Shown here piece by piece: positions 1 through 64,000 of a DNA stretch of 64,000 nucleotides. Source of the stretch: a virus; the IMG/VR virus record IMGVR_UViG_3300042898_000786, positions 1-64,000 of that record; one strand, written 5' to 3'. The stretch's first letter is position 1. Each line of letters begins with the position of its first letter. The notes below the pieces were generated by a model. The model made no database searches, was not told the DNA's origin, and saw only the letters and a program-made list of their open reading frames with translations. Both the position numbers and the translations under genes were made by a program.

Positions 1-2
1 CT

Positions 3-521
3 GAAAACGGTGGATTCACCGTAAAGCGTGGTAATGCCGCCAACGTATCGTTCCTGTGGGACGAGACAAACGACCGATTCACTACGGTTGACCAGCCATT
101 GCACGTCGGTAGCCTACCTTCACTAACACCGAGTGGAACAACGACCGACCACTTCATTATGCAGAGCAATGCAAATGGTCAAGCTGGAGTTCTTCGTTTG
201 GCTACGTTTACTGCGGTTGCTAACTATCTCGGTCTTCCCATACACTTCTCACTTGACGACGCTCAGGGTAATGTATCAAAGGCCGCTAACGCATACACGG
301 TTACTCACAACTTTGGGACTAAGGCTGTTATGGCTGAGGTTATTGCATACGCAACTCAAGAGACTGTTATTGTTGATATAACCAGACCCACAGTTAATAC
401 CATTGTAGTTACATTCGGTGGGGCGGTAACGGACAATACACACTACGTTGTATTACAAGCGTCAAAGCGCACTGGTGATACGGTAGCTGGCTCAGTAGAG
501 GGTGACGCTCCTGCCTCATAA
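3..521 (+). CDS. Phage structural protein, C-terminal part (5' end outside window)
   Basis: The frame is open from the left edge, so the true start lies outside the window. The visible 172 residues begin with a WDETNDRF-type segment common in phage fibre or appendage proteins. They end in a beta-rich domain (VTHNFGTKAVMAEV onwards) of the kind seen at the C-termini of tail structural proteins. A TTG near base 99 lies inside this frame and is unlikely to be the start. The gene is followed by a strong terminator and then the first tail-fibre gene, which fits a late structural role. The exact function is unknown. Confidence 0.75.
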   Translation, partial: ENGGFTVKRGNAANVSFLWDETNDRFTTVDQPLHVGSLPSLTPSGTTTDHFIMQSNANGQAGVLRLATFTAVANYLGLPIHFSLDDAQGNVSKAANAYTVTHNFGTKAVMAEVIAYATQETVIVDITRPTVNTIVVTFGGAVTDNTHYVVLQASKRTGDTVAGSVEGDAPAS

Positions 522-551
522 CAATTAATTGCCAATAGCTAAGCAAATATA

Positions 552-580
552 GGGGGGGGCAATGGCCCCCCTTTTATTTT
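552..580 (+). terminator. Rho-independent terminator
   Basis: A G6 run (part of a G8 tract) pairs with C6 across a short CAATG-type loop and is followed by a T-rich tail. It ends the partial structural gene upstream. Confidence 0.85.
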
Positions 581-608
581 GTACTTTTGCTTATGCTGTA
601 TAAGTTTG
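578..608 (+). promoter_or_regulatory. Bacteroidetes-type promoter of the first tail-fibre gene
   Basis: TTTG at 578-581, a 19-nt spacer, then TAAGTTTG at 601-608. This matches the -33 TTG / -7 TAnnTTTG consensus. A second TAnnTTTG (TACTTTTG) lies at 582-589. The ATG is only 7 nt past the -7 box, so the message may be nearly leaderless. Confidence 0.8.
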
Positions 609-615
609 GTAAACT

Positions 616-3600
616 ATGAAGTTTTTATCTCAAATTAATGTCAACACGGAGTACACCCTTCCGATGGTTGATGGAACAAACGGACAGGTGCTATCCACCG
701 ATGGTAATGGTGTTGCTTATTGGGGTACCATCAGTATCGGTTCACTACCCCTCGATGGGCTTTCGGATGTAATCATCACCTCTCCGTCTAGCGACCAAAT
801 GCTACGCTACGGCCTCCGGCAGGGGGATACCGTACCCGTATGGCATAACTTCACGCCGAACTTCCTAACCCCATCATCGTCCATTGATGCGCTTAATGAT
901 GTAACCATTACTAGTGCGGCCACTGGGCAGGTATTACAGTGGAGTGGTAGCGCCTGGGTTAACGCCACAGTTACAAGTGCTGGTTATGTATCTAAGGTAC
1001 AGCACGAGGTAAAGGCCGGTGTGGCGATTACAAAAGGGCAAGCGTTATATGTTACTGGGGCAGATGGCACAAATATGGTTGTAGGTAAAGCCTCAAACGT
1101 ATCTGAAGCTATGTCTTCTAAGACCATAGGTCTAGCCGCCGCTTCTGCCGCAGTAAATGGTAAGTTTTTCGTAATTACCGAGGGTCTTATTGATGGATTA
1201 AATACATCTTCCGCTAACGCAGGTGATGCTGTTTGGTTAGGCGTAGATGGAGCTTTAATCTTTGGACTCACAAACAAACCTGTAGCTCCAGCCCACTTAG
1301 TTTACCTTGGTGTCGTAACCAGAGTAAATCAGAACAACGGAGAGATTTTTGTTAGCATACAGAATGGCTTTGAGCTTAAAGAACTTCACGATGTGCTCAT
1401 CAATGGAGTTACCACCGGACAGCTAATCAGAAGAGAGGCTGATGGTCTTTGGAAGAACTGGACCCCTAACTTCCTTACTTCGCTACCTGCTCACAACCAT
1501 AACGATATATATTATACCGAGGAGGATATTGATGCGTTCTTTGGTGGAGATACTGCCATCGGTGGATACAACCAAAGTAACTGGGATGTAGCTTACAACG
1601 ATAAGATTAACAGCGCATCGTTTAGTACTACCACTGGCGTCCTTACTCTTACTCAGCAAGATACAGGCACCGTAACGGTAGACCTTGATGGTCGCTATCT
1701 TGAGTCTGAGGCTGATACCCTTCAAAGTGTAACATCAAGAGGGTCATCTACAAATACAGATATCCGTATTAAGAGACCAGCTAACAAAGTAGACAATGCT
1801 AGTTGTACAGAGTTACCTTCTAGAGTAGAATTTAACAACGCATTCGTAGCTGGTTCTACTGGTTATACTGTATTCACATACCCAACGTCATCTGTATTTA
1901 GAATATATGGAGACTATGACGGTAATGTGGGTGGGGTTCAACCAGACCTTCAGTTGGGGTTGGGGTACTTGACAGTTAAGAATAGTGGAGCTACTATAGG
2001 CAACGTCGGCATTGGTACGACGGCGCCAGCGGCTCCTCTAGATGTTAACGGTAACGTATACATAAGAGCGGCCGGTGCTTTATATACAAATACAATAGCA
2101 GGTTATTCCACTAATGTTGTTTCTATAGGAGCAAGTACAAATTTTATAGTGCCATCCGGTAATGTCGGAATAAGAACAACTACTCCTCAAAAGTTTTTAG
2201 ACGTAAATGGAAGTGGAATAGTAGCGTCTTTTGGCGGGGGTCTTAGCCCGGGTAGTTTTGCTGGTATTCACTTTGGTTATTCAGAATCATACGTTAATAA
2301 TGATAACTATAAGAAATCAGCATTAGTATTTGAAAGGACAGACAATCACGGTCAAGGCGGTAACGCTTCCGGAAAGATACACTTCCTACTTAATAATATA
2401 GGCTCAGGGTCGGCTACATCTCTGGCCCACTCCGTGATGGTAATTGATACAAACTCTACTGCCACCCAAGGGTCTGCTAGAGTCGGTATAGGAACAACTT
2501 CTCCGAACGCAACTCTTGATGTAAACGGAGCAGCCAACGCCACATCATTCTCGTCAACGGCGTTATTGATTGCAAACGCAGACACAAGCGGAAGTCTTCA
2601 ACCAGACCAAGGAGACCCAGCCAATAAGATTTACTCTTTTAGATGGCAGGGTAATGAGGTCGGATACATTGACACTGACAACAAGATAACATTCTCTGGA
2701 TTCAAGACTCCCGCTGGGACATCATCTCAGTTTTTAAAGGCCAACGGAACGGTTGATTCTAACACATACATCACCTCAACCGCCCTTAATGGATACGCCA
2801 CTGAATCTTGGGTAAACACAAACTATTACAATCGGGACCAGATTGATGACTTCTTCGGTGGGGCTGAGGCCATTAGCGGATACAATAAGTCTAACTGGGA
2901 TGCGGCCTACAACGATAAGATTAACAGCGCATCGTTTAGCACCACGACCGGTGTACTTACGCTCACTCAGCAGGACACAGGCACCGTTACTGTAGACCTC
3001 GACGGTCGATACCTTGAGTCTCTACCTGCTCACAATCACGATGACAGGTACTACACTGAAACAGAATCTGATTCTAGGTATATAAACGCATCTGGAGACA
3101 CAATGAGCGGCAGTTTATCGTTTGATGCGGCTGCTGTAATTAAAAAGAAAATTACTGGCGTTGGTGATAATCCCGTAAAGACCGCATCTGGAGTTTTAGC
3201 GTCTCGTTCTGACAATGGTGGTGGGGCTACGTATTACATTATTGAAACTACTGTACCGCAAGATGATTATCAAATGGGTGGTTTCACCATTGAATTATTT
3301 GGAAGATATGGCGAAACAAATAACAAAACAAAGATTGACCTAGGCGGGTATTGGAATCCGGAGGGGAATGGTGGCTTTGCGGGATTTGAGGCTCACGGTA
3401 CAAACCCAGAGTATAAGCCTACGATTCAAGTCGCGAGAAACAACAACTCTGGTAATACCGCATTTATTATTTCTGGTGTTTCTTGGTCATATCCTGTTAT
3501 TGTTGCAAGAGACCTTTGGTTAGGATACAATAGCACAGATGGTGGGTCATATGGCGAGGGTTGGGTTATTGCTTCTGCAAACAACCTTGATTCTTATTCA

Positions 3601-5874
3601 AATAGAGACACTGTAGTTTGGAGAAATGGATATTCTGATTCTAACCCCGCTGGATATATTACTGGTTATACTGAAACTGATACTCTTTCTTCAGTAACTG
3701 GTAGGGGAGCTACAACTTCTACTCCAATAACTATTAATGGTGGAGGTGCTCAACCTCTTACTTTAACAACAGCTAATGGTTCTCCTTGGCATATTGCTTT
3801 AGTACGTAATGATTTAGGTCTTACTAGTAGAGTATTTGCTTATAACATTCCTTACAATGGTTGGTATTTTGAACATAATATAATTATTGCTGGTAATACA
3901 AACTGGCATAGTGGCAACCTTACCAACCTAAATCAGCTTAGTAACGGTCCTGGATATATCACCTCATCAGGTAATACTAGCGGATACTCTGGGTCTTTAT
4001 TAGCTGACGATAACCGAACAATTTCTCCGTCTGAGATAGGCGCAAATCAATTAAAATTCGGTTTTACTTCTTGGGGAAATAATAATACTTCACCTTGGGC
4101 TGACTACCTACATCTCCGCTCTTACGGGGATGGTTCAGGTGGTTCAGACAATCTTGTTATGTTCAAGAAGTCTGGTATTGGGATGCGTATCTGGCAGCAG
4201 ACATTCGGTTCTGCCACCGCATACTCGTCATACGCTGATGTTTGGACAACCGGAGATTTTACATCTAGCAACGTATCAAGTTGGAATACTGCTTATGGCT
4301 GGGGAGACCACGCCAGTGTAGGTTATGCTACTGAGGAGTTTGTTACTGGTCAAGGTTACCTAACATCCTTACCTGCTCACAACCACGATGACAGGTATTA
4401 CACTGAAACTGAGTCAGACGCTAGATATCCTTTATCCAGAGGTACACTAGGTACAACAACAAATGTTGGTGATGCAACTGGATTTGGAAATAATTTAGCA
4501 TCTGGTACATATACTAGAAATTATGTTGGTCATTCTGGACAAGTGTGGATGTCCCACGATACTGGGGGTAGTACTGGAAATTTTGCATTAGAAGTAACAT
4601 ATTATGGTGCTATGTATGTCCACACAAATGTGGATAGTTCTTCTTGGGTAACAAAGCAAATATGGACTTCAGATACATTTGCTAATAACTCCTCTAACTG
4701 GAATACTGCATTTGGATGGGGTAACCACGCCGGGGCTAATTATATAGTAAGAGGCTCAACGCAATCACCGGGGTCGTGGCCAGAGGCTACAAAATTCCAG
4801 TCGTCGGGAGACATTGGAACTGATACATCGAGTGCTCACTCATTGCAGATTTACTCTGCCGAAGGGAATGACGCATTTATGGCGTTTCACATATCCAACG
4901 ATTTTGCTGTATTTTTTGGTCTTGACAACACCACGAATAGACTCTATACTGGCGGTTGGTCTGATGGAAACAACAAGTATCAACTTTGGGATACTAGAGA
5001 TTTTACATCTACTAACGTATCAAACTGGAACACGGCCTACAACGACAGGATTTCTTCTGCTACAGTAACGGGAACTACTACCAAGACACTTACCCTCACT
5101 CAGGGTGACGGAGGTACCGTTACCGCCTCGTGGACAGATTACGATACTGATAATGACGCGCAGCAATTATCTTACGACCCCGGTGCAAACCAACTCTCTA
5201 TATCTAACGGTAATAGCATTATCCTTACAGGATTAGCTACCGAAGAGTTTGTCACAGGTCAGGGGTATATTACTGGTTCTTATTTACCACTTTCAGGGGG
5301 CACACTAAGTGGCGCCGTTGTTGTAAACTTAGGAAACGTATCTTCTGATACTGTTGCATTTAAGGTGGGTGGTCCGTCAAACTACGACTCCCTTACCATC
5401 GGTATGGAGGACACTCCTGACTATGATGCGTTCATTGCTTCCTATGGTAACGATATACGCTTCTATTCTGGTAAAGGTTTAAGCTCAGAAAACCACAGTT
5501 TCTATTGGTTCACAAGTAAGGCAGGAACAGCACAGCACGGCGTTGTCGCAATGCAGCTTGACCATAATCAGAACTTGACTATTGGTGGAACATTTACCGA
5601 GCAATCATCTATTCGATACAAGGAAAACGTAAAGTCTATACCTAGCGTATCACAGAAGGTAGAGAAACTTGATGCTGTATCCTACAATAAGATTGGGAAC
5701 AAAGAAGAAGAGATTGGTCTCATCGCAGAGGACGTAGCCGAGCTATTCCCAGAGGTAGTAAAATATGATAATGAGGGTAGGCCTGACGGGGTCAACTACT
5801 CTCGCCTGAGCGTAATTTTGCTGAAGGCTGTACAGGAATTAACAGAACGAGTAAACAAGTTAGAAAACAAGTAA
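616..5874 (+). CDS. Giant tail fibre with C-terminal S74 chaperone domain
   Basis: 1752 residues. The body is rich in Gly, Asn, Thr and Ser with phage-fibre repeats: PAHNHxD followed by YYTE occurs around bases 1490, 3025 and 4375, and SNWNTAYxW-type segments recur. Residues about 1660-1752 (SSIRYKENV, EIGLIAEDV, NYSRLSVILLKAVQEL) match the Peptidase_S74 intramolecular chaperone. That domain trimerises fibres and then cleaves itself at the conserved Ser. By family knowledge the mature protein is a trimeric receptor-binding fibre. It starts directly behind a promoter. The second fibre gene begins 1 nt after its stop. Confidence 0.92.
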   Translation: MKFLSQINVNTEYTLPMVDGTNGQVLSTDGNGVAYWGTISIGSLPLDGLSDVIITSPSSDQMLRYGLRQGDTVPVWHNFTPNFLTPSSSIDALNDVTITSAATGQVLQWSGSAWVNATVTSAGYVSKVQHEVKAGVAITKGQALYVTGADGTNMVVGKASNVSEAMSSKTIGLAAASAAVNGKFFVITEGLIDGLNTSSANAGDAVWLGVDGALIFGLTNKPVAPAHLVYLGVVTRVNQNNGEIFVSIQNGFELKELHDVLINGVTTGQLIRREADGLWKNWTPNFLTSLPAHNHNDIYYTEEDIDAFFGGDTAIGGYNQSNWDVAYNDKINSASFSTTTGVLTLTQQDTGTVTVDLDGRYLESEADTLQSVTSRGSSTNTDIRIKRPANKVDNASCTELPSRVEFNNAFVAGSTGYTVFTYPTSSVFRIYGDYDGNVGGVQPDLQLGLGYLTVKNSGATIGNVGIGTTAPAAPLDVNGNVYIRAAGALYTNTIAGYSTNVVSIGASTNFIVPSGNVGIRTTTPQKFLDVNGSGIVASFGGGLSPGSFAGIHFGYSESYVNNDNYKKSALVFERTDNHGQGGNASGKIHFLLNNIGSGSATSLAHSVMVIDTNSTATQGSARVGIGTTSPNATLDVNGAANATSFSSTALLIANADTSGSLQPDQGDPANKIYSFRWQGNEVGYIDTDNKITFSGFKTPAGTSSQFLKANGTVDSNTYITSTALNGYATESWVNTNYYNRDQIDDFFGGAEAISGYNKSNWDAAYNDKINSASFSTTTGVLTLTQQDTGTVTVDLDGRYLESLPAHNHDDRYYTETESDSRYINASGDTMSGSLSFDAAAVIKKKITGVGDNPVKTASGVLASRSDNGGGATYYIIETTVPQDDYQMGGFTIELFGRYGETNNKTKIDLGGYWNPEGNGGFAGFEAHGTNPEYKPTIQVARNNNSGNTAFIISGVSWSYPVIVARDLWLGYNSTDGGSYGEGWVIASANNLDSYSNRDTVVWRNGYSDSNPAGYITGYTETDTLSSVTGRGATTSTPITINGGGAQPLTLTTANGSPWHIALVRNDLGLTSRVFAYNIPYNGWYFEHNIIIAGNTNWHSGNLTNLNQLSNGPGYITSSGNTSGYSGSLLADDNRTISPSEIGANQLKFGFTSWGNNNTSPWADYLHLRSYGDGSGGSDNLVMFKKSGIGMRIWQQTFGSATAYSSYADVWTTGDFTSSNVSSWNTAYGWGDHASVGYATEEFVTGQGYLTSLPAHNHDDRYYTETESDARYPLSRGTLGTTTNVGDATGFGNNLASGTYTRNYVGHSGQVWMSHDTGGSTGNFALEVTYYGAMYVHTNVDSSSWVTKQIWTSDTFANNSSNWNTAFGWGNHAGANYIVRGSTQSPGSWPEATKFQSSGDIGTDTSSAHSLQIYSAEGNDAFMAFHISNDFAVFFGLDNTTNRLYTGGWSDGNNKYQLWDTRDFTSTNVSNWNTAYNDRISSATVTGTTTKTLTLTQGDGGTVTASWTDYDTDNDAQQLSYDPGANQLSISNGNSIILTGLATEEFVTGQGYITGSYLPLSGGTLSGAVVVNLGNVSSDTVAFKVGGPSNYDSLTIGMEDTPDYDAFIASYGNDIRFYSGKGLSSENHSFYWFTSKAGTAQHGVVAMQLDHNQNLTIGGTFTEQSSIRYKENVKSIPSVSQKVEKLDAVSYNKIGNKEEEIGLIAEDVAELFPEVVKYDNEGRPDGVNYSRLSVILLKAVQELTERVNKLENK
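1533..1706 (+). repeat. Fibre repeat, copy 1
   Basis: Encodes a segment of about 58 residues (FFGG..AIGGYN through VDLDGRYLE) that recurs at 2848-3018. The central 30-odd residues are identical, but the DNA differs at many third codon positions. Confidence 0.8.
2848..3018 (+). repeat. Fibre repeat, copy 2
   Basis: Second copy of the segment at 1533-1706. Protein identity is near complete from AYNDKINSASF to the DGRYLES motif, with many synonymous differences. A weaker third relative (AYNDRISSATV, LTLTQGDGGTV) is encoded near 5035-5130. Confidence 0.8.
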
Positions 5875-5875
5875 T

Positions 5876-8800
5876 ATGGCAAATCTTTTAAGTACTACAT
5901 TATCGGGGAACAACCACATAACACTTGGTCCTAATGCAACTTGGTCATCATACTTAAGAGTTGGTGGCAATGGGTATAGTGTAAGTGGAAATGAATATGC
6001 TTCTGTAGTTACCACTAATGGAAACCTTCACCTTGATGCTGGTACTTCAAGGGCAATATACTTAAACCACTATGCTGGAACATCCGGTGTGGCTTTTGGA
6101 AATGGCGCATCTGGAGTTTCTGCTTGGATGGGTGCCGATGGAGACTTATGGAAGGGTAGCGGTGATAATTCTGGAACTCAGTATGTATACAACTCCGGGA
6201 CCTGGGGAATTAGTATTACGGGTAACGCAGGTAGTTTAGACGGCTATGACTATTCTCAATTTACTGGAGTTCTAGCTAGATATATCACTACTGCTAATAA
6301 TGGTACGAGAATTAGAATAACCGCTCCATTTAACACTGACTCAGGTAAGATGTTTAGTGTTGATATTACTATGTATGCTGGATATACTCAATATAAGTAT
6401 ACCGTTAGTGCTTATATGTATAGTACTACTAATCAATGGTATAATCCAAAAGCATTATTTACTGGCGACGGAGCTCCTGACATATATGTAGGTAGAGATA
6501 ACAGCGGTAAGGCTTATATAAGTATTGCCAATGGAGCCTATACTGGAATTGTAGTAAATAATTTAGTTGGTGGATACGTAGCTTCTGAAGTAGATTCTTA
6601 TAGTCCTTGGGTCATTACACTTGATTCCGGCAACGAAAACTCCGTAGGTGTTAGCGTCATAACGACTATCACATCTAATAACATCGGCTCTCAGTCTGTA
6701 AGCTATGCAACTACTGCGGGTTCTATAACCAGCCAGGCAAACTCTGCAACAATAACGGCAACTACGTCAAATACAGCAAATGCAATAGTATTAAGGGACG
6801 GAAGTGGTGATATATATTCTAGATATTCTTTTAGTAATTATGTCAACACAACTAACAATGATGAAAGCGGAATTACTAGATTCATAATTAAAAACGGGGA
6901 CGACTACCACAGGTCAGCCACTACAACCGTTGCCGCAGATATTATTAGAGGTGTTGCATCGGGAAGTTGGGCTATTAACATTACTGGTAGTGCTGGTTCC
7001 GTAACTAATGGAGTCTATACGACTCAAAGCATAAATAATCTTACTGGTGTTTTAAATTTTGGAGTACACAACGCGACCCCATACAACGACGCAACTGGAG
7101 TCAGCAACGGAATCGCCTTTGGTGGGATAGAGTCATCTACATTAAGGACATACGGCATTTTTACTGAATTAGAAAACATTGGAGGGAATTATTCTAAGTT
7201 AACATTAAATTACCACACCGGGATTAGAATTGGAGCATCTTCCTCGTACGGAGGAACAAGGTTTTACAATAATTTTGCGGGTGGTTCAGGCGGTGGCTCT
7301 GTGATATTTTCAGTAGGTAATGGAGATAACCACGTTAGAGTATTAAATAATTTATATGTTACAGGTACTGTAACTGGAAGTAATTTAAGTGGAACTAACA
7401 CAGGCGACCAGACTAATATATCAGGCAACGCTGCGACAGCTACAAGTGCGGGTACAGTAACTGGGTCTTCTACTATAGGAGGATATCTTACATTAGCTAC
7501 TGACTGGGGTGTAAGTCCTTACACAGCAGCTTTTAATATTGTTGGTACACATCCGTCAATGGTTTTTAGAGGCAGTAATGGAGATACACATTACTTAATC
7601 CATATGGATTCTGCTGGAGATATACAATATTATTTTGGACCAGGATATACAACTAATAACTGGACTCAAAGATATACGTTTACCAAAGGTGGGGACTTTA
7701 GTGTTCGTACTGGAAATATTTCAGCATCAGGTACAATTACTGGTTCTAACTTATCAGGCACTAACACAGGAGACCAAACTAATATTAGTGGTAATGCGGC
7801 AACTGCAACATATGCAACTACTGCGGGTGCATTAACCTCAATGAACATCTCTCAGTTCACAAATAATAGTGGATATATTACGGGTACTTATGTTGTTGCC
7901 AATGGAACCAGTGCTGGTGATATTGATGCCGATTGGGGTCAATCATTTAAAACCTTTGACCCGGTACCGAGCGGTACACCACCATTAGCATCACCAAATA
8001 TTAGAACAATAAACATTGGTGAGAACTATGCAAGAAGAACACAATTAGCATTTGATTATGCATCGGATGTTGCTTATTTTAGAAGAAGAAATGACAGTGG
8101 ATGGCAAACTTGGAGAGAGTTTATTCATAGTGGTAATATTGGTTCACAAACTGTAGCAACTGCTGGAAATGCCACAACAGTTGGAGGATTAGCCGTTCAC
8201 GCTGGTAGAAACAATGAAGTAAACAAAATTGTAAGAACAGATGCCAATGGATATATTCAAGCGGGATGGATTAACACAACTTCTGGAGCATTTTCAAGTG
8301 GTATAAATAAAATATATTGTTCTGATGATGACTATATGCGTTATCAAACTCCAGCAAACTTTATATCAAACTTGGGATTAATTACTACTGGTAATATAGG
8401 TTCTCAGTCAGTATCAACAGCAACAAATTTATATGGACTTGGTACCATACAATCAACTTCAACGGGAACATCTTATCAAAATAACTATCAAGTAAGAGAA
8501 AATTCCGGAGGTAGTGGAAATACAAGTGAGATATATGCACCTCAGTTAGCATTCCATTGGGGAGGTATTGTTGCTTCTAGTATTATGATGGAGTCTAGTG
8601 GTAGGATAGCTATTAGAAATAATCCAGGAAGTAGTTATGAGAACTTTATAGCTAATATAGTATACGCTTCCTCCGATATGCGTGCTCCTATCTTCTACGA
8701 TTCTCAGGACACTACATATTATTTAGACCCCAACAGTAGTGTGTCTGGAATTTTTGCAGGTAGTGTGGGAATCAATAACACATCTCCAGTTAATGCTAAT

Positions 8801-10249
8801 TGGGGTAACGCTAGTAATACAAAACAACTGTCCATTAATGCCACTGATTACGCAGTAATAAATCTTTTGGGGGGCTCTAGAAGATTCTCTATGGGGGTCG
8901 GTGATAACATATTTTATATGTGTTATGATAATACAGCTGGTAGACACAATATTACTGTAAGTAGTAGCGGTAGTGTTAGCATACCTGTTGATGTTAGGTC
9001 TCCAATTTTCTACGACTCACAGGATACTGCATATTACGGAGACTTTGCAAGCACGTCAAGAATGAATGCTATAGTTTATGATAATTTATATTTTTCAGGA
9101 GACCAAACGTATGGTTTTATTGGTAGGAATGTTTATGCTGATACTATTAACGGCAGAGGCTCCGACCCATTAGAATTAAACTATTATGATGGTGGTTCTG
9201 TAATCATAGGCACGGGTGCTACAGGAAGTAAGGCATTATATGCTGGTTCATTATTCTCTGGTGGTAGTGCTGTAATAACCGCAGCAAACATCGGCTCTCA
9301 GTCGGTAAGTTATGCTGCATCCGCTGGTGGTGTCTCTTGGGCTAATGTATCAAGCAAGCCATCCAGATGGCTTAATACTACAACCTTAATTGATAACAAC
9401 GAACCAGACACAATAACGGAAAGCGGATTCTGGCAAAGTTATCTTGGCTCTGGGAACCCAACTGGAACTTGGTTTAACTACGTTAATGTAAGGCACTCAA
9501 ATCCTGGGAATGCACACGGATTCCAATTAGGTATGTCTTACTACGACAATAACTTGTGGTTTAGAAGTTATTCGGGTAACGTAACATATCTGTCTTGGTC
9601 TAGGGCACTAGGAACAAACACTGACCCGTATCCATCAAATATGAACCAGTATGTGAGGACCACGGATGACGTTACTCACAACTCTACCACGTCTACGCTG
9701 TTCTTAGTAAACGGACACTCAGATAACACTAAAGGATACCGTATTCACAACACTAGCGGTTCATCTGTCAGTGCAATGTTTACCAACTCATCCAACCAGC
9801 TAGTAATAGCCGCAGGTGCGGTTGACCAGATAAACCTCAATAAGAAGGTATATGTAAACGGTGTGGCACTCGGTGTTAACGTAGCGCCATCAGCAACCGC
9901 TGGACGTATTGACGCCTCCAACGACATCGTGGCATTCTCATCCTCTGACGAACGTCTTAAGGATAACATCACACCCATTGAGAACGCACTTAACAAAGTG
10001 AAGTCACTCACCGGAGTAGAGTTTGACTGGAAGCCAGAACATAAGGAAGCACACGGACACGAAGGACGTGATACGGGTATCATAGCACAGCAGGTGTTAG
10101 CCGTTATGCCATCTGCCGTTAGGACTAACGATACAGGCTACCTAGCCGTACGCTACGAGAAGCTCATCGGTCTCTTGATTGAGGGTATGAAAGAGCAGCA
10201 GACACAGATTGATGAACTTAAAACTAAGCTAGATGGCCTTACAAAGTAG
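5876..10249 (+). CDS. Second giant tail fibre with S74 chaperone domain
   Basis: 1457 residues, starting 1 nt after the previous fibre gene. The body is Gly/Ser/Thr/Asn-rich and carries internal repeats: GTNTGDQTNISGNAATAT occurs twice (near bases 7390 and 7756) and FYDSQDTxYY twice (near 8690 and 9005). Residues about 1355-1457 (SSDERLKDNITPIENAL, DTGIIAQQV, YEKLIGLLIEGMKEQ) are a classic S74 intramolecular chaperone, closer to consensus than that of the first fibre. It probably forms another trimeric fibre or spike, perhaps on the same appendage. Confidence 0.92.
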   Translation: MANLLSTTLSGNNHITLGPNATWSSYLRVGGNGYSVSGNEYASVVTTNGNLHLDAGTSRAIYLNHYAGTSGVAFGNGASGVSAWMGADGDLWKGSGDNSGTQYVYNSGTWGISITGNAGSLDGYDYSQFTGVLARYITTANNGTRIRITAPFNTDSGKMFSVDITMYAGYTQYKYTVSAYMYSTTNQWYNPKALFTGDGAPDIYVGRDNSGKAYISIANGAYTGIVVNNLVGGYVASEVDSYSPWVITLDSGNENSVGVSVITTITSNNIGSQSVSYATTAGSITSQANSATITATTSNTANAIVLRDGSGDIYSRYSFSNYVNTTNNDESGITRFIIKNGDDYHRSATTTVAADIIRGVASGSWAINITGSAGSVTNGVYTTQSINNLTGVLNFGVHNATPYNDATGVSNGIAFGGIESSTLRTYGIFTELENIGGNYSKLTLNYHTGIRIGASSSYGGTRFYNNFAGGSGGGSVIFSVGNGDNHVRVLNNLYVTGTVTGSNLSGTNTGDQTNISGNAATATSAGTVTGSSTIGGYLTLATDWGVSPYTAAFNIVGTHPSMVFRGSNGDTHYLIHMDSAGDIQYYFGPGYTTNNWTQRYTFTKGGDFSVRTGNISASGTITGSNLSGTNTGDQTNISGNAATATYATTAGALTSMNISQFTNNSGYITGTYVVANGTSAGDIDADWGQSFKTFDPVPSGTPPLASPNIRTINIGENYARRTQLAFDYASDVAYFRRRNDSGWQTWREFIHSGNIGSQTVATAGNATTVGGLAVHAGRNNEVNKIVRTDANGYIQAGWINTTSGAFSSGINKIYCSDDDYMRYQTPANFISNLGLITTGNIGSQSVSTATNLYGLGTIQSTSTGTSYQNNYQVRENSGGSGNTSEIYAPQLAFHWGGIVASSIMMESSGRIAIRNNPGSSYENFIANIVYASSDMRAPIFYDSQDTTYYLDPNSSVSGIFAGSVGINNTSPVNANWGNASNTKQLSINATDYAVINLLGGSRRFSMGVGDNIFYMCYDNTAGRHNITVSSSGSVSIPVDVRSPIFYDSQDTAYYGDFASTSRMNAIVYDNLYFSGDQTYGFIGRNVYADTINGRGSDPLELNYYDGGSVIIGTGATGSKALYAGSLFSGGSAVITAANIGSQSVSYAASAGGVSWANVSSKPSRWLNTTTLIDNNEPDTITESGFWQSYLGSGNPTGTWFNYVNVRHSNPGNAHGFQLGMSYYDNNLWFRSYSGNVTYLSWSRALGTNTDPYPSNMNQYVRTTDDVTHNSTTSTLFLVNGHSDNTKGYRIHNTSGSSVSAMFTNSSNQLVIAAGAVDQINLNKKVYVNGVALGVNVAPSATAGRIDASNDIVAFSSSDERLKDNITPIENALNKVKSLTGVEFDWKPEHKEAHGHEGRDTGIIAQQVLAVMPSAVRTNDTGYLAVRYEKLIGLLIEGMKEQQTQIDELKTKLDGLTK

Positions 10250-10628
10250 TGGTGCAATAAGCATAGATAACATCAGGACAGAATTAGGTCAAGCACAGGC
10301 AAACAGCTCGTTGCGTGCGCTATCGGCATTGGCTAATTTTTCTTCTCCTGATGCTATGAGTGAGTTCTATGGCTTCTCCGCCGCAACTGAATACCAGTTC
10401 TATCAAGGAGACGGAGGGGGTTTTGGAAATTTCGCTGAGGCCTGCTCTGATGCATCGAATCCTTTAACTCTATATTCGGCATCTACGTCATTAGCGGTAA
10501 ATGTGTATCTATACAATGATGCTGCATTAACTAGTCCTTTTGACGGAGGTGGCCTATGGTATAAATATGGAGCATCAGTATATGAAATAAGAAACGGTGG
10601 TAAGATAGATGCTGTTCGTGGTTGCTAA
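10233..10628 (+). CDS. Small tail structural protein
   Basis: 131 residues. The ATG overlaps the end of the fibre gene by 17 nt, which suggests translational coupling. The N-terminus (SGAISIDNIRTEL, SLRALSALANFSSPDAMSEFYGF) is a motif set seen at the ends of phage tail or appendage proteins. The rest is beta-rich and Gly/Tyr-rich. Role inferred from position; no enzyme motif seen. Confidence 0.7.
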   Translation: MALQSSGAISIDNIRTELGQAQANSSLRALSALANFSSPDAMSEFYGFSAATEYQFYQGDGGGFGNFAEACSDASNPLTLYSASTSLAVNVYLYNDAALTSPFDGGGLWYKYGASVYEIRNGGKIDAVRGC

Positions 10629-10636
10629 TCTTTTTG

Positions 10637-10644
10637 TATATTTG
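10637..10644 (+). promoter_or_regulatory. TAnnTTTG promoter element
   Basis: TATATTTG, 21 nt before the ATG at 10666, preceded by a T-rich stretch. Confidence 0.6.
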
Positions 10645-10665
10645 TATAACTAATTAGTAATCAAA

Positions 10666-11046
10666 ATGGCTGTAATCGCAACTGTAGATAAATTCGGGAT
10701 GACTTTCTCCGAAGCATATCATAAAATCACTCGTCTAACATACGAGTCAACCGACCAGAAAACATACATCTACGCGGCACCTGTGGCCGCTACCGTAGAT
10801 GCCGACGGTGCACCCGTGCCCACTATGCCTACGCCTCCCATGGAGACTTGGGTAAAGAAGAACTTCTGCCACATCGAGGTGGCTACCTACGCGACTGAAG
10901 AGACTCGTGAGAATCACTCTGAGCCTATCTATCGCACGCACCTTAACTTCGAAGCTATCGTTAGCGCCGAAGCCGCCGACATCATCGTTCAGGCATACGA
11001 GTACCTAAAGGCTCAGCCAGGATACGAAGATTCGGTAGACTGTTAG
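10666..11046 (+). CDS. Conserved-type phage protein of unknown function
   Basis: 126 residues, acidic, with a Pro-rich middle (PVPTMPTPPMETW). No motif recognised. It lies between tail genes and holin-like genes and has its own TAnnTTTG element, so a minor virion protein or an assembly protein is possible. Confidence 0.65.
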   Translation: MAVIATVDKFGMTFSEAYHKITRLTYESTDQKTYIYAAPVAATVDADGAPVPTMPTPPMETWVKKNFCHIEVATYATEETRENHSEPIYRTHLNFEAIVSAEAADIIVQAYEYLKAQPGYEDSVDC

Positions 11047-11080
11047 TCCTTTCTTTTCTTAATTTTAATTCTATTTTATT

Positions 11081-11356
11081 ATGGCTCAGATTTCTGAAGA
11101 CCAACTAACTAAGGCACGTGAAGTACGCGCCAAACAACAGCAAATCCAAATGGAGCTTGGGGCTCTGTACGTAAGCGAGAAAGACCTCGCCGCACGTCAG
11201 GAAGCTTTAGTCACTGAACTGCGTGCAAGCGGTGAGGAGATTCAAGTTCTTATGAAGGCGCTTTCTGAGGAGCACGGACACGGAAGCCTAAATCTTGATA
11301 CAGGTGAGTTCACCGTACAGGAGCAAGAAGCTGCACCAGCCCTCGAAAAAGAGTAA
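11081..11356 (+). CDS. Small coiled-coil protein
   Basis: 91 residues. Residues about 5-70 are a Gln/Glu/Ala-rich helix with coiled-coil character, followed by a GHGSLNLDTGEFTV segment. Small proteins with a similar GSLNxxTGEFT end occur in crAss-like phages, but the function is unknown. A terminator follows. Confidence 0.7.
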   Translation: MAQISEDQLTKAREVRAKQQQIQMELGALYVSEKDLAARQEALVTELRASGEEIQVLMKALSEEHGHGSLNLDTGEFTVQEQEAAPALEKE

Positions 11357-11380
11357 AATCACACCATTAAAGTGTAGTAT

Positions 11381-11407
11381 GGCCCCATCAGGGGCCTTCT
11401 TTTTTTA
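11381..11407 (+). terminator. Rho-independent terminator
   Basis: GGCCCC/GGGGCC stem with an ATCA loop, followed by a T-rich run. Confidence 0.88.
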
Positions 11408-11410
11408 TTA

Positions 11411-11418
11411 TACTTTTG
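11411..11418 (+). promoter_or_regulatory. TAnnTTTG promoter element, leaderless arrangement
   Basis: TACTTTTG ends 5 nt before the ATG at 11424 and directly follows the terminator. The start site should fall at or next to the start codon. Confidence 0.7.
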
Positions 11419-11423
11419 TATCT

Positions 11424-11642
11424 ATGAAAGAGTGGGTTAAGAAGCTATTAGGTAACGGAGATGAGGTATCGTCTAAGAGGGTCGTAGGACTCCTAGGCGC
11501 GTTAGTGCTGTTCGGCACCCTGATAGCTAACAGCTTCTCTCCTAAAGATATAGCCCCAAGTAAAGAGCTTGTAGAGGCCGTTGAATACTTAACTATAGCT
11601 ATGTTCTTCGGAACAGCAATAGAGAAGTTTGCAAAGAAGTGA
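11424..11642 (+). CDS. Holin-like two-TM membrane protein
   Basis: 72 residues. Two hydrophobic segments (about 21-38 and 50-66) are separated by a short polar loop with Pro and Lys. The N-terminus is basic (MKEWVKKL) and the C-terminus is basic (EKFAKK). Size and topology fit phage holins, which form inner-membrane pores to release endolysin. The start is the ATG just after the TAnnTTTG box; an upstream in-frame extension would run through the terminator and is rejected. The neighbour is another one-TM protein, as expected for a holin pair. Confidence 0.7.
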   Translation: MKEWVKKLLGNGDEVSSKRVVGLLGALVLFGTLIANSFSPKDIAPSKELVEAVEYLTIAMFFGTAIEKFAKK

Positions 11643-11654
11643 GACACATAAAAA

Positions 11655-11846
11655 ATGACTATCAAGATGAGTGCCGAGGATGTTAAGATTACCGCAATAA
11701 ATGGTGGTACTATGCTGGTATCTTTTACAAACATTGAGGCAACCTTGAAGATTATCCTTCTAGTGGGCTCTATCGTATACACATTCTATAAGATATACGA
11801 ACTATATCAGAGTCGCAAGGCTAGAAAAAATGGAGGAGAGAGCTAA
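11655..11846 (+). CDS. Small one-TM membrane protein, possible holin partner
   Basis: 63 residues. A single hydrophobic helix (about 30-46, LKIILLVGSIVYTFYKIYEL) is followed by a basic tail. It lies 12 nt after the holin-like gene and overlaps the next gene by 17 nt. It may be an antiholin or second holin component; this is inferred from topology and position only. Confidence 0.65.
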   Translation: MTIKMSAEDVKITAINGGTMLVSFTNIEATLKIILLVGSIVYTFYKIYELYQSRKARKNGGES

Positions 11847-12114
11847 GAACCTCCTTAAGAAGTACGGACTCTCTGGCGTCAATAAGGCCAAGAAGACTCC
11901 AACTCACCCAAAGAAGTCTCATATCGTTCTAGCTAAGGTCGGTGATAAGGTTCGTCTTATCCGATTCGGAGAGCAAGGTGCTAACACTGTAACTGAGAGC
12001 AATCCTACTGGTGCTCGTGCTGCAAAGCGTGCTAGCTTTAAGGCCCGCCACGCTAAGAACATCGCTAAAGGAAAGATGAGCGCCGCATACTGGGCGGATA
12101 AAACTAAGTGGTGA
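11830..12114 (+). CDS. Conserved basic phage protein (KxRLIRFGxQG type)
   Basis: 94 residues, strongly basic. It contains KVRLIRFGEQG and the C-terminal block RASFKARHAKNIAKGKMSAAYWADKTKW. Small proteins with this block recur in Bacteroidetes and crAss-like phages; their function is not known to me. The gene overlaps its upstream neighbour and immediately precedes the scaffold-capsid block, so a virion or assembly role is likely. Confidence 0.75.
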   Translation: MEERAKNLLKKYGLSGVNKAKKTPTHPKKSHIVLAKVGDKVRLIRFGEQGANTVTESNPTGARAAKRASFKARHAKNIAKGKMSAAYWADKTKW

Positions 12115-12115
12115 A

Positions 12116-12144
12116 TTTGCGTATTGATTATACGTATAACTTTG
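12116..12144 (+). promoter_or_regulatory. Promoter of the capsid gene block
   Basis: TTTG at 12116-12119, a 17-nt spacer, then TAACTTTG at 12137-12144. This is a good match to the Bacteroidetes consensus, upstream of the scaffold gene. Confidence 0.75.
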
Positions 12145-12167
12145 CCTGCAACTAAAATTAATTTATT

Positions 12168-13265
12168 ATGAGTGAGTTTGAAAAAAACATTGAAAACGCT
12201 TTAAAGGATATGGGTGTCAATTTTGTTGACGCTCCACCCGACGAAGTCACACCCGAATTACAGCCTCAGTCTACTGATTCTGTATCAACACTAACGGAAC
12301 CGACACCCGATGAGGTCGGAAGTTCTTTTAATAACTCTGTTCAGCCACAAGCTGTTTCAGAGCCCGCACCCGCTACAGATTCTTCTGAAGATATGAGTGA
12401 CGAGGAGTTCGAGAGTATGTTTGTTTCACACCTTAGCGAAAGGCTAGGGTTACAGCTTAACTCTTTTGACGACCTATCACTTCACCTCAAAGGAAATGAC
12501 GTGGCAGCAACCATCGACGAGCGAGTCAAAGTAATCGCTGACTTCGTGGCCGAGACTGGACGCAGCCCACAGGACTGGTTTAATTATCAATCGTTCAACC
12601 CATCTGAAATGGATGATTTGTCGGTTGTAAAAACACAGCTCTTGACTGATAACCCAGACTTGTCTTCCGGAGATGTCGACATCCTTATCTCACGCAAGTA
12701 CAAACTTGATGAAGATTCGTTTGATGAAGACGAAGTGAAGTACTCTCAGCTTCAGCTTAAGATGGACGCAAAAAAAGCTCGTGTAGAGTTAGAGCAGATT
12801 CGAGAAAACTTTAAACTACCAACAAAGCAAGATTACAGTGCTGAACCCCTTTTCGATGAGAATTGGATTAACACTATGTCTGCCGAGGTTGATTCCATTG
12901 ATGGGATTGACTTTGACCTTGGTGGTGATAAGACTTTCACGTTCGGCCTCGATGAGAAATATAAACCAACACTCAAAGAGAAGAACGCGAATCTAGAGCG
13001 CTACTTTGACGAGTACGTACGTAACGACGGCTCTTGGGATTTTGAGAAACTGTCACTGCATCGCTCCGTTATTGACAACGTCGACAGCATTGTCCGTTCT
13101 GTTTACCAGCAAGGTATTTCAGACGGCCAGCGCAAAGTTGTTGAGAACGCCGCGAACATTCAGTCTAACAATGTTCCTAACGTCGGAAGCGCACAAAACG
13201 TACCATCACTTCGTGAACAAGTTTCTAAGTATTTTAATACTGACGATATGATGAGAATTCGTTAA
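12168..13265 (+). CDS. Capsid scaffolding protein (putative)
   Basis: 365 residues, highly acidic, with a low-complexity Pro/Ser/Glu N-terminal third, helical middle segments and a short basic C-terminus (SKYFNTDDMMRIR). A position just upstream of the major capsid gene, acidic composition, helical character and a basic tail are the usual marks of phage scaffolds such as T7 gp9. They guide procapsid assembly and then leave. No sequence motif proves the role. Confidence 0.72.
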   Translation: MSEFEKNIENALKDMGVNFVDAPPDEVTPELQPQSTDSVSTLTEPTPDEVGSSFNNSVQPQAVSEPAPATDSSEDMSDEEFESMFVSHLSERLGLQLNSFDDLSLHLKGNDVAATIDERVKVIADFVAETGRSPQDWFNYQSFNPSEMDDLSVVKTQLLTDNPDLSSGDVDILISRKYKLDEDSFDEDEVKYSQLQLKMDAKKARVELEQIRENFKLPTKQDYSAEPLFDENWINTMSAEVDSIDGIDFDLGGDKTFTFGLDEKYKPTLKEKNANLERYFDEYVRNDGSWDFEKLSLHRSVIDNVDSIVRSVYQQGISDGQRKVVENAANIQSNNVPNVGSAQNVPSLREQVSKYFNTDDMMRIR

Positions 13266-13294
13266 CCCTAATCACAACCCCAAAAAACAAAAAA

Positions 13295-14677
13295 ATGGCT
13301 ATTACTACCGGTACTGGCTTTTACGGAACACCCGCAGTTGATGCGTTCCGCAAAGCAACCCCTGATAAATACGTTTCCCTAGGAGACTTTATCGACGAAA
13401 TCAACAAACCTGATAACCGCACCCAACTCGTTAAGTCGTTCGGCGCTCAAACTATCACTGGATTCCTGCAAATGACTGGAGCTGTTAAGGCTCAAGGAAT
13501 TGCTGACGAAGTTCAATGGTGGGAAGAGGCTCGCTTGCACGCCACTCAAGTAGCTGGTACTGCTACTATCGCTTCTGCTGCTGCTGGAGCTGCACAGACC
13601 ATTACTTTGGCTTCTAGTGCTTCCGTCAACATCCGCTTGAACGATATCCTTATGCTTCCTAATGGAAACCGCGTGTTTGTTGCCGCTATCACCGCCACAG
13701 GTGCTACTCCACAAGCTCAAGTTTACAACCTTAAGAATGCTACGCTTCCTACAGCCGCTGCCAACCTTACCCTACCTATCGTTGGTAACCTGTACGCTCA
13801 AGGTACAGACCAACCTAGTGAGTACTTGGAGAGCAACGTATTGAAGCGCACCAATCCTTATATGATTATCAAGGAGTCTTACAAAGTGACTGGTTCACAA
13901 GCCACCAACCTCGGTTGGGTTGAAGTAGCTCCTGGCGACTTCCGTTGGTTTATGAAAGGCGAGATGGACACGCGTCAGCGTTTCATCGACAAGCGTGAGC
14001 TTATGATGCTTTTGGGCCAAAAGGTTACCAATACTGCTGGAATTACTTCCGCTACTATCTCTGGTTCAGAAGGTTACTTCGATGCTATTGAGAATCGCGG
14101 TCTTGTTTCAGGTGGTCGTATTACTACGCTTGCCGAACTAGATGCTGTCGTTAAGGAGCTTGACCGTCAAGGTGCAGGTCCTGAATACGCTATGTATGTA
14201 GACCGTACTCAGGATTTTGCTATCGATGACCTAGTCGCAGAAGGTCTAGGTTCTTCTTTAACTTCTGGTGTCGCTACTCAGTTCGGCGCGTTTAACAACA
14301 GCGCTGATATGGCTATCGCCCTAGGGTTTAAGTCATTGAGCCGTGGAGGTTACACGTTCCACAAGCACTCTTGGAAGCTTCTTAATGACCCTACTATGTT
14401 GGGCATTACGAACAGTTCTGTTGAGCTTTCTCCATACGCTGGCGTAATGATTCCTCTTTCGACTGTTGTTGACGCCAAGACTGGCGACCGCAGCCCGTCT
14501 TTGGAAATCAACTACAAGGCTTCTAACGGCTACAGCCGTGAGATGGAGCACTGGTTGACCGGTTCTGTACTTGGTTCTTCTAATGCTACAAGTGATTTGG
14601 TTCAGTTTAACTACCGTTCTGAAATCGCTCTTGTAACTCGTGCCGCTAACCGTCACGTGGTCATCAAAAAGTCCTAA
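13295..14677 (+). CDS. Major capsid protein
   Basis: 460 residues, abundant-protein codon style, and directly after the scaffold gene. The N-terminus (YGTPAVDAFRKATPDKY, then VQWWEEARLH) and the central ENRGLVSGGRITTLAELDAVVKELD region resemble crAss-like major capsid proteins by eye. It should have the HK97-like fold and form the icosahedral shell. Hairpins follow the stop codon. Size, gene order and motif style make the call strong, although I could not compare structures. Confidence 0.85.
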   Translation: MAITTGTGFYGTPAVDAFRKATPDKYVSLGDFIDEINKPDNRTQLVKSFGAQTITGFLQMTGAVKAQGIADEVQWWEEARLHATQVAGTATIASAAAGAAQTITLASSASVNIRLNDILMLPNGNRVFVAAITATGATPQAQVYNLKNATLPTAAANLTLPIVGNLYAQGTDQPSEYLESNVLKRTNPYMIIKESYKVTGSQATNLGWVEVAPGDFRWFMKGEMDTRQRFIDKRELMMLLGQKVTNTAGITSATISGSEGYFDAIENRGLVSGGRITTLAELDAVVKELDRQGAGPEYAMYVDRTQDFAIDDLVAEGLGSSLTSGVATQFGAFNNSADMAIALGFKSLSRGGYTFHKHSWKLLNDPTMLGITNSSVELSPYAGVMIPLSTVVDAKTGDRSPSLEINYKASNGYSREMEHWLTGSVLGSSNATSDLVQFNYRSEIALVTRAANRHVVIKKS

Positions 14678-14715
14678 TCCTTAGGATTTTGGGAAAGGGG
14701 GGGCTCCGGCCCCCT
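14678..14715 (+). terminator. Hairpins after the capsid gene (attenuator or processing site)
   Basis: AATCC/GGATT with a TTTT tail, followed by a GGGGGG..CCCCC stem that lacks a clear U-run. They probably tune the high level of capsid mRNA relative to downstream genes. Confidence 0.5.
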
Positions 14716-14753
14716 CTAACTCCCAAACTTATTAACTATCAATTTCATTCAAT

Positions 14754-15578
14754 ATGTCAACTCAAAGAAAAGTCCGCACGGACGCATACGGTCCCACTGG
14801 ACCATTAACCCAATCAGAAGTCGAAAAGTCTTCTCAATCGCTGTCTCACGAAGCTCTTATCAAAAAGCTAGACACAGCATCACGCAAAACAAAAGTTTAC
14901 TCAGTAGTTAACGCCGGCGGAATCTGGTATAAGATTCGCAGTATTGCCACTACTAAAAACCCTATACGACAGATTCGTTTTTGCCCTAATGAGCCTTCTA
15001 TCTACGTAGATGAACAATCTCAGTACGCAATCTTAGAGGCTGTGGTGTTTCGCGAAGGAACGCTTATGGCTACGGCTGACCAGCCCAACCTTCAGGACTT
15101 TATGGATGCCCACCCTGACAATGTGGCCAACGGAGGCAGCTCTTTCTATGTTATTGATTTGGAGCACGACGCTGAAGATGAGCTCGATATTGAATTCCTT
15201 GTCCACGATGCTGTATCTATGGTCCGCGATACGGAGCTAGACGGTCTTTTACCTGTGGCTATGTTCTTAAACATTGACCCAAAGAAACCAAGTGTAGAGA
15301 TTCGTCGTGAGCTTTTAAGCCACGCTAAGGCCAACCCAAAGGCATTCATTGAGATGTTCGACAATCCTATTGTTAAGGTTAAGGCTATAATCATACAAGC
15401 TGTAGACTTCCAGATTCTAAAGATTAACTCTGAGAGTATGCGCTGGCACGACAATAACCAAGTGATTATCACGACTCCAGCTGGTCAAGATACTCTTGAT
15501 GTGATGGCTCGTTTCTGCCTCACTGACAAAGGTGCTCTTGTATATGCTGAGATTACCAATAGGCTTTCGAAGCTGTAG
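14754..15578 (+). CDS. Virion protein of unknown function
   Basis: 274 residues with mixed alpha/beta composition. It sits between the capsid gene and the connector-type genes, bounded by hairpins on the left and a terminator on the right. No recognised motif. Head decoration, head-tail joining or assembly are all possible. Confidence 0.7.
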   Translation: MSTQRKVRTDAYGPTGPLTQSEVEKSSQSLSHEALIKKLDTASRKTKVYSVVNAGGIWYKIRSIATTKNPIRQIRFCPNEPSIYVDEQSQYAILEAVVFREGTLMATADQPNLQDFMDAHPDNVANGGSSFYVIDLEHDAEDELDIEFLVHDAVSMVRDTELDGLLPVAMFLNIDPKKPSVEIRRELLSHAKANPKAFIEMFDNPIVKVKAIIIQAVDFQILKINSESMRWHDNNQVIITTPAGQDTLDVMARFCLTDKGALVYAEITNRLSKL

Positions 15579-15599
15579 TACTCATACTATATGCTTATA

Positions 15600-15631
15600 A
15601 GAGGGGTTGCAAGTGCGACCTCTTTTTTTTT
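15600..15631 (+). terminator. Rho-independent terminator
   Basis: GAGG..GTTGC pairs with GCGAC..CTC across an AAGT loop and is followed by a T8 or longer run. Confidence 0.85.
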
Positions 15632-15632
15632 G

Positions 15633-15640
15633 TAGATTTG
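15633..15640 (+). promoter_or_regulatory. TAnnTTTG promoter element
   Basis: TAGATTTG directly after the terminator and 17 nt before the ATG at 15658. Confidence 0.7.
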
Positions 15641-15657
15641 TAGCAAATTATGCATAA

Positions 15658-16386
15658 ATGGCTGGTGTTTACCAAGTATATACGATACTCAAAAACTTAG
15701 CGAATAAAGACGAGCAGGGCTTTGTGACGCCACAAGCTTTTAACACTTTTGCGCCCGTGGCACAACAGAAGCTTGTTAATGACTTGTTCTCTAAGTTCGA
15801 TACTATCAACGCTGCCGCGAGAAGGAATTCCTATCAGCCACAGGACGTATCTCTTGAGAAGCGTCTTAGAGAAGACCTTTCTTTCTTTCATAAGTCTGCT
15901 AAGTTGAGTCGAGTTGCTGCGGCTTTCACTCTGCCTACTGATTTTATGCGTCTTATAAGTGTTCGAACAAACGGAGCGTTCCTGCTTAATCAGTCAACCT
16001 CTGAGCCATTGGATGTGCTTCACGAAATCCACAAGCTTGACGACATCTTATCAAATGATATGCTGCGTCCCACCAGTGCCAATCCGCTAGCCGTTATGGA
16101 AAACGGAATTACGCTATACCCGAATGCGGTTTCAAATATAGTTATCTACTATTACAAAAAGCCTCAAGGTAAGCTTGCAACGACTGGAGCTAAGAGCGCA
16201 GGTAACCCAAGGTTTGGATACACTCTAGTAGGCACTAAGGAGGTATACTCTGCCGCGAACAGCATTGACTTTGAATTACCAGCCCATTACGTTCCAGACT
16301 TAGTCGCTGAAATTGCCAAAATGATTGGCGTAAGCATTAGTAGTGCTGACGTGTATAACTACGCAGTACAAGAAGAGAATAAGTAA
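15658..16386 (+). CDS. Head-tail connector/ring-type protein (putative)
   Basis: 242 residues. The N-terminus (VYQVYTILKNLANKDEQGFVTPQAFN) matches, by eye, a family of Bacteroidetes-phage structural proteins placed after the capsid gene. The remainder is beta-rich (LPTDFMRLISV). The stop overlaps the next start by 1 nt, so the two are probably made in step. Likely an adaptor or ring component of the short tail. Confidence 0.7.
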   Translation: MAGVYQVYTILKNLANKDEQGFVTPQAFNTFAPVAQQKLVNDLFSKFDTINAAARRNSYQPQDVSLEKRLREDLSFFHKSAKLSRVAAAFTLPTDFMRLISVRTNGAFLLNQSTSEPLDVLHEIHKLDDILSNDMLRPTSANPLAVMENGITLYPNAVSNIVIYYYKKPQGKLATTGAKSAGNPRFGYTLVGTKEVYSAANSIDFELPAHYVPDLVAEIAKMIGVSISSADVYNYAVQEENK

Positions 16387-17189
16387 TGGCAAGGAATATA
16401 GTAACACTGTCCCAGGTAATATCTAACTTCAAAATATTAAACGAAGCTGATAGTTACTGTGCTGGAACAAGCGACACCGTAATTAGAGCTCTTGCTCTAC
16501 GCGGAATCCGAGAGATGGGATTCGATATGATGAAGCGAATCCGTTCGCTACGTTTACCAGTAAACACCTCTCTGAGTACAGTAGACCTGCCGGATGATTT
16601 TGTTGACCTCACTAAGATTGGATACGTAGGACTTGATGGCCTAGTATATGTGTTCGGTGAGAATAAGAATATTAACTATTCACAATCATACGTTATGCCA
16701 ATGATTGATTCAGATGGCGATGGCGTGTACGACAGGGAGGATGATAAGGATTTATCTGGTTCGTCTTCAGGCATCCAAAGTGGTCAGGAGTCATTCTTAT
16801 TTAACAACTATCTGTACGGAAATACGTACGGAGCTCTGTACGGTCTTGGTGGCGGTCAGTATAGCGGTCAGTACCGACTAAACCTTGACCAGAACAGAAT
16901 TGAAATATTTCCCGCTGGAGGTGCTAACGAGGTTGTCATCGAATACATTGCCGACGAAGCCCGTTCATCTAATCCTAGTGTACACATATACTTAGAGCCA
17001 GCTTTAAACTCATACATATACTATAAGATTGTAGAGCGTAAGGCTATCGTCCCGTCTAACGAAAAGGCTAGGGCAAGGCAAGAATACTATAACGAAAAAA
17101 GAATTGCTAATTCAAGGATAAAAAGCTTTAGCAAGGAAGAGGCGCTTAAGACTATTCGCAAGAACTTCAAGCAATCTCCTAAGTATTAA
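16386..17189 (+). CDS. Connector/tail-tube-type protein with Ca-binding-like loop
   Basis: 267 residues. It opens with a helical adaptor-like segment (RALALRGIREMGFDMMKRIRS, then VDLPDDFVDLTKIGYVGLDG). That pattern recurs in podovirus head-tail adaptors and tail-tubular-A-type proteins. Around residues 107-122 is DSDGDGVYDREDD, a calcium-binding EF-hand or thrombospondin-3-like loop, so metal may stabilise the joint. It is tightly coupled to the previous gene, and the next gene starts 5 nt downstream. Confidence 0.7.
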   Translation: MARNIVTLSQVISNFKILNEADSYCAGTSDTVIRALALRGIREMGFDMMKRIRSLRLPVNTSLSTVDLPDDFVDLTKIGYVGLDGLVYVFGENKNINYSQSYVMPMIDSDGDGVYDREDDKDLSGSSSGIQSGQESFLFNNYLYGNTYGALYGLGGGQYSGQYRLNLDQNRIEIFPAGGANEVVIEYIADEARSSNPSVHIYLEPALNSYIYYKIVERKAIVPSNEKARARQEYYNEKRIANSRIKSFSKEEALKTIRKNFKQSPKY

Positions 17190-17194
17190 TAGGT

Positions 17195-20100
17195 ATGCCA
17201 GTACAGAAGATAACGCCTAGGAGTCTAAATCTAGATGATGACTTTCTTGTTGTTAAGTCAACCGAGATGGTTGATGCTTTCAATATTGAGATAGCATCTG
17301 ATGATGACGGAAATGCCAATGTCCTTAAGTCAATTCAAGGCAATACAGCTATATCATTTGCTGGAGGTTCCGCCTTGGCTGCTGGTACAAACACGGTAAT
17401 AGGCTCCGGTCTAAATACTGAGAAGAACGAGATTGTTTTCGCTATTTGGAACTCTAATAACGACCACAGCATATATCTATACTCAACATCAACAAACGTA
17501 TGTACGCTTGCTTATCGTGATGCTATACTTGGCTTTACTCAGGGCGCATTTGTAAAGTTTGACTTTATTGTATTGCAGAATGGAAATACCATAGCATACT
17601 TCACCGATGGCGTTAGCGAGCCTAAAAAGATTAATATCACTAAGGCTATTGGTGCATCTGGATACCCATACAAAATCGCTGGTGGTTACTCTTACAATGA
17701 TGACGAGAAGCTCTTAAGTATTGCAACTCTTCGCCAGCCACCTGTTGAGCCGCCAGTTGCATCTTTTGCAAGAGTTGGGAACGATGATGGATTTGTCTAT
17801 GATGAATACTTTCAGTTCGCATACCAGTATCTTTATGAAGATGGTGAGATATCTGCAATATCTCCGTACACCGAGCTTTCTTTAAACACATACCAACTGC
17901 TAGAAGACTACATTGGTTACGACACAAAGACTTACTATAATACGATAAACGTAACAGTTAAGCCCAGTCGCGGTGATGTATCTAAAATAAGATTACTCGC
18001 TCGTTCATCTGAGTCTCTTAGCTTTTTTGTTGTTGGTGAAATTTCAAACGACCGGACGGCCGGTAGTGCTGTAGTGGCATTTACCAATTCAAAACTTAGG
18101 GCATATGTTGCTGACTCAGAACAGAACAAGATGTATGACAACGTGCCCAAAAAAGCAAACGCTCAAGCCATCACATCTAACCGACTCGTGTATGGAGGAT
18201 ATACAGAGTTCTATGATAACATATCACCTAGTGTATCTATTTCTGAGATAGATTTTGCTGCCGGTACGAACGTACCAATCAGTGTAAACCCAACCACCGG
18301 CCAGAGCGTACAATACGCCCCGGCCGTTCCAACCGTTACGTCAAAGTTCAACATTGTAGTTGGAGACACTATGAACTTAATGCAGGACCAGAGTGAGGTA
18401 TTATTAGACTTTAGTGTATCTGGAGGTGCAAGTATTACTATCGGAAGTTCAGCTGTAGTACAACTCACACCTACTGAGTCAACTTATGATTTACTTCTAG
18501 GTAAGGTGGAGTTTGACGTAATTAAACGGTTTACCATACCAGCATATACGAGTCTTACTAGTCCAAGCCCTAGCATATATACCTACTTTATCAATAACAT
18601 TATCGGGAACTACGAAGTAGCTATCGGTGACGCTGAAGCTGATTTAATAACCTCAGGAGATAATCACGGTTTTAAAGGCACAGCCGTTGTAAATGTTTCT
18701 TTTGATGCTGTTAACTATGGTACTACTCAGGTTTCATTTATAGTTAAGATTGTTTCCGTAACGCTAGAAACCTATGAGGGCCGTGATGGAACAACTGGCG
18801 AGCCAATCCCAAGAGCTGATTTCATATCGTTTTCCCTAAACACGAATTTGCTCAATACGTCTTACGTTACAACGTGGGGTGGATTTAGGGCTTTTAGGAA
18901 CTACAACTCTCGCCAATACGCTGTTGCATCTAGCCGGTCTTTTAAGTCAGGCCAACGCCACAAGTTTGGCATTGTATACTATGATTTGTTTAATAGAAGC
19001 GGCGCTGTAAATGAAATTGGGGAGAAAGAGGTTTCGTTTATTTCGAATCGCCAGGGTGCCGCAAATGGTCCTGTAGCTCTGCAATTTAAGTTACAGCATA
19101 CACCACCTAGTTGGGCTAAGAAGTGGCAACTTGTGTACTCACCATTTTCGTCTTACAACTACAGCATACAGCATAGCGTAAGCGAAGCTTTTAGCAATAC
19201 AACAGATAGCTTCATTTACGTATCTATGAATACGCTTGAGGGCAAGGTATATTCTTATAAAGACTCTAAGGATGCAAAGCTTGATTATTCATTTGTAGAA
19301 GGAGATAAGCTTAAGATTGTTAGCTACGATGATGGAGTAGGCCGCACTTTTGTAGAATATGAATTTGATATTCTTGCGTACGAGTACTATGACGCAAATA
19401 ATACCCCAATCCCAGGTGCCATTAACCCTGACCGAAAAACAGGATGGTTTTTAAAGCTCAGGGATAATGTGGACGCCACTAATTTCGCAAAAAGTTTTGT
19501 TGCTGCGAGTTCAGACTCTTGGAATAATAAAGCTGTTGTTGAAATTTACAGACCAGCACGGGATAACGATTCTGTTATATATCGTGAAATCTCAGAGGTT
19601 TATGATGTGGTATTCAGTGGCGGCTCTTATAAACACAAAGGAGACCGTGATTTCTCTTATACTTGGACATCGGGGTCATCAAATATTACGGTACTTAATG
19701 GCATAGCCACTACCACTTTAGATATTAGGACTGGAGATACTCTAACTATTAGTCATACTGTATTCGGCTCGCCCGAGAGCTTTGAGGTCCGGGTTGGAAC
19801 CATATCTACATTCGGCTCAGATAAGACATTCTCCGTGACTAATGCTAATGTCGTTGGACAAGTTGGAGTCTCTATACCATCAAACGATAACTACTCGTTA
19901 GCAAGTATTACTGGACTATCTAACGCTATTGTTCAGACATCAAATGGTGATGTTTACTACAGGCCACGTAAAATGATATTTATCGTTGGATATCCCGGTA
20001 GCGGAAATCTAACGACTACCACTAATGATATATTCGTTGAGGATAACTCTATAAGTGACTTTAAGGTATCAAATGTTTCTGTTTTTGGCAGGCCCAATGC

Positions 20101-21454
20101 GCCAGTACCAACAGCTTTATCTGTATACAGAAAGGCTAGTATAACATATTCTGAGCCATACGTTATTGATTCGTCTGTATTAACGCTTTCATCGTTTAAC
20201 CTTAGCTTAGCTAACTTCAACGACTATGCTAGCAAGTATGGAGGCATTAAATACATACACTCAAATGATGATTCAATTTTTGTTCTTCAGGAGAGAAAAT
20301 CTTCGATTATACCTGTTGGCCGAAACTTAGTTGAATACGCAGACGGAAGTGCTAGCCTTGCCATCAGTAACAACTTCTTAGGAGTACAAAACTTTTACAC
20401 TGGTGAATACGGAGTAAACGACAATCCAGAGTCTGTTGTTGAACGCGCCGGCCGACTCTATTTCTGCGACATCATTTCTGGTAAGATACTTCGACTTGGT
20501 GGAGATGGTATAACTCCAATCAGTGACTACGGTATTGGTTCGTTTGTTGCAAATAAGTTTAACGATATTACTTCTAGCGCCTCAAGTCACAGGGTAATTG
20601 GAGCTTACGACCCAGATAAAGATTACTACATCTTTAGCACATCACCCATATCTGGTTCTGGAGTATCGTTGACTATGACTTTTGATGTTAATGGAAATTC
20701 TTGGATTAGTAAGCATTCTTGGAATCCTGAGTCAGGTTTACCTCTTGGCGACAACCTTATTACGTTCAAGTCTGGAGTTATGTATAAGCATTCTGATGCT
20801 GCGTCTTATGGCGTTGTATACGGAGTGTCTTGTCCTCCGTCTTTATCTGTTATTGCCAACGAGAATCCATCTCAGGTAAAGGTATTTAAGTCTATATCTC
20901 AGGAGTCTAACAAGCCATTTGGCTTCACTGTAGATAACAGCAAGCAAACATCTATGACTGTTCCATCTACGGACTTCACTAATGTGGCGACGGCAATATT
21001 AGACGAGACTGGCAGCACAATTGGCCTCGGCTTCCAACAGAATCGTGAGGGTATTTATTACGCCGAGATTCCACGTGATACCACTAATACAACTCAAGCT
21101 ATGGTTGTTATAGGTACGGCAGAATCTGTAGGTGCTGATACCATCACTTTCTCTAGTAATGTATCAAATACTCCTTTTGAGTTTGGAAAGCCTGTAGCTA
21201 TACTTACTGGCGGAGCATTTGTCAATCAAGGGTATAATGTCACGGATATCGTCAACTATAATACTATACGAGTAAGCGCAGCGCCATCAGGAGCAATCGT
21301 TGGCTCGGTAATAGCTGTACGTAGTGAAAATGCTGTAAATGGTGATTCTATGCGTGACCGATACGCTAGGGTAGCTTTCTCTGGTTCAACTGGAGCTTTT
21401 GAGTTATATGCGGTAAATGTAAACTATGCAGAGTCTAAACTACACTTTGCTTAA
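17195..21454 (+). CDS. Large tail protein (nozzle/stabilisation-type, putative)
   Basis: 1419 residues, beta-rich with few charged clusters and no signal peptide. Around residue 1020, HSNDDSIFVLQERKSSIIPVGRN is followed by a segment with NFLGVQNFYTGEYG and NPESVVERAGRLYFCD. It resembles the beta-propeller-like parts of large podovirus tail or stabilisation proteins. By size and place in the cluster it could form the tail nozzle or muzzle. Function is inferred from context. Confidence 0.7.
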   Translation: MPVQKITPRSLNLDDDFLVVKSTEMVDAFNIEIASDDDGNANVLKSIQGNTAISFAGGSALAAGTNTVIGSGLNTEKNEIVFAIWNSNNDHSIYLYSTSTNVCTLAYRDAILGFTQGAFVKFDFIVLQNGNTIAYFTDGVSEPKKINITKAIGASGYPYKIAGGYSYNDDEKLLSIATLRQPPVEPPVASFARVGNDDGFVYDEYFQFAYQYLYEDGEISAISPYTELSLNTYQLLEDYIGYDTKTYYNTINVTVKPSRGDVSKIRLLARSSESLSFFVVGEISNDRTAGSAVVAFTNSKLRAYVADSEQNKMYDNVPKKANAQAITSNRLVYGGYTEFYDNISPSVSISEIDFAAGTNVPISVNPTTGQSVQYAPAVPTVTSKFNIVVGDTMNLMQDQSEVLLDFSVSGGASITIGSSAVVQLTPTESTYDLLLGKVEFDVIKRFTIPAYTSLTSPSPSIYTYFINNIIGNYEVAIGDAEADLITSGDNHGFKGTAVVNVSFDAVNYGTTQVSFIVKIVSVTLETYEGRDGTTGEPIPRADFISFSLNTNLLNTSYVTTWGGFRAFRNYNSRQYAVASSRSFKSGQRHKFGIVYYDLFNRSGAVNEIGEKEVSFISNRQGAANGPVALQFKLQHTPPSWAKKWQLVYSPFSSYNYSIQHSVSEAFSNTTDSFIYVSMNTLEGKVYSYKDSKDAKLDYSFVEGDKLKIVSYDDGVGRTFVEYEFDILAYEYYDANNTPIPGAINPDRKTGWFLKLRDNVDATNFAKSFVAASSDSWNNKAVVEIYRPARDNDSVIYREISEVYDVVFSGGSYKHKGDRDFSYTWTSGSSNITVLNGIATTTLDIRTGDTLTISHTVFGSPESFEVRVGTISTFGSDKTFSVTNANVVGQVGVSIPSNDNYSLASITGLSNAIVQTSNGDVYYRPRKMIFIVGYPGSGNLTTTTNDIFVEDNSISDFKVSNVSVFGRPNAPVPTALSVYRKASITYSEPYVIDSSVLTLSSFNLSLANFNDYASKYGGIKYIHSNDDSIFVLQERKSSIIPVGRNLVEYADGSASLAISNNFLGVQNFYTGEYGVNDNPESVVERAGRLYFCDIISGKILRLGGDGITPISDYGIGSFVANKFNDITSSASSHRVIGAYDPDKDYYIFSTSPISGSGVSLTMTFDVNGNSWISKHSWNPESGLPLGDNLITFKSGVMYKHSDAASYGVVYGVSCPPSLSVIANENPSQVKVFKSISQESNKPFGFTVDNSKQTSMTVPSTDFTNVATAILDETGSTIGLGFQQNREGIYYAEIPRDTTNTTQAMVVIGTAESVGADTITFSSNVSNTPFEFGKPVAILTGGAFVNQGYNVTDIVNYNTIRVSAAPSGAIVGSVIAVRSENAVNGDSMRDRYARVAFSGSTGAFELYAVNVNYAESKLHFA

Positions 21455-21459
21455 ATTTG
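21452..21459 (+). promoter_or_regulatory. TAnnTTTG element overlapping a stop codon
   Basis: TAAATTTG: its TAA is the stop of the large tail gene and it ends 6 nt before the next ATG (21466). Confidence 0.55.
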
Positions 21460-21465
21460 TAAATT

Positions 21466-22380
21466 ATGAAGAGTATTAAGAAATATCAAGGCGGCGGGAC
21501 TAACCTGAATCCCGGAGCAAATATTTATCGATTCCAAGGAGGCTCATCTCCTACGTTTAACAGTATGTCTCAAGGAAATCAAGGCTCCGGTGTTGGTAGT
21601 AGCTCTATGTATGGAGATGCTAGTTCCGCACAGCGTGCATCATCTATTGCCGCTGGCGTTGGCGGAATCGGAGACATTGGCGTTGGTATATATAATATTG
21701 CTAACAGTATACGTGAATCAAAACAATCAAAAGCTGAAATCGAAAGATTACAAAAAACAGCTCCGGTATTGACTACTCCAAGTCAGTTTTATGAAGCCCA
21801 AAAGATGGCTTATGACTCAAGGCTTGTTGAGCTCCAGCGTGATGCTGTCGCCCGCAACGTATCTCAGTCATTACAGACAGTAGGTCAGCTTGGTGGACGT
21901 GCTGCTTTAGGGGCTGTAAGCGCTCTACAGACTGGTGCAGACCGAGCTATGCAAGACATAGGTCTAGATGTAGCTCAGCAGCGTATGGCAGCGACCTCAC
22001 AGCTAGGAGCTGCGCGAGAGCGCGAGACAACTATGAAAGAGTCTCGCTACAGAATGGACTTAGGCAATGAGCAAGACCGCTATGCGGCATCGCGGGCGGG
22101 CATTGGACAAGGAGTCGGCCAGCTTGTTGGAGGCGCTGCTAATGTAGCGGCTATGTTTGTTAAAGACGGTGGAGTAATAAAGACTCCTGGTAGCTTCTCT
22201 CACGCTAAAAACCCAATTGACATCGTTAAAAGCGGCGCCAAGATTGGTGAGATGACTGGCGGAGAGTATATCTTTAACCCTAAGCAAATGGAAAAGATTA
22301 AGACATTTGTAGCAACAGACGACAAATCAAAGCTTCATAGCTACGTTAAATCGCTCATTAGAAAATTCAATAGCAAATAA
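21466..22380 (+). CDS. Internal virion protein with GGEYIFNP-type C-terminus
   Basis: 304 residues. The N-terminus is Gly/Asn/Ser-rich (KYQGGGTNLN), the middle is a long helical Gln/Ala/Arg-rich region, and the C-terminus carries GGVIKTPG and MTGGEYIFNPKQ. The last motif resembles the GGEyvvNP motif near the ends of tape-measure or internal core proteins. It is probably an internal core or ejection protein. Its stop overlaps the next start by 1 nt. Confidence 0.68.
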   Translation: MKSIKKYQGGGTNLNPGANIYRFQGGSSPTFNSMSQGNQGSGVGSSSMYGDASSAQRASSIAAGVGGIGDIGVGIYNIANSIRESKQSKAEIERLQKTAPVLTTPSQFYEAQKMAYDSRLVELQRDAVARNVSQSLQTVGQLGGRAALGAVSALQTGADRAMQDIGLDVAQQRMAATSQLGAARERETTMKESRYRMDLGNEQDRYAASRAGIGQGVGQLVGGAANVAAMFVKDGGVIKTPGSFSHAKNPIDIVKSGAKIGEMTGGEYIFNPKQMEKIKTFVATDDKSKLHSYVKSLIRKFNSK

Positions 22381-23603
22381 TGGCCCAGACAATTTACGCT
22401 CCAATTCAAACTGGTAGTTTATCAGAGATTGCAGCAGCTCCCTTTAGAGAGCGCGAACGTCAAGTAATGACCCGTATCGCTAACGCGGAGAAGGCTACAG
22501 ACCAGACTGGTATTTATGACGTTAGTACTTCTGGATTAGCGCCTAATATGCAGGCTGTAGCTCAACCTTGGATTGAGTCTATTAAAAAGAATATGACGGA
22601 AGGTTTTTACGCTAACGATAATCAGCGCGTTAACGAAGCCCGTCGGCAAGCTCAAGAGCTAAAGTCTTTTGTTGAGTCTGGTAAGCTTTCTACCAAATCT
22701 GCTAATGAATCTGCTCTATATGGAGAAAAGAATATGTGGAGGGGTCTTAGCGTAGACGAAAAGACCGGCAAACAGCTATACTCTGACTACACTCAGAAAC
22801 CCTTTAATACGCAATACGATGCTAACGGGTATCCACTTGTGGTTAAGGACGATGGAAGCTTAAGCTCTCCGCTCGGTATATCTAACCTAAGTCCTCAGAA
22901 TTATTTAATTTTTACCCAGGAGATTGACTGGGGTAAAAACATTGACCCAAAGGCATACGTAAATAACTACAATGACTTTATAGTTAATGCTAAAAGCGAA
23001 AAGGATGCTATTGCCATTATTACAAAGCAGTACAATGAGGATAAAAAGCTTGGTCGAGTCAAACCCGATGATATTGGTGTTTCTTATTTGCTAAATAAGG
23101 ACTACCTCGGAATCCGCCCTGAAGAAATCGGGCAGTCTAAAATTATTGAAGAGAAAGATATTGTTGTTAATGACAAAGAGTTATTCGCCGAAGCTGATAA
23201 TTATTACTTAAACAATGCTATTAATGCCGGTCTGGTTAACTACCGTTCAGCGCAAGCCGCTGCTGCTAAGCGTGTGACTCCAGCGACTCCGAAAGCTCCT
23301 AAGTTTGAGCAACGTACTACTAACCTTGATTTAGGTGATGGTAAGTCATCAAGCGCTACTCAATATACACTCACTGCACCCCTTAAGATTGGAGCTAAGA
23401 CATTCTATAATTTCTATCAGACTCCAGATGGTATTTGGTACGGGTTCACTGCTACGAATAAGCGCAAGGGCTCACAGACGTTTGTAGAGGAGGAACTTTT
23501 AAAGTTAGACTCCAAGCAATCTGACTACGTTGTAGGGCAGCTAGGACTTAAAGGCTCCGGTGAAATTACTAATCGAGCTACACGCGCCGCTGGTCGTATG
23601 TAA
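22380..23603 (+). CDS. Internal virion/ejection protein candidate
   Basis: 407 residues with a helical N-terminal half and no recognised domain. It is joined by a 1-nt overlap to the upstream internal protein and is followed by the giant polyvalent protein. That matches the run of internal core or cargo proteins in podophages. A TAnnTTTG element follows the stop. Confidence 0.65.
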   Translation: MAQTIYAPIQTGSLSEIAAAPFRERERQVMTRIANAEKATDQTGIYDVSTSGLAPNMQAVAQPWIESIKKNMTEGFYANDNQRVNEARRQAQELKSFVESGKLSTKSANESALYGEKNMWRGLSVDEKTGKQLYSDYTQKPFNTQYDANGYPLVVKDDGSLSSPLGISNLSPQNYLIFTQEIDWGKNIDPKAYVNNYNDFIVNAKSEKDAIAIITKQYNEDKKLGRVKPDDIGVSYLLNKDYLGIRPEEIGQSKIIEEKDIVVNDKELFAEADNYYLNNAINAGLVNYRSAQAAAAKRVTPATPKAPKFEQRTTNLDLGDGKSSSATQYTLTAPLKIGAKTFYNFYQTPDGIWYGFTATNKRKGSQTFVEEELLKLDSKQSDYVVGQLGLKGSGEITNRATRAAGRM

Positions 23604-23611
23604 GGTTTCCT

Positions 23612-23619
23612 TATATTTG
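23612..23619 (+). promoter_or_regulatory. TAnnTTTG promoter element for the giant gene
   Basis: TATATTTG, 16 nt before the ATG at 23636. Confidence 0.65.
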
Positions 23620-23635
23620 CGGTTGTAAAGCTACA

Positions 23636-26600
23636 ATGATGAATGAAGAACTAGACGGACTAGTATCTCTTGGAATTGAGCGAGGTAGGGATTTTCTCTA
23701 TATCTCGAACATATTAAAAGAAGAAGGCTATTCTGAAGCTGATATTAAATCAGCAGAACAGTTTTATAATCAAAAAAAAAAATCCCAATCGGACTCTACA
23801 TCCGCTTCGAAGCCAGCGATGGATTCTGGGGCTTCGGGATTGGGCGGTCCTCGCGTTGGAAAGTCAGGATTGGTTTCTGGCTTTTCAGAAGCATTTAAGG
23901 AAGTACAAGGTCAGCAAGTAGCTGTTCAGCAGGCTTCGGTAGTAGCCAACGAAAGAGAGGCACTAGGTGCTATTCAATTTGGCCTTACCGGTAAAGCTCC
24001 TCTTTCCTACCAACAGGAGAAACTTCTCGTTGCCGACAAAGAGAAAATTAGTTCTGAGTTTGAAGCTCAAAAGAGTCAATCTGCAAAGATATTCTTAGCT
24101 AATAAAGAAGCTGGTAACGACCCATATCAAGACCCGGAGTTTCAGGCTGCTAAGCAGAAAGAGAATGAATTTGTTGAGCGTGGAGCGAATGTAAATCGTC
24201 AGCTTCACCCAGAGTTACCTGAGGACGCGTTCGTGGCTTACAACGACCGTGGTGAGGCCAGAGAGACTCCTTTGTCTGAGACTAAGTACTTACAGTCAGC
24301 TATTAAAGTTATCCCCGGATTACAGCAAGATATAGACTTTGCTCGCATACAAGAGCGTAAGCAAGCTGAAGACGCAGTAGAAGCTGAAGAATTTCGTAAG
24401 TCTTACGAGTTTGGAAATATTCCAGTTATAAGTAAAGCTGCTAATTTAGGAATTGCCGTGGCGTCAGGACTCACGGATATGGTGGCTAATGTCGCTGCAT
24501 TTATTACAGAGCCCTTTGCTGGGACTACTGATGAGTACGAAGGTATTATACCAGAGGTAGCTCAAAGCATATACGAAAGTGCTAAGTTTACCTCTAGTGC
24601 TATGCGACAGCAGCGTGGCGTTAACCTAGAGAACTACGGACTTACAGCTTCACAGCAGGAAAAGGACCCTTTCTCCCTTTGGGCTGAAGGAGATATTGAG
24701 GGCGGAAGCAAGTCTTTAGCTGTTATGGTTGCTGACGCTGCTTTGTTTAGCCGCGCAATTGGCGCACTATATGGAGTTGGAGGCACCGCCGCAAGAACAC
24801 AAGTAGGCCAAGCAGTTTTGTCGACAGGTAAGGAAGGCGCTCAAGGTGTTGTGAATAACCTATCTCGCAACGTAGCAACTAATGTAGCTGATAGTCCTGC
24901 TATGTTTGGCGCTATGGCTACACTATCCGCTCAGCAGTCTTGGGACGCTGTTAAAGGCCGTGATGACCTTACTCTTTCTGAGAAGTTGTTTTATCAGTCT
25001 GTTGGGATTGCAGCAAATACCCTCACTGAAGCTCTTAACGTAGACGACCTACGGCTTGTAACAAAGGGACTTCCTTCTGCCCAGCGAGAAATAGCTCTTA
25101 AATCGTTCCGTGGTACTGTTAAAAGCTACTTTGATGATGTAGCTAAGGTTGGTACGCCAGAGGCATTTGAAGAGACTTTAAACTTCTACGCTGATGCTTT
25201 TGCTAAGTATGTGATTGACGGAGAGTTACCAACTATTACTGACCCGTTGTCTAGCATTGCTGTAGGCTTCCTAGCGCCATCACTTAATGTTACGGCCACC
25301 TATGCTCCTGCTATGATTGAAACAGCCCTCGCTACCACTCCGTGGAAGATGGCTAAGACCAAGGAGTTTGAACGCAATCGTAAGCTTGCTGACGAACGCG
25401 GCCGAATTGTAGAGGCTCTTGCTAATGAGAACCTACCGCAAAACGAAAAGAAAATACTTCAAAAAGCTCTTAACAATATTGAGACAGCTATTGAAGACCA
25501 AGAGCGCAAGGACTTTGAGTTCTATTCCGGTATGCAGTATGCTGATGCTAATGAGATTCTAAACATCCACGGACAGATTGGAACAAAAGTACAGCAGTAT
25601 AAAAAGACACGCTCTAAAGAGCTACGTACTGTTCTTGAGGCTGAGATTCGTGGACTTTATGGACGTAAAGTAGAAATAGAGAATAATTATGATAGTACGC
25701 AAAAATCAGGGATATCAAGTTCTGTCTTCCAAGGGCAAGCCACTGAGCAAGCCAAGCCTGAGCAAGGGGCAAGCCAAGAAACGATTGAAGCAAGTGGAGT
25801 TCTTCAAGTATCTACAGAAGAAGGCCCAGAAGTAACAGCAGAGCAGGAGACAACACGCCAAGAAGCATCTAAGGGCGCGTCAGAGGAGTTTGCTGTAGGG
25901 GCTGTTACTCCGGGTAAAGTAATTACAGAGGGATTAGCCCGTGTAATGAACAACATATTTAATGCGACTAAAGCTATTGTTCGTGGCGGCAAGGTGCAGT
26001 TCCACTATAGCCAAGAGTCTATTGCTGATGCTAACGAGGTTACTCGTTCTCAGAAGGCCAAAAACCCAAAGATTTTCTTTGACGGATTTTACGACCGCAC
26101 TAACAAAGTCTTTCACGTATATATCCCAACTGCTGCCGACAGCGCTAAGGTTGTTAAGCAAGAGGATGGTAAGTACGCTCTTGTAGACCCAAAGTTCGCA
26201 GGTCAGGTAATCAAGACATACGACGACCGCACTACAGCATTCCAAGCCAAGCAGAAGTACGACGAGAACTACATTAAGTTCGCCACTAGTAAGGCGCGTC
26301 ACGAAGCTATCCACCCAGTCATTGATGCTCTTATTCTTGAGGATAAGCCTATCCTTGATGAGAGCGGTAATCAAGTTGTAAATAACGCTGGCGAAAAGCA
26401 GTTTATCCCTAATAGCTTCCGTCAGTTCCTGTACGATAACATAGTAAGCCTGTACAGCTCTTCTCCTGACGCTCAGCGCATCTTCGATAACTTCCTGGAC
26501 CCTTACATACAAAGTGGCGCTACGAGCGCTACAATGCAGCGTGAGGCAATCACGGAGTTCTTAGCTGCTATGGCAGACGAGAAGAAGTTTAAGCAGCTCG

Positions 26601-29600
26601 ACAGAGGATTTGTGCAGAAAGTTAAAGACATCGTCAATGAGTTATTAGTTCGTGCCGGTATACGTGACATCAGCATATCAACGGATGACGATTTGTATAC
26701 TGTGGCTCGTGCGTTTAAGACCGCTATGGCCCTTGGCGTAGAGGTAAAGGTTCAGAAGGGCGGCTGGAAGAACTATACTCCAGTTGGGGAGGTATTCTCT
26801 GTGGGTATGTTAGATGGTCTTAAGGCTTCTAGTCTTACCGACAAACGTCTAAGAAGCATTATTACCGCTGGTAAGTTTGGTATGCTCACCGGGCAGAATC
26901 CCCGTGGTACCAAGTTTCCAGAGGAAGTTCGTGAGAAGTTTAACCGAGAAGCAGAAGCTTGGCTTAAATCTCGTGGGTACGAAGCCATTCCTATCCTTGG
27001 TAAGTTTGAAGGCATTGCAGAGAACAGTTTCCTAGTCCCTAACCTCACTTCTGACGATGCTCTTTTGTTTTCTCGTGAATTTAACCAAGAGGCTGTTGCA
27101 CATAACTCTGGATTCATTCACTTCGATGGTTCATTTGAGCCGCGTAGGCCAGACAACAACGTATTCGGGGTAAAGTACGAAGACAAAGACACCGACTACT
27201 TCTCAGCCTTGCGAACTAAGGATGGCAAACTAACAGCATTTAAGGTAGACTACAACTGGGATGTGCGTCTTAACTACCGCGCCTTAGAGGATGGCCTTAC
27301 TAACCAAATTGACTTCTCTATCTCTATCCCAGAAGGTCAGACATACGCTGAGTTCTTCGACTCTATCGGTGACCAGTCAATGCGAGCTCAGGCTACAATG
27401 CTTCAACTACTCGCTGAGAAGGTCGGATACAGCAAGCCTATTCTATTCTCTACAAAAGGGACTACTTCTTTTGACGCAACAAAGGATTACACCATCTTTA
27501 ACGTAGCGGAAGACCGTGAGCTTAACGAGTCTTTCGGTTACTTCGCTAACGCACTATCTACTATTATCTCTAAGGAGAATATGGGGCTTTACCGCTCGCT
27601 ACTTGATGAGACTAAGAAAAACTTCCCAGAGCTCGTAGAGTCTAAGAAGAAAGAAGTTAAAGAAAAGTTTAATAACTACGATTTTGCCCCCGACCCACAG
27701 GCTAGTGCCGAGGCAGCCAGCGGCGACAGTTTTGTCGAGCGTTTAGCCATCAAGGCTGCACTTGACGAGAAAATGGTTGAATTCTTTAAAACCAACGAAA
27801 CAGACTTCGAGGCTCTTCGCAAGAACTGGGAGACCAACAAGAAACTAATTGGTGAAGCCATCAACGTAGACATCACGGACATCGTCCCGAATATGAAGAT
27901 TGACGGCGTGATGGAAATACTTGCTAGTCCGACTCGCGATATCTATGCCGCAACTGAAGTTGCTACTCGGCTAAAAAGAACGGCTCTCGGCGGCGGCGAA
28001 TCCCTAACTGTAGATGAAGCTCGGTTGTCGATTCAGGAACTACAGAATGTTGCCGCAGTCGTTGGTCAGGATGCTGTTGTGGGACTCAATGGATTTGTAG
28101 CCAGCAAAGACTTGGTAGATGGCTTAGCTTTAATCTTAGTCGAGGTTGGTAAAACAAAAGACGGCACCTCTACTTTTAAGTTCAGTGAGAGCCCCGACTC
28201 TGCCACAAAGGGTGACGAGCTTCGTCAAAGACTAAGGAATATTGATTATGATGAGCTCTACGACTTGGCTCGTGGTTTCTGGATTGGCGCCTCGATGTCA
28301 AATCCAGAATTTGTCAGAGAATATCAGAACTCTAATTTTGACGCTGAAATAGAAAAATTAAAAAGCTTTCTTGAAGAAACAGTTAATAATCTTAAAGATG
28401 TTGCCGCGAATACCCTTAGGGGGTCCAATATAAGGAAAGCACTGGAGGTGATAGATGAATACAATAGTAGAATATTGACCGAAATAGAAAGTTCTCTCGG
28501 TAGGGCGTTTAACCCTTTTTCAAGCTATGAGATTCTATACAATTCATACAACGACATCGCCTATGACGCTAAAGATTTTTTTGAGGCGGAGTTTAACAGA
28601 CGTATAAACGACCCACGTCGTTTAATGAATATGTCAATCAGGGGCGCAATAATAGAGATTAGCGAACTAGATACGTTTACTATTGAAGATGCGAAGGCTT
28701 ACATAGCTTCAGAGCTATCAAATTCTGCGAATAATTTTGGTAAAATGAATACATCGGATGCAGTGTACGCAGATATTGATGGTTATTCAGTAGGCGGGGC
28801 AATGTATACCTTAAGTCCTGACGCAAATTATTACAGATTGCGGGATTTTATTGGAAACGATAATCTTAGCTCTGTTGTATCTGACTATGGTCCGTTTAGT
28901 TACCGCCTAGGTGACGTTATAGGAGAAGCTAATTCTGCTATATCCCGAAGAACCGCCGAAGCTTCAAAGACAACACGATACAAGTTACCAGAGGCGGATG
29001 ACTTCACCTCCGCTAGAATAGAAGTATTCATTCCTAAGCTTAACGATACATATGTGGTTACTGGTACTTACTATGATGGTGATGTTGGCGTAGCGTTTAG
29101 CTCTACAACTACAGGATATGACCTTAAAGACCCAGGGGCGGCTTTATCTGTTATGCCGGAAGTTATCAAGGCTATTAGCCGTATGTTCCCAGAGCGCGAC
29201 GTTAAATCGATTTCATTCAGCCCTATTGATGCCACCAGTAACAAACGTCAAGGTGGCGAGCTTCGTCGTGGTGTTTACCGTATGTTCGCTCAGCGCCTGT
29301 TCGGTAATTACTTCCCAGTAGGGTTAACATCAGATGATGAGAACGTCATTCCAATTCCTTACGCGTTCCGAAGCACTGAAAATACTAAGCCGGTGTACGA
29401 GGATATGGCGAACAAGCAAATCAACCGACCTAGGGACATTGACTTCGCTATCTCTAACTTTGAGAACATCCCACAAGAAGTTACTCAGGGTCTAAATGCC
29501 ATTAGCAATGCTGTTGCGTTCGCTTCACAATCATCATTCGCAAATAAGCTATTGTTCAAGGATGAGCTTCAGAATCGATTTAAGTCTTACGAGAAAGAGC

Positions 29601-32600
29601 TTAAGAAGAAGTACGGTATCAAATCGTTCAAAGTTGGGGGCAAAAAGAAGTTTGTTGATGCTGGCCTGAAGAACTACTTGGTTGACGCTTACGTATACGA
29701 GACACTCGTAGCGATACAGGCATACCCAGATGCTCTAGGATGGTACGACTACAAGACACGTGCTGCTATGGCAATTATGAGCTTGATTCACCCCGAGCTA
29801 AATACTGACCCAATGGCGGCTGTCGCATTTAAGATTGCTGTAGCTGTTACGTCGAACGGAAATAAGGTATTTGATAACTTCAAAGAAGCCGACCGTCAGT
29901 ACGAGTACTTTAAGAAGAATGGTAATTTCGATGGCGAAAAGAGCATTGGAACTCAGAGTGCTGGAATCAAGTCTACTCTTAAGCTTGTAAACAACGTACT
30001 TGACCGTATGACGATGGAGGAGTTTAACAGCTTCCTCACGTCTAAGTTTCGTGCTGGCGACTTGAAGTACGTCAGCAAAGGAAAGAGTAAAACATTACTT
30101 AGCGGATTTAACGTAAACACCGAGGTATACGGAGCCTCTATCTTCGGTCCTAAGATTGGGAACGGTTTCTTTATGAATCTTAACGGCCAGTTTGACCAGC
30201 TCACAATGGACCGATGGTTTATGCGTCAGTACGGTCGTCTTACCGGAACTCTTATTGAGCGTGATGCTAATAAGATTGCAAGCGGTAAAGTTCGTCTTAA
30301 GGGTGCGGTTACCGCTCTAAGTTCTAAAGAGAAGTCTATCCTTACTAAGGTTATACCGGGCTTCGCTAAAATGAGCGTAGACGAAAGAGCTACTGCGATT
30401 AATAAGGTTTCAATAGTAAAGGAGAAGCGTGATATGCTTTCATCAACCGATGCTTTGAATGAGCTTCGGAAGGCCGGAAACAACCTAGCTAAAAATCTGT
30501 CTGGTGAAGTCGAAGCACCGAATGGCGGAACTCAGCGTGACTTTATCATCGACGTCTTCAACGTGGCGCAGAAGGAGCTCAAGGAGAAGTACGGAATTGA
30601 TATCACGATTGCCGACCTGCAAGCTGTAAACTGGTATCCAGAGAAGGCTTTATATCAGACGTTCCAAGATGGGCGTGACGAAGAAGATGGCTCAGTGGAG
30701 ACTAGCGACAACGAACAGCCCGACTATGAAAGTGCTGCCGTTAAGTTGGCTCAAGAGCGTGGAGTAACTAATCAACAAATAGAAAATGCAAGAGCAAGAA
30801 CAAATAGTGGAGAACGTGCTGCTGAATCTAACGGACTCCGAGCTGAACTCATTGGCGGAGACAGTGTCAAAGCTAGTGCCGAAGAAATCCGTCGTAAAAT
30901 CCTCAGCGTCAAAGCTGGGCAACAAGAGCCTGTAGACTTATCTATAAGCGTTCAACCTCCTAAGTTCGAGATTGAAGGCAAGACGATTCGTGGCTTTGCT
31001 GAGCGTATGGCTGATTCTAATATTCAGTTGTACTCAGATATCATTGAGAACCCAGAGAACTATTACACACCACAGACTCTAGAAGAGATTCAGTCTCAGC
31101 TTGTGATTATGACTATTCCTGAGCTTCTAGATAAGATGACTACCGATAAGGTTACCGCCCTTAGTGGAAGCATAAAGGTTGATTTGGCTGACGAAGATAA
31201 CATATCAGTACTTTTAGGTGCTGAGCTTATTAAGAGGTATTCTGCTGAAGGAGATGACGTTAAGCTTCTGGAGATGATTGAGCGTATGTCTAAGATGGGA
31301 ACTACCGTCGGACGTATGTTACGTCACTTTGGAGAGATTAAAAATGCTACACATATTGGAATCGTACAGACTGTGGTGGCTATGGCTCAACGTGCAGGAA
31401 GGCGTCTTACCGACACTCAAATAACGAAGCTAAACACTTTAGCCCAAGAGTTATTTGCTTTGCAGGTAGAGGGTAAAGATATGATGTCAGAAGCCCTTAG
31501 GGCTCCGAGGCCTGCGCTTGACAAGGCAATCAAAGAGAAAGAGACGCAGTTGAAAATAGCTACAAAAAGGCTTGATGACTTTATCTCAACAGCAGTACCA
31601 AAGAGCGCTCAAGATATATTCGGAGGTCTAATCAAAGGAAACCTTCTTACTCCTGTTTCTCAAGTAGTTAACGTATTTGCCAACCTAGCTAATGTGTTTA
31701 CACGTCAGTTTTTAGTAAATCCTCCAGCTGTTCTTATTGATGCTGTCCGGGCTTTTGCATCCGGTAAGCCTCGAGAGATTACCCCTAGTGTAGCTGCATT
31801 TTTCTTTGGAGTAAAGCGTGCTGCCTTTGTGGGGATACCGGAAGCCGTAGAGTATATTTTTAAAGGAACACGCCCAACTGAGGAGACGTTCCAATATGAA
31901 TCTCGGCAAGGGTTTCTACCGATTCAAGCTATGATTGCGGCACTAAGCGACACTAAGGTTGCAGATGCTATCAATAAGGCTGCTGGTAAAGAGGTAATTA
32001 AATCAGACCAACTTGCCCGTCTTGAAGATGGTAGCATATCATTCTCCGATAGGTTAAAGAAGATTACTGAGGCTACATTCGGAATTGCTCCTGAAGTTAT
32101 GTTCCGACTACTTACTCTTGGTGACCGGCCATTCGCACGTTTCCAAGAAGGCATTGAGATATATCGTCGCGGTAAAAAGCTTGGCCTGCGTGGCGAAGCG
32201 CTTGACAACTTCATAAAGCATCCAGACCCTGCTACTATCAAAGCTGGTAGAGAGGCTGGTCGTGAGATTACTTATCAGGCTGACACATCATTCTCTACTA
32301 CTGTACAGAAAATACTAAATACAATAGGAAATACTAAGCTCGGTAATTTCTTGGTGACGATTATCGTACCGTACTCAAAGACTCCTTCTAACATTATCTA
32401 TGACACCCTTAACTACGTAGCTCCCCCGGTAGCTATTTTCCGGGCCGTGAAGGCCGCTAAGGACCGTCGCTTCGACCAGTTTGCCACGTTGCTAGGTAAG
32501 TCTTTTGTAGGTTTTACCCTATACGCTTTTGCTGATTTCTTAGTCAAGAACGGCTTAGCTACTGCTGGGGTTGGAGACGACGAGAAGAAAGAAAAGGAGA

Positions 32601-33583
32601 TGTTCTATAGCTTGTTCCCTTATAACAGTATCAACCTAAGTGGATTACGCAGGTATATTAACGGAGAGGGTACTGATTTACGTGATGACGACGTTTTCAT
32701 AGACTACTCTAAAGCTGGACCTATAGGTGCTATTATTGGAGCACGTGCAGCCTACTGGTCTAACAAGGATGCGAAGCCAGTAACTATTGCCAACGAGGCG
32801 GAGAACTACGGTGCTATCGCTACAATGTACTTAAGCGAGACGATAGGAACTACGATGTCTTCGTTTCAATTTATGGCTCAACAATCATTTTTGGCTAATA
32901 CAAATCAAATCCTAGAGCTGTTGACCACCAAGGGAGACATTGAGCCTGACTACATCCTTAATAGTTTGTTCAAGACAACCAGTGCTGCTATTCTTCCGAA
33001 TACCTTGACTGCTCTTAACAGGGCTACCCGCACGAAGCTTCCAGACTTGTACGACAAGAACAGCCTATATAATAGTTTGACAAACGTCATTAAAGACCGT
33101 ACATTCAATACTGATGGCATCCCGGCAAAGTTTAATATCTGGGGTGATGCTGTAGACCAAACGCCAGTAGGTGCAGACCCAGTATTCTATAACTTGTTTG
33201 ACCCGATTCGATATCAGAAGCGTCAGTACAGGCCCGAGCAACTTGAGGTGTTCCGTCTTTACGAAGACCTAGGGCAAGACACCAAGGTGATACCCACTAT
33301 ACCTCGTGAGCTTATGTCGCGCAAGTTCAAGGATACGGAGACTGAAATTGAGTATACGTTTACAAACGAAGAGGTCAACGCTATGATGGAAAAGCTCGGT
33401 AAAGAACGGTCAAAGGCTATGGCTGAGCTCATCAAAGAAGACTGGTATAAGAGCTACAATGACGAAGATAAGGCTTACGAATTGGAGTACCTTTACAAAG
33501 ATATTTCTAAGAACGGAGAATGGAAGCAAATGCTCTACAACTTTATGGAAACAGCAAAACAAGAAAACAGAATCAAAGAATGA
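23636..33583 (+). CDS. Giant polyvalent virion protein with zincin-like motif
   Basis: 3315 residues, far larger than usual phage proteins. In order: a short helical N-terminal unit (1-45); hydrophobic stretches near 265-300, 355-385 and 535-560 that may insert in membrane; a zinc-peptidase-like motif HEAIH (H889, E890, H893) with a candidate third ligand E974 in REAITEFLAAMAD; a segment near 1075-1165 (LTGQNPRG, ENSFLVPNL, FNQEAVAH) resembling DUF3293; a segment near 1990-2335 (GWYDYKTRAAM, AVTSNGNKVFDNF) known from polyvalent proteins; and a hydrophobic C-terminal region near 2660-3010 (VPYSKTPSNIIYD) resembling LPD38. Such proteins are packed in the virion and injected with the DNA to protect it or modify the host. 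No RNA-polymerase DxDxD motif was seen. The alternative ATG 3 nt downstream is equally possible. Confidence 0.85.
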   Translation: MMNEELDGLVSLGIERGRDFLYISNILKEEGYSEADIKSAEQFYNQKKKSQSDSTSASKPAMDSGASGLGGPRVGKSGLVSGFSEAFKEVQGQQVAVQQASVVANEREALGAIQFGLTGKAPLSYQQEKLLVADKEKISSEFEAQKSQSAKIFLANKEAGNDPYQDPEFQAAKQKENEFVERGANVNRQLHPELPEDAFVAYNDRGEARETPLSETKYLQSAIKVIPGLQQDIDFARIQERKQAEDAVEAEEFRKSYEFGNIPVISKAANLGIAVASGLTDMVANVAAFITEPFAGTTDEYEGIIPEVAQSIYESAKFTSSAMRQQRGVNLENYGLTASQQEKDPFSLWAEGDIEGGSKSLAVMVADAALFSRAIGALYGVGGTAARTQVGQAVLSTGKEGAQGVVNNLSRNVATNVADSPAMFGAMATLSAQQSWDAVKGRDDLTLSEKLFYQSVGIAANTLTEALNVDDLRLVTKGLPSAQREIALKSFRGTVKSYFDDVAKVGTPEAFEETLNFYADAFAKYVIDGELPTITDPLSSIAVGFLAPSLNVTATYAPAMIETALATTPWKMAKTKEFERNRKLADERGRIVEALANENLPQNEKKILQKALNNIETAIEDQERKDFEFYSGMQYADANEILNIHGQIGTKVQQYKKTRSKELRTVLEAEIRGLYGRKVEIENNYDSTQKSGISSSVFQGQATEQAKPEQGASQETIEASGVLQVSTEEGPEVTAEQETTRQEASKGASEEFAVGAVTPGKVITEGLARVMNNIFNATKAIVRGGKVQFHYSQESIADANEVTRSQKAKNPKIFFDGFYDRTNKVFHVYIPTAADSAKVVKQEDGKYALVDPKFAGQVIKTYDDRTTAFQAKQKYDENYIKFATSKARHEAIHPVIDALILEDKPILDESGNQVVNNAGEKQFIPNSFRQFLYDNIVSLYSSSPDAQRIFDNFLDPYIQSGATSATMQREAITEFLAAMADEKKFKQLDRGFVQKVKDIVNELLVRAGIRDISISTDDDLYTVARAFKTAMALGVEVKVQKGGWKNYTPVGEVFSVGMLDGLKASSLTDKRLRSIITAGKFGMLTGQNPRGTKFPEEVREKFNREAEAWLKSRGYEAIPILGKFEGIAENSFLVPNLTSDDALLFSREFNQEAVAHNSGFIHFDGSFEPRRPDNNVFGVKYEDKDTDYFSALRTKDGKLTAFKVDYNWDVRLNYRALEDGLTNQIDFSISIPEGQTYAEFFDSIGDQSMRAQATMLQLLAEKVGYSKPILFSTKGTTSFDATKDYTIFNVAEDRELNESFGYFANALSTIISKENMGLYRSLLDETKKNFPELVESKKKEVKEKFNNYDFAPDPQASAEAASGDSFVERLAIKAALDEKMVEFFKTNETDFEALRKNWETNKKLIGEAINVDITDIVPNMKIDGVMEILASPTRDIYAATEVATRLKRTALGGGESLTVDEARLSIQELQNVAAVVGQDAVVGLNGFVASKDLVDGLALILVEVGKTKDGTSTFKFSESPDSATKGDELRQRLRNIDYDELYDLARGFWIGASMSNPEFVREYQNSNFDAEIEKLKSFLEETVNNLKDVAANTLRGSNIRKALEVIDEYNSRILTEIESSLGRAFNPFSSYEILYNSYNDIAYDAKDFFEAEFNRRINDPRRLMNMSIRGAIIEISELDTFTIEDAKAYIASELSNSANNFGKMNTSDAVYADIDGYSVGGAMYTLSPDANYYRLRDFIGNDNLSSVVSDYGPFSYRLGDVIGEANSAISRRTAEASKTTRYKLPEADDFTSARIEVFIPKLNDTYVVTGTYYDGDVGVAFSSTTTGYDLKDPGAALSVMPEVIKAISRMFPERDVKSISFSPIDATSNKRQGGELRRGVYRMFAQRLFGNYFPVGLTSDDENVIPIPYAFRSTENTKPVYEDMANKQINRPRDIDFAISNFENIPQEVTQGLNAISNAVAFASQSSFANKLLFKDELQNRFKSYEKELKKKYGIKSFKVGGKKKFVDAGLKNYLVDAYVYETLVAIQAYPDALGWYDYKTRAAMAIMSLIHPELNTDPMAAVAFKIAVAVTSNGNKVFDNFKEADRQYEYFKKNGNFDGEKSIGTQSAGIKSTLKLVNNVLDRMTMEEFNSFLTSKFRAGDLKYVSKGKSKTLLSGFNVNTEVYGASIFGPKIGNGFFMNLNGQFDQLTMDRWFMRQYGRLTGTLIERDANKIASGKVRLKGAVTALSSKEKSILTKVIPGFAKMSVDERATAINKVSIVKEKRDMLSSTDALNELRKAGNNLAKNLSGEVEAPNGGTQRDFIIDVFNVAQKELKEKYGIDITIADLQAVNWYPEKALYQTFQDGRDEEDGSVETSDNEQPDYESAAVKLAQERGVTNQQIENARARTNSGERAAESNGLRAELIGGDSVKASAEEIRRKILSVKAGQQEPVDLSISVQPPKFEIEGKTIRGFAERMADSNIQLYSDIIENPENYYTPQTLEEIQSQLVIMTIPELLDKMTTDKVTALSGSIKVDLADEDNISVLLGAELIKRYSAEGDDVKLLEMIERMSKMGTTVGRMLRHFGEIKNATHIGIVQTVVAMAQRAGRRLTDTQITKLNTLAQELFALQVEGKDMMSEALRAPRPALDKAIKEKETQLKIATKRLDDFISTAVPKSAQDIFGGLIKGNLLTPVSQVVNVFANLANVFTRQFLVNPPAVLIDAVRAFASGKPREITPSVAAFFFGVKRAAFVGIPEAVEYIFKGTRPTEETFQYESRQGFLPIQAMIAALSDTKVADAINKAAGKEVIKSDQLARLEDGSISFSDRLKKITEATFGIAPEVMFRLLTLGDRPFARFQEGIEIYRRGKKLGLRGEALDNFIKHPDPATIKAGREAGREITYQADTSFSTTVQKILNTIGNTKLGNFLVTIIVPYSKTPSNIIYDTLNYVAPPVAIFRAVKAAKDRRFDQFATLLGKSFVGFTLYAFADFLVKNGLATAGVGDDEKKEKEMFYSLFPYNSINLSGLRRYINGEGTDLRDDDVFIDYSKAGPIGAIIGARAAYWSNKDAKPVTIANEAENYGAIATMYLSETIGTTMSSFQFMAQQSFLANTNQILELLTTKGDIEPDYILNSLFKTTSAAILPNTLTALNRATRTKLPDLYDKNSLYNSLTNVIKDRTFNTDGIPAKFNIWGDAVDQTPVGADPVFYNLFDPIRYQKRQYRPEQLEVFRLYEDLGQDTKVIPTIPRELMSRKFKDTETEIEYTFTNEEVNAMMEKLGKERSKAMAELIKEDWYKSYNDEDKAYELEYLYKDISKNGEWKQMLYNFMETAKQENRIKE

Positions 33584-34002
33584 AAATATGGAAATTAAGT
33601 TCAATCCTATTAATTACTGGGTTGTTAACAGGTTGCAGCGCCACGTGGCACTTAAATCGAGCAATCAAGAAGGACCCATCTGTATTGAAGCCCACGGTTG
33701 TTACGATATGGGATACGATAGTGACCCCAGCGATTTACCTCGTTGATACGGTAAGTATTCCGAGCGGTTTGGACTCTTCTGTTATTGATAACGACACCGT
33801 GAGGATTGTCATTACCAAATACCAAGACAAGATTATAGTAAAGACACAAGTCAAGGAGATTCCATATACTGTATCAGTACAGGCGGAGTGCCCTCCACAG
33901 CTCGTGCGTCCAGATTCTAAGACGGACAAGGTAAAGAATTATTTACTTTTGTTTTTGGCGGCTGCGCTTGCCGTTATGACGTTTTTATATCGATACAGGT
34001 AA
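33580..34002 (+). CDS. Lipoprotein with C-terminal TM: unimolecular spanin candidate
   Basis: 140 residues. The N-terminal lipoprotein signal (MKIWKLSSILLITGLLTGC) has a lipobox LTGC at 16-19, with Cys19 to be lipidated. A periplasmic domain of about 100 residues follows, then a C-terminal TM helix (about 119-136, NYLLLFLAAALAVMTFLYRYR). Outer-membrane lipid anchor plus inner-membrane helix in one chain is the u-spanin layout of phage T1 gp11, which fuses the two membranes in the last step of lysis. The start is the ATG overlapping the stop of the giant gene (ATGA). Upstream in-frame codons would hide the signal sequence. Confidence 0.7.
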   Translation: MKIWKLSSILLITGLLTGCSATWHLNRAIKKDPSVLKPTVVTIWDTIVTPAIYLVDTVSIPSGLDSSVIDNDTVRIVITKYQDKIIVKTQVKEIPYTVSVQAECPPQLVRPDSKTDKVKNYLLLFLAAALAVMTFLYRYR

Positions 34003-34142
34003 TGGCTAAAACCAAAGCACAAACAGCATCAACATTCCAAGCAAAGCCTAAAGTAAGCAGGCCCGGCGTACATTCTAAGACCAAGAGCAGCAAGCTCAAA
34101 ACGTCTAAGCTGTATTCTAAGTCCTATCGTGGGCAGGGCTAG
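34002..34142 (+). CDS. Tiny basic conserved-type protein (GVHSKTKSSKLK)
   Basis: 46 residues, very rich in Lys and Ser. It starts in a 1-nt overlap with the spanin candidate. The block RPGVHSKTKSSKLKTSK and the end YRGQG look like a small protein recurring next to structural genes in Bacteroidetes and crAss-like phages. It may be a DNA- or RNA-binding virion component; function unknown. It is the last plus-strand gene before the convergent early cluster. Confidence 0.7.
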   Translation: MAKTKAQTASTFQAKPKVSRPGVHSKTKSSKLKTSKLYSKSYRGQG

Positions 34143-34208
34143 AGAGAAAACTCAATCAAACACTGAGCCTGTACGTTATTGCGATACGAAGCCAGTAGAG
34201 TGCTCCTG

Positions 34209-34619
34209 CTACGGTAAGGTATGCAGTAAGGCTGTTGCCTTGACTAAGTAACCTATAGAGGTATCCTTATCGCCTCCCTTTACGTCTTTGCGGTGATGGT
34301 GTTCATCACATATTACTTTTAACCGAGCGGTGGCGATTATGATGCTATACATAACGTCTTCAGATGTATAGTGCCCTTGGGCTATTAGTTGTTTGTTAGC
34401 TTGTTTTGTAGCGGCTATCAGACACCAGAACTTTGCTTCTGTAGTAATAATCCCCGAAGGCTTACCTCTTGATTCGTATTCTATGTAGAAGTTGCCGGAC
34501 CAGTGTGTGCCGAAGTCAAACTTTACTTCGATTGTGTGGTCAGACAACATCTTGCCGAGGGCATTCTCTCCAACTTGACCAAGCTTTAGGTCGTACCGAA
34601 AATCGCTATTATAATCCAT
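34209..34619 (-). CDS. PD-(D/E)XK nuclease-like protein
   Basis: 136 residues. The pattern GE..LGKML..HTIEVKFD, then SGNFYIEYESRGKPSGI, fits the acidic/E-V-K and I-E-Y core of a PD-(D/E)XK nuclease fold found in many small phage proteins. It overlaps the upstream RecE-like gene by 1 nt, which suggests a shared role in DNA processing or recombination. Whether it is active cannot be judged from sequence alone. Confidence 0.6.
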   Translation of the reverse strand: MDYNSDFRYDLKLGQVGENALGKMLSDHTIEVKFDFGTHWSGNFYIEYESRGKPSGIITTEAKFWCLIAATKQANKQLIAQGHYTSEDVMYSIIIATARLKVICDEHHHRKDVKGGDKDTSIGYLVKATALLHTLP

Positions 34620-35407
34620 TACAGCTTATCTACAATCATATATGAGTCTAGGTCCTTGCCCTCAATAAAGAATGTCTTAAAACGCTCTATAGCCAGCTCT
34701 ACCTTCTGCTCTCCATCAAATAGGAACTGCTCTGACACGGTAAATAATCCTATGTCTAAACTCTTCTTATCTATAGCTATAAAGTAGAAGTCTTTTACTC
34801 CAAATATCTGCGTATAGATATAGGCTTGCATATCATACCCGTACTTACGTGCGGAGAATCGAAAGTTAGAACTAAGGTCTGTTGTCGTCTTGATGTCAGC
34901 GATAAAACCTTCCTCTAGATTAAGGATGTCAGCCTTAGCCCTAAACGGAATACCAGATAGCATACCCACTCCCGGCTTCTCGAACATCGCCCCCTCTAGG
35001 TATTTACTTACTATTTCATTGCGATTAAACGCACCTACAATTCTCATAGCTGAGTCGTACTCTGCTGAGGTAACAACGTCCTTCTTAGACGCCTCCTTAA
35101 GCTCTTTAAAAGCCTTTGTAGTCTTTCCCTTGGTACTGGATATATCGAACCTATTTTCGAGCTCGTGAGGCTCTAAAATCATCGTATGAATAAGCTTACC
35201 CATAAGGAGAGCTGGAGAATCCTCCTTCTGTCCATACTTAGTTACGTAGTAGTAAGTCTTAGGGGATTCTAAGAGCATCTTACACGCAGAGGATGATAGA
35301 GCGTGCTTGCCGAGATGGCCATAGTAGAAGTCGTCATCTACCATTAGACTCAAAAGGTCTGGAGCGTTATACTCCTCGCCGTTGAGTAGTGTTATAATAT
35401 CTTTCAT
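34619..35407 (-). CDS. RecE-like exonuclease (PD-(D/E)XK, DUF3799 type)
   Basis: 262 residues. ALSSSACKMLLESPKTYYY, GKLIHTMILEP, then RAKADIL...GFIADIKTTTDL (D and D-x-K catalytic core), then YDMQAYIY match the RecE C-terminal nuclease family. It degrades the 5' strand of linear dsDNA to leave 3' tails for annealing. An annealing-protein candidate lies at 47360-47899 on the same strand. The two would form a RecE/RecT-like system, though not adjacent. Confidence 0.82.
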   Translation of the reverse strand: MKDIITLLNGEEYNAPDLLSLMVDDDFYYGHLGKHALSSSACKMLLESPKTYYYVTKYGQKEDSPALLMGKLIHTMILEPHELENRFDISSTKGKTTKAFKELKEASKKDVVTSAEYDSAMRIVGAFNRNEIVSKYLEGAMFEKPGVGMLSGIPFRAKADILNLEEGFIADIKTTTDLSSNFRFSARKYGYDMQAYIYTQIFGVKDFYFIAIDKKSLDIGLFTVSEQFLFDGEQKVELAIERFKTFFIEGKDLDSYMIVDKL

Positions 35408-35452
35408 TTATGTTCAATTGAGGGTGTTTTATTTAATTTTGGGCTGGGCATA

Positions 35453-37213
35453 CTAGCCGTCGCAGCTACCGCATTCTGGGTCCATAGCTTTTGCAGCTAG
35501 GTCGCCCCTAAGGACAGACTCAGTACGCATATAGTATAGGGTCTTGATACCCTGCCGCCACGCTTCCATATGTACTTGGTTAATCCATTTTGGAGTGGCC
35601 TCAGAAGGGAACGCTAGGTTTAGGCTAACCGACTGGTCAACGTATCGCTGCCGCACACCTGCTTGCCTTATTAGTTCAAGTTGATTAATTTCCTTAAAGG
35701 TCTTAAACACATCCTTAATGGGAATGATGTCATCCTTGTGTTCACAATCACTAACTCGTACAAGCTTGCTGTTTAGGTATCCCCAGTCGTCAAGCTTATC
35801 AAGGTTCTGCACTGAACCACCATCTAGTAGAATCTGGTCCCAAGAATCTTTATTATTAATACCAATCTTTCTAAGTGCTCTCTCTAGGGTTGGGTTCTTA
35901 CGTATGAACGTACCCTTGGCAGACTGCTCGGTAAACACGTTTGCGGCCCAAGGCTCAATACCTGCTGATACGTTGCCACTGAGCTTACTATTGGAAACTG
36001 TAGGCGCTATAGCACGGAGGTGGGTGTTACGCATACCAGTACCCCTGCACCATAACGGCTCGCCGTAGGTCTTAGCCATATCGCGACTAGCGCGGTCTGA
36101 CTCATCTTTTATGTGAGAGAAAATCTTACGAGTGTGGAAATGTGTTTGCAGCCCTTCAAACGGAATCCCCTTTTGTTGTAGATAGGTGTGCCATCCGAGT
36201 ACTCCCAGACCAAGTGCCCGTCCCTTTTCAGCAGAACGAACCGAATTTTCGAAGCCCCGCATATTCTTGGCTTTCTGAATGAACTCTTCAAGCACACCAT
36301 CTAAAAACAACGTACTATAGTACACAAGTTCTGTATTACACCATTCGTCATACTTGGCTAAGTTCAGTGATGACAAGCAGCATACAAAGCTGTGCGAGTC
36401 GTCAGTATGTAGTACAATCTCAGAACAGATGTTAGTCATATATACCTTTAGACCGTTTGTCTTATATGCGTCGGGGTTCTGCTTGTTTACGTTACCTCGG
36501 TACATAATGTAAGGCTCTCCAGTAGCCTTGCGCTTTTGTAATAACTTACTCCACCTACGGCGGGCATCGCTATCACCCTCTTCAAGCTTACACATAAACT
36601 TATCACCTATGATAGCACACTGATGTAAGTTCAAAGACTGACGATTGACGTCGCCCTTAGGCTCACGAATCTCAATCCAATCATCGAAGTCTGGGTGGTC
36701 GATATTTAGATTCACAGAAGCCGCGCCTCTACGTACATTACCTTGTGATGTAGCGAGGATAGTAGAATCATAAATCTTACAGAACGGAACAACGCCATCT
36801 GTGGTGCCGTCGCCGTTACCAATGGGAGAACCGGAAGGACGAATCATATTGATTCCAATGCCTACTCCTCCTCCGTGCTTAGCTAACATCATAAGCTCTA
36901 GGTTCTTAGCACCGATATCGTGGACGCTGTCTGCAACGTCTATACCGAAGCAGCTAATAGGAAGGCCACGGTCGGAGCCAGTGTTAGCTAGAACCGGTGT
37001 AGCCAAGCATAGCCAGTTGTTCCATATATACTCAAAGAACTTAGGGGCAAGCTCGGGTCGCTTCAGTCTGTTCGCTGCCGTTGTTGACACGCGCCAGTAC
37101 GCGTCCTTAGGGGACTCGTCACCTATTAGGTATCCTTTGCTGATTGTCTTTAGATATACCTCCGTATCACCCCACTCTGGGTAATCAATTCCTGCTTGCC
37201 AGTTATTTTTCAT
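35453..37213 (-). CDS. nrdA: Ribonucleotide reductase large subunit (class I, no ATP cone)
   Basis: 586 residues, much shorter than E. coli NrdA (about 760). Active-site residues are present: C88 (ISCFG), N261-I-C263-S-E265 (thiyl radical Cys in NxCxE), C278 (FVCCLSSLNL), the radical-transfer pair Y560-Y561 (LYYMRTE) and the C-terminal redox pair C581/C584 (CGSC). The protein begins directly in the catalytic domain, so the ATP cone that senses dATP is missing. It reduces NDPs to dNDPs with NrdB. The start overlaps the DnaA-like gene by 11 nt. Confidence 0.95.
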   Translation of the reverse strand: MKNNWQAGIDYPEWGDTEVYLKTISKGYLIGDESPKDAYWRVSTTAANRLKRPELAPKFFEYIWNNWLCLATPVLANTGSDRGLPISCFGIDVADSVHDIGAKNLELMMLAKHGGGVGIGINMIRPSGSPIGNGDGTTDGVVPFCKIYDSTILATSQGNVRRGAASVNLNIDHPDFDDWIEIREPKGDVNRQSLNLHQCAIIGDKFMCKLEEGDSDARRRWSKLLQKRKATGEPYIMYRGNVNKQNPDAYKTNGLKVYMTNICSEIVLHTDDSHSFVCCLSSLNLAKYDEWCNTELVYYSTLFLDGVLEEFIQKAKNMRGFENSVRSAEKGRALGLGVLGWHTYLQQKGIPFEGLQTHFHTRKIFSHIKDESDRASRDMAKTYGEPLWCRGTGMRNTHLRAIAPTVSNSKLSGNVSAGIEPWAANVFTEQSAKGTFIRKNPTLERALRKIGINNKDSWDQILLDGGSVQNLDKLDDWGYLNSKLVRVSDCEHKDDIIPIKDVFKTFKEINQLELIRQAGVRQRYVDQSVSLNLAFPSEATPKWINQVHMEAWRQGIKTLYYMRTESVLRGDLAAKAMDPECGSCDG

Positions 37214-37514
37214 CTTGTATTTTTTCTATTTCGTTGACAATGTTGTCGTAAAGTATAGAGTGCTTTTTGCTTGTCTCTATTAAGTTCTGCAATGAACGCA
37301 GGGCTAGCGATACACTTGCGTGGCCCTTCTTATTGAACGCCTTCGCAAGACTCACGTGAGTGATATTTGTGTAGTTGTATAGAATCTTATAGGCGATGTG
37401 GCGTGCTGCCACTACTTCACCCCTACGAGATACAGAAAAGAGAGAGGGCCTATTGACCCCCGTCTCCATACAGATAGTATCTATGATACGCTCTTGAAAT
37501 TTATTTAGTCCCAT
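37203..37514 (-). CDS. Stand-alone DnaA domain IV-like DNA-binding protein
   Basis: 103 residues. VNRPSLFSVSRRGEVVAARHIAYKIL, then ITHVSLAKAFNKKGHASVSLALRSL, matches the C-terminal domain of DnaA: the basic loop, an R..xxAR.IA helix, and the HTH with a GHASV segment in place of the usual DHTTV. No AAA+ domain is present. By family it should bind DnaA-box-like DNA. It sits between nrdB and nrdA with 10-11 nt overlaps, so it is co-translated with RNR. It may act as a replication-initiation helper, a host DnaA competitor, or a regulator of RNR genes. Confidence 0.8.
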   Translation of the reverse strand: MGLNKFQERIIDTICMETGVNRPSLFSVSRRGEVVAARHIAYKILYNYTNITHVSLAKAFNKKGHASVSLALRSLQNLIETSKKHSILYDNIVNEIEKIQDEK

Positions 37515-38500
37515 ATTGATTCGAAGTCTTCTCCTTCGCTTGCTTTTGAGTAATCTGTTGACCGCATAGCGAAGAAATCTGTATGCGTAACGCCTCCGGT
37601 AAGGTGATAAAACCAGTCAAGTTCTCCTGCTGAGTCCTTATCATACTCAAAGATAGCGCTATAGCCGAGCTCCTGCAACTTCTCATTAGCTCTTTTTTTG
37701 ATGAACTCCTTTAAGTCTTTGGCTTTCAGGTTCTCAAGGTCTCCCATCTCAAACATCTTATCGATAAAGTTTACCTCCATCTGCACGGCAAGGCGAGAGG
37801 CTTCTTCTACCTCCGCACGAACAGCATCTCGAACCTCAGGATACTCCTCACATAGTTGATTAAACAATGTGATTCCCATCGTACTATGCAGGCTCTCGTC
37901 ACGGACACTCCACTTCATCTGTTGACCGATACCCTTTAATAGGTTTCGCATCTGGAATGAGTATAGAACAGCGAACGAAGAGTATAAAGCTACTCCTTCC
38001 GCTAATGCTGAGAACACGGCAATCGAGCGAGCCACATCTTGACGAGCTTGAGGGCTGACCTTAAGGGTGCTGTGGTTGTACTCAGCCTTTGTGTTGACAA
38101 GATTCTCAAAGCGTGCAGCAGTGGCAGGCTCGTGGAGAAAAGCTTTGAAGTCATCGAGGCCAAGGGTCTCATTTAAGTAGCTGTATGCAGCCGCGTGGAT
38201 TGTCTCCTGCGAACCGAATGCCATAGCCATCTGCTTAATCTCGTGCTTAGGAAACCACTTGGTAACCATACCGGTCCAGTAGTCGGCAACAGCTGTCTCT
38301 GTCTGTGCGAAGCCTAGAAGTATGTTACCGACAAGGTTACGCTCAGCATCCGTAAGATTCTCACGAAAGTCTTTTACGTCGTTCTGCATCGGGATTTCAG
38401 TATGCAGCCAGAAGGCCTGCATCTGGAGCATCCAACCTTTAGTAAAGTATATTGGATATTCAAAGGGTTTGTACTCTATACGTTCATCGAAGATTCCCAT
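37505..38500 (-). CDS. nrdB: Ribonucleotide reductase small subunit
   Basis: 331 residues. Di-metal ligands can be placed by spacing: E68 (position of E. coli D84), E99 and H102 (ETIHAAAY), E168 (ALAEGV), E202 and H205 (DESLH). The radical Tyr is Y106, 4 after H102. The first ligand is Glu where E. coli has Asp, while the Tyr is kept. It forms the tyrosyl radical used by NrdA. It is first in the nrdB-dnaA-like-nrdA run; a minus-strand terminator lies just upstream (38522-38544). Confidence 0.95.
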   Translation of the reverse strand: MGIFDERIEYKPFEYPIYFTKGWMLQMQAFWLHTEIPMQNDVKDFRENLTDAERNLVGNILLGFAQTETAVADYWTGMVTKWFPKHEIKQMAMAFGSQETIHAAAYSYLNETLGLDDFKAFLHEPATAARFENLVNTKAEYNHSTLKVSPQARQDVARSIAVFSALAEGVALYSSFAVLYSFQMRNLLKGIGQQMKWSVRDESLHSTMGITLFNQLCEEYPEVRDAVRAEVEEASRLAVQMEVNFIDKMFEMGDLENLKAKDLKEFIKKRANEKLQELGYSAIFEYDKDSAGELDWFYHLTGGVTHTDFFAMRSTDYSKASEGEDFESIWD

Positions 38501-38521
38501 TGTTTTGGATTATATGTTAGA

Positions 38522-38544
38522 CAAAAAAGGTCACCAAAGTGACC
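38522..38544 (-). terminator. Rho-independent terminator (minus strand)
   Basis: GGTCAC/GTGACC perfect stem with a 4-nt loop; on the minus strand it is followed by a run of six T. It separates the upstream minus genes from the RNR run. Confidence 0.85.
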
Positions 38545-38587
38545 GAAGAAAAGGGGTTGCGAATGTAAGCTTTAATAGCTTTGTAAG

Positions 38588-38980
38588 CTAATTGTTTCTC
38601 ACTTGGCTAAACTTAATAGTATCAGGCAGATGGCCAAAAACATATTGTGTTACAGAGCACAACCACATACGAGAACCGCTCTTTTCATATATAACTCCGT
38701 CGTGCTCCCATAAGTAATACCACGCTCCTCCATCGTCCGTGTCTTCGTCTTTGACTAAGAGTCCGTCGTGCTTGTGTGCACAAGTGTTGGGGCATACCAA
38801 CAAGGAGCATTTGTCCCCGCTGTCTGACAGGAAGTCTAGGAAGTCATCAGCACCCTCTACCATTTGTAGTGATGCTTTTTCTCCTTCCCAGTCCGGTAGG
38901 TCTACATACCAGTTACCGTTACTCTCCTTCGTGAATGATAGTGGCAATGCCTCTGTTGAGGCTTTCAATTCTGATTTCAT
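38588..38980 (-). CDS. Phage protein of unknown function
   Basis: 130 residues, acidic, with a W-rich C-terminal half (AWYYLWEHDG, SRMWLCSVTQYVFG) and several Cys. Its first 62 nt overlap the 3' end of the glycosyltransferase gene in another frame, which is unusually long. The next in-frame Met is within the conserved-looking part, so the long overlap is probably real. Unknown function. Confidence 0.65.
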   Translation of the reverse strand: MKSELKASTEALPLSFTKESNGNWYVDLPDWEGEKASLQMVEGADDFLDFLSDSGDKCSLLVCPNTCAHKHDGLLVKDEDTDDGGAWYYLWEHDGVIYEKSGSRMWLCSVTQYVFGHLPDTIKFSQVRNN

Positions 38981-39911
38981 TTACTTTTTTTATATTTCTT
39001 GATTCAACATATGTTTTTGCTAAGTTTGCTGCTAACTCCTTAGCTTTCTTTTTAGTCATCGTATCGATAGCCTCCTTCCATTCCTCAGGTGTTGAGCATA
39101 GGATACCATTGTATCCATTGACTATATAGTCCTTGTATGGGGAGACATTTGAAGCAATGACAGCTGTGCCAGTGAACGCCGCTTCTACGAGCTTAAGGTC
39201 CGACTTGCATTCATTGAAGATATTCTTCTTTAGTGGAACCAGTAGAACGTCAAGGTTCTTATACACTTCTGCGTAATCAAAGATGTTAGTCCAAGGTACA
39301 GGGTGCGAAGCCTTTAGCTTATTGACGTATTTCTCTACGTTGGTACAATAAAGAGTCTTACCTTCAAATGTATATCCGATTTCATCGACGTCATCGTTAT
39401 GAGAACCGGCACCAGTATATCCAAATCTTAACTCTTTGGATTTTACTTTCTTATGACTCCATTGCTTAGCGTCTGGGTCAACGGCATTAGGAACTATAAC
39501 AACATCAGCCTTTGGTGCTAGGCGCTTTACATACTTCGCTAGGATTTCTGAAGGAGTCCATACGACATCCGCTATCTGTAATGTTTTCTTAATCATATTT
39601 CCTACTTCTTTTTTCCATAAATTGTAATTAAAGTTATCTTTGTTTAGAACCCAGTAGTCATCTACGTCTACAATGATGCGAATATTGTTAGCGCGTTTCA
39701 TAATATGACGAAAGTGTTTATGGTTCCTAGCGTTTACAACCCTAGGGATTACTACGTTACTGACTAAAGTCAAGTCCATATCTACCATCTCCTTAAGTTC
39801 TTTGACGAGATGTATTTTATCGTAGCCGGAGTTCATAAGGTTTTGAGCCGGCACCATAATACGGTGGTAGTTAATACCGTTTATGTCATCCAATAAGATA
39901 ATAGTATACAT
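38919..39911 (-). CDS. GT-B glycosyltransferase (group 1/GT4-like)
   Basis: 330 residues. The N-terminal half has DDINGINYHRIMVPAQNL and IRIIVDVDDYW. The C-terminal Rossmann half has LRFGYTGAGSHNDD, then DVLLVPLKKNIFNECKSDLKLVEAAFTGTAVIASNVSPY and NGYNGILCSTPEEW, which is the nucleotide-sugar binding E-containing motif of group 1 transferases. It would transfer a sugar from NDP-sugar to an unknown acceptor: phage DNA bases, a virion protein or host surface glycan. It lies in the early DNA-metabolism cluster, which mildly favours DNA. Confidence 0.85.
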   Translation of the reverse strand: MYTIILLDDINGINYHRIMVPAQNLMNSGYDKIHLVKELKEMVDMDLTLVSNVVIPRVVNARNHKHFRHIMKRANNIRIIVDVDDYWVLNKDNFNYNLWKKEVGNMIKKTLQIADVVWTPSEILAKYVKRLAPKADVVIVPNAVDPDAKQWSHKKVKSKELRFGYTGAGSHNDDVDEIGYTFEGKTLYCTNVEKYVNKLKASHPVPWTNIFDYAEVYKNLDVLLVPLKKNIFNECKSDLKLVEAAFTGTAVIASNVSPYKDYIVNGYNGILCSTPEEWKEAIDTMTKKKAKELAANLAKTYVESRNIKKVNEIRIESLNRGIATIIHEGE

Positions 39912-40126
39912 TACATTCCCTCGGAGTGCTGTCGAATAGCAGAACGAATTAATTCAACCTCTAGCCTGACTTTCTTTATGTAATTGTCAACTAATATCTT
40001 GACAGCATCTTGGTCCTCGAGTGGTTCTCCGTTCTTGTCGTGCAGAGACTCATATAGTTCTGTTGTAGTCTGAGCAACAAAGTTTGTCGCCACAAAATAC
40101 ATCCGTGAGAGTTCACTTACTTGCAT
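39911..40126 (-). CDS. Small helical protein, unknown
   Basis: 71 residues, predicted mostly helical. It overlaps the glycosyltransferase start by 1 nt and the resolvase gene end by 14 nt. No motif recognised. Confidence 0.6.
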   Translation of the reverse strand: MQVSELSRMYFVATNFVAQTTTELYESLHDKNGEPLEDQDAVKILVDNYIKKVRLEVELIRSAIRQHSEGM

Positions 40127-40556
40127 CGGAGATTATTTTAATAGTTTCGTCTACTTGGTTTTTGTTCTTCGGGATGAAGAAATGCCAATCATACATACCA
40201 TTCTCTTTGCAATGCTTTAAAAACATTTTCCAACGCAGAGGAAAGTCTGCCGACATAACGTATCCTTTAGTCTCTATAACAAATTTATGCTCGTAGCTCA
40301 CGAAGTCTGGAGTATATATTATTTGGAGGATTGTTTTGTTAGAACTTTCCACAAGGTCTCCCTTTTTCGGAACAGACTTGTAATAAAACTCTGGACCTTT
40401 AAAAGAATCCTGGAGAATATACTTGTGCTTTTCGTACTCGAAGTGAGTACCGCTTTCTTTGAGGGCTTGGGCGCAGTACGCTTCGAGGCCCGACTTGTAT
40501 TGGCCCGTTGTCTTGGCTCTTGTTTTGTTTTTTGCATTTTTCTTTCTTTTAAACAC
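40113..40556 (-). CDS. T7 endonuclease I-like Holliday junction resolvase
   Basis: 147 residues. A basic N-terminus is followed by YKSGLEAYCAQALKESGTHFEYEKHKY, then IIYTPDFVSYEHKFVIETKGYV and LRWKMFLKHCKE. The E, P-D and E-x-K residues match the PD-(D/E)XK active site of phage T7 endonuclease I, which cuts branched DNA before packaging. The start is GTG, 4 nt after a minus-strand TACTTTTG box, so this message would be leaderless. Confidence 0.8.
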   Translation of the reverse strand: MFKRKKNAKNKTRAKTTGQYKSGLEAYCAQALKESGTHFEYEKHKYILQDSFKGPEFYYKSVPKKGDLVESSNKTILQIIYTPDFVSYEHKFVIETKGYVMSADFPLRWKMFLKHCKENGMYDWHFFIPKNKNQVDETIKIISDASK

Positions 40557-40560
40557 TTAG

Positions 40561-40592
40561 CAAAAGTAAACTAATATATTTTAGTAATCAAA
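40561..40592 (-). promoter_or_regulatory. Bacteroidetes-type promoter of the resolvase gene
   Basis: On the minus strand TTTG (40592-40589), a 20-nt spacer, then TACTTTTG (40568-40561). It lies in the 3' end of the primase-helicase gene and 4 nt before the GTG start. Confidence 0.75.
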
Positions 40593-42417
40593 ATATTTTA
40601 GATAAATCGGTAGAAGTTTCTAACGGAATTTGTTGAGGCCTTTGCTCAAACAAAGGCACGAACAAGCGTGACGAAGAGCCCTGCAAACATCCAAAGGAAG
40701 TGTAGTGCTTGTTCATCTCAAAGGTAAGAGGCGAGAAAAGAGGAGTCGGCATACCACCAGACTCTACCTCGCGCACTTTGCGTACGTGAAAGTCAATAGT
40801 ACGGCGTGTAGGCTCATCTTCGTGCTGGATTTTTCTGTGGACAGTAACGAACCCATCGGCACGGTTAACGAACTTCGAGCCACCCTCAGTGTCTGCGGCC
40901 ATAGGAGCAACGGGATGTCCGTCGTCTCCAATTCGGCGTTGAGACTCTGTAACTGCGTGGGTGTTAAGCCATACAGCTATACTTTTAGCATTCGCGAACG
41001 TAAGTAATTCTGATGCTGCCTCGTAGTGATACTCGTGCACACCTATAGATGCTCCATTGGCCAAGTCAATCTTTAAGCTGTTGTAAGGGTCTACAAATAA
41101 ACCATCAACCTGCTGGCCCCTTATAAGCTTCTCGGTAAATATCATAAGGTCGTAGTACGAGTATACCTGCCGGTTAGATATTACTATGAAGTGCTCTTGT
41201 ATCCACTCAAAAGCTAGCTTACGCTGCGCGTAGTTCATATACTTTAGCGGCATACCCGTCACGAACTGCATAAGCTTGTACTTAATGGATGCTGTTCGGT
41301 TCTCTGAGGAGTATACAACCCACTTCCATCCGTGCCTCATAGAGGCGGTCACCATCAGGTATAATATAAATGTAGTCTTACCTACGTTGCTGTGTCCATT
41401 AACAATAAAGAACTCACGCTTAAACCTAAAGAACTTATCAAAGTATTCGTTACCGGTATCAAGACCAACCTCCACTTTCCCTTCGGCGAGGTCGTTAATC
41501 CAACGAAAGTCTTCGTCGTCCGAGGATACGAATGACATATCTCCGTCGTTAATAAGCATCTCACGTTGAGCCTTGTCCTCTTGCTCTACGATTTCACGTA
41601 TAGGGAGTTTCTTTCCTTTCTCAATGCCGTCTACTATAGTCTTTCTAGCTAAGTCTTCCGACTCTATCTCGCGCTTTGATATCTCACGTAGAAGCACACG
41701 AACAACTTCATCCTCTTCCATCCTTCCGGCGGCTACATATCCGCCACATAAGACGCTTGCCTTGAGTAGAGTAGCGTGCTTCTCTCCATCTGAGGCGTTC
41801 CGAATCATCCGCGCTGCGATGTTTAGCTTATGGTAATCTGTGTAGCTGTCAACAGACTTACTCTCTTGGTGTACGGATGCTTGCTCGGTAAGTATATGAC
41901 CGAAGGGCTTAGCAAACTCTTTGATTACAATCTCTGGGTCGTAAGACTCAAAACAAGCCCTAGATTCGTTTACTCCACTAGGGTCAATGTCAATACCATA
42001 TTGTTTATCAAAGTACGTTTGTAGGGCACGGAAATGGTCTCTGTGTCGCTCTGGGTTGGTTACCTGCACAAGGGCCTTGAGTCCATCTCCGGATGGAGAC
42101 ACCCAACAAGCAAAGACATACTCGTCCGTAGATAGTATTGGCTTTAGTTTTGGTACGTCTACGTGGTCTAGGTCAATGACTATGATACCACTATGGTCGT
42201 GAAGCGATGAGTCCTTACGCTCAAGGAATGCGCCGCTCCATAGAACTATAGGGAGTGTTTTCTTTTGGTCCTTATCGCCGGCCCTCAGTAAATCAATCGT
42301 ATCGCTGCTCTTGCCAGTCTTGATACGTTGAAGTGCTGCTTCCGCTGATATATGGTGTGGATGATTGGTTTGAAGGATATCCTTGAATATCGTCACTGTG
42401 TTTTGTAGTACGCTCAT
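40588..42417 (-). CDS. Primase-helicase (BT4734/VirE-like N-terminus plus DnaB-like helicase)
   Basis: 609 residues. The N-terminal part (HDHSGIIVIDLDHVD, SPSGDGLKALVQV, IDPSGVNESRACFESYDP) matches the BT4734-like domain linked to primases in Bacteroidetes elements. The C-terminal part is a RecA-fold helicase with Walker A GHSNVGKTT near residue 340 and Walker B VDGLFVDPYN near 435. It unwinds and primes phage DNA at the fork. I take the ATG at 42417 rather than the TTG 6 nt earlier. The 5' end overlaps the upstream gene by 125 nt. Confidence 0.85.
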   Translation of the reverse strand: MSVLQNTVTIFKDILQTNHPHHISAEAALQRIKTGKSSDTIDLLRAGDKDQKKTLPIVLWSGAFLERKDSSLHDHSGIIVIDLDHVDVPKLKPILSTDEYVFACWVSPSGDGLKALVQVTNPERHRDHFRALQTYFDKQYGIDIDPSGVNESRACFESYDPEIVIKEFAKPFGHILTEQASVHQESKSVDSYTDYHKLNIAARMIRNASDGEKHATLLKASVLCGGYVAAGRMEEDEVVRVLLREISKREIESEDLARKTIVDGIEKGKKLPIREIVEQEDKAQREMLINDGDMSFVSSDDEDFRWINDLAEGKVEVGLDTGNEYFDKFFRFKREFFIVNGHSNVGKTTFILYLMVTASMRHGWKWVVYSSENRTASIKYKLMQFVTGMPLKYMNYAQRKLAFEWIQEHFIVISNRQVYSYYDLMIFTEKLIRGQQVDGLFVDPYNSLKIDLANGASIGVHEYHYEAASELLTFANAKSIAVWLNTHAVTESQRRIGDDGHPVAPMAADTEGGSKFVNRADGFVTVHRKIQHEDEPTRRTIDFHVRKVREVESGGMPTPLFSPLTFEMNKHYTSFGCLQGSSSRLFVPLFEQRPQQIPLETSTDLSKIF

Positions 42418-42673
42418 TTTCAATTGCTATTTTAAGTAAGATTAAGTAACCTATTAGGTCTTGGACTGTGTCCTCAGTTGAATCATTGATTCCCTTGTTC
42501 TTGATTCTCATTAGCTTATCATCAATTCGACAAGCTATGTTATCAACCGCAGAGCCACTCGCAAATATATTCGATGGCTTTAGTGCGCTGTCTCCGTACG
42601 CATTGTTTTTTTCTAGTAGTAGGTCACGGACAGAGTTTGCTACCTCTACTATTTGTTCAGCTGTTGTTTTCAT
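42293..42673 (-). CDS. DUF1599/Nmad1-like nucleotide-modification-associated protein
   Basis: 126 residues from the ATG at 42673. EKNNAYGDSALKPSNIF, then CRIDDKLMRIKNK and EDTVQDLIGYLILLKIA, follow the pattern of the Nmad1 (DUF1599) family, which is linked by context to phage base modification. The last 40 residues are Ser/Gln/Tyr-rich, look disordered, and are encoded inside the overlap with the helicase gene. Its biochemical role is not known. Confidence 0.7.
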   Translation of the reverse strand: MKTTAEQIVEVANSVRDLLLEKNNAYGDSALKPSNIFASGSAVDNIACRIDDKLMRIKNKGINDSTEDTVQDLIGYLILLKIAIENERTTKHSDDIQGYPSNQSSTPYISGSSTSTYQDWQEQRYD

Positions 42674-42675
42674 TT

Positions 42676-42939
42676 TTACCAATTAAAATCATCTACCCAT
42701 ATTGGAGTACGCTCTCCGACATAGGCTGCAAAAGTATTATATTCTGCAAACTCAGAAGCCTCCTCGAAGTCTCCATCCATATCTTCCGCTAGTATGTCAA
42801 CAACTTTCGAACGTGAATATACCACTCGAAAAGAGTCTGGTTCAAAGCCAATGATGGCATCATCAAGTCCGTCGGCAAACAAAATCCCTTCGTCGTCGTG
42901 ACCCGAATATAGTTCTATAATTAATTCTCTTTTACTCAT
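42676..42939 (-). CDS. Small acidic phage protein (VGERTPIW type)
   Basis: 87 residues from the ATG at 42939. It contains FADGLDDAIIGF, RVVYSRSKVVDIL and a C-terminal EFAEYNTFAAYVGERTPIW block. That block recurs in many unrelated phages as a protein of unknown function. It ends 2 nt before the next start. Confidence 0.75.
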   Translation of the reverse strand: MSKRELIIELYSGHDDEGILFADGLDDAIIGFEPDSFRVVYSRSKVVDILAEDMDGDFEEASEFAEYNTFAAYVGERTPIWVDDFNW

Positions 42940-43177
42940 AAATTTGCGATTCACCCACTTGTTTTTTAGTGAGTATTTTGGTTATCAATATTCTGCGTTC
43001 TCCTTTATAGTTCGACCCATAGATTTCGTCATTGAGTCTGTCTATTGTCTTGGGGTCTCTAGTCATTATATCTGTAGCTGACTCGCATTTTGACACAGCC
43101 CAGGTTTTTTTGATTAGCGTTTGCTTTGTCTTTCGATAAGATACTTCTATGTCGTAAAGATATATTGGGTAAGCCAT
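42932..43177 (-). CDS. Small protein, unknown
   Basis: 81 residues from the ATG at 43177 (MAYPIYLYDIE). A second ATG lies 27 nt further upstream, but choosing it would overlap the zinc-finger-like mini-gene at 43183. Overlaps the next gene by 8 nt. No known motif. Confidence 0.65.
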   Translation of the reverse strand: MAYPIYLYDIEVSYRKTKQTLIKKTWAVSKCESATDIMTRDPKTIDRLNDEIYGSNYKGERRILITKILTKKQVGESQIYE

Positions 43178-43182
43178 TTGCG

Positions 43183-43278
43183 TTACTGTTGAATGCAGTA
43201 GCATTCGCTATTGCCTTCGTTAATCTGCTGGGTTGTACGTAGGCATACCGGGCAGGTATCTGTGGTTTCTGTTTCCAT
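43183..43278 (-). CDS. Mini zinc-finger-like protein
   Basis: 31 residues. CPVC near the start and CYC near the end (C9, C12, C26, C28) could bind one zinc. Tight spacing (5 nt) to both neighbours supports a real gene. Function unknown; it may bind nucleic acid. Confidence 0.55.
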   Translation of the reverse strand: METETTDTCPVCLRTTQQINEGNSECYCIQQ

Positions 43279-43283
43279 TGTTT

Positions 43284-43577
43284 TTATTTATTGATTGGGC
43301 GATAGCCTATGTTATAAAGGGTATCGGTATCTGCGGCTAGGAGTGCCTCGACTCCGCGTTTGATTGCGTTGTAAGCGACTTCAATGTCATTGTCGGTCTT
43401 CATATTCTTATATAGTACATCAAGTTGTGACTCGAGGTCTTTTATGAGATTGTTGACTGCTCGTTTGATATTGTGACGATACAGCGGTGTGGCCTGCAAT
43501 TCATCAAGCAGTTCGAGTTGAACTTGCATAATGATTAGCAGCTTCACGAGTTTTAGTTCTATGCTTAATTCGCTCAT
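43284..43577 (-). CDS. Small helical protein, unknown
   Basis: 97 residues, Leu-rich and helical with likely coiled coil. It starts with an ATG at 43577. No motif recognised. Confidence 0.65.
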   Translation of the reverse strand: MSELSIELKLVKLLIIMQVQLELLDELQATPLYRHNIKRAVNNLIKDLESQLDVLYKNMKTDNDIEVAYNAIKRGVEALLAADTDTLYNIGYRPINK

Positions 43578-43620
43578 TTCTATTTTCTTTTTTGTACATT
43601 TAACATTAAATTAACATTCT

Positions 43621-43764
43621 ATGAAGAAACTTTTATTGGTTTTAGCAGCATTAATTGCTACATCTTGCGCCTCAGTAACTCCAAACAGCTTTAGTACTTT
43701 GACGAGCTGTGGCGTGGGTGGGTGTACAAATCTGACAATACATCATCACGTTTTTTTTGAGTAG
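43621..43764 (+). CDS. Tiny plus-strand lipoprotein inside the minus-strand cluster
   Basis: 47 residues. A clear lipoprotein signal (MKKLLLVLAALIATSC, Cys16 in the lipobox) is followed by a short Ser/Thr/Cys/His tail. It runs against all of its neighbours and its 3' half overlaps the minus-strand gene at 43691-43879. Small phage-borne lipoproteins can block superinfection or act at the envelope. No clear TAnnTTTG box precedes it, only a T6G and two TTAACATT repeats. Confidence 0.55.
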   Translation: MKKLLLVLAALIATSCASVTPNSFSTLTSCGVGGCTNLTIHHHVFFE

Positions 43765-43879
43765 ACTTTTTGTCTTTCCCTAATAAGCGAGGCATATTTA
43801 TTACAATCCATCGGCAGAAGTCTTTGGAATCTAGCTCGTTTAGTTTGTCTTCGACTTCTTCAATTGCTGTCTTATTCAT
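43691..43879 (-). CDS. Small charged protein, unknown
   Basis: 62 residues from the ATG at 43879. A helical acidic N-terminus is followed by a basic C-terminus. It overlaps the opposing lipoprotein gene by 74 nt, so the two mRNAs would be antisense to each other. No family recognised. Confidence 0.55.
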   Translation of the reverse strand: MNKTAIEEVEDKLNELDSKDFCRWIVINMPRLLGKDKKSTQKKRDDVLSDLYTHPRHSSSKY

Positions 43880-43886
43880 TTTATTT

Positions 43887-43936
43887 GTCAACTTATTGGT
43901 TTATATTTTGGTTAGCGGTGTCAACCTATTGGTTTA
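43887..43936. repeat. Direct repeat, possible operator
   Basis: GTCAACnTATTGGTTTA occurs at 43887-43903 and 43920-43936, with one mismatch and a 33-nt period. It lies just upstream of the minus gene at 43691-43879. Confidence 0.6.
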
Positions 43937-44137
43937 ATAACTAGATGATTTTTATACTGTAGGTATAAGTTTGGGCGGCTATAATCATCATTAACAACGA
44001 TAGAGCTTTATAATGCAAGATAAAGGGTTCATCTATATTCTGCCAAATCGGGGTTATCAAGGGTACATTTGGCAAATTATAGACAACAGCTCGGATGATT
44101 TCCGAATTAGTTCGTGACAAAAAACATAGCAGATTTG
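43937..44137. other. Intergenic stretch without a convincing gene
   Basis: A minus-strand frame stays open here but begins only with TTG, lacks a good leader and overlaps the next gene. On the plus strand a TAAGTTTG box (43966-43973) precedes a 34-codon frame starting at 44013. Neither is convincing. Confidence 0.4.
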
Positions 44138-44437
44138 TTACGAAGGTTCGTTCCAATCACTATACTTAAGCCCCCACTGTAGGTTAATCCACTGCATTTC
44201 TTTCTCGGCTAAGGTTTTGTTTAGCTTGAGATTCTTACGCAGGTAGTCCGTGCCCCAGGCCTTCCACTGGTCACCCTGATTCACAGTCATAGTCCACTCG
44301 GTCCACCAGTTGTCGGTTCTACCCTTGATGTCTTCGTAGGTAACATTATGTCCGGCAATAACAAACATCTGATTAAGTAAATCAATCACCGCTTGCTCAC
44401 GCTTTTGGTCTCGGGTTAGTCTTTTTTTAGTTTCCAT
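44138..44437 (-). CDS. Conserved-type phage protein (KKRLTRDQKREQ)
   Basis: 99 residues. It opens METKKRLTRDQKREQAVIDLLNQMF and is rich in Trp and Lys. Proteins with this start occur in other Bacteroidetes phages as unknowns. Overlaps the upstream gene by 22 nt. Confidence 0.65.
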   Translation of the reverse strand: METKKRLTRDQKREQAVIDLLNQMFVIAGHNVTYEDIKGRTDNWWTEWTMTVNQGDQWKAWGTDYLRKNLKLNKTLAEKEMQWINLQWGLKYSDWNEPS

Positions 44438-44769
44438 AGTTCGTATGTGCTGTTTAACGTGTTGAATTTAATATAATCCTCTCGCTCCTCCAAAATTTCT
44501 GTAACAGGGCTAGTTTGCCAAGTAAAAAACTGGTTAAATGGAGACATAATTAGTGAATAACCAATTGCTGGTTTATCGTGACGGGCTTTAAACTTATTTT
44601 CTCCATTCCATTCAACCCACATCACTTCCTTAGATTGGTTGGTTAGTCCGTCTCGTTCACGAACTAATTTCCAATTGAATTCGTTTTCAATTACATTTTG
44701 TTCAAGAGCAACTTTCAAGACATTATCTTCTAATGTCATTGGAATTTTAGTTTGTTTTAACTTGCTCAT
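44416..44769 (-). CDS. Phage protein, unknown
   Basis: 117 residues, Trp-rich and beta-type. It starts behind the recurrent leader AACACCAACGAGAAATG. No known motif. Confidence 0.65.
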   Translation of the reverse strand: MSKLKQTKIPMTLEDNVLKVALEQNVIENEFNWKLVRERDGLTNQSKEVMWVEWNGENKFKARHDKPAIGYSLIMSPFNQFFTWQTSPVTEILEEREDYIKFNTLNSTYELWKLKKD

Positions 44770-44781
44770 TTCTCGTTGGTG

Positions 44782-44934
44782 TTAAGGGTTAAGCAATAGC
44801 CAAACGCCAAACCACAGGTGCAATATAATTGACCCAATAGCGCCAAACATTTTTGGTAACTCTTTTTGTTTTGACGCTGTTACGCCTGCGCCTACTGCTC
44901 CGAGAAGGAGGTAGATTGCGATAATTGTTTTCAT
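44782..44934 (-). CDS. Small two-TM protein, holin-like topology
   Basis: 50 residues: TM 1 (about 3-20), a short SKQKELPK turn, TM 2 (about 29-48). It overlaps the upstream gene by 4 nt (ATGA) and follows the recurrent GAGAAATGA leader. Its size fits a small holin or another inner-membrane peptide. It lies in the early cluster, far from the endolysin. Confidence 0.6.
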   Translation of the reverse strand: MKTIIAIYLLLGAVGAGVTASKQKELPKMFGAIGSIILHLWFGVWLLLNP

Positions 44935-45182
44935 TTCTCTTTGGTTTTAAATCGTAAACTGTAGTATTCTTCTGCGATGCCGCTATTAGGGTCGAGGTGC
45001 TGCATTTCCATACCTGTGTGGAATGACTCTATGATTTCAGCCATCTCTTTCTCAAGCATTGATTCTGCCTCATCAATTACATTAGACAATGCTTTTTGAT
45101 AACCAGTCTGCCACTCATTTGATGCGGTCATTTGTTCTGCCTTAAGACTTTGAATAAGTTCTTGCATTGGTGTCTTCTTCAT
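44931..45182 (-). CDS. Small helical protein, unknown
   Basis: 83 residues from the ATG at 45182, Glu/Met-rich helix. It ends in KTKEK, encoded by the shared leader of the next gene. Confidence 0.65.
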   Translation of the reverse strand: MKKTPMQELIQSLKAEQMTASNEWQTGYQKALSNVIDEAESMLEKEMAEIIESFHTGMEMQHLDPNSGIAEEYYSLRFKTKEK

Positions 45183-45185
45183 AAG

Positions 45186-45193
45186 CAAATTTA
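45186..45193 (-). promoter_or_regulatory. TAnnTTTG element (minus strand)
   Basis: TAAATTTG on the minus strand, 3 nt before the ATG at 45182. It overlaps the palindrome GCAAATTTATTTGC. No good -33 match. Confidence 0.45.
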
Positions 45194-45216
45194 TTTGCGG
45201 TGAGGAGCCTTGCGAC

Positions 45217-45357
45217 TCATTTCTCGTTGGTTTTAAGCATTTCGTTTAGTTCAAGCATCAACTCAAATGTGTCAATGAGTTCATCAGTTGGTTCATCCTC
45301 CCGATGTATTAAACTTTGAGGCATTCCTATTTCTATAATTTCAAGTATCCTTTTCAT
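45217..45357 (-). CDS. Tiny acidic protein, unknown
   Basis: 46 residues with amphipathic Glu/Leu/Met helices. It starts behind ACACCAACGATAAATG and ends in KTNEK, encoded in the next copy of the leader motif. Confidence 0.6.
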   Translation of the reverse strand: MKRILEIIEIGMPQSLIHREDEPTDELIDTFELMLELNEMLKTNEK

Positions 45358-45369
45358 TTATCGTTGGTG

Positions 45370-45588
45370 TTAAAGGTTTTCAATTTCAAAATATTCATAA
45401 TATTCCTTAACCTCTTTTTTGGTTAATGCCTTTACCCAATCTTTACTTGCGTACAACGGCATTGATTTTCTCCCGTGAGGTTCTACTACAATTTCATCTA
45501 TGTCGCATTGTGATTGCAATTCTACATCAGATATTGATGCAAGAACCCATACCAATGTTTGATTTTTAATTTCGTCAGTTATTTTCAT
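45370..45588 (-). CDS. Small protein, unknown
   Basis: 72 residues, mixed composition. The ATG at 45588 follows the AACCAACGAGAAATG leader and overlaps the upstream stop by 4 nt. Confidence 0.62.
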   Translation of the reverse strand: MKITDEIKNQTLVWVLASISDVELQSQCDIDEIVVEPHGRKSMPLYASKDWVKALTKKEVKEYYEYFEIENL

Positions 45589-45776
45589 TTCTCGTTGGTT
45601 TTGTATTCTTTATCAAAAGAATCTGCAATCTCACGGGTGGTCAAATCTCCGTACTTGAAAGCGAAGTCAATCATCTGCTCCTTCTCAATTCTTTTTGCTT
45701 CTCTAATATCAAGTGGTGTGATTGTACCTTGCATCTCCCACATATTAACAAGCCACTCTACTGCTGTTTTTTTCAT
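45585..45776 (-). CDS. Small helical phage protein (MKKTAVEWLV type)
   Basis: 63 residues from the ATG at 45776; an upstream GTG/TTG extension is less likely. MKKTAVEWLV...AKRIEKEQMIDFA is a pattern common in flavobacterial phage and prophage unknowns. Ends in KTNEK. Confidence 0.68.
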   Translation of the reverse strand: MKKTAVEWLVNMWEMQGTITPLDIREAKRIEKEQMIDFAFKYGDLTTREIADSFDKEYKTNEK

Positions 45777-45834
45777 CTCTCTAAAATTTAATTGGTTTTG
45801 TTTGCCCTCATTTAACCGCATCAGGCTTCTCGGT

Positions 45835-45996
45835 TTATTTCTCTTTGGTGTTAGTCTTCCACTGGTATTCGCACTTGCCGTCCTTAATAGGTGAGTTCAT
45901 AAAGTAGGATTGATACATATCTTCGGAGGCAGTGAATCGGTAGCAGGTCATCTTGAGGTCGCAATTTGCGCCACTACATTTAGTTATGTCGGTCAT
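45835..45996 (-). CDS. Small Cys-containing protein, zinc-site candidate
   Basis: 53 residues with four Cys (KCSGANC, TCYRF, GKCEYQW) that could bind one zinc. Ends in NTKEK from the shared leader motif. Function unknown. Confidence 0.6.
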   Translation of the reverse strand: MTDITKCSGANCDLKMTCYRFTASEDMYQSYFMNSPIKDGKCEYQWKTNTKEK

Positions 45997-46007
45997 TTTT
46001 ATTTAAT

Positions 46008-46091
46008 TTAAAAGAAAAAGACTCCGTTAATCAGGGCGGTAGCTTGCCGCTTACTGAATCCTAATGCGCCATAAGCGGGCGGAGTTCTCAT
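46008..46091 (-). other. Structured intergenic element or 27-codon mini-gene
   Basis: On the minus strand a frame of 27 residues (MRTPPAYGALGF start) overlaps the upstream stop as ATGA behind the recurrent leader. The same DNA can fold: ACTCCG pairs with CGGAGT at the ends and CCGCTTA with TAAGCGG inside, and a T-rich run follows, as in a large terminator-like RNA. I cannot tell which reading is right. Confidence 0.45.
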
Positions 46092-46216
46092 TTCTCTTTG
46101 GTGTTAAATTCATTTTCAGTATAGAAGTCCGTGCCTTCGTTGTCTTCTGGTTCGATGCCATTCTTAATCATATCAACGATTAACAACAGCTCGGTCATTG
46201 TCAGTTCTATTTTCAT
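46088..46216 (-). CDS. Tiny acidic protein, unknown
   Basis: 42 residues, MKIELTMTELLLIVDMI start, acidic, ending NTKEK. It overlaps the upstream gene by 4 nt (ATGA). Confidence 0.6.
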   Translation of the reverse strand: MKIELTMTELLLIVDMIKNGIEPEDNEGTDFYTENEFNTKEK

Positions 46217-46479
46217 TCTTCTTCGTCGTTATATTCTGGGTAGTGTTCACCGGTGTTGCCATTCTGCATAATCACAATCATACGTTCGTCAAGTCTCTCC
46301 TGCTCTAGCAGGTCTTCTTGCTTTACCCTAGCGATGCAGCAGGGCTTACGGAGTTCATTATAAGCAATCTCGGTTTTCCAAGGTGGGCAGTTGCATTGGT
46401 TGTCGACGCTATCTTGGCTATCACCTGGGTCATCCCAGAAAACAAACTTCATATCTGAGCCGGGGCCTTTATTAGTCAT
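46213..46479 (-). CDS. Small acidic Cys-containing protein
   Basis: 88 residues from the ATG at 46479. It has an acidic N-terminus, a QCNCPPW..PCC cluster in the middle and a very acidic end (YNDEEE). Metal binding is possible. Overlaps its upstream neighbour by 8 nt. Confidence 0.6.
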   Translation of the reverse strand: MTNKGPGSDMKFVFWDDPGDSQDSVDNQCNCPPWKTEIAYNELRKPCCIARVKQEDLLEQERLDERMIVIMQNGNTGEHYPEYNDEEE

Positions 46480-46801
46480 AATCGATTCTATTTTTATAAA
46501 TGATGTCTTCAACAATAGTCTTAGCGTCTATGGTTCCGAGCCTTATTGCATCGGCGTGGTCTTTTGCACGTATAACGACAAAATTATCGTTAGCCTTGCC
46601 TAGAACCAACAACGACAAAAAGTTTGGCATTATCGAATTCATAAACGGGTCAAAGTTAAGCATACTGCCATCGCTTGTAGCAACCGCAATACCCATAACA
46701 TATTCTTTATCGCCTTTCTTAAAAACAAAAATGGGGGACTTATCCGATAACGGAATCATCCCCCACTCAAGGCATAGCAGTCTCGAAATCGAGAGTTGCA
46801 T
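46472..46801 (-). CDS. Phage protein, unknown
   Basis: 109 residues, hydrophobic core and beta-type pattern, no TM or motif that I recognise. Its start codon overlaps by one base the stop of the SSB-tip protein. Confidence 0.6.
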   Translation of the reverse strand: MQLSISRLLCLEWGMIPLSDKSPIFVFKKGDKEYVMGIAVATSDGSMLNFDPFMNSIMPNFLSLLVLGKANDNFVVIRAKDHADAIRLGTIDAKTIVEDIIYKNRIDYD

Positions 46802-47052
46802 TAGAACGGCATATCGTCGTTGCTGCTTTGCTTAATGCTTACAGCACCTTTAGATGATGGGTCCCAAACACTCATAATTGTGTATGGCTTTTTGCTCTCT
46901 TTCGCTACGCCGGAACGTACCGTTAGAAATGCACGACCCTTCTCGGTCATATTCCTTTGAAGGGTTTCGATATCTTGCTTTGAGAGCGAGAATCGCAGGT
47001 TAAGAGTGGGCGACTCAACGTAGCCGACCATCTCGTCTTTCTTATCTTGCAT
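46801..47052 (-). CDS. Small protein with SSB-like acidic C-terminal tip
   Basis: 83 residues. The body is beta-rich (LNLRFSLSKQD, AFLTVRSG, YTIMSVWDP) and the chain ends SSNDDMPF. That resembles the DDDIPF tip by which SSB proteins bind partners. Its neighbours are a DnaA-like protein and an annealing-protein candidate. It may be a short ssDNA-binding protein or may mimic the SSB tip; inference only. Confidence 0.55.
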   Translation of the reverse strand: MQDKKDEMVGYVESPTLNLRFSLSKQDIETLQRNMTEKGRAFLTVRSGVAKESKKPYTIMSVWDPSSKGAVSIKQSSNDDMPF

Positions 47053-47069
47053 AAGACTTGGGGTTTTGG

Positions 47070-47363
47070 TTAATTAAAAAGAAAATTTTTGTACGATACG
47101 TAAGTATCTCGGTACACATTGTCAGACTCGATGAGTTGGTCGTGGCGGTCAAGGTAATAAATGATTAGCGGATGCTTTAGACCAGTAATCTCAGAAATTG
47201 TAGCGTTGGTAATACCTTGGTTACGAATTAAGAAGTTAACGAGCATAATGCGAGCCGTTACGACGCGCCTACGGGCGGACTTAGACATCGAGTCGACACC
47301 AAAGTATTTATTGCTTCCAGAGATGAAGCCTTCAATTTGTTCTGGAATCGACTGAACTATCAT
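47070..47363 (-). CDS. Second DnaA domain IV-like protein
   Basis: 97 residues. YFGVDSMSKSARRRVVTARIMLVNFLI, then ITNATISEITGLKHPLIIYYLDRH, follows the layout of DnaA domain IV: S-x-x-RRRxVxAR helix, then an HTH with a KHPLI segment where DnaA has DHTTV. It is diverged from the copy at 37203. It overlaps the annealing-protein gene by 4 nt, so it is tied to DNA recombination or replication. Confidence 0.6.
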   Translation of the reverse strand: MIVQSIPEQIEGFISGSNKYFGVDSMSKSARRRVVTARIMLVNFLIRNQGITNATISEITGLKHPLIIYYLDRHDQLIESDNVYRDTYVSYKNFLFN

Positions 47364-47899
47364 TTTACGAACTTCTCTAGAGCCAAGACTTGCTTCTCAG
47401 AGAATTTATCTCCGTACTTAGTGACGACTTGACTATAGGCTTCGCGCTTATTACTAGCAGCCTTGATGTAGTTGACAGACTTTTCGAACAGAGTCTCCTC
47501 CTTCTCGGGCTCAGATGCCTCTGTAACTTGCTGCGGGGCTTCTTGCTTAGCAATCGCTGTCTCTACCTCGTCGGCAGTAGCGATTGAAGTGTCGATGCCT
47601 ATACCTAGCATACCTAGGGCCCGCCCAACGGCAGAGGTTTCGCAGTTCTCGATATACGATGTTCTGTTGATGTTTGAAGATGACTTCTCCTCGTGAGCAA
47701 AGCCCGTACTGACTATCCTGCCAGCCTCATCACGTACCACGGCACGGATAATTACTGACTCGCTATCAACGGCGTATATCTCGGTCTCAAGACTCATACT
47801 CTTGAACTCGGGAAGAGCACGAAACGCTTTGACACGCTCGTTAACCTCAACGTATTGCTTGCCCTTGATGTTGGTTGTTTTGAATTTATGTTGTGACAT
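47360..47899 (-). CDS. Rad52/ERF-like single-strand annealing protein (candidate)
   Basis: 179 residues. The conserved-looking core YIENCETSAVGRALGMLGIGIDTSIATADEV is a motif of a widespread phage family that I associate with ERF/Rad52-type annealing proteins. A Glu-rich linker and a helical C-terminal part follow. With the RecE-like nuclease and resolvase in the same cluster it would pair complementary strands during recombination-dependent replication. Family assignment is by eye. It has its own promoter. Confidence 0.6.
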   Translation of the reverse strand: MSQHKFKTTNIKGKQYVEVNERVKAFRALPEFKSMSLETEIYAVDSESVIIRAVVRDEAGRIVSTGFAHEEKSSSNINRTSYIENCETSAVGRALGMLGIGIDTSIATADEVETAIAKQEAPQQVTEASEPEKEETLFEKSVNYIKAASNKREAYSQVVTKYGDKFSEKQVLALEKFVK

Positions 47900-47917
47900 A
47901 TTGATTTAATTTGAATA

Positions 47918-47948
47918 CAAATATAAGAAAGGTTGAAGCATTACACAA
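47918..47948 (-). promoter_or_regulatory. Bacteroidetes-type promoter of the annealing-protein gene
   Basis: On the minus strand TTG (47948-47946), a 20-nt spacer, then TATATTTG (47925-47918), 18 nt before the ATG at 47899. The -33 part lies in the 3' end of the upstream mini-gene. Confidence 0.78.
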
Positions 47949-48078
47949 TAGCGGAACGCTTTTTTTGTCGCTCTAGAAAGTCGACCCACATACGTGCAGC
48001 AACTGCGCGACGTTGTAGTAGGAATGGATATTTGGTTTTTAGTCTCGCCATAGCGATACGCATAAATTGGTCTCTCAT
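47941..48078 (-). CDS. Tiny basic protein, unknown
   Basis: 45 residues, Arg/Lys-rich, amphipathic (MRDQFMRIAMARLKTKYPF). Could bind nucleic acid. 10 nt from its upstream neighbour. Confidence 0.55.
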   Translation of the reverse strand: MRDQFMRIAMARLKTKYPFLLQRRAVAARMWVDFLERQKKRSAIV

Positions 48079-48088
48079 TGATTTTTAA

Positions 48089-48250
48089 TTATAGTAGTTG
48101 ATACCTGTCCATAAGACCCATAGAGGCTGTCCCTAGTAGCATCAGCAGAAAAGAATTGATTAAGTTGCCGTCTAGCATAGAAGCCACACTAAGCAGAAAA
48201 AAGATTGTTATGAGTGTGAATCCAATCTTCTTGAATGTGGCCTTACTCAT
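48089..48250 (-). CDS. Small two-TM membrane protein
   Basis: 53 residues. A short basic N-terminus is followed by hydrophobic segments at about 10-25 and 31-47, separated by a DGN turn. ATGA overlap with the upstream gene. Holin-like size, but the location is early; function unknown. Confidence 0.6.
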   Translation of the reverse strand: MSKATFKKIGFTLITIFFLLSVASMLDGNLINSFLLMLLGTASMGLMDRYQLL

Positions 48251-48573
48251 AATTTTATATTGAATGATAGTTCTATGTTTCCATCTTGATACCTACCGAC
48301 GAGTTTGAAGTCATCGGTTTCTGGCAACTGCTTGTCAAAGCCGTCGTAAGTTATAGCGTAGTTCTCCTTGTAGAAGTACTCCACCTCAGCATCGACAATG
48401 CCGTCTTCGTCAATAGATATAAACACGATGTACGTGATGTCTCCGTCTTCGTGTAGCATCGAATGCCAATTACCTTTTGGGGATATTGACACCTTGTGTT
48501 TCTTGCCGTTGTGTTCAAAGCATACTAAGAACTCAGCGGCCAAGAATGTTTCTTCGGGGATAATCATAGTCAT
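48247..48573 (-). CDS. Phage protein, unknown
   Basis: 108 residues from the ATG at 48573, acidic and beta-rich. The start lies just after the minus-strand terminator of the DUF932 gene; a TATTTTTA box close to the TAnnTTTG consensus lies about 12 nt upstream. Confidence 0.62.
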   Translation of the reverse strand: MTMIIPEETFLAAEFLVCFEHNGKKHKVSISPKGNWHSMLHEDGDITYIVFISIDEDGIVDAEVEYFYKENYAITYDGFDKQLPETDDFKLVGRYQDGNIELSFNIKL

Positions 48574-48589
48574 AGGGTTTCTTGTAAAA

Positions 48590-48618
48590 ATAAGAAAAAG
48601 AGCGGGGTTTCCCCCGCC
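48590..48618 (-). terminator. Rho-independent terminator (minus strand)
   Basis: GCGGGG/CCCCGC stem with a short loop, then a T-rich run on the minus strand. It ends the DUF932 gene. Confidence 0.82.
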
Positions 48619-48621
48619 CAT

Positions 48622-49524
48622 TTATGCCATATCAGCAAGCAGTTCGTAGACGCGTTGGTCGGTCTTCTGAAGCGAGCCTGCCATCTTAGAGGAGTCTCGG
48701 CTATCATTACGGCCGGCCTTGTGGCTAGTGTAGTGAGTCACACCCGAGAACAAGCCCCATAAGTTGTCACCTTTGTACGACATCTCACGAGTGATAGACG
48801 TTACTAGGTCACGTGCTTGGTTGAGTCGGCGAGTAGAGTACTCGTCATTAGCGACGCTCCTAGTCTTCAAGATATCGACACCGACAACAGCATCTACAAC
48901 TTTCTGAATCTGACGCTCGTTGGTACGCACGTCTACCATCTTGCGGAACATATCGTATAGGGTAGCATCAGCCTCCCTAATGCCCTTGATGGCACGTAGT
49001 GAGTCCTCAACGGCCTTTCGCATATTCGCGGTATGTCGTACGCTATCCTTTAGGCTACGTGATGCAGCGTTAAAAGTGTTAGAGCACGAGATGGTAACGC
49101 TAGAGGCGCCCCATCTTAGCGCAGTCGTTCCGTCGTGGCTGTTGATTGCCGTGGCGTAACGCTTTACAAGGTCACCACCTACTCTTTCATCCTCCATAGG
49201 GACTTGTAGGTATACCTTGCCACCTCCGTTGAATAAGCCTCCGCGTACTACGTCTACACCGAGTACTTGCCCTACCTCTTGGACGAGGTCGCTGAGTTCG
49301 TTGTTCTGAAATACTTCGTACTGCTGAGTGGCGGTGGTGAATACTTTCTCCGTGTCTTTGCGAACGATGCCGAAGAAACCCGACTCAGTACCCGACGGCA
49401 GGAGAAGAGGTTGCTTTTCTACATCCCAATTGAGGCCGAAGCGGTCAAGGATGTCAGCGGTGTTTTTAGCAGATACGAATGAGTTGTGTGTGTCAACGAG
49501 TTGACCGAATTGATTGATTTCCAT
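48622..49524 (-). CDS. DUF932-family phage/plasmid-like protein
   Basis: 300 residues. GFFGIVRKDTEKVF, then YEVFQNNELSDLVQEVG and GASSVTISCSNTFNAA with a C-terminal LFSGVTHYTSHK, match the DUF932 (phage/plasmid-like TIGR03299) family, widespread on mobile elements. Its role is unknown. It is the longest gene of its neighbourhood and is closed by a strong terminator, so it may be strongly expressed. Confidence 0.8.
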   Translation of the reverse strand: MEINQFGQLVDTHNSFVSAKNTADILDRFGLNWDVEKQPLLLPSGTESGFFGIVRKDTEKVFTTATQQYEVFQNNELSDLVQEVGQVLGVDVVRGGLFNGGGKVYLQVPMEDERVGGDLVKRYATAINSHDGTTALRWGASSVTISCSNTFNAASRSLKDSVRHTANMRKAVEDSLRAIKGIREADATLYDMFRKMVDVRTNERQIQKVVDAVVGVDILKTRSVANDEYSTRRLNQARDLVTSITREMSYKGDNLWGLFSGVTHYTSHKAGRNDSRDSSKMAGSLQKTDQRVYELLADMA

Positions 49525-49546
49525 TTTATTTGAGTTTTTAAATTAA

Positions 49547-50074
49547 TTATTTTGATAGTCTTTCTTTAGCATTATTAAACATCTCCTCCATATTACGGAG
49601 AGACGCGGTGTCGGGAGTATTCTCCCAATCGCGAAGCATTATCTGCTTCACGTCTTCGAATGTGCAGTCTTTCTTCATCGTCATAACGAGTGTCTCTAGT
49701 TGTACTTGAAACTCGTCTAGGTTATTGAAGAAGAAGTACTCATAGAACTGAAGGCAAAAGTCGAAGTCTTTTCCGTTCTCGTAGTACGTATGCCCAGCAA
49801 AACACACACCTATCTCGTCATACTCAAGGCGTATGGAGACGGAGTGCTTACTTGATATCTCTTTGAGCATATCGTGTGGTGGTACCCAAGCACTAGGCCC
49901 GCTTACCATAAGGATGATGTCATCCCTCTCGATAGAATCTATCTTCCATCTAGGAGGCTCCGTCTCAAGACCCGTATCTCTACGTTCCTTGTGCGCTTTG
50001 AATATCTCAGAGACGGCATCTAGTTCTGAATCTTGGCCGTGTATGACTAAGAAGTTATTACATAGGTTTGGCAT
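49547..50074 (-). CDS. Api92/DUF1281-like protein (MPNxCxNxL start)
   Basis: 175 residues from the ATG at 50074. MPNLCNNFLVIHG is the usual start of the Api92/DUF1281 ferredoxin-like-fold family found on phages and pathogenicity islands; upstream in-frame codons are discarded for that reason. Aromatic-rich middle, helical C-terminus. Function unknown. Confidence 0.65.
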   Translation of the reverse strand: MPNLCNNFLVIHGQDSELDAVSEIFKAHKERRDTGLETEPPRWKIDSIERDDIILMVSGPSAWVPPHDMLKEISSKHSVSIRLEYDEIGVCFAGHTYYENGKDFDFCLQFYEYFFFNNLDEFQVQLETLVMTMKKDCTFEDVKQIMLRDWENTPDTASLRNMEEMFNNAKERLSK

Positions 50075-50180
50075 TATCGATTTGTTTTTGCAGTTCTTTG
50101 ATTTTATCTTGAAGTTCTTTGTTGTAATCCTCAAGGGCTTTGATTCGATGCATTAAATACATTGTTTGTGAGTCTACCAT
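50058..50180 (-). CDS. Tiny coiled-coil protein
   Basis: 40 residues, single Lys/Glu/Gln helix with heptad pattern. It overlaps the next start by 17 nt. Confidence 0.55.
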   Translation of the reverse strand: MVDSQTMYLMHRIKALEDYNKELQDKIKELQKQIDNAKPM

Positions 50181-50199
50181 TTGTTTATTTGTTTTTAAA

Positions 50200-50232
50200 G
50201 TAAAGTGAAAATAAGGAGCCGTGCCTCCTTAT
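50200..50232 (-). terminator. Rho-independent terminator (minus strand)
   Basis: ATAAGGAG/CTCCTTAT perfect 8-bp stem with a 6-nt loop, then a TTTTC-type tail on the minus strand. Confidence 0.7.
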
Positions 50233-50270
50233 CTCACCAAACAAAATATCGTTACACGGACGATTGTACA

Positions 50271-50840
50271 TTAGGACAATGCTGTTTTTAGTTGCTCTCG
50301 AGTCATATCTGCCTCGTCTGCTAGCCAATTTAGGAACGTGTCAACTTGATTGACACGCACTACGATATCAGTAGCGGTAGAGAACACGTTGCTAGTCTGA
50401 GCGAATATGAACCATACGGGTACGGGAGGAATCAGTTTGCCATCCGCGATGTTCTCGAAGAACTCGTTGAAGTCCCACTTCCACTTTACGTCATCCCACG
50501 AGCCTGTAGACCACCCATTGGCGATACACTCGTATCCATCAGCAAGTTCTACGTTTACATACCCACGCCAAGCGCTAGTAGACTTCCACTCTGCACTCTT
50601 GATGCATTGCGGTGGGCCGTCAACTTCCTCGCAGTCTTCATAGTCTCGGGTCTTGTCTAGGCTATAAGCGTAGTCGGTTCTGACTAACTGCTCATCAAGA
50701 TTGTACTCGTACACCTTAACGGATGACTCCCAATGAGAGTAGTAGCAGTCCTCGCATAGCACGTTGTCTTCCTTGTCATAGTTGGAATAGTCGTTCTCTG
50801 AAATCTCGTAGTCGCAGTTACTGCATTTATTGGTTTCCAT
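50271..50840 (-). CDS. Protein with N-terminal zinc finger
   Basis: 189 residues. CSNC at 6-9 and CEDC about 20 residues later form a two-CxxC zinc site of LIM/treble-clef style. The rest is acidic and Trp/Tyr-rich. Similar phage unknowns exist; it may bind nucleic acid or host protein. Confidence 0.65.
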   Translation of the reverse strand: METNKCSNCDYEISENDYSNYDKEDNVLCEDCYYSHWESSVKVYEYNLDEQLVRTDYAYSLDKTRDYEDCEEVDGPPQCIKSAEWKSTSAWRGYVNVELADGYECIANGWSTGSWDDVKWKWDFNEFFENIADGKLIPPVPVWFIFAQTSNVFSTATDIVVRVNQVDTFLNWLADEADMTREQLKTALS

Positions 50841-51324
50841 CTTCTGATTCTTTTATGGTGATAAACGCAGACTTGAGGTCTTCGCCTAGATTAATTATTT
50901 GACGTTCTATGATTGTGAAATCAATAAGTTTGTTTAGCGTTGAGTCATCATTCGCCTCCTTAAACTTTACTGCACTCCGCAAAAAGACAGCATAAGATGC
51001 TAGCAAAGAGCGCATACTTGTATCTTCGATGCTATCTGCAAATTTAGCAAGCATTTGAGGCTTTGAGTCTTTCTTCGGCTTTCTACCTCGGATATGCTTT
51101 AGGTCGTGGTCGGCCACATACCAACCGCATCCTTCTCTTATAGTAATACCCTCGTTGTTACCTTTGTGCCCATTCACATCCTCGTCAAACTCAATGAGAA
51201 ACGATGTCTCTGATTCGGCAAAGACTATCGTTGCTTGTTTGCCGATTGCCTCGGGCGCACTTGGTGCGCTTGTCGCACTTCTAGGATTATAGACCACGCG
51301 GTCTCCAGTTTTAAATGTTTTCAT
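50827..51324 (-). CDS. Protein with SH3/KOW-like N-terminal part, unknown
   Basis: 165 residues from the ATG at 51324 (MKTFKTGDRVVYNP). The first 75 residues look like a small beta-barrel (GDRVVYN, IGKQATIVFAES, FLIEFDED, WYVADHDLKHI); a basic linker and a helical C-terminus follow. The leader AAACAAATAGAAATTATG resembles others in this cluster. Confidence 0.62.
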   Translation of the reverse strand: MKTFKTGDRVVYNPRSATSAPSAPEAIGKQATIVFAESETSFLIEFDEDVNGHKGNNEGITIREGCGWYVADHDLKHIRGRKPKKDSKPQMLAKFADSIEDTSMRSLLASYAVFLRSAVKFKEANDDSTLNKLIDFTIIERQIINLGEDLKSAFITIKESEDGNQ

Positions 51325-51337
51325 AATTTCTATTTGT

Positions 51338-51562
51338 TTATAATTGGTGTTCGGTAATGTATAGTCGGATGGTTTGGTAGTCATCTACCTCAACAAAGTA
51401 TTCGGACTCTTCATCGCAGTATACTTGTTTGATTTCGTGCCTTTCATTTATTGACTTCTTAGTTGAGTCAAAGAAGTACTGCGCTGCACTTTTTGCGCCA
51501 AAGGCTTCGTGGTCATTAAGGTCGAGGTCGGAATGAGTCTCGTGAAGGATGTAGAATTTCAT
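51338..51562 (-). CDS. Small acidic protein, unknown
   Basis: 74 residues, alternating alpha/beta, no motif recognised. The gap to the next start is 13 nt. Confidence 0.6.
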   Translation of the reverse strand: MKFYILHETHSDLDLNDHEAFGAKSAAQYFFDSTKKSINERHEIKQVYCDEESEYFVEVDDYQTIRLYITEHQL

Positions 51563-51581
51563 AGTTGTTATTGTTTATTAG

Positions 51582-51998
51582 TTATTGAATCGTGAACCAA
51601 TCTTCGTCCATATTGAACTCATCGATTTGTGCTTGACTAACGAACGCTTCGCAGTACCACGAATCGCCTCCGTCACTATTGCTAGTTAGGTCTGCCGATA
51701 CGTTACTACCTAGCAAGGTTTCCCACTCACGGGTGAAGTCGTTAAGGTCTTCCTCAGTTCCGACAAAGTATGTCCACACTCGAAGTTCATTTGCTTCTTC
51801 GTGGCCTCCCTCCATCACTACTATATTGCCTAACTCTAGCACTTTCTTGAGTTCTTCCTCACTAGTAATTAGCGCCTCATTCAGTTCATCATTAAGTTCA
51901 AATAGTGGTACACTATTGGTTGCCCATAGAGCCAAGGCTAGGTCGGTTACGTTTACGAATGTGAATCCGTCTTCAGTTTTAATTATTCGATTTTCCAT
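51582..51998 (-). CDS. Acidic phage protein, unknown
   Basis: 138 residues, strongly acidic, which could suit a DNA-mimic or antirestriction role, but no family is recognised. The leader is AACAAATAGAAACTATG. Confidence 0.6.
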   Translation of the reverse strand: MENRIIKTEDGFTFVNVTDLALALWATNSVPLFELNDELNEALITSEEELKKVLELGNIVVMEGGHEEANELRVWTYFVGTEEDLNDFTREWETLLGSNVSADLTSNSDGGDSWYCEAFVSQAQIDEFNMDEDWFTIQ

Positions 51999-52017
51999 AG
52001 TTTCTATTTGTTATTGA

Positions 52018-52227
52018 TTAAAGTTCTAAAACTGCTAGTGAAAGGTTGCCCTCTCGGTCAAACCATCCCTCCTTGATTAAGGCGGTGGCAGTTCGGCCAT
52101 AGTGGCCTTGAAGTTCCCAAGCCAAGCCACTACGGACTAGTTCGGCAAAGAGGCACACGACTTCTTGGTCGTTGAGTGCGCCTTGTTCGTATGCGATGAT
52201 GTTCGCGATTTGTGATGTGTTGTTCAT
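52018..52227 (-). CDS. Small conserved-type phage protein behind a ribozyme
   Basis: 69 residues. NIIAYEQGALNDQEVVCLFAELVRSGLAWELQGHYGRTA is a pattern shared by many phage unknowns. Its ATG is exactly 21 nt after the predicted cleavage site of the hammerhead element at 52243-52294. Confidence 0.72.
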   Translation of the reverse strand: MNNTSQIANIIAYEQGALNDQEVVCLFAELVRSGLAWELQGHYGRTATALIKEGWFDREGNLSLAVLEL

Positions 52228-52242
52228 ACTGATTATCTATTT

Positions 52243-52294
52243 GGTTAAGATGCCTCACGGCATTTCGGCTAATGTCAAGCCTCTTCAGTTAACC
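52243..52294 (-). ncRNA. Hammerhead ribozyme, element 1
   Basis: Read on the minus strand: stem I GGUUAA with UUAACC; core CUGAAGA (CUGANGA consensus); stem II GGCU/AGCC with a 7-nt loop; GAAA; stem III UGCC/GGCA closed by a GUGA tetraloop; cleavage triplet AUC before UUAACC. Predicted cut between 52249 and 52248. Stem I carries the TAA stop of the gene at 52289-52471. Stems are short (6, 4 and 4-5 bp) with no visible long-range loop contact, so speed in the cell is uncertain. Confidence 0.88.
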
Positions 52295-52471
52295 TTTGTT
52301 TTGCTCCACAAACTTTTCTAAAATGTCGAGAAGTTCGTCACCACATTTGTCTAACCTATCTTGAAGTTCGGGCGAAAGGTCGCTTGACTCAAGGTTGAAT
52401 TCCTCGCACACTGAGTCGAACAGCAAATCAATTTGAGAGGTAAGGATTCCGTAGATATTTTCGTTTTTCAT
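52289..52471 (-). CDS. Small acidic helical protein between two ribozymes
   Basis: 60 residues, acidic and Leu-rich, no motif. Its start is 21 nt after the predicted cut of element 2, and its last codons (GGT TAA) form the 5' strand of stem I of element 1. Confidence 0.65.
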   Translation of the reverse strand: MKNENIYGILTSQIDLLFDSVCEEFNLESSDLSPELQDRLDKCGDELLDILEKFVEQNKG

Positions 52472-52486
52472 AATTTCTATTTGTTT

Positions 52487-52537
52487 GGTTAAGACCTACC
52501 GAAGTAGGTTTCGGGCATTAGCCCTCATCAGTTAACC
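52487..52537 (-). ncRNA. Hammerhead ribozyme, element 2
   Basis: Read on the minus strand: stem I GGUUAA with UUAACC; core CUGAUGA; stem II GGGC/GCCC with loop UAAU; GAAA; stem III CCUAC/GUAGG closed by a UUCG tetraloop; cleavage triplet GUC before UUAACC. Every conserved hammerhead position is met. Predicted cut between 52493 and 52492. The TGA stop of the upstream gene (52528-52716) is part of the CUGAUGA core. Confidence 0.92.
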
Positions 52538-52716
52538 TGCCACTCAGTAAGCGTAGTCCAACCGAATGCCGTCACGATACCGCGCCTCTGAAGTTGTTCT
52601 AGAACTTTGTACTCTTTAGTGGTATCTGCACCCAAGACAGACTCTACGCTATAAAAGGGTATGTCGGTTGCGATGCCGTCAACATACTCGCGGAAAAAGA
52701 AATTGTAAGTGTTCAT
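52528..52716 (-). CDS. Small protein ending in the ribozyme core
   Basis: 62 residues, aromatic-rich N-terminus, no motif. The last codons and the TGA stop lie inside stem I and the catalytic core of hammerhead element 2, so a ribosome finishing this gene would cover and unfold the ribozyme. Confidence 0.65.
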   Translation of the reverse strand: MNTYNFFFREYVDGIATDIPFYSVESVLGADTTKEYKVLEQLQRRGIVTAFGWTTLTEWQVN

Positions 52717-52745
52717 ATTGTTTGGATTTAGTTATTGAATTGTGT

Positions 52746-53102
52746 TTAGTTTTGGTCTCTATGGATTACGTTCACCAACTGAATGGCGGCATTGTCACCG
52801 ATAAATTCACGGGCAGTGAGGTATGCCTCTGTGCGGCTCACTCGCAGTCCTCCTAAGAGGAAGTCGAATAGTGTGCCGTTCGTACTTTCTACGCTACGTA
52901 CAAATACCGACTGATTGGTCAGTAATTTCATTAGCGACTTCACTAATTCAGCCTTGGTGTCGAACGCTTTTCGGGCGCTCCCTTGGCGAAGATTACCGAC
53001 TTGTAGGAGTTTAGTGGTCTCTGCCTTGTCGGTGTAACGAATCAAGAATTCTACTTCGCGAGTTGTCTTTTTGCTTTGTAGTCTAACTTTGAACTCTCCC
53101 AT
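52746..53102 (-). CDS. Basic phage protein, unknown
   Basis: 118 residues from the ATG at 53102 (MGEFKVRLQSKK). Mixed alpha/beta, no known motif. It is the first gene of the minus-strand cluster, just downstream of the tRNA-like element. Confidence 0.62.
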   Translation of the reverse strand: MGEFKVRLQSKKTTREVEFLIRYTDKAETTKLLQVGNLRQGSARKAFDTKAELVKSLMKLLTNQSVFVRSVESTNGTLFDFLLGGLRVSRTEAYLTAREFIGDNAAIQLVNVIHRDQN

Positions 53103-53138
53103 TTTGATTTGATTTTTGAATTGATAAAAGAAAATTTG

Positions 53139-53186
53139 AGAGGGCGTTTGGTCTCGAACCAACGGCAACTAAATTGCTACGCCCCC
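53139..53186 (-). ncRNA. 47-nt tRNA-like fold lacking an anticodon arm
   Basis: Minus strand: acceptor-like stem GGGGGCG/CGCCCTC (7 bp, one G-U), a short arm GCAA/TTGC, and a T-arm-like hairpin TTGG/CCAA with the canonical loop TTCGAGA (GGTTCGAGACC). No room for D plus anticodon arms. It could be a tRNA remnant, a tRNA mimic or another three-way-junction RNA. Confidence 0.5.
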
Positions 53187-53784
53187 AATTGAACATCAAC
53201 TTAGGGGTACCTTATCGTGTCGTTATGTGCAGTGATGCCGTGGTTCCACCGCAACGAGGTTGTCAGTCCTAAGAAGCACTAAGGAGCAGATGAGCATCGT
53301 TGTATCCGTGTAGCATATGTTCTAAGAACTCATACGACCAAGGTCGCTCCGCTACACATCAACAAACCCGAACTCCATCACCACTCAGTAGCCGTACGTA
53401 CATCAAAGTGCCGTGCGGTCATCTACCTAGTCGTGCGGAACTCCGCTCGCTTAGTGGTCACTATGGTTATGGGTTCAAGCCCCAAGGCACGCTTTTCGCT
53501 TACCATCTTCCTCGGCCCGCCTTACGGCTTCGTCCTCGAGGTGACCTCAACTCGTTTCCCTATTTGGGCGCAGTCGGTCGGTGACACTGCAATACTACAA
53601 CAATCTAGATACGTTTGTCAAGTGTTGTTCAAAAAATAATTGTAAGTTGCTGAGAATCAGCGAGAAAAATTTCCACTCTGAATTATAATGTGTCTCTTAC
53701 GCGTGTCATATTAATATACTAGCACCTGAGAACATAAGCCTAGCCTAGCAAGCACGTGCCGCTCTAGTATGCATTGAGCGTAGT

Positions 53785-53853
53785 GGGGGGAAGTGGGTTG
53801 AAGTGGGAGTAAGTGAGAGTGCTTAGGGGTAAGGTGTGGGGATTGTTGGAGGG
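53785..53853 (+). other. G-rich tract, possible G-quadruplex
   Basis: Six runs of three or more G (G6, G3, G3, G4, G4, G3) in 69 nt on the plus strand, in an almost pure purine/T background. Confidence 0.55.
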
Positions 53854-53930
53854 TTCTGAGGTACTCGAACCATAACCCAAAACTAGTTGGCGGTAGGGTA
53901 GGAGCGGAGCCTACAACGGAGCCAATTAAC

Positions 53931-53944
53931 ATAATATATATTAT
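53931..53944. other. AT-rich palindrome
   Basis: ATAATATATATTAT is a perfect 14-bp palindrome, an easily melted site in the non-coding region and a candidate unwinding element. Confidence 0.5.
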
Positions 53945-54336
53945 AGGATGCTTTTGGACACCGATTGCAACTCCGATACTAGAGCGAGGTAGGTCAAGGA
54001 TAGTAGCACGTCCTAGTATGGCTACCAAAAGGCTAAAACATTGCAAGTGAATCATTTAACACGGAGGGGCATACGTTCAGCATTCCGTTTCGGTTCTTGG
54101 CTTGTAACGCTATTATAGTACGATAATCCCCACGGTACGTATAACTCAAACCAGAAATGCGATAACCGCATCCCGGAAGATTGCGTAATTCTGTTCAACA
54201 CATATGCTTGTCCTTTGCAATGTGAACAGATTCTTATGTTATTTCTCGGAAGCGCATAGTTGCGCCTTTGCAAACGTAGTAAAAGTTAGAGCCTTGTTTG
54301 CAGTATCCGAATCAAGCTTTGGCCGGCTCCTTTTGC

Positions 54337-54363
54337 GCGGGGCGGTTTGGCCGCCCGCTTTTT
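54337..54363 (+). terminator. Strong plus-strand terminator in the non-coding region
   Basis: GCGGG(G)CGG pairs with CCGCCCGC across a TTTGG loop and is followed by T5. No plus-strand gene lies upstream, so it should end a non-coding plus-strand transcript. Confidence 0.8.
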
Positions 54364-54545
54364 CCGCCGTCTTAAGCGTTCTATTCGTTTTCGGTATTAG
54401 AAGCTTGCAGTCTATTAAGAGGAAGCTCTGCTTTAGCGAAGTTATAGTTAAAAATCGACATTAGCAAGTTTTTTACACACACTTATAATAGTCGTTATCA
54501 ATTAGTTGACTAATAACCTACTAATTTAGTATGTGTTTATTCTGC

Positions 54546-55067
54546 CTAAAGTGAGTCCTGGGACTGCAAGAACATACGAAAATGGGTTTTCTCGTCCACC
54601 ATAATGGGTATCCTTCCGTGTATCTTATCTAGGTATCTCTTCACCACTCTTCTTCCTGCTATGCTGATGTTGAATCTAGCTGTTTGTTTATTGTTGCGTG
54701 CTGAGATGATTGGAAGGTCGTAGTCCTGAGCTGGGGAGTACTGCTTTAGGTGACCGCCATCTACCATAGGCTGTACTACCATATCCATAAAGTTGTCGAA
54801 CCGTCCTGTATAACCGAACGCACACATAGTATAGCGTATCGAGAATATCTCCAGGTCGTATACGAAGAACAGGAACATAAGCTGTCTCTGGTCTATGTTA
54901 TAGCTATTCTTGGCGTCTGTGAACACGTGGTTCAACAGCTTCAGTATATTATACTGGTCGTGGACAAGGTCCTTTCGCTCTCTGTGCTCGTCGATTCGTT
55001 TTGCTTGAAGCTCTGCCATACGGCGTAGTTTCTCACTACGAGAGGGTTTCTTTCTGTAGCTCGGCAT
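54546..55067 (-). CDS. Winged-helix-like protein, possible regulator
   Basis: 173 residues with a basic Arg-rich N-terminus. The middle (IDQRQLMFLFFVYDLEIFSIRYTMCAFGYTGRFDNFMDMVVQPMVDGGHLKQYSPAQ) and the following beta pair with ISIAGRRVVKRYLDKI follow a MarR/PadR-like winged-helix layout. It is divergent from the endolysin gene, with 46 nt between the starts, a classic place for a switch regulator. A DNA-binding role is inference. Confidence 0.6.
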   Translation of the reverse strand: MPSYRKKPSRSEKLRRMAELQAKRIDEHRERKDLVHDQYNILKLLNHVFTDAKNSYNIDQRQLMFLFFVYDLEIFSIRYTMCAFGYTGRFDNFMDMVVQPMVDGGHLKQYSPAQDYDLPIISARNNKQTARFNISIAGRRVVKRYLDKIHGRIPIMVDEKTHFRMFLQSQDSL

Positions 55068-55101
55068 ATTGTATTGAATTATCTCGTAAAGATACTATGT
55101 T

Positions 55102-55109
55102 TATTTTTG
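55102..55109 (+). promoter_or_regulatory. TAnnTTTG promoter element, leaderless arrangement
   Basis: TATTTTTG ends 4 nt before the ATG of the endolysin gene (55114). On the other strand a TATCTTTA box faces the winged-helix gene. Confidence 0.7.
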
Positions 55110-55113
55110 CGGT

Positions 55114-55578
55114 ATGAAACTAAGTAACTATGTATCGCTGTCTGAGGTCACTAAGAGTGATACCGCCAGCCGCCGGGGTATCAGCAACGAACCCACACCA
55201 GAACACCTAGAGAACCTAAAGACAATCTGTACTGAGGTATTCGATAAGATACGTGAGCACTTCGGTGTTCCTATCTACATCTCTTCGGGCTACCGGTCTG
55301 CTGCCTTGAATAAGGCTATCGGGGGGAGCTCTACCTCGGACCATAATCTAGGAAGGGCTTTGGACCTGGACCAAGATTTTAGGTCTAACGGTATAACCAA
55401 TATGGATGTTTTTAAATTCATTAAGGACAACCTGGAATTTGACCAGCTTATCTATGAGTTTGGAAACAGCAAGAACCCCGACTGGGTTCACGTTGGATAT
55501 CGTAAGGGAGCGAACAGGAAGCAGATACTTATAGCCTATAAGGACGGCGCTAAGACAAAATACAAAGCATTTAAATAA
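55114..55578 (+). CDS. M15-family peptidase, endolysin
   Basis: 154 residues. YISSGYRSAALNKAIGG, then SDHNLGRALDLD (H77 and D84 as zinc ligands) and PDWVHVGYR (H126), are the metal-binding motifs of Peptidase_M15 (VanY/L-alanyl-D-glutamate peptidase type). It cuts peptide bonds in peptidoglycan at lysis. No signal peptide, so it needs a holin. Starts directly behind a TAnnTTTG element. Confidence 0.88.
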   Translation: MKLSNYVSLSEVTKSDTASRRGISNEPTPEHLENLKTICTEVFDKIREHFGVPIYISSGYRSAALNKAIGGSSTSDHNLGRALDLDQDFRSNGITNMDVFKFIKDNLEFDQLIYEFGNSKNPDWVHVGYRKGANRKQILIAYKDGAKTKYKAFK

Positions 55579-55586
55579 TATCTTTG
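55579..55586 (+). promoter_or_regulatory. TAnnTTTG promoter element, leaderless arrangement
   Basis: TATCTTTG overlaps the stop region of the endolysin gene and ends 5 nt before the ATG at 55592. Confidence 0.7.
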
Positions 55587-55591
55587 TAACT

Positions 55592-56284
55592 ATGAAAGCA
55601 AAGAAGAGCGTTTACCAATCAGGCGGCAAGATGCCTGTTGGAGCAAAGAAGAAGATGACCGATATGGAGATTGCCAAGGCAAACCGTATGCAGATGCTCA
55701 CCGAGGAGCGCAACACTATTCGTAAGTATGACCCAGACGCTCTAGCTGCCTTTGACCGCGACCTCAAAGCTAAAGGCTATATGGTAAACAAGAAGCCCGC
55801 CAAGAAGATGTCCGAAGGAGGCAAGATGGATACGTATGGTATGGGTGGTAAGATGAAGAAGTATCTTGCTGGTGGCCAAGTGAAGCTTGACAAGAACAAG
55901 GACGGAAAGATTTCCGGAGAGGACTTCAAGATGATGAAGAAGTACCAGATGGGCGGTAAGATGCCCGTTGAAAAAAAAGATAGTTTCGTAGGTAAAGGTC
56001 TATACCCAAAAGACCCAACAGCTAAAGGCGGACCAACTGAACTTGAAATCCTTGAGCAACTCACTTGGGATAAGTCTGTGGAGGCTCTAAAGCGCCGTGG
56101 TGTATCTATGGTAGACCAAGCTCCAGCCTCTAAGAAGATTCTTGGACAAGGAAACAGAAACATCCTTGATAACAACTACGAACTGGCTCTTAAGAAAGCT
56201 AAGGAGTACGGCGTATACGACGAAGCCCGTCAAGAAGCTGTTAGACAGTACCGAGAAGAAGGAAAGAAAAAAGCCGGAAAATAA
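55592..56284 (+). CDS. Basic protein with GGKM repeats and an EF-hand-like loop
   Basis: 230 residues, Lys-rich. GGKM occurs at least four times in the first half. Around residues 100-112 DKNKDGKISGEDF is a near-perfect calcium-binding EF-hand loop. The C-terminal half is helical. Proteins with GG-K-M repeats plus a DxDxDGxIS loop occur in other Bacteroidetes phages; a virion role is possible but unproven. Starts MKAKK, like several small genes downstream. Confidence 0.68.
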   Translation: MKAKKSVYQSGGKMPVGAKKKMTDMEIAKANRMQMLTEERNTIRKYDPDALAAFDRDLKAKGYMVNKKPAKKMSEGGKMDTYGMGGKMKKYLAGGQVKLDKNKDGKISGEDFKMMKKYQMGGKMPVEKKDSFVGKGLYPKDPTAKGGPTELEILEQLTWDKSVEALKRRGVSMVDQAPASKKILGQGNRNILDNNYELALKKAKEYGVYDEARQEAVRQYREEGKKKAGK

Positions 56285-56285
56285 A

Positions 56286-56310
56286 AGAGGGGGCATCGCC
56301 CCCTTTTTTT
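56286..56310. terminator. Bidirectional terminator
   Basis: GGGGGC/GCCCCC stem with an ATC loop, T7 on the plus side and a T-rich run on the minus side. It lies between two convergent genes. Confidence 0.88.
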
Positions 56311-56677
56311 ATCGGATGTCAGTCCCGTATTCTGTAGAAACGTGGAGCAAGCCAGTTCTTTCGTGTGGGTCCTTTAACAGCATTACTACCGTCTTGGTAT
56401 TGGGGTTCCAGTAGTATCGTGAGTCAATCTCGTTAAAACCATTAGACTTTAACTGCTGCCGATGACTAGTCCATTGTGTTACGGTCATAAGCTCGCTTGT
56501 TGTGCTGTCCGGGGCAAGGTAGAATGATTTCTCCTCGGCCAATACCCACTTGGCGAAAAGACCTTTGTTCACAACAGCTGTATAGTTGTGTCCGAAGAAA
56601 TTAAATTCTGAGTGAAAGTTTTCTTGAGCAAAGAGGCTTCCAGAAAAGAGTAGTGCTGCTGCGATTAAATGTTTCAT
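56309..56677 (-). CDS. Exported protein on the opposite strand (moron-like)
   Basis: 122 residues. A Sec signal peptide (MKHLIAAALLFSGSLFA, cleavage after about residue 17) precedes a beta-rich domain. It is alone on the minus strand among plus-strand genes, with its own terminator side and a TATACTTG box about 26 nt upstream. This independent unit looks like a moron, a gene carried for effect on the host envelope. No family recognised. Confidence 0.68.
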   Translation of the reverse strand: MKHLIAAALLFSGSLFAQENFHSEFNFFGHNYTAVVNKGLFAKWVLAEEKSFYLAPDSTTSELMTVTQWTSHRQQLKSNGFNEIDSRYYWNPNTKTVVMLLKDPHERTGLLHVSTEYGTDIR

Positions 56678-56754
56678 TGTTGATAATTTGTTAGTTTCTT
56701 ATACAAGTATACGACATTGAAACAGCTTTGTCAATAGTGTAATGAAATATTTTT

Positions 56755-56762
56755 TATTTTTG
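56755..56762 (+). promoter_or_regulatory. TAnnTTTG promoter element, leaderless arrangement
   Basis: TATTTTTG ends 4 nt before the ATG at 56767. Confidence 0.7.
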
Positions 56763-56766
56763 TAGG

Positions 56767-56997
56767 ATGAGAGCTATCAAGAAGCAGAACGTACAGGTAA
56801 AAGGGTACAGTGATGGCTCGCCCTACCGCACACGAAAGTATATCATCATTGATGGAGATACCATCGATATGTCTAAGACTGGGCTGACACTGAGGTTGAT
56901 TCCTAATGTCGGGGATGAGAAGATTGCTGAACCGTATTCTGGGAAGCACACCTTCCCCGGAGCTACGTCTGTAAAAGAAGTACCTTTACGACGATAA
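56767..56997 (+). CDS. Small basic protein, unknown
   Basis: 76 residues, MRAIKKQNV start, beta-rich and basic. It heads the small-gene series that leads to the terminase. No known motif. Confidence 0.62.
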   Translation: MRAIKKQNVQVKGYSDGSPYRTRKYIIIDGDTIDMSKTGLTLRLIPNVGDEKIAEPYSGKHTFPGATSVKEVPLRR

Positions 56998-57010
56998 AAA
57001 ACAAACAGTT

Positions 57011-57187
57011 ATGAAAGCGAAAAAGTATAACGGAGGCGGTAAGATGGAAGAGTCTGGCGCCGAGATTGAAATAAAGGCTATGGACTTGATGGAAGCTGTT
57101 AAGCAGTTGCAAGCAGCTGTTAAAGCGGGCTCACAAACTCCTACTCATTACAAAGTAAAGGCTTGTTTCTACGAAGGTGAAGAATGA
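57011..57187 (+). CDS. Small MKAKK-type protein with GGKM
   Basis: 58 residues. Starts MKAKKYNGGGKM, like the first part of the 55592 gene, then an acidic helical segment. Paralogous N-termini suggest exchange of 5' modules. Confidence 0.58.
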   Translation: MKAKKYNGGGKMEESGAEIEIKAMDLMEAVKQLQAAVKAGSQTPTHYKVKACFYEGEE

Positions 57188-57194
57188 TGTTTTA

Positions 57195-57347
57195 ATGGGG
57201 TACGTTTTCCACTACAATCCTTATAAGGAAATGTGGGCTGCTATTCCTCGTGAAGCGTACCTCGACTACTTCAACGGCATCTACGACCGTACTACGTTTC
57301 ATCAGAGCGTAAAAGAACTCGTTAAATACACAAGTACTAATGGCTAA
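57195..57347 (+). CDS. Tiny aromatic-rich protein, unknown
   Basis: 50 residues from the ATG at 57195: MGYVFHYNPYKEMWAAIPRE, then helical. It reads like a modification-tag protein or a small adaptor, but no family is known. Overlaps the next start by 8 nt. Confidence 0.55.
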   Translation: MGYVFHYNPYKEMWAAIPREAYLDYFNGIYDRTTFHQSVKELVKYTSTNG

Positions 57348-57462
57348 GTCATCGAAGAAGCGTCTTAAAAGCGGGCGCGGAGTAAAAAAAGTGAGCGCAA
57401 AGCGCTCGATAGTCGGCGTTCGTAACTTAGCGATTATAAACAAAATTGCTTATGAAAGCTAA
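57340..57462 (+). CDS. Tiny very basic protein
   Basis: 40 residues, 12 of them Lys or Arg (MAKSSKKRLKSGRGVKKVSA). Likely to bind nucleic acid. Overlaps both neighbours (8 and 11 nt). Confidence 0.5.
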   Translation: MAKSSKKRLKSGRGVKKVSAKRSIVGVRNLAIINKIAYES

Positions 57463-57616
57463 TAAGAAATCTAACAAGGTGATGGTCGCTGCCCCGGAGG
57501 GTTATCACTGGATGATAGAAAAGGGCCGTTACTTCCTTATGGAGCACGAAGGTAAATTTGTACCACACACCGGCGCATCCCTAGAGGCGGCGTTCAGAAT
57601 AAAGAAAGCACACTGA
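57452..57616 (+). CDS. Small MKANKK-type protein
   Basis: 54 residues, basic start, then APEGYHWMIEKGRYFLMEHEGKFVPH and a short helix. ATGA overlap with the next gene. Confidence 0.58.
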   Translation: MKANKKSNKVMVAAPEGYHWMIEKGRYFLMEHEGKFVPHTGASLEAAFRIKKAH

Positions 57617-57771
57617 TGAAAGCGAATAAGAAAACAATTAAGCGTGCCGACGGTTCGTACTCGCCCCGAGGTTTATGGGACAATATCCGAGCTAATAAAG
57701 GTTCTGGTAAAACTCCAACTAAAGAGATGCTCGAACAAGAAAAGAAGATTCGTCGTGAAAGCAAGAACTAA
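57616..57771 (+). CDS. Small MKANKK-type protein (GLWDNIRANKG)
   Basis: 51 residues. The ADGSYSPRGLWDNIRANKGSGKTPTKEMLEQEKKI block matches, by eye, a small protein common near the terminase of Bacteroidetes phages. Function unknown. Confidence 0.68.
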   Translation: MKANKKTIKRADGSYSPRGLWDNIRANKGSGKTPTKEMLEQEKKIRRESKN

Positions 57772-58006
57772 GACATCTGCATTCTACAAGGATAACCCAG
57801 AATCTGCTGAGAAACGCCGGGAGTACCAGCGTGAGTATAACAAGACAGAAGAGCGAAAGAAGTACCGGGCCTACTTAAATAAAAAGAACCGGGAAGCTGG
57901 AACCTACGGTAACGGCGACAAGCTTGACGCATCACATACCAAGAAGGGTGGGATAGTGTTCGAAGCACAAGGTGCTAACAGGGCAAGAAACCGCTCAAAG
58001 AAGTAA
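57755..58006 (+). CDS. Small basic conserved-type protein (DASHTKKGG)
   Basis: 83 residues from a GTG at 57755, chosen because the N-terminus then reads (M)KARTKTSAFYKDNPE like its neighbours. ERKKYRAYLNKKNREAG, GDKLDASHTKKGGIVFEA and NRARNRSKK form a pattern shared by many Bacteroidetes phages next to terL. DNA binding or a role in packaging is plausible. Confidence 0.68.
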   Translation: MKARTKTSAFYKDNPESAEKRREYQREYNKTEERKKYRAYLNKKNREAGTYGNGDKLDASHTKKGGIVFEAQGANRARNRSKK

Positions 58007-58008
58007 AG

Positions 58009-58016
58009 TATCTTTG
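58009..58016 (+). promoter_or_regulatory. TAnnTTTG promoter element
   Basis: TATCTTTG, 31 nt before the ATG at 58048. A hairpin lies in the leader. Confidence 0.65.
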
Positions 58017-58017
58017 T

Positions 58018-58045
58018 CCTAATTTAGTAGCTAATAAAAATTAGG
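58018..58045 (+). promoter_or_regulatory. Leader hairpin
   Basis: CCTAATTT pairs with AAATTAGG (8 bp, 12-nt loop), ending 2 nt before the ATG. It may protect the 5' end or mask the start codon. Confidence 0.55.
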
Positions 58046-58047
58046 AT

Positions 58048-58356
58048 ATGGAAGAATATGAATCTAAAGAGTTCTATAGGGAACTCCGTGAGCGTTACGA
58101 CGACATCCAAAATTTTATCTCTGAGCGAGATAAGGATGGTGAGTTCTTTACCCTTATGGCGGTAGGACGATATGTAGAAGGCGAGGTCGACGACTCAATA
58201 GAGATGTCTTTCGCCACAAACATAAGCGACGAAGAAGAACTCGACGATATAATGAATTCGTTATACACATCCATAAACAACCAGCTCGACGAGCCAAAAA
58301 GTGTAAATTACTGGATTCGACTCTTCGGAGGAGACCCAGACAAATACTTAAACTAA
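58048..58356 (+). CDS. Acidic phage protein, unknown
   Basis: 102 residues, acidic, alpha/beta. The stop directly abuts the next start. No motif. Leads the packaging-gene series. Confidence 0.62.
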   Translation: MEEYESKEFYRELRERYDDIQNFISERDKDGEFFTLMAVGRYVEGEVDDSIEMSFATNISDEEELDDIMNSLYTSINNQLDEPKSVNYWIRLFGGDPDKYLN

Positions 58357-58593
58357 ATGAATATAATAAGAAAACTAATCATCGGGCAAAACCCGAAGGA
58401 CGCCCTGGCCTATCTATTAGATATGAAGGCAGGAGCTGGAACCGTATCGGTCATAGAGTTCGATGAGCGTACATACCTAAAGAACGGCCAACGCTGCTAC
58501 AACATATATATCACTAGCCCCAATGGCACTATGCTATGGAAGCGCGTTGAGAATATGCCGACACTAGCAGAATACGACTGTCACTTCGAGTAA
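58357..58593 (+). CDS. Small conserved-type protein (GQNPKDALAYLLDM)
   Basis: 78 residues. MNIIRKLIIGQNPKDALAYLLDMKAG followed by a beta-rich WKRVENMP segment resembles small proteins found near terL in crAss-like and related phages. Function unknown. Confidence 0.68.
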   Translation: MNIIRKLIIGQNPKDALAYLLDMKAGAGTVSVIEFDERTYLKNGQRCYNIYITSPNGTMLWKRVENMPTLAEYDCHFE

Positions 58594-58629
58594 CGGAGTA
58601 AAACCCTAATAATTTTATTGGAATTTAAT

Positions 58630-59199
58630 ATGAAACCACTTAATCACTTTATCGTTGAGCTACCAAAGAAGTTCAAGGACACCATAGAAATCGCAGGCAA
58701 GACGCTATACCTGGCATCTAAGTTTGACGAGTTCGCCAACAGAATTACATCTGGAAAGATACTGGGCGTACCAGAGCGTGTTGACACCGGAGCCAAAGTA
58801 GGCGACACTATCTACTTCCATCATCACGTTGTGATGAACACATCTTTTGAAATTGAGAAAGGGCGTTACTTAGTTATGTACGACCCCAAGGGAGCATACG
58901 GTAACCACGCTGTTGCATACAAGAATGAAGAAGGTATGCATATGCTAGGAGACTGGGTATTCCTTCGTGAGATAAAGGAGAAAGAACTTAACTCAAGTGT
59001 TGTAATCCTGATTGACGAAGAGAAGCGCCAGCGTCGTGGCGTCATAGCTTTTGACCATCCAGCGTTATTGGAGATGGGCGTAAAGGTCGGTGACACCGTA
59101 GGTTACGGAGCCTCAGCAGATTATGATATGGAAGTAGACGGAGAAAATATGCTGCGTATGCTTTTACACGAAATTCTATATGTCGAAGAGGCCCATTAA
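58630..59199 (+). CDS. GroES-like co-chaperonin (two tandem domains)
   Basis: 189 residues from the ATG at 58630; a TTG 12 nt upstream is less likely. The first half (MKPLNHFIVELP, SGKILGVPERVDTGAKVGDTIYF, RYLVMYDP) is a GroES fold with a mobile-loop region. The second half (SSVVILIDEE, GVKVGDTVGYG, LLHEILYVEE) repeats it. Phage co-chaperonins such as T4 gp31 replace host GroES so that GroEL can fold the capsid protein. Overlaps the next gene by 20 nt. Confidence 0.82.
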   Translation: MKPLNHFIVELPKKFKDTIEIAGKTLYLASKFDEFANRITSGKILGVPERVDTGAKVGDTIYFHHHVVMNTSFEIEKGRYLVMYDPKGAYGNHAVAYKNEEGMHMLGDWVFLREIKEKELNSSVVILIDEEKRQRRGVIAFDHPALLEMGVKVGDTVGYGASADYDMEVDGENMLRMLLHEILYVEEAH

Positions 59200-59476
59200 G
59201 TTCACCACCATCGTCGCGTCTCAGAACCTCATCGAGGCTATGGAACAGGCTATACATAATATGACCGAGGAACTGAAGAAGCCTGTAGACCCAGAGCTAA
59301 ATGGTTCCGCTAGAAAAGCTGAGCTTGCCGCGCTTAAGGAAACCGCATTAGCTTGTAAAGAACTTATTATAGAAAGGCAAAGGCTAGAGCAGCTTGTCGC
59401 CGACCTCAAGAACACCGATATTATTGCTGAGCATTCAGACTTCGCTGGTGGCTTTGCGGAGAGATACCGTAAGTAA
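59180..59476 (+). CDS. Small terminase subunit candidate
   Basis: 98 residues. Helical with a long C-terminal coiled segment (ARKAELAALKETALACKELIIERQRLEQLVADL). It lies directly before terL with a 1-nt overlap, the usual place of the small terminase subunit that recognises DNA for packaging. No HTH is clear, so the call rests on position and size. Confidence 0.5.
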   Translation: MSKRPIKFTTIVASQNLIEAMEQAIHNMTEELKKPVDPELNGSARKAELAALKETALACKELIIERQRLEQLVADLKNTDIIAEHSDFAGGFAERYRK

Positions 59477-61599
59477 TGGCAGGTATAAAAGACATAGAAG
59501 GATACGATGACTTCGTTATCAATATATGTCCGGATGGGACAGGTGAAGAAATTATAGAAATTTCACGTCTTTACATCCAGCTTCCTGAGATGCCAGACGA
59601 CAAACAGATTCTATTTAACGAGCTCCCCACAGACCAACAGTATTGGCGCAGGTTATCTGTCCCTAAGGAGCTGGAGCGAATCCGAACTATGGACGAGTGG
59701 TCCGAGGCTCCTAAGGAGTTTCGAGATAAGTTCACACCTTACATAGAGCGTGAGTTCTCGAGAAGGAAAAAAGGCTTGTGGTTTTATAACAACGGAACAC
59801 CGACGTATATCACCGGACACCACTATATGCTGTTGCAGTGGAGCAAGATGGACATAGGATACGCGAGCTATCTTGACTTCCAAAGAAAGCTATTCATACA
59901 CTACGCGGCCTGCGAAGCCGACCCCCGATGCATTGGACAGGTATACGTCAAGTGCCGCCGCTCCGGATATACCAATATATCCGCTTCTATACTTGTGGAC
60001 GAAGGCACGCAGGTGGCAGAGAAGCTTCTAGGAATCATATCAAAGACAGGTAAGGATGCTCAGGACAACGTCTTTATGAAGAAGGTGTTTCCTATGTTCC
60101 GTAGCTATCCGTTCTTCTTTAAGCCGGTACAGGATGGTACTACTAATCCACGTATGGAACTTGCGTTCCGTGAGCCATCTCAGAGAATCACGAAGAACAA
60201 CAAGGCTGTTATGATGACCCAGGCACTGGATACCGTCATCAACTGGAAGAACACAGTAAACAACGCCTACGACGGAGAAAAGCTCCACACTCTGTTTCTT
60301 GATGAGGCTTCAAAGCTAGAGAACCCATTGGATATAAATGAGTTATGGCGTATTCACAGGACCTGTCTTATCGTGGGAAAGAAAGTTGTCGGCAAGGCCC
60401 TCGTAGGCTCTACAGTTAACCCGCTCGATAAAGGCGGCTCGAACTATAAGAAGCTATACTACGATTCAGACCCAAAGAAGCGTAACGACAACGGAAGAAC
60501 AAAAAGCGGTCTTTATAAAATATTCATACCAGCGCACGAGGCCCTAGAGGGGTTCTTTGATATATACGGCCTACCGATAGTAAACGACCCTGATAAAGCT
60601 ACAAGTACTATGGAGGGAGACATCGTGAAAATAGGAGCTAAGACCTACCTGAATAACGAAAGGAAGGCCCTGATGAGCGACCCCTATGAGCTAAACGAAG
60701 TAATACGCCAGTTCCCTTGGACAGAAGAGGAGGCTTTTCGAGACTCCACAAAGACATCTCACTTTAATATATCTAAGATATACGAGCAGCTGGAGCACAA
60801 CAGCAGCCTCTTTCCCAATCCGGTGATACGTGGTAACTTCATATGGGCGAACGGCCAGCAGGATACTAAAGTGGTTTTCAGTCCAGACCCTAATGGTAAA
60901 TTCCACGTGTCTTGGCTTATGCCGTTTGAGGAGTCTAACAAGCAGTTGATACAAGGCGGTAAGCGCTCACCGGGTAATGTACTGCTCGGCGTCGGGGGGG
61001 TTGACTCCTACGATATCGACGAGACAGCAGACGGTCGTGGCTCTAAGGGCGCTTTCCATCTTTTTAATAAGTTCAATATGAACTATCCTAGCAATAGGTT
61101 TGTAGTGGAGTACGCTGAGCGACCAGAGCTAGCTCGTATTTTTTACGAGGATGTTCTCCTGACTGCTGTATACTACGGATACCCACTGCTAGTGGAAAAC
61201 AACAAGTATGGTATCGTGCGATACTTCGAGTCGCGGGGATATGATAACTATATTATGGATAGGCCATCACATCTAACGCCACCTAACCAGCGCGGCAGCG
61301 TTCGCACTAAAGGTGTTCCTTCTAACTCACAGGAATTCATACAGGCTCACGCTCAAGCGATTGAGGCATATCTCCACGAGCATATAGGATATAAAATGGA
61401 TACGGATGAGCACGGTAAGATGTATTTCAATAGGACACTACAGGACTGGATAGGATACAAGATTAGTGACCGTACTAAGTTTGACTTAACGATTAGTTCT
61501 GGCCTTGCTTTACTAGGTGCTCAGACAATAGTAAAGGAGAAAAGGCTAAGCGACACAACTGATAAAGTATTCTTTAGGCGCTACAAGGCGCGTTTCTAA
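59476..61599 (+). CDS. Terminase large subunit
   Basis: 707 residues. The ATPase half has a Walker A-like segment VYVKCRRSGYTNIS (about 155-168; degenerate, no GKS/T) and Walker B LFLDEAS near 273. The nuclease half has GVGGVDSYD near 505 as the first acidic site, and VVEYAERPE and FDLTISSGLALLG with later acidic residues. Length and order (TerL then portal) fit crAss-like phages. It pumps DNA into the procapsid through the portal and cuts concatemers. Confidence 0.9.
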   Translation: MAGIKDIEGYDDFVINICPDGTGEEIIEISRLYIQLPEMPDDKQILFNELPTDQQYWRRLSVPKELERIRTMDEWSEAPKEFRDKFTPYIEREFSRRKKGLWFYNNGTPTYITGHHYMLLQWSKMDIGYASYLDFQRKLFIHYAACEADPRCIGQVYVKCRRSGYTNISASILVDEGTQVAEKLLGIISKTGKDAQDNVFMKKVFPMFRSYPFFFKPVQDGTTNPRMELAFREPSQRITKNNKAVMMTQALDTVINWKNTVNNAYDGEKLHTLFLDEASKLENPLDINELWRIHRTCLIVGKKVVGKALVGSTVNPLDKGGSNYKKLYYDSDPKKRNDNGRTKSGLYKIFIPAHEALEGFFDIYGLPIVNDPDKATSTMEGDIVKIGAKTYLNNERKALMSDPYELNEVIRQFPWTEEEAFRDSTKTSHFNISKIYEQLEHNSSLFPNPVIRGNFIWANGQQDTKVVFSPDPNGKFHVSWLMPFEESNKQLIQGGKRSPGNVLLGVGGVDSYDIDETADGRGSKGAFHLFNKFNMNYPSNRFVVEYAERPELARIFYEDVLLTAVYYGYPLLVENNKYGIVRYFESRGYDNYIMDRPSHLTPPNQRGSVRTKGVPSNSQEFIQAHAQAIEAYLHEHIGYKMDTDEHGKMYFNRTLQDWIGYKISDRTKFDLTISSGLALLGAQTIVKEKRLSDTTDKVFFRRYKARF

Positions 61600-61605
61600 T
61601 TGCTT

Positions 61606-61613
61606 TATATTTG
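61606..61613 (+). promoter_or_regulatory. TAnnTTTG promoter element of the portal gene
   Basis: TATATTTG, 40 nt before the portal ATG (61654). The leader contains the inverted repeat AAGCATA/TATGCTT (61620-61634). Confidence 0.65.
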
Positions 61614-61653
61614 CCGTTGAAAGCATAATATGCTTATATAAAGGAATTACTAT

Positions 61654-64000
61654 ATGTACAACGGGAAAAATCCTCATCCCATTAATAATTTCCCTGACCC
61701 GCTTGCACCATATGATGTCAAGCAGTCAAAGGATTACGGTCTTCAGTATGCGAAAAGCATAGAGACACAATGGGGTCGACCTGAGGACGATGGTAGCTTA
61801 TTTCGTCGTAGACTCAAGGAGTTTGAGCAGAACAGAGACTACGCCAACGGCACCCAGGATACTGCTATATACAAACAGATTCTTAATTCACTGGACCCAA
61901 ACAACGGTGATGGAACGCTACTTAACATCGACTGGTCTCCAGTGCCGATTGTGCCTAAGTTCGTTAAAATTGTCGTAAACAAAATTCTGTCTCGTAACCC
62001 ATATCCAAACATAGAGGCTGTTGACCCACTTTCAGTATCTCAGAAAGAAAAGAAAAAAGCGGAGGTAAAAGCAGGTGTCGAGCTTAAGCCATTACTCAGT
62101 GAGCTTGAAGGTCTAGGCGTTAGAACTGGATATGACGTACCTGCATTACCAGATACCCTAGAAGAGGCAGAGATTTTTCTTGACACAAACATCAAGATTG
62201 CTAGTGAAATAGCCACCCAGATTGCTACAGAGCTAACGCTAAGCTGGAACGAGTTCGGTGAGCGTATCTATCGACGTTGTGTTGATGACCTCGTGTCTAT
62301 TGGTATGGCAGTCGTAAAGCGTGAAAATGACCCTAACTACGGAATCGTAGAGAACTACGTAGACCCTGCATACTTCATACACAGCCATACCGATGACCCT
62401 AATATGTCTGACCTTATCTATGCGGGTCACGTACGTCGTATGAGCATTATGGACCTCAAGCGTCAAGCTGGAGACCAGTTTACAGAAGATGAGTACCAGA
62501 AGCTCGCTACAATGGTGCAGAACCGGTATAGCAACAATTCATCAGGACTAAACCAGTCTTACTACGACAAGAACTTACAGTCCGTCTCTTATGGATATGA
62601 CGAATTTATAGTAGAAGTACTTGAGTTTGAGTACCTTAGTGTTGACGATGTATACTTTGAGGAGAAAGAGTCACGCCACGGCAACGTAGGATTTTACTAT
62701 AAGGGCTTTAAGTATGAGGCCGCTCGCGAAAGCGTATATGACCGTAAGCCTTACCGTATGCAAACAGCTACCGTATATGGAGGTAAGTATATCATCGGAA
62801 CTAGTTTTCTCTTCGACTACGGTGTGAAGAAGAATATACCTAGGAACGTACACGACCTAACTCGTGCTCGTCTAAGCTACAGCGTAGTGGCGACCAACTT
62901 GCGTCGTATGATTCCTAAGTCTATGGTCTCAATGGTGAAGAGCTTTGCTGACCAGCTGCAAATCACTCACCTTAAGATTCAACAAGCTATAGCCAAGGCT
63001 AAGCCTGATGGTCTTATGATTGACATCGAGGGCCTCGAGAACGTACAGCTAGGACGCGGTGGAGAGCTTCAGCCTCTCGACATCCAAGATATCTACGAAC
63101 AGACGGGTATCTTCTATTACCGCTCTAAGAATCCTGAAGGAGGATTCCAGAACCCACCGGTACGTGAGATTAGCAACCAGATTCGCAACATCAACGAACT
63201 GATTTCTCTGTACAACCACTACCTGCGTATGATTCGCGACGCGACAGGACTCAATGAAGTGGTAGACGGAAGTACTCCAAAAGGTGAGCAACTAGTAGGC
63301 GTCCGACAGCAAGCGATTGAAGCCTCCAACAATGCTACTTACGATATCACTAATTCCGCTATGGTTCTATTCAAGAAGGTATGCGATGACATAGTGCGAT
63401 GCTTGCAGATTATTCCGAAGGATAGCGTTTTATACCGTACCTACGAACAAGCCCTAGGCAGCAGCAGTATGGATGTGATATCCTCGTTCGCAGACCTGCC
63501 TATGTATAACTTCGGTGTGCGCGTAGTCGCAGAGATGGAAGATATGGATAAGGCTTACTTAGAGTCCAATATCCAGCAGTCTTTACTACAAAAAGAGATT
63601 GACCTCGAGGACGCTATCGCTATACGTAGGCTTAAAGATGTAACGCAGGCAGAGCAGTTGTTAATTGTGCGTCGTAAGAAGCGACAAAAACAACAGCAGC
63701 AGTTGGCGCAGCAGAACTCTCAGATGCAAGCTCAAGTCAATGCCCAGTCGGCACAAGCCACAAGTCAAGCTAGGATGCAAGAAGAGCAAATGAAGGCCCA
63801 ACTCGGAGCTCAGAAAATGCAGCTGGAGACGCAGATGAAGACTCAACTATTGCAGGTAGAGTACGAACTCAAAATGCGCCTCGCAGAACTAGAAGGTCGT
63901 TATGGCTTACAGCAGCAGGAGATTGAATCCGGGGTACGTACAGATATCGAGTCCGACCGTGAGGACCGGAAAGACTCTCGCGTTAAGAAGCAAGCTGTAG
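61654..64000 (+). CDS. Portal protein (3' end outside window)
   Basis: At least 782 residues, open at the right edge. The fold core appears in TNLRRMIPKSMVSMVKSFADQLQIT, NELISLYNHYLRMIRDATGLNEVVDGSTPKGEQLVGVRQQAIEASNNAT and FGVRVVAEMEDMDKAYLE. The GLNExxDGSTPxxxxLVG pattern is typical of crAss-like portals. A long Gln-rich coiled coil (from about 63660) follows. It forms the dodecameric DNA gate at one capsid vertex and docks TerL. Confidence 0.9.
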   Translation, partial: MYNGKNPHPINNFPDPLAPYDVKQSKDYGLQYAKSIETQWGRPEDDGSLFRRRLKEFEQNRDYANGTQDTAIYKQILNSLDPNNGDGTLLNIDWSPVPIVPKFVKIVVNKILSRNPYPNIEAVDPLSVSQKEKKKAEVKAGVELKPLLSELEGLGVRTGYDVPALPDTLEEAEIFLDTNIKIASEIATQIATELTLSWNEFGERIYRRCVDDLVSIGMAVVKRENDPNYGIVENYVDPAYFIHSHTDDPNMSDLIYAGHVRRMSIMDLKRQAGDQFTEDEYQKLATMVQNRYSNNSSGLNQSYYDKNLQSVSYGYDEFIVEVLEFEYLSVDDVYFEEKESRHGNVGFYYKGFKYEAARESVYDRKPYRMQTATVYGGKYIIGTSFLFDYGVKKNIPRNVHDLTRARLSYSVVATNLRRMIPKSMVSMVKSFADQLQITHLKIQQAIAKAKPDGLMIDIEGLENVQLGRGGELQPLDIQDIYEQTGIFYYRSKNPEGGFQNPPVREISNQIRNINELISLYNHYLRMIRDATGLNEVVDGSTPKGEQLVGVRQQAIEASNNATYDITNSAMVLFKKVCDDIVRCLQIIPKDSVLYRTYEQALGSSSMDVISSFADLPMYNFGVRVVAEMEDMDKAYLESNIQQSLLQKEIDLEDAIAIRRLKDVTQAEQLLIVRRKKRQKQQQQLAQQNSQMQAQVNAQSAQATSQARMQEEQMKAQLGAQKMQLETQMKTQLLQVEYELKMRLAELEGRYGLQQQEIESGVRTDIESDREDRKDSRVKKQAV

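Follow-up and report, generated by a model that had tools for sequence, protein, structure and literature searches.

The window analyzed here, 64,000 nucleotides long, comprises positions 1 to 64,000 of a 75,828-base IMG/VR record, IMGVR_UViG_3300042898_000786. Its terminase and virion genes have PHROG matches, and relatives of the terminase occur in a 60.9-kb Manatee Spring phage (45% at the amino acid level), in Flavobacterium elemo phages and in Cellulophaga phages; terminase relatives thus infect Flavobacterium and Cellulophaga, in line with a phage of flavobacterial type. A search of a phage collection for close DNA relatives of the window region found none. Window 2214-10774 is repeated at record positions 67268-75828 (8.56 kb, 99.6%), so the genome is either terminally redundant or over-assembled, and the unit length is ~65 kb; the two copies of the repeat encode unequal tail-fibre proteins (1752 vs 1613 aa). 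A 3315-aa virion-region protein (window 23636-33583) has no PHROGs match at E 0.001.

The subject of this report is a leftward operon of the early type, in which small genes on the minus strand are separated by two short elements, E1 and E2. A search for a Bacteroidota-type promoter upstream of this operon on its strand found none; the motif TTTG-N16..22-TANNTTTG was found six times against 1.5 expected, with sites at window 578-608, 12116-12144 and 40561-40592, some of them just upstream of genes. The features of the region, all on the minus strand, are as follows:

52018-52227, minus: gene 3' of E1, 69 aa, DUF7417 / phrog_3908 (family match)
52228-52248, minus: 21-nt leader between the predicted E1 cut and the ATG of gene 52018-52227 (sequence)
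52243-52294, minus: E1, type I hammerhead ribozyme motif, 52 nt (read from the sequence and found by covariance model)
between 52249 and 52248, minus: predicted E1 cut, 3' of the C in AUC (from the position of H17 in the core)
52289-52291, minus: UAA stop of gene 52289-52471, inside E1 stem I (sequence)
52289-52471, minus: 60-aa gene enclosed by E2 and E1, missing in the relative L151 (comparison)
52472-52492, minus: 21-nt leader between the predicted E2 cut and the ATG of gene 52289-52471 (sequence)
52487-52537, minus: E2, type I hammerhead ribozyme motif, 51 nt (read from the sequence and found by covariance model)
between 52493 and 52492, minus: predicted E2 cut, 3' of the C in GUC (from the position of H17)
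52528-52530, minus: UGA stop of gene 52528-52716, which is the UGA of the E2 core CUGAUGA (sequence)
52528-52716, minus: 62-aa gene 5' of E2; its relatives in L151 (100% aa) and L152 (74% aa) also end in a hammerhead

E1 and E2 as hammerhead motifs

Direct reading and a script parse give the same anatomy. From 52294 down to 52243, E1 consists of GGUUAA, the core segment CUGAAGA, stem II (GGCU/AGCC, loop UGACAUU), GAA, stem III (AUGCC/GGCAU, loop GUGA), C and UUAACC; from 52537 down to 52487, E2 consists of GGUUAA, CUGAUGA, stem II (GGGC/GCCC, loop UAAU), GAA, stem III (ACCUAC/GUAGGU, loop UUCG), C and UUAACC. Both carry the catalytic core C3 U4 G5 A6 N7 G8 A9 ... G12 A13 A14 A15.1 ... U16.1 H17, surrounded by three helices; stem I is open-ended and loops close stems II and III. 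The 6-bp stem I (GGUUAA/UUAACC) is common to both elements, and stems II and III differ between them. The annotated lengths, strand and intergenic position of the pair are confirmed to the base by reading, parse, fold and covariance model, as is the pairing of stem III in both, which is one pair longer than described if A15.1-U16.1 is counted.

Folded in isolation, each element has the hammerhead arrangement as its predicted minimum free energy structure (z = -2.5 and -4.0). A structural descriptor matches twice in the window, whereas 200 random 64-kb sequences drawn from an order-2 Markov model contain no match. A covariance model whose training set left out the window's own elements recovers E1 with 67.5 bits (E 2e-14) and E2 with 54.9 bits (E 3e-11), and its next best match in the 75.8-kb record scores 13 bits (E 0.97). 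In longer context, predictions that ignore tertiary contacts and folding during transcription give a mean stem I pair probability of 0.00 for E2 with 100-nt flanks, and all three stems exceed 0.5 in just 19-38% of family members with 30-100 nt flanks. E1 and E2 are type I hammerhead motifs, for which self-cleavage is predicted.

A phage subfamily beyond the Rfam models

Are E1 and E2 an isolated pair? A pattern carrying their shared stem I matches at least 120 stretches in IMG/VR, vs six for a control pattern with a stem I of the same composition. With stem I left free and pairing not asked for, 128 of 134 elements among the matches listed are full hammerheads. Two fixed-length patterns, whose listings are complete, match 60 and 24 stretches; neither required pairing in stems II and III, and yet 66 of the 69 distinct sequences recovered form all six unspecified pairs (411 of 414 cells), with an A before stem I and a U at both ends of loop II in all 69. 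The two broader patterns would each match very roughly 500 to 1,200 IMG/VR stretches, as extrapolated from the share of the 60 and 24 stretches that appear among the matches listed for them (12/60 and 6/24). The random-window control, the stem I control and the free pairing of relatives together rule out a chance origin of E1 and E2. The helix changes between the two copies had been read as strong covariation; two copies alone are weak evidence, and it is the relatives' kept pairing that supplies it. By their sequence, E1 and E2 belong to a large phage subfamily of type I hammerheads.

The anatomy of this subfamily was counted in 290 elements from 187 loci. Stem I has 6 bp in 279 of them (159/165 where the search left stem I unconstrained), stem II has 4 bp in 252, and H17 is C or A. 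The base 5' of stem I is A in 115/119 and 158/165 elements, as is the base 3' of stem I in 115/119 elements where the search left it free. Five-nucleotide loops II have the form U-N-A-N-U, with the A in 191/213 and both U's in 213/213. The conserved element has no stem I loop or bulge, the usual docking partner of loop II. Because the flanking A's and the U..U loop II are conserved, an alternative contact suggests itself: it looks as if loop II docks on the purines that flank the short open stem I, a putative interaction, judged from conservation, that would replace the stem I loop. E1 and E2 conform to the family in core, stem I and flanking A's; their loops II, unlike its 5-nt UNANU, have 7 and 4 nt, respectively, and 5-nt loops stand at the corresponding places in the relatives L151 and L115. 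A variant with an extra U between A9 and stem II (CUGAUGAU-GGCU...) recurs in several phages at the same junction position (L012 3622-3697, L031 1228-1307, L186 219-295 and the third copy of L115).

All 50 whole records searched hold one to ten copies each, on a single strand and clustered within the record. One record has ten copies in 4.8 kb, and in L261 ten hammerheads occupy nearly every junction of a small-gene operon. A tandem pair, which the first-pass annotation called unusual, is therefore not rare in this family, in which many records have 2-10 copies. In L071 (G026; 6035-11139, minus), each of six hammerheads is followed by a near-identical stretch (AAAAGTSAGGYGCASACTATAACAGGC...), a repeat unit that extends beyond the ribozyme. 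Among bacterial genomes (~85,000 species) there are 21 pattern matches, with full-hammerhead elements in three loci, all from metagenome-assembled genomes (MAGs); a model search of low power in the bacterial family to which a Flavobacterium MAG belongs (249 genomes) found none.

Cultured phages also carry the element. The model finds single copies in Flavobacterium phages elemoE and elemoC and in Pelagibacter phages HTVC019P, HTVC022P, HTVC131P and Jormungand. In elemoE, as in the window, the element lies in the interval from one gene's stop to the following ATG; the annotated downstream gene lies farther from the element in the Pelagibacter phages than in elemoE or the window. An opposite-strand ORF annotated over a hammerhead at L270 2467-2574 (Flavobacterium phage elemoE_6-9C; Elemovirus record MT497072) is probably spurious. 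In Jormungand (L272), the hammerhead lies in the same region as the anti-restriction gene ardA, which has been noted near hammerheads in other phages (Perreault et al., 2011; PMC3088659). Short BLAST matches had also pointed to Streptomyces phages, which were rejected because the covariance model gave nothing convincing in them.

A hit to the Rfam hammerhead models had been proposed as a check on the assignment. The Rfam 15 models (RF02275, RF03152 and others) give no match to E1 or E2 at gathering thresholds, and they find nothing in 15 loci that hold more than 35 family members; the absence of a match therefore refutes nothing, and Rfam, whose library misses the family, was set aside as arbiter. 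For the same reason, annotation pipelines overlook these elements. Below threshold, Hammerhead_HH9 (RF02275) scores 18.6 bits on E2 against a cut-off of 52, with the whole model aligned, core included, and unpaired positions in its outer helix. RAGATH-1 (RF03152), the best Rfam relative of several members, scores 17.2 bits on E1 and 22-31 bits on the members in L261, all below its cut-off of 56.3. It shares the short stem I and the hammerhead core but has an upstream hairpin, whereas the present family has no conserved base 5' of the flanking A: E1 aligns poorly there, and family positions -8 to -14 are unconserved.

Hammerheads of retrozymes, viroids and satellite RNAs have the same catalytic motif (for a review, see PMC6155905); they process replicating circular RNAs, whereas the elements described here lie between protein genes of a DNA phage. 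Closer are the clustered type I hammerheads around genes in prophages and phages (Perreault et al., 2011; PMC3088659). Their proposed role was to divide long phage transcripts into mRNAs of one operon or one gene, and cleavage was demonstrated with three tandem arrangements in vitro and with one in E. coli. These clusters have the same core, three helices, intergenic position and multiple copies around small genes, and one halovirus hammerhead lies 13 nt upstream of a start codon (PMC3088659). The E2 - 60-aa gene - E1 arrangement, in which two hammerheads flank a single gene, is a cluster of this type. The present family differs in forming a sharply delimited subfamily (A's on both sides of a 6-bp stem I, loop II of the form U..U), in its stop-in-ribozyme arrangement and narrow range of start distances, and in coming mostly from metagenomic phage contigs, where it is known as sequence. 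The catalytic class and the general cutting idea are already known, the role having been proposed in 2011 (PMC3088659). As far as the literature, mainly open-access, shows, what appears to be new is the subfamily itself, together with its strict arrangement at junctions, the fact that Rfam lacks it and its carriers in culture; an earlier description elsewhere is possible.

Anatomy and turnover of hammerhead junctions

How regular are the junctions? Context was counted for 284 elements, a few loci being read from a gapped alignment; a clean rerun hardly changed the structural counts (294 to 290). A same-strand ORF lies upstream of 270 of the 284. Its stop typically lies just 5' of the element or falls within it (stem I, core, loop II), and in 151/270 it ends within the element's first 20 nt, as a UAA in stem I, a UGA in the core or a UAA/UGA in loop II. 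Downstream, an ORF of 30 aa or more has its ATG within 80 nt of the predicted cut in 274/284 (median 24 nt, interquartile range 21-30), vs 42% at random same-strand positions and 62/284 on the antisense strand. The compactness of the operon alone could account for the position of the downstream ATG.

The genes behind the hammerheads (232 non-redundant, median 72 aa) are very diverse, and almost none has a known family: Pfam matches 7 of the 150 scanned. Such diversity is more in keeping with a generic processing element than with a switch dedicated to particular genes. The DUF7417/phrog_3908 family is matched by 3 of 150 non-redundant genes; the gene at 52018-52227 has relatives in ~159 Streptomyces phage records.

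Individual comparisons show genes coming and going at these junctions. Around the 62-aa gene, whose product is identical in both (100%), L151 hardly differs from the window, but it is without the 60-aa gene and has a single hammerhead, whose 3' half and leader equal those of E1. In L115, two of the hammerheads are arranged similarly and enclose a different gene, and in L152 the same upstream gene and a hammerhead are followed by other genes. A gene pair split by a hammerhead in L157 is split in L187, L244 and L154 by a T-rich stretch and hairpin, by its sequence another kind of junction element. If a hammerhead is present at one but not both of two related junctions, conservation of the other neighbour is infrequent (8-9%); where both have one, neighbour conservation is 0.39 vs 0.41 at ordinary junctions when anchored downstream and 0.25 vs 0.42 when anchored upstream. 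In this systematic comparison, the idea that hammerhead junctions are hot spots of gene turnover finds no support beyond single cases.

Possible roles in the early message

E1 and E2 probably act as scissors at gene junctions, cutting a polycistronic early mRNA into single-gene messages at the predicted sites. The sequence contributes the motif, the family, the co-orientation, the stop/start anatomy and one clean cassette gain or loss; hammerhead chemistry would predict the cleavage, the chemistry of the ends and the effect on expression. In this model, the leftward early operon would be transcribed as a single RNA, and each hammerhead would fold during synthesis and cut itself 3' of the C in AUC or GUC. 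The upstream message would then end in the folded ribozyme, terminated by a 2',3'-cyclic phosphate; as the cut falls 3' of the stop codon, the upstream gene would retain that codon. The downstream gene would become a message of its own, with a 5'-OH leader made of UUAACC and an A-rich start region (21 nt in the window) directly before its ATG. Element, leader and gene would form a unit open to gain or loss, which would allow the operon to add genes that lack their own promoter or terminator. That the pair cuts the early message in the cell was the proposal of the first-pass annotation, and it gains support from a large family whose junctions are built alike. Against it stand the frequent loss of stem I in folds predicted with flanks, the 6-bp stem I that offers loop II no loop or bulge for docking, the atypical loops II of E1 and E2, and operon compactness as a sufficient reason for the position of the downstream ATG.

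Might cutting depend on translation? A ribosome terminating at the upstream stop could melt the ribozyme, and cutting would then vary with how closely ribosomes trail the polymerase. The stops that end inside the element, including those in E1 (UAA in stem I) and E2 (UGA in the core), are as this switch would have it, and stops in all three frames precede the cut in 158/290 elements vs 20% of shuffled sequences. However, many stops lie just 5' of the element, which means that the ribosome need not overlap it; overlap is in any case favored in compact phage genomes, and the invariant core itself supplies the UGA. As the main explanation, such gating is unlikely. If true, it would mean that cutting reports whether upstream translation has caught up with the polymerase and that a phage operon regulates itself junction by junction through RNA scissors.

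It is still less probable that the ribozymes serve to make circular or shuffled mRNAs by religation of the gene between two hammerheads, with the 5'-OH UUAACC pairing with the 3' GGUUAA-ribozyme-C>p and the ends being rejoined by the ribozyme or by host RtcB. The identity of stem I in E1 and E2 while stems II and III differ invites this reading, as do L070 (five copies) and L077 (four copies), which keep one stem I as stems II and III vary, and identical stems I are ~10 times commoner within a record than between records. Stems II and III show the same pattern, however (alike in 34% vs 7% and 32% vs 5% of comparisons within vs between records), which duplication explains; special within-phage conservation of stem I was therefore rejected as evidence for ligation. 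Records L071, L076, L118 and L238 mix stem I sequences, and spliced or circular products were sought in other phage clusters and none were found (PMC3088659). Circularization and translation gating are each no more than plausible additions to mRNA cutting.

Least probable of all are footprints of recombination or homing that mark the borders of gene cassettes, with cleavage activity incidental or lost: the gain or loss of the 60-aa gene precisely at its hammerhead borders (window vs L151) and the low conservation of the other neighbour where one junction has a hammerhead fit them, but neighbour conservation at hammerhead junctions is near the ordinary value when anchored downstream and somewhat lower when anchored upstream, and selection for DNA recombination would not maintain the core and the compensated helices that essentially all members keep.

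A 2017 review counts the role of prokaryotic hammerheads among the open questions (PMC6155905). With message cutting as the favored reading, the present family makes the question precise and testable, since it offers a ribozyme that takes up the space from stop to start, up to ten in a row. The hammerheads also flag accessory phage genes, nearly all of them outside known families.
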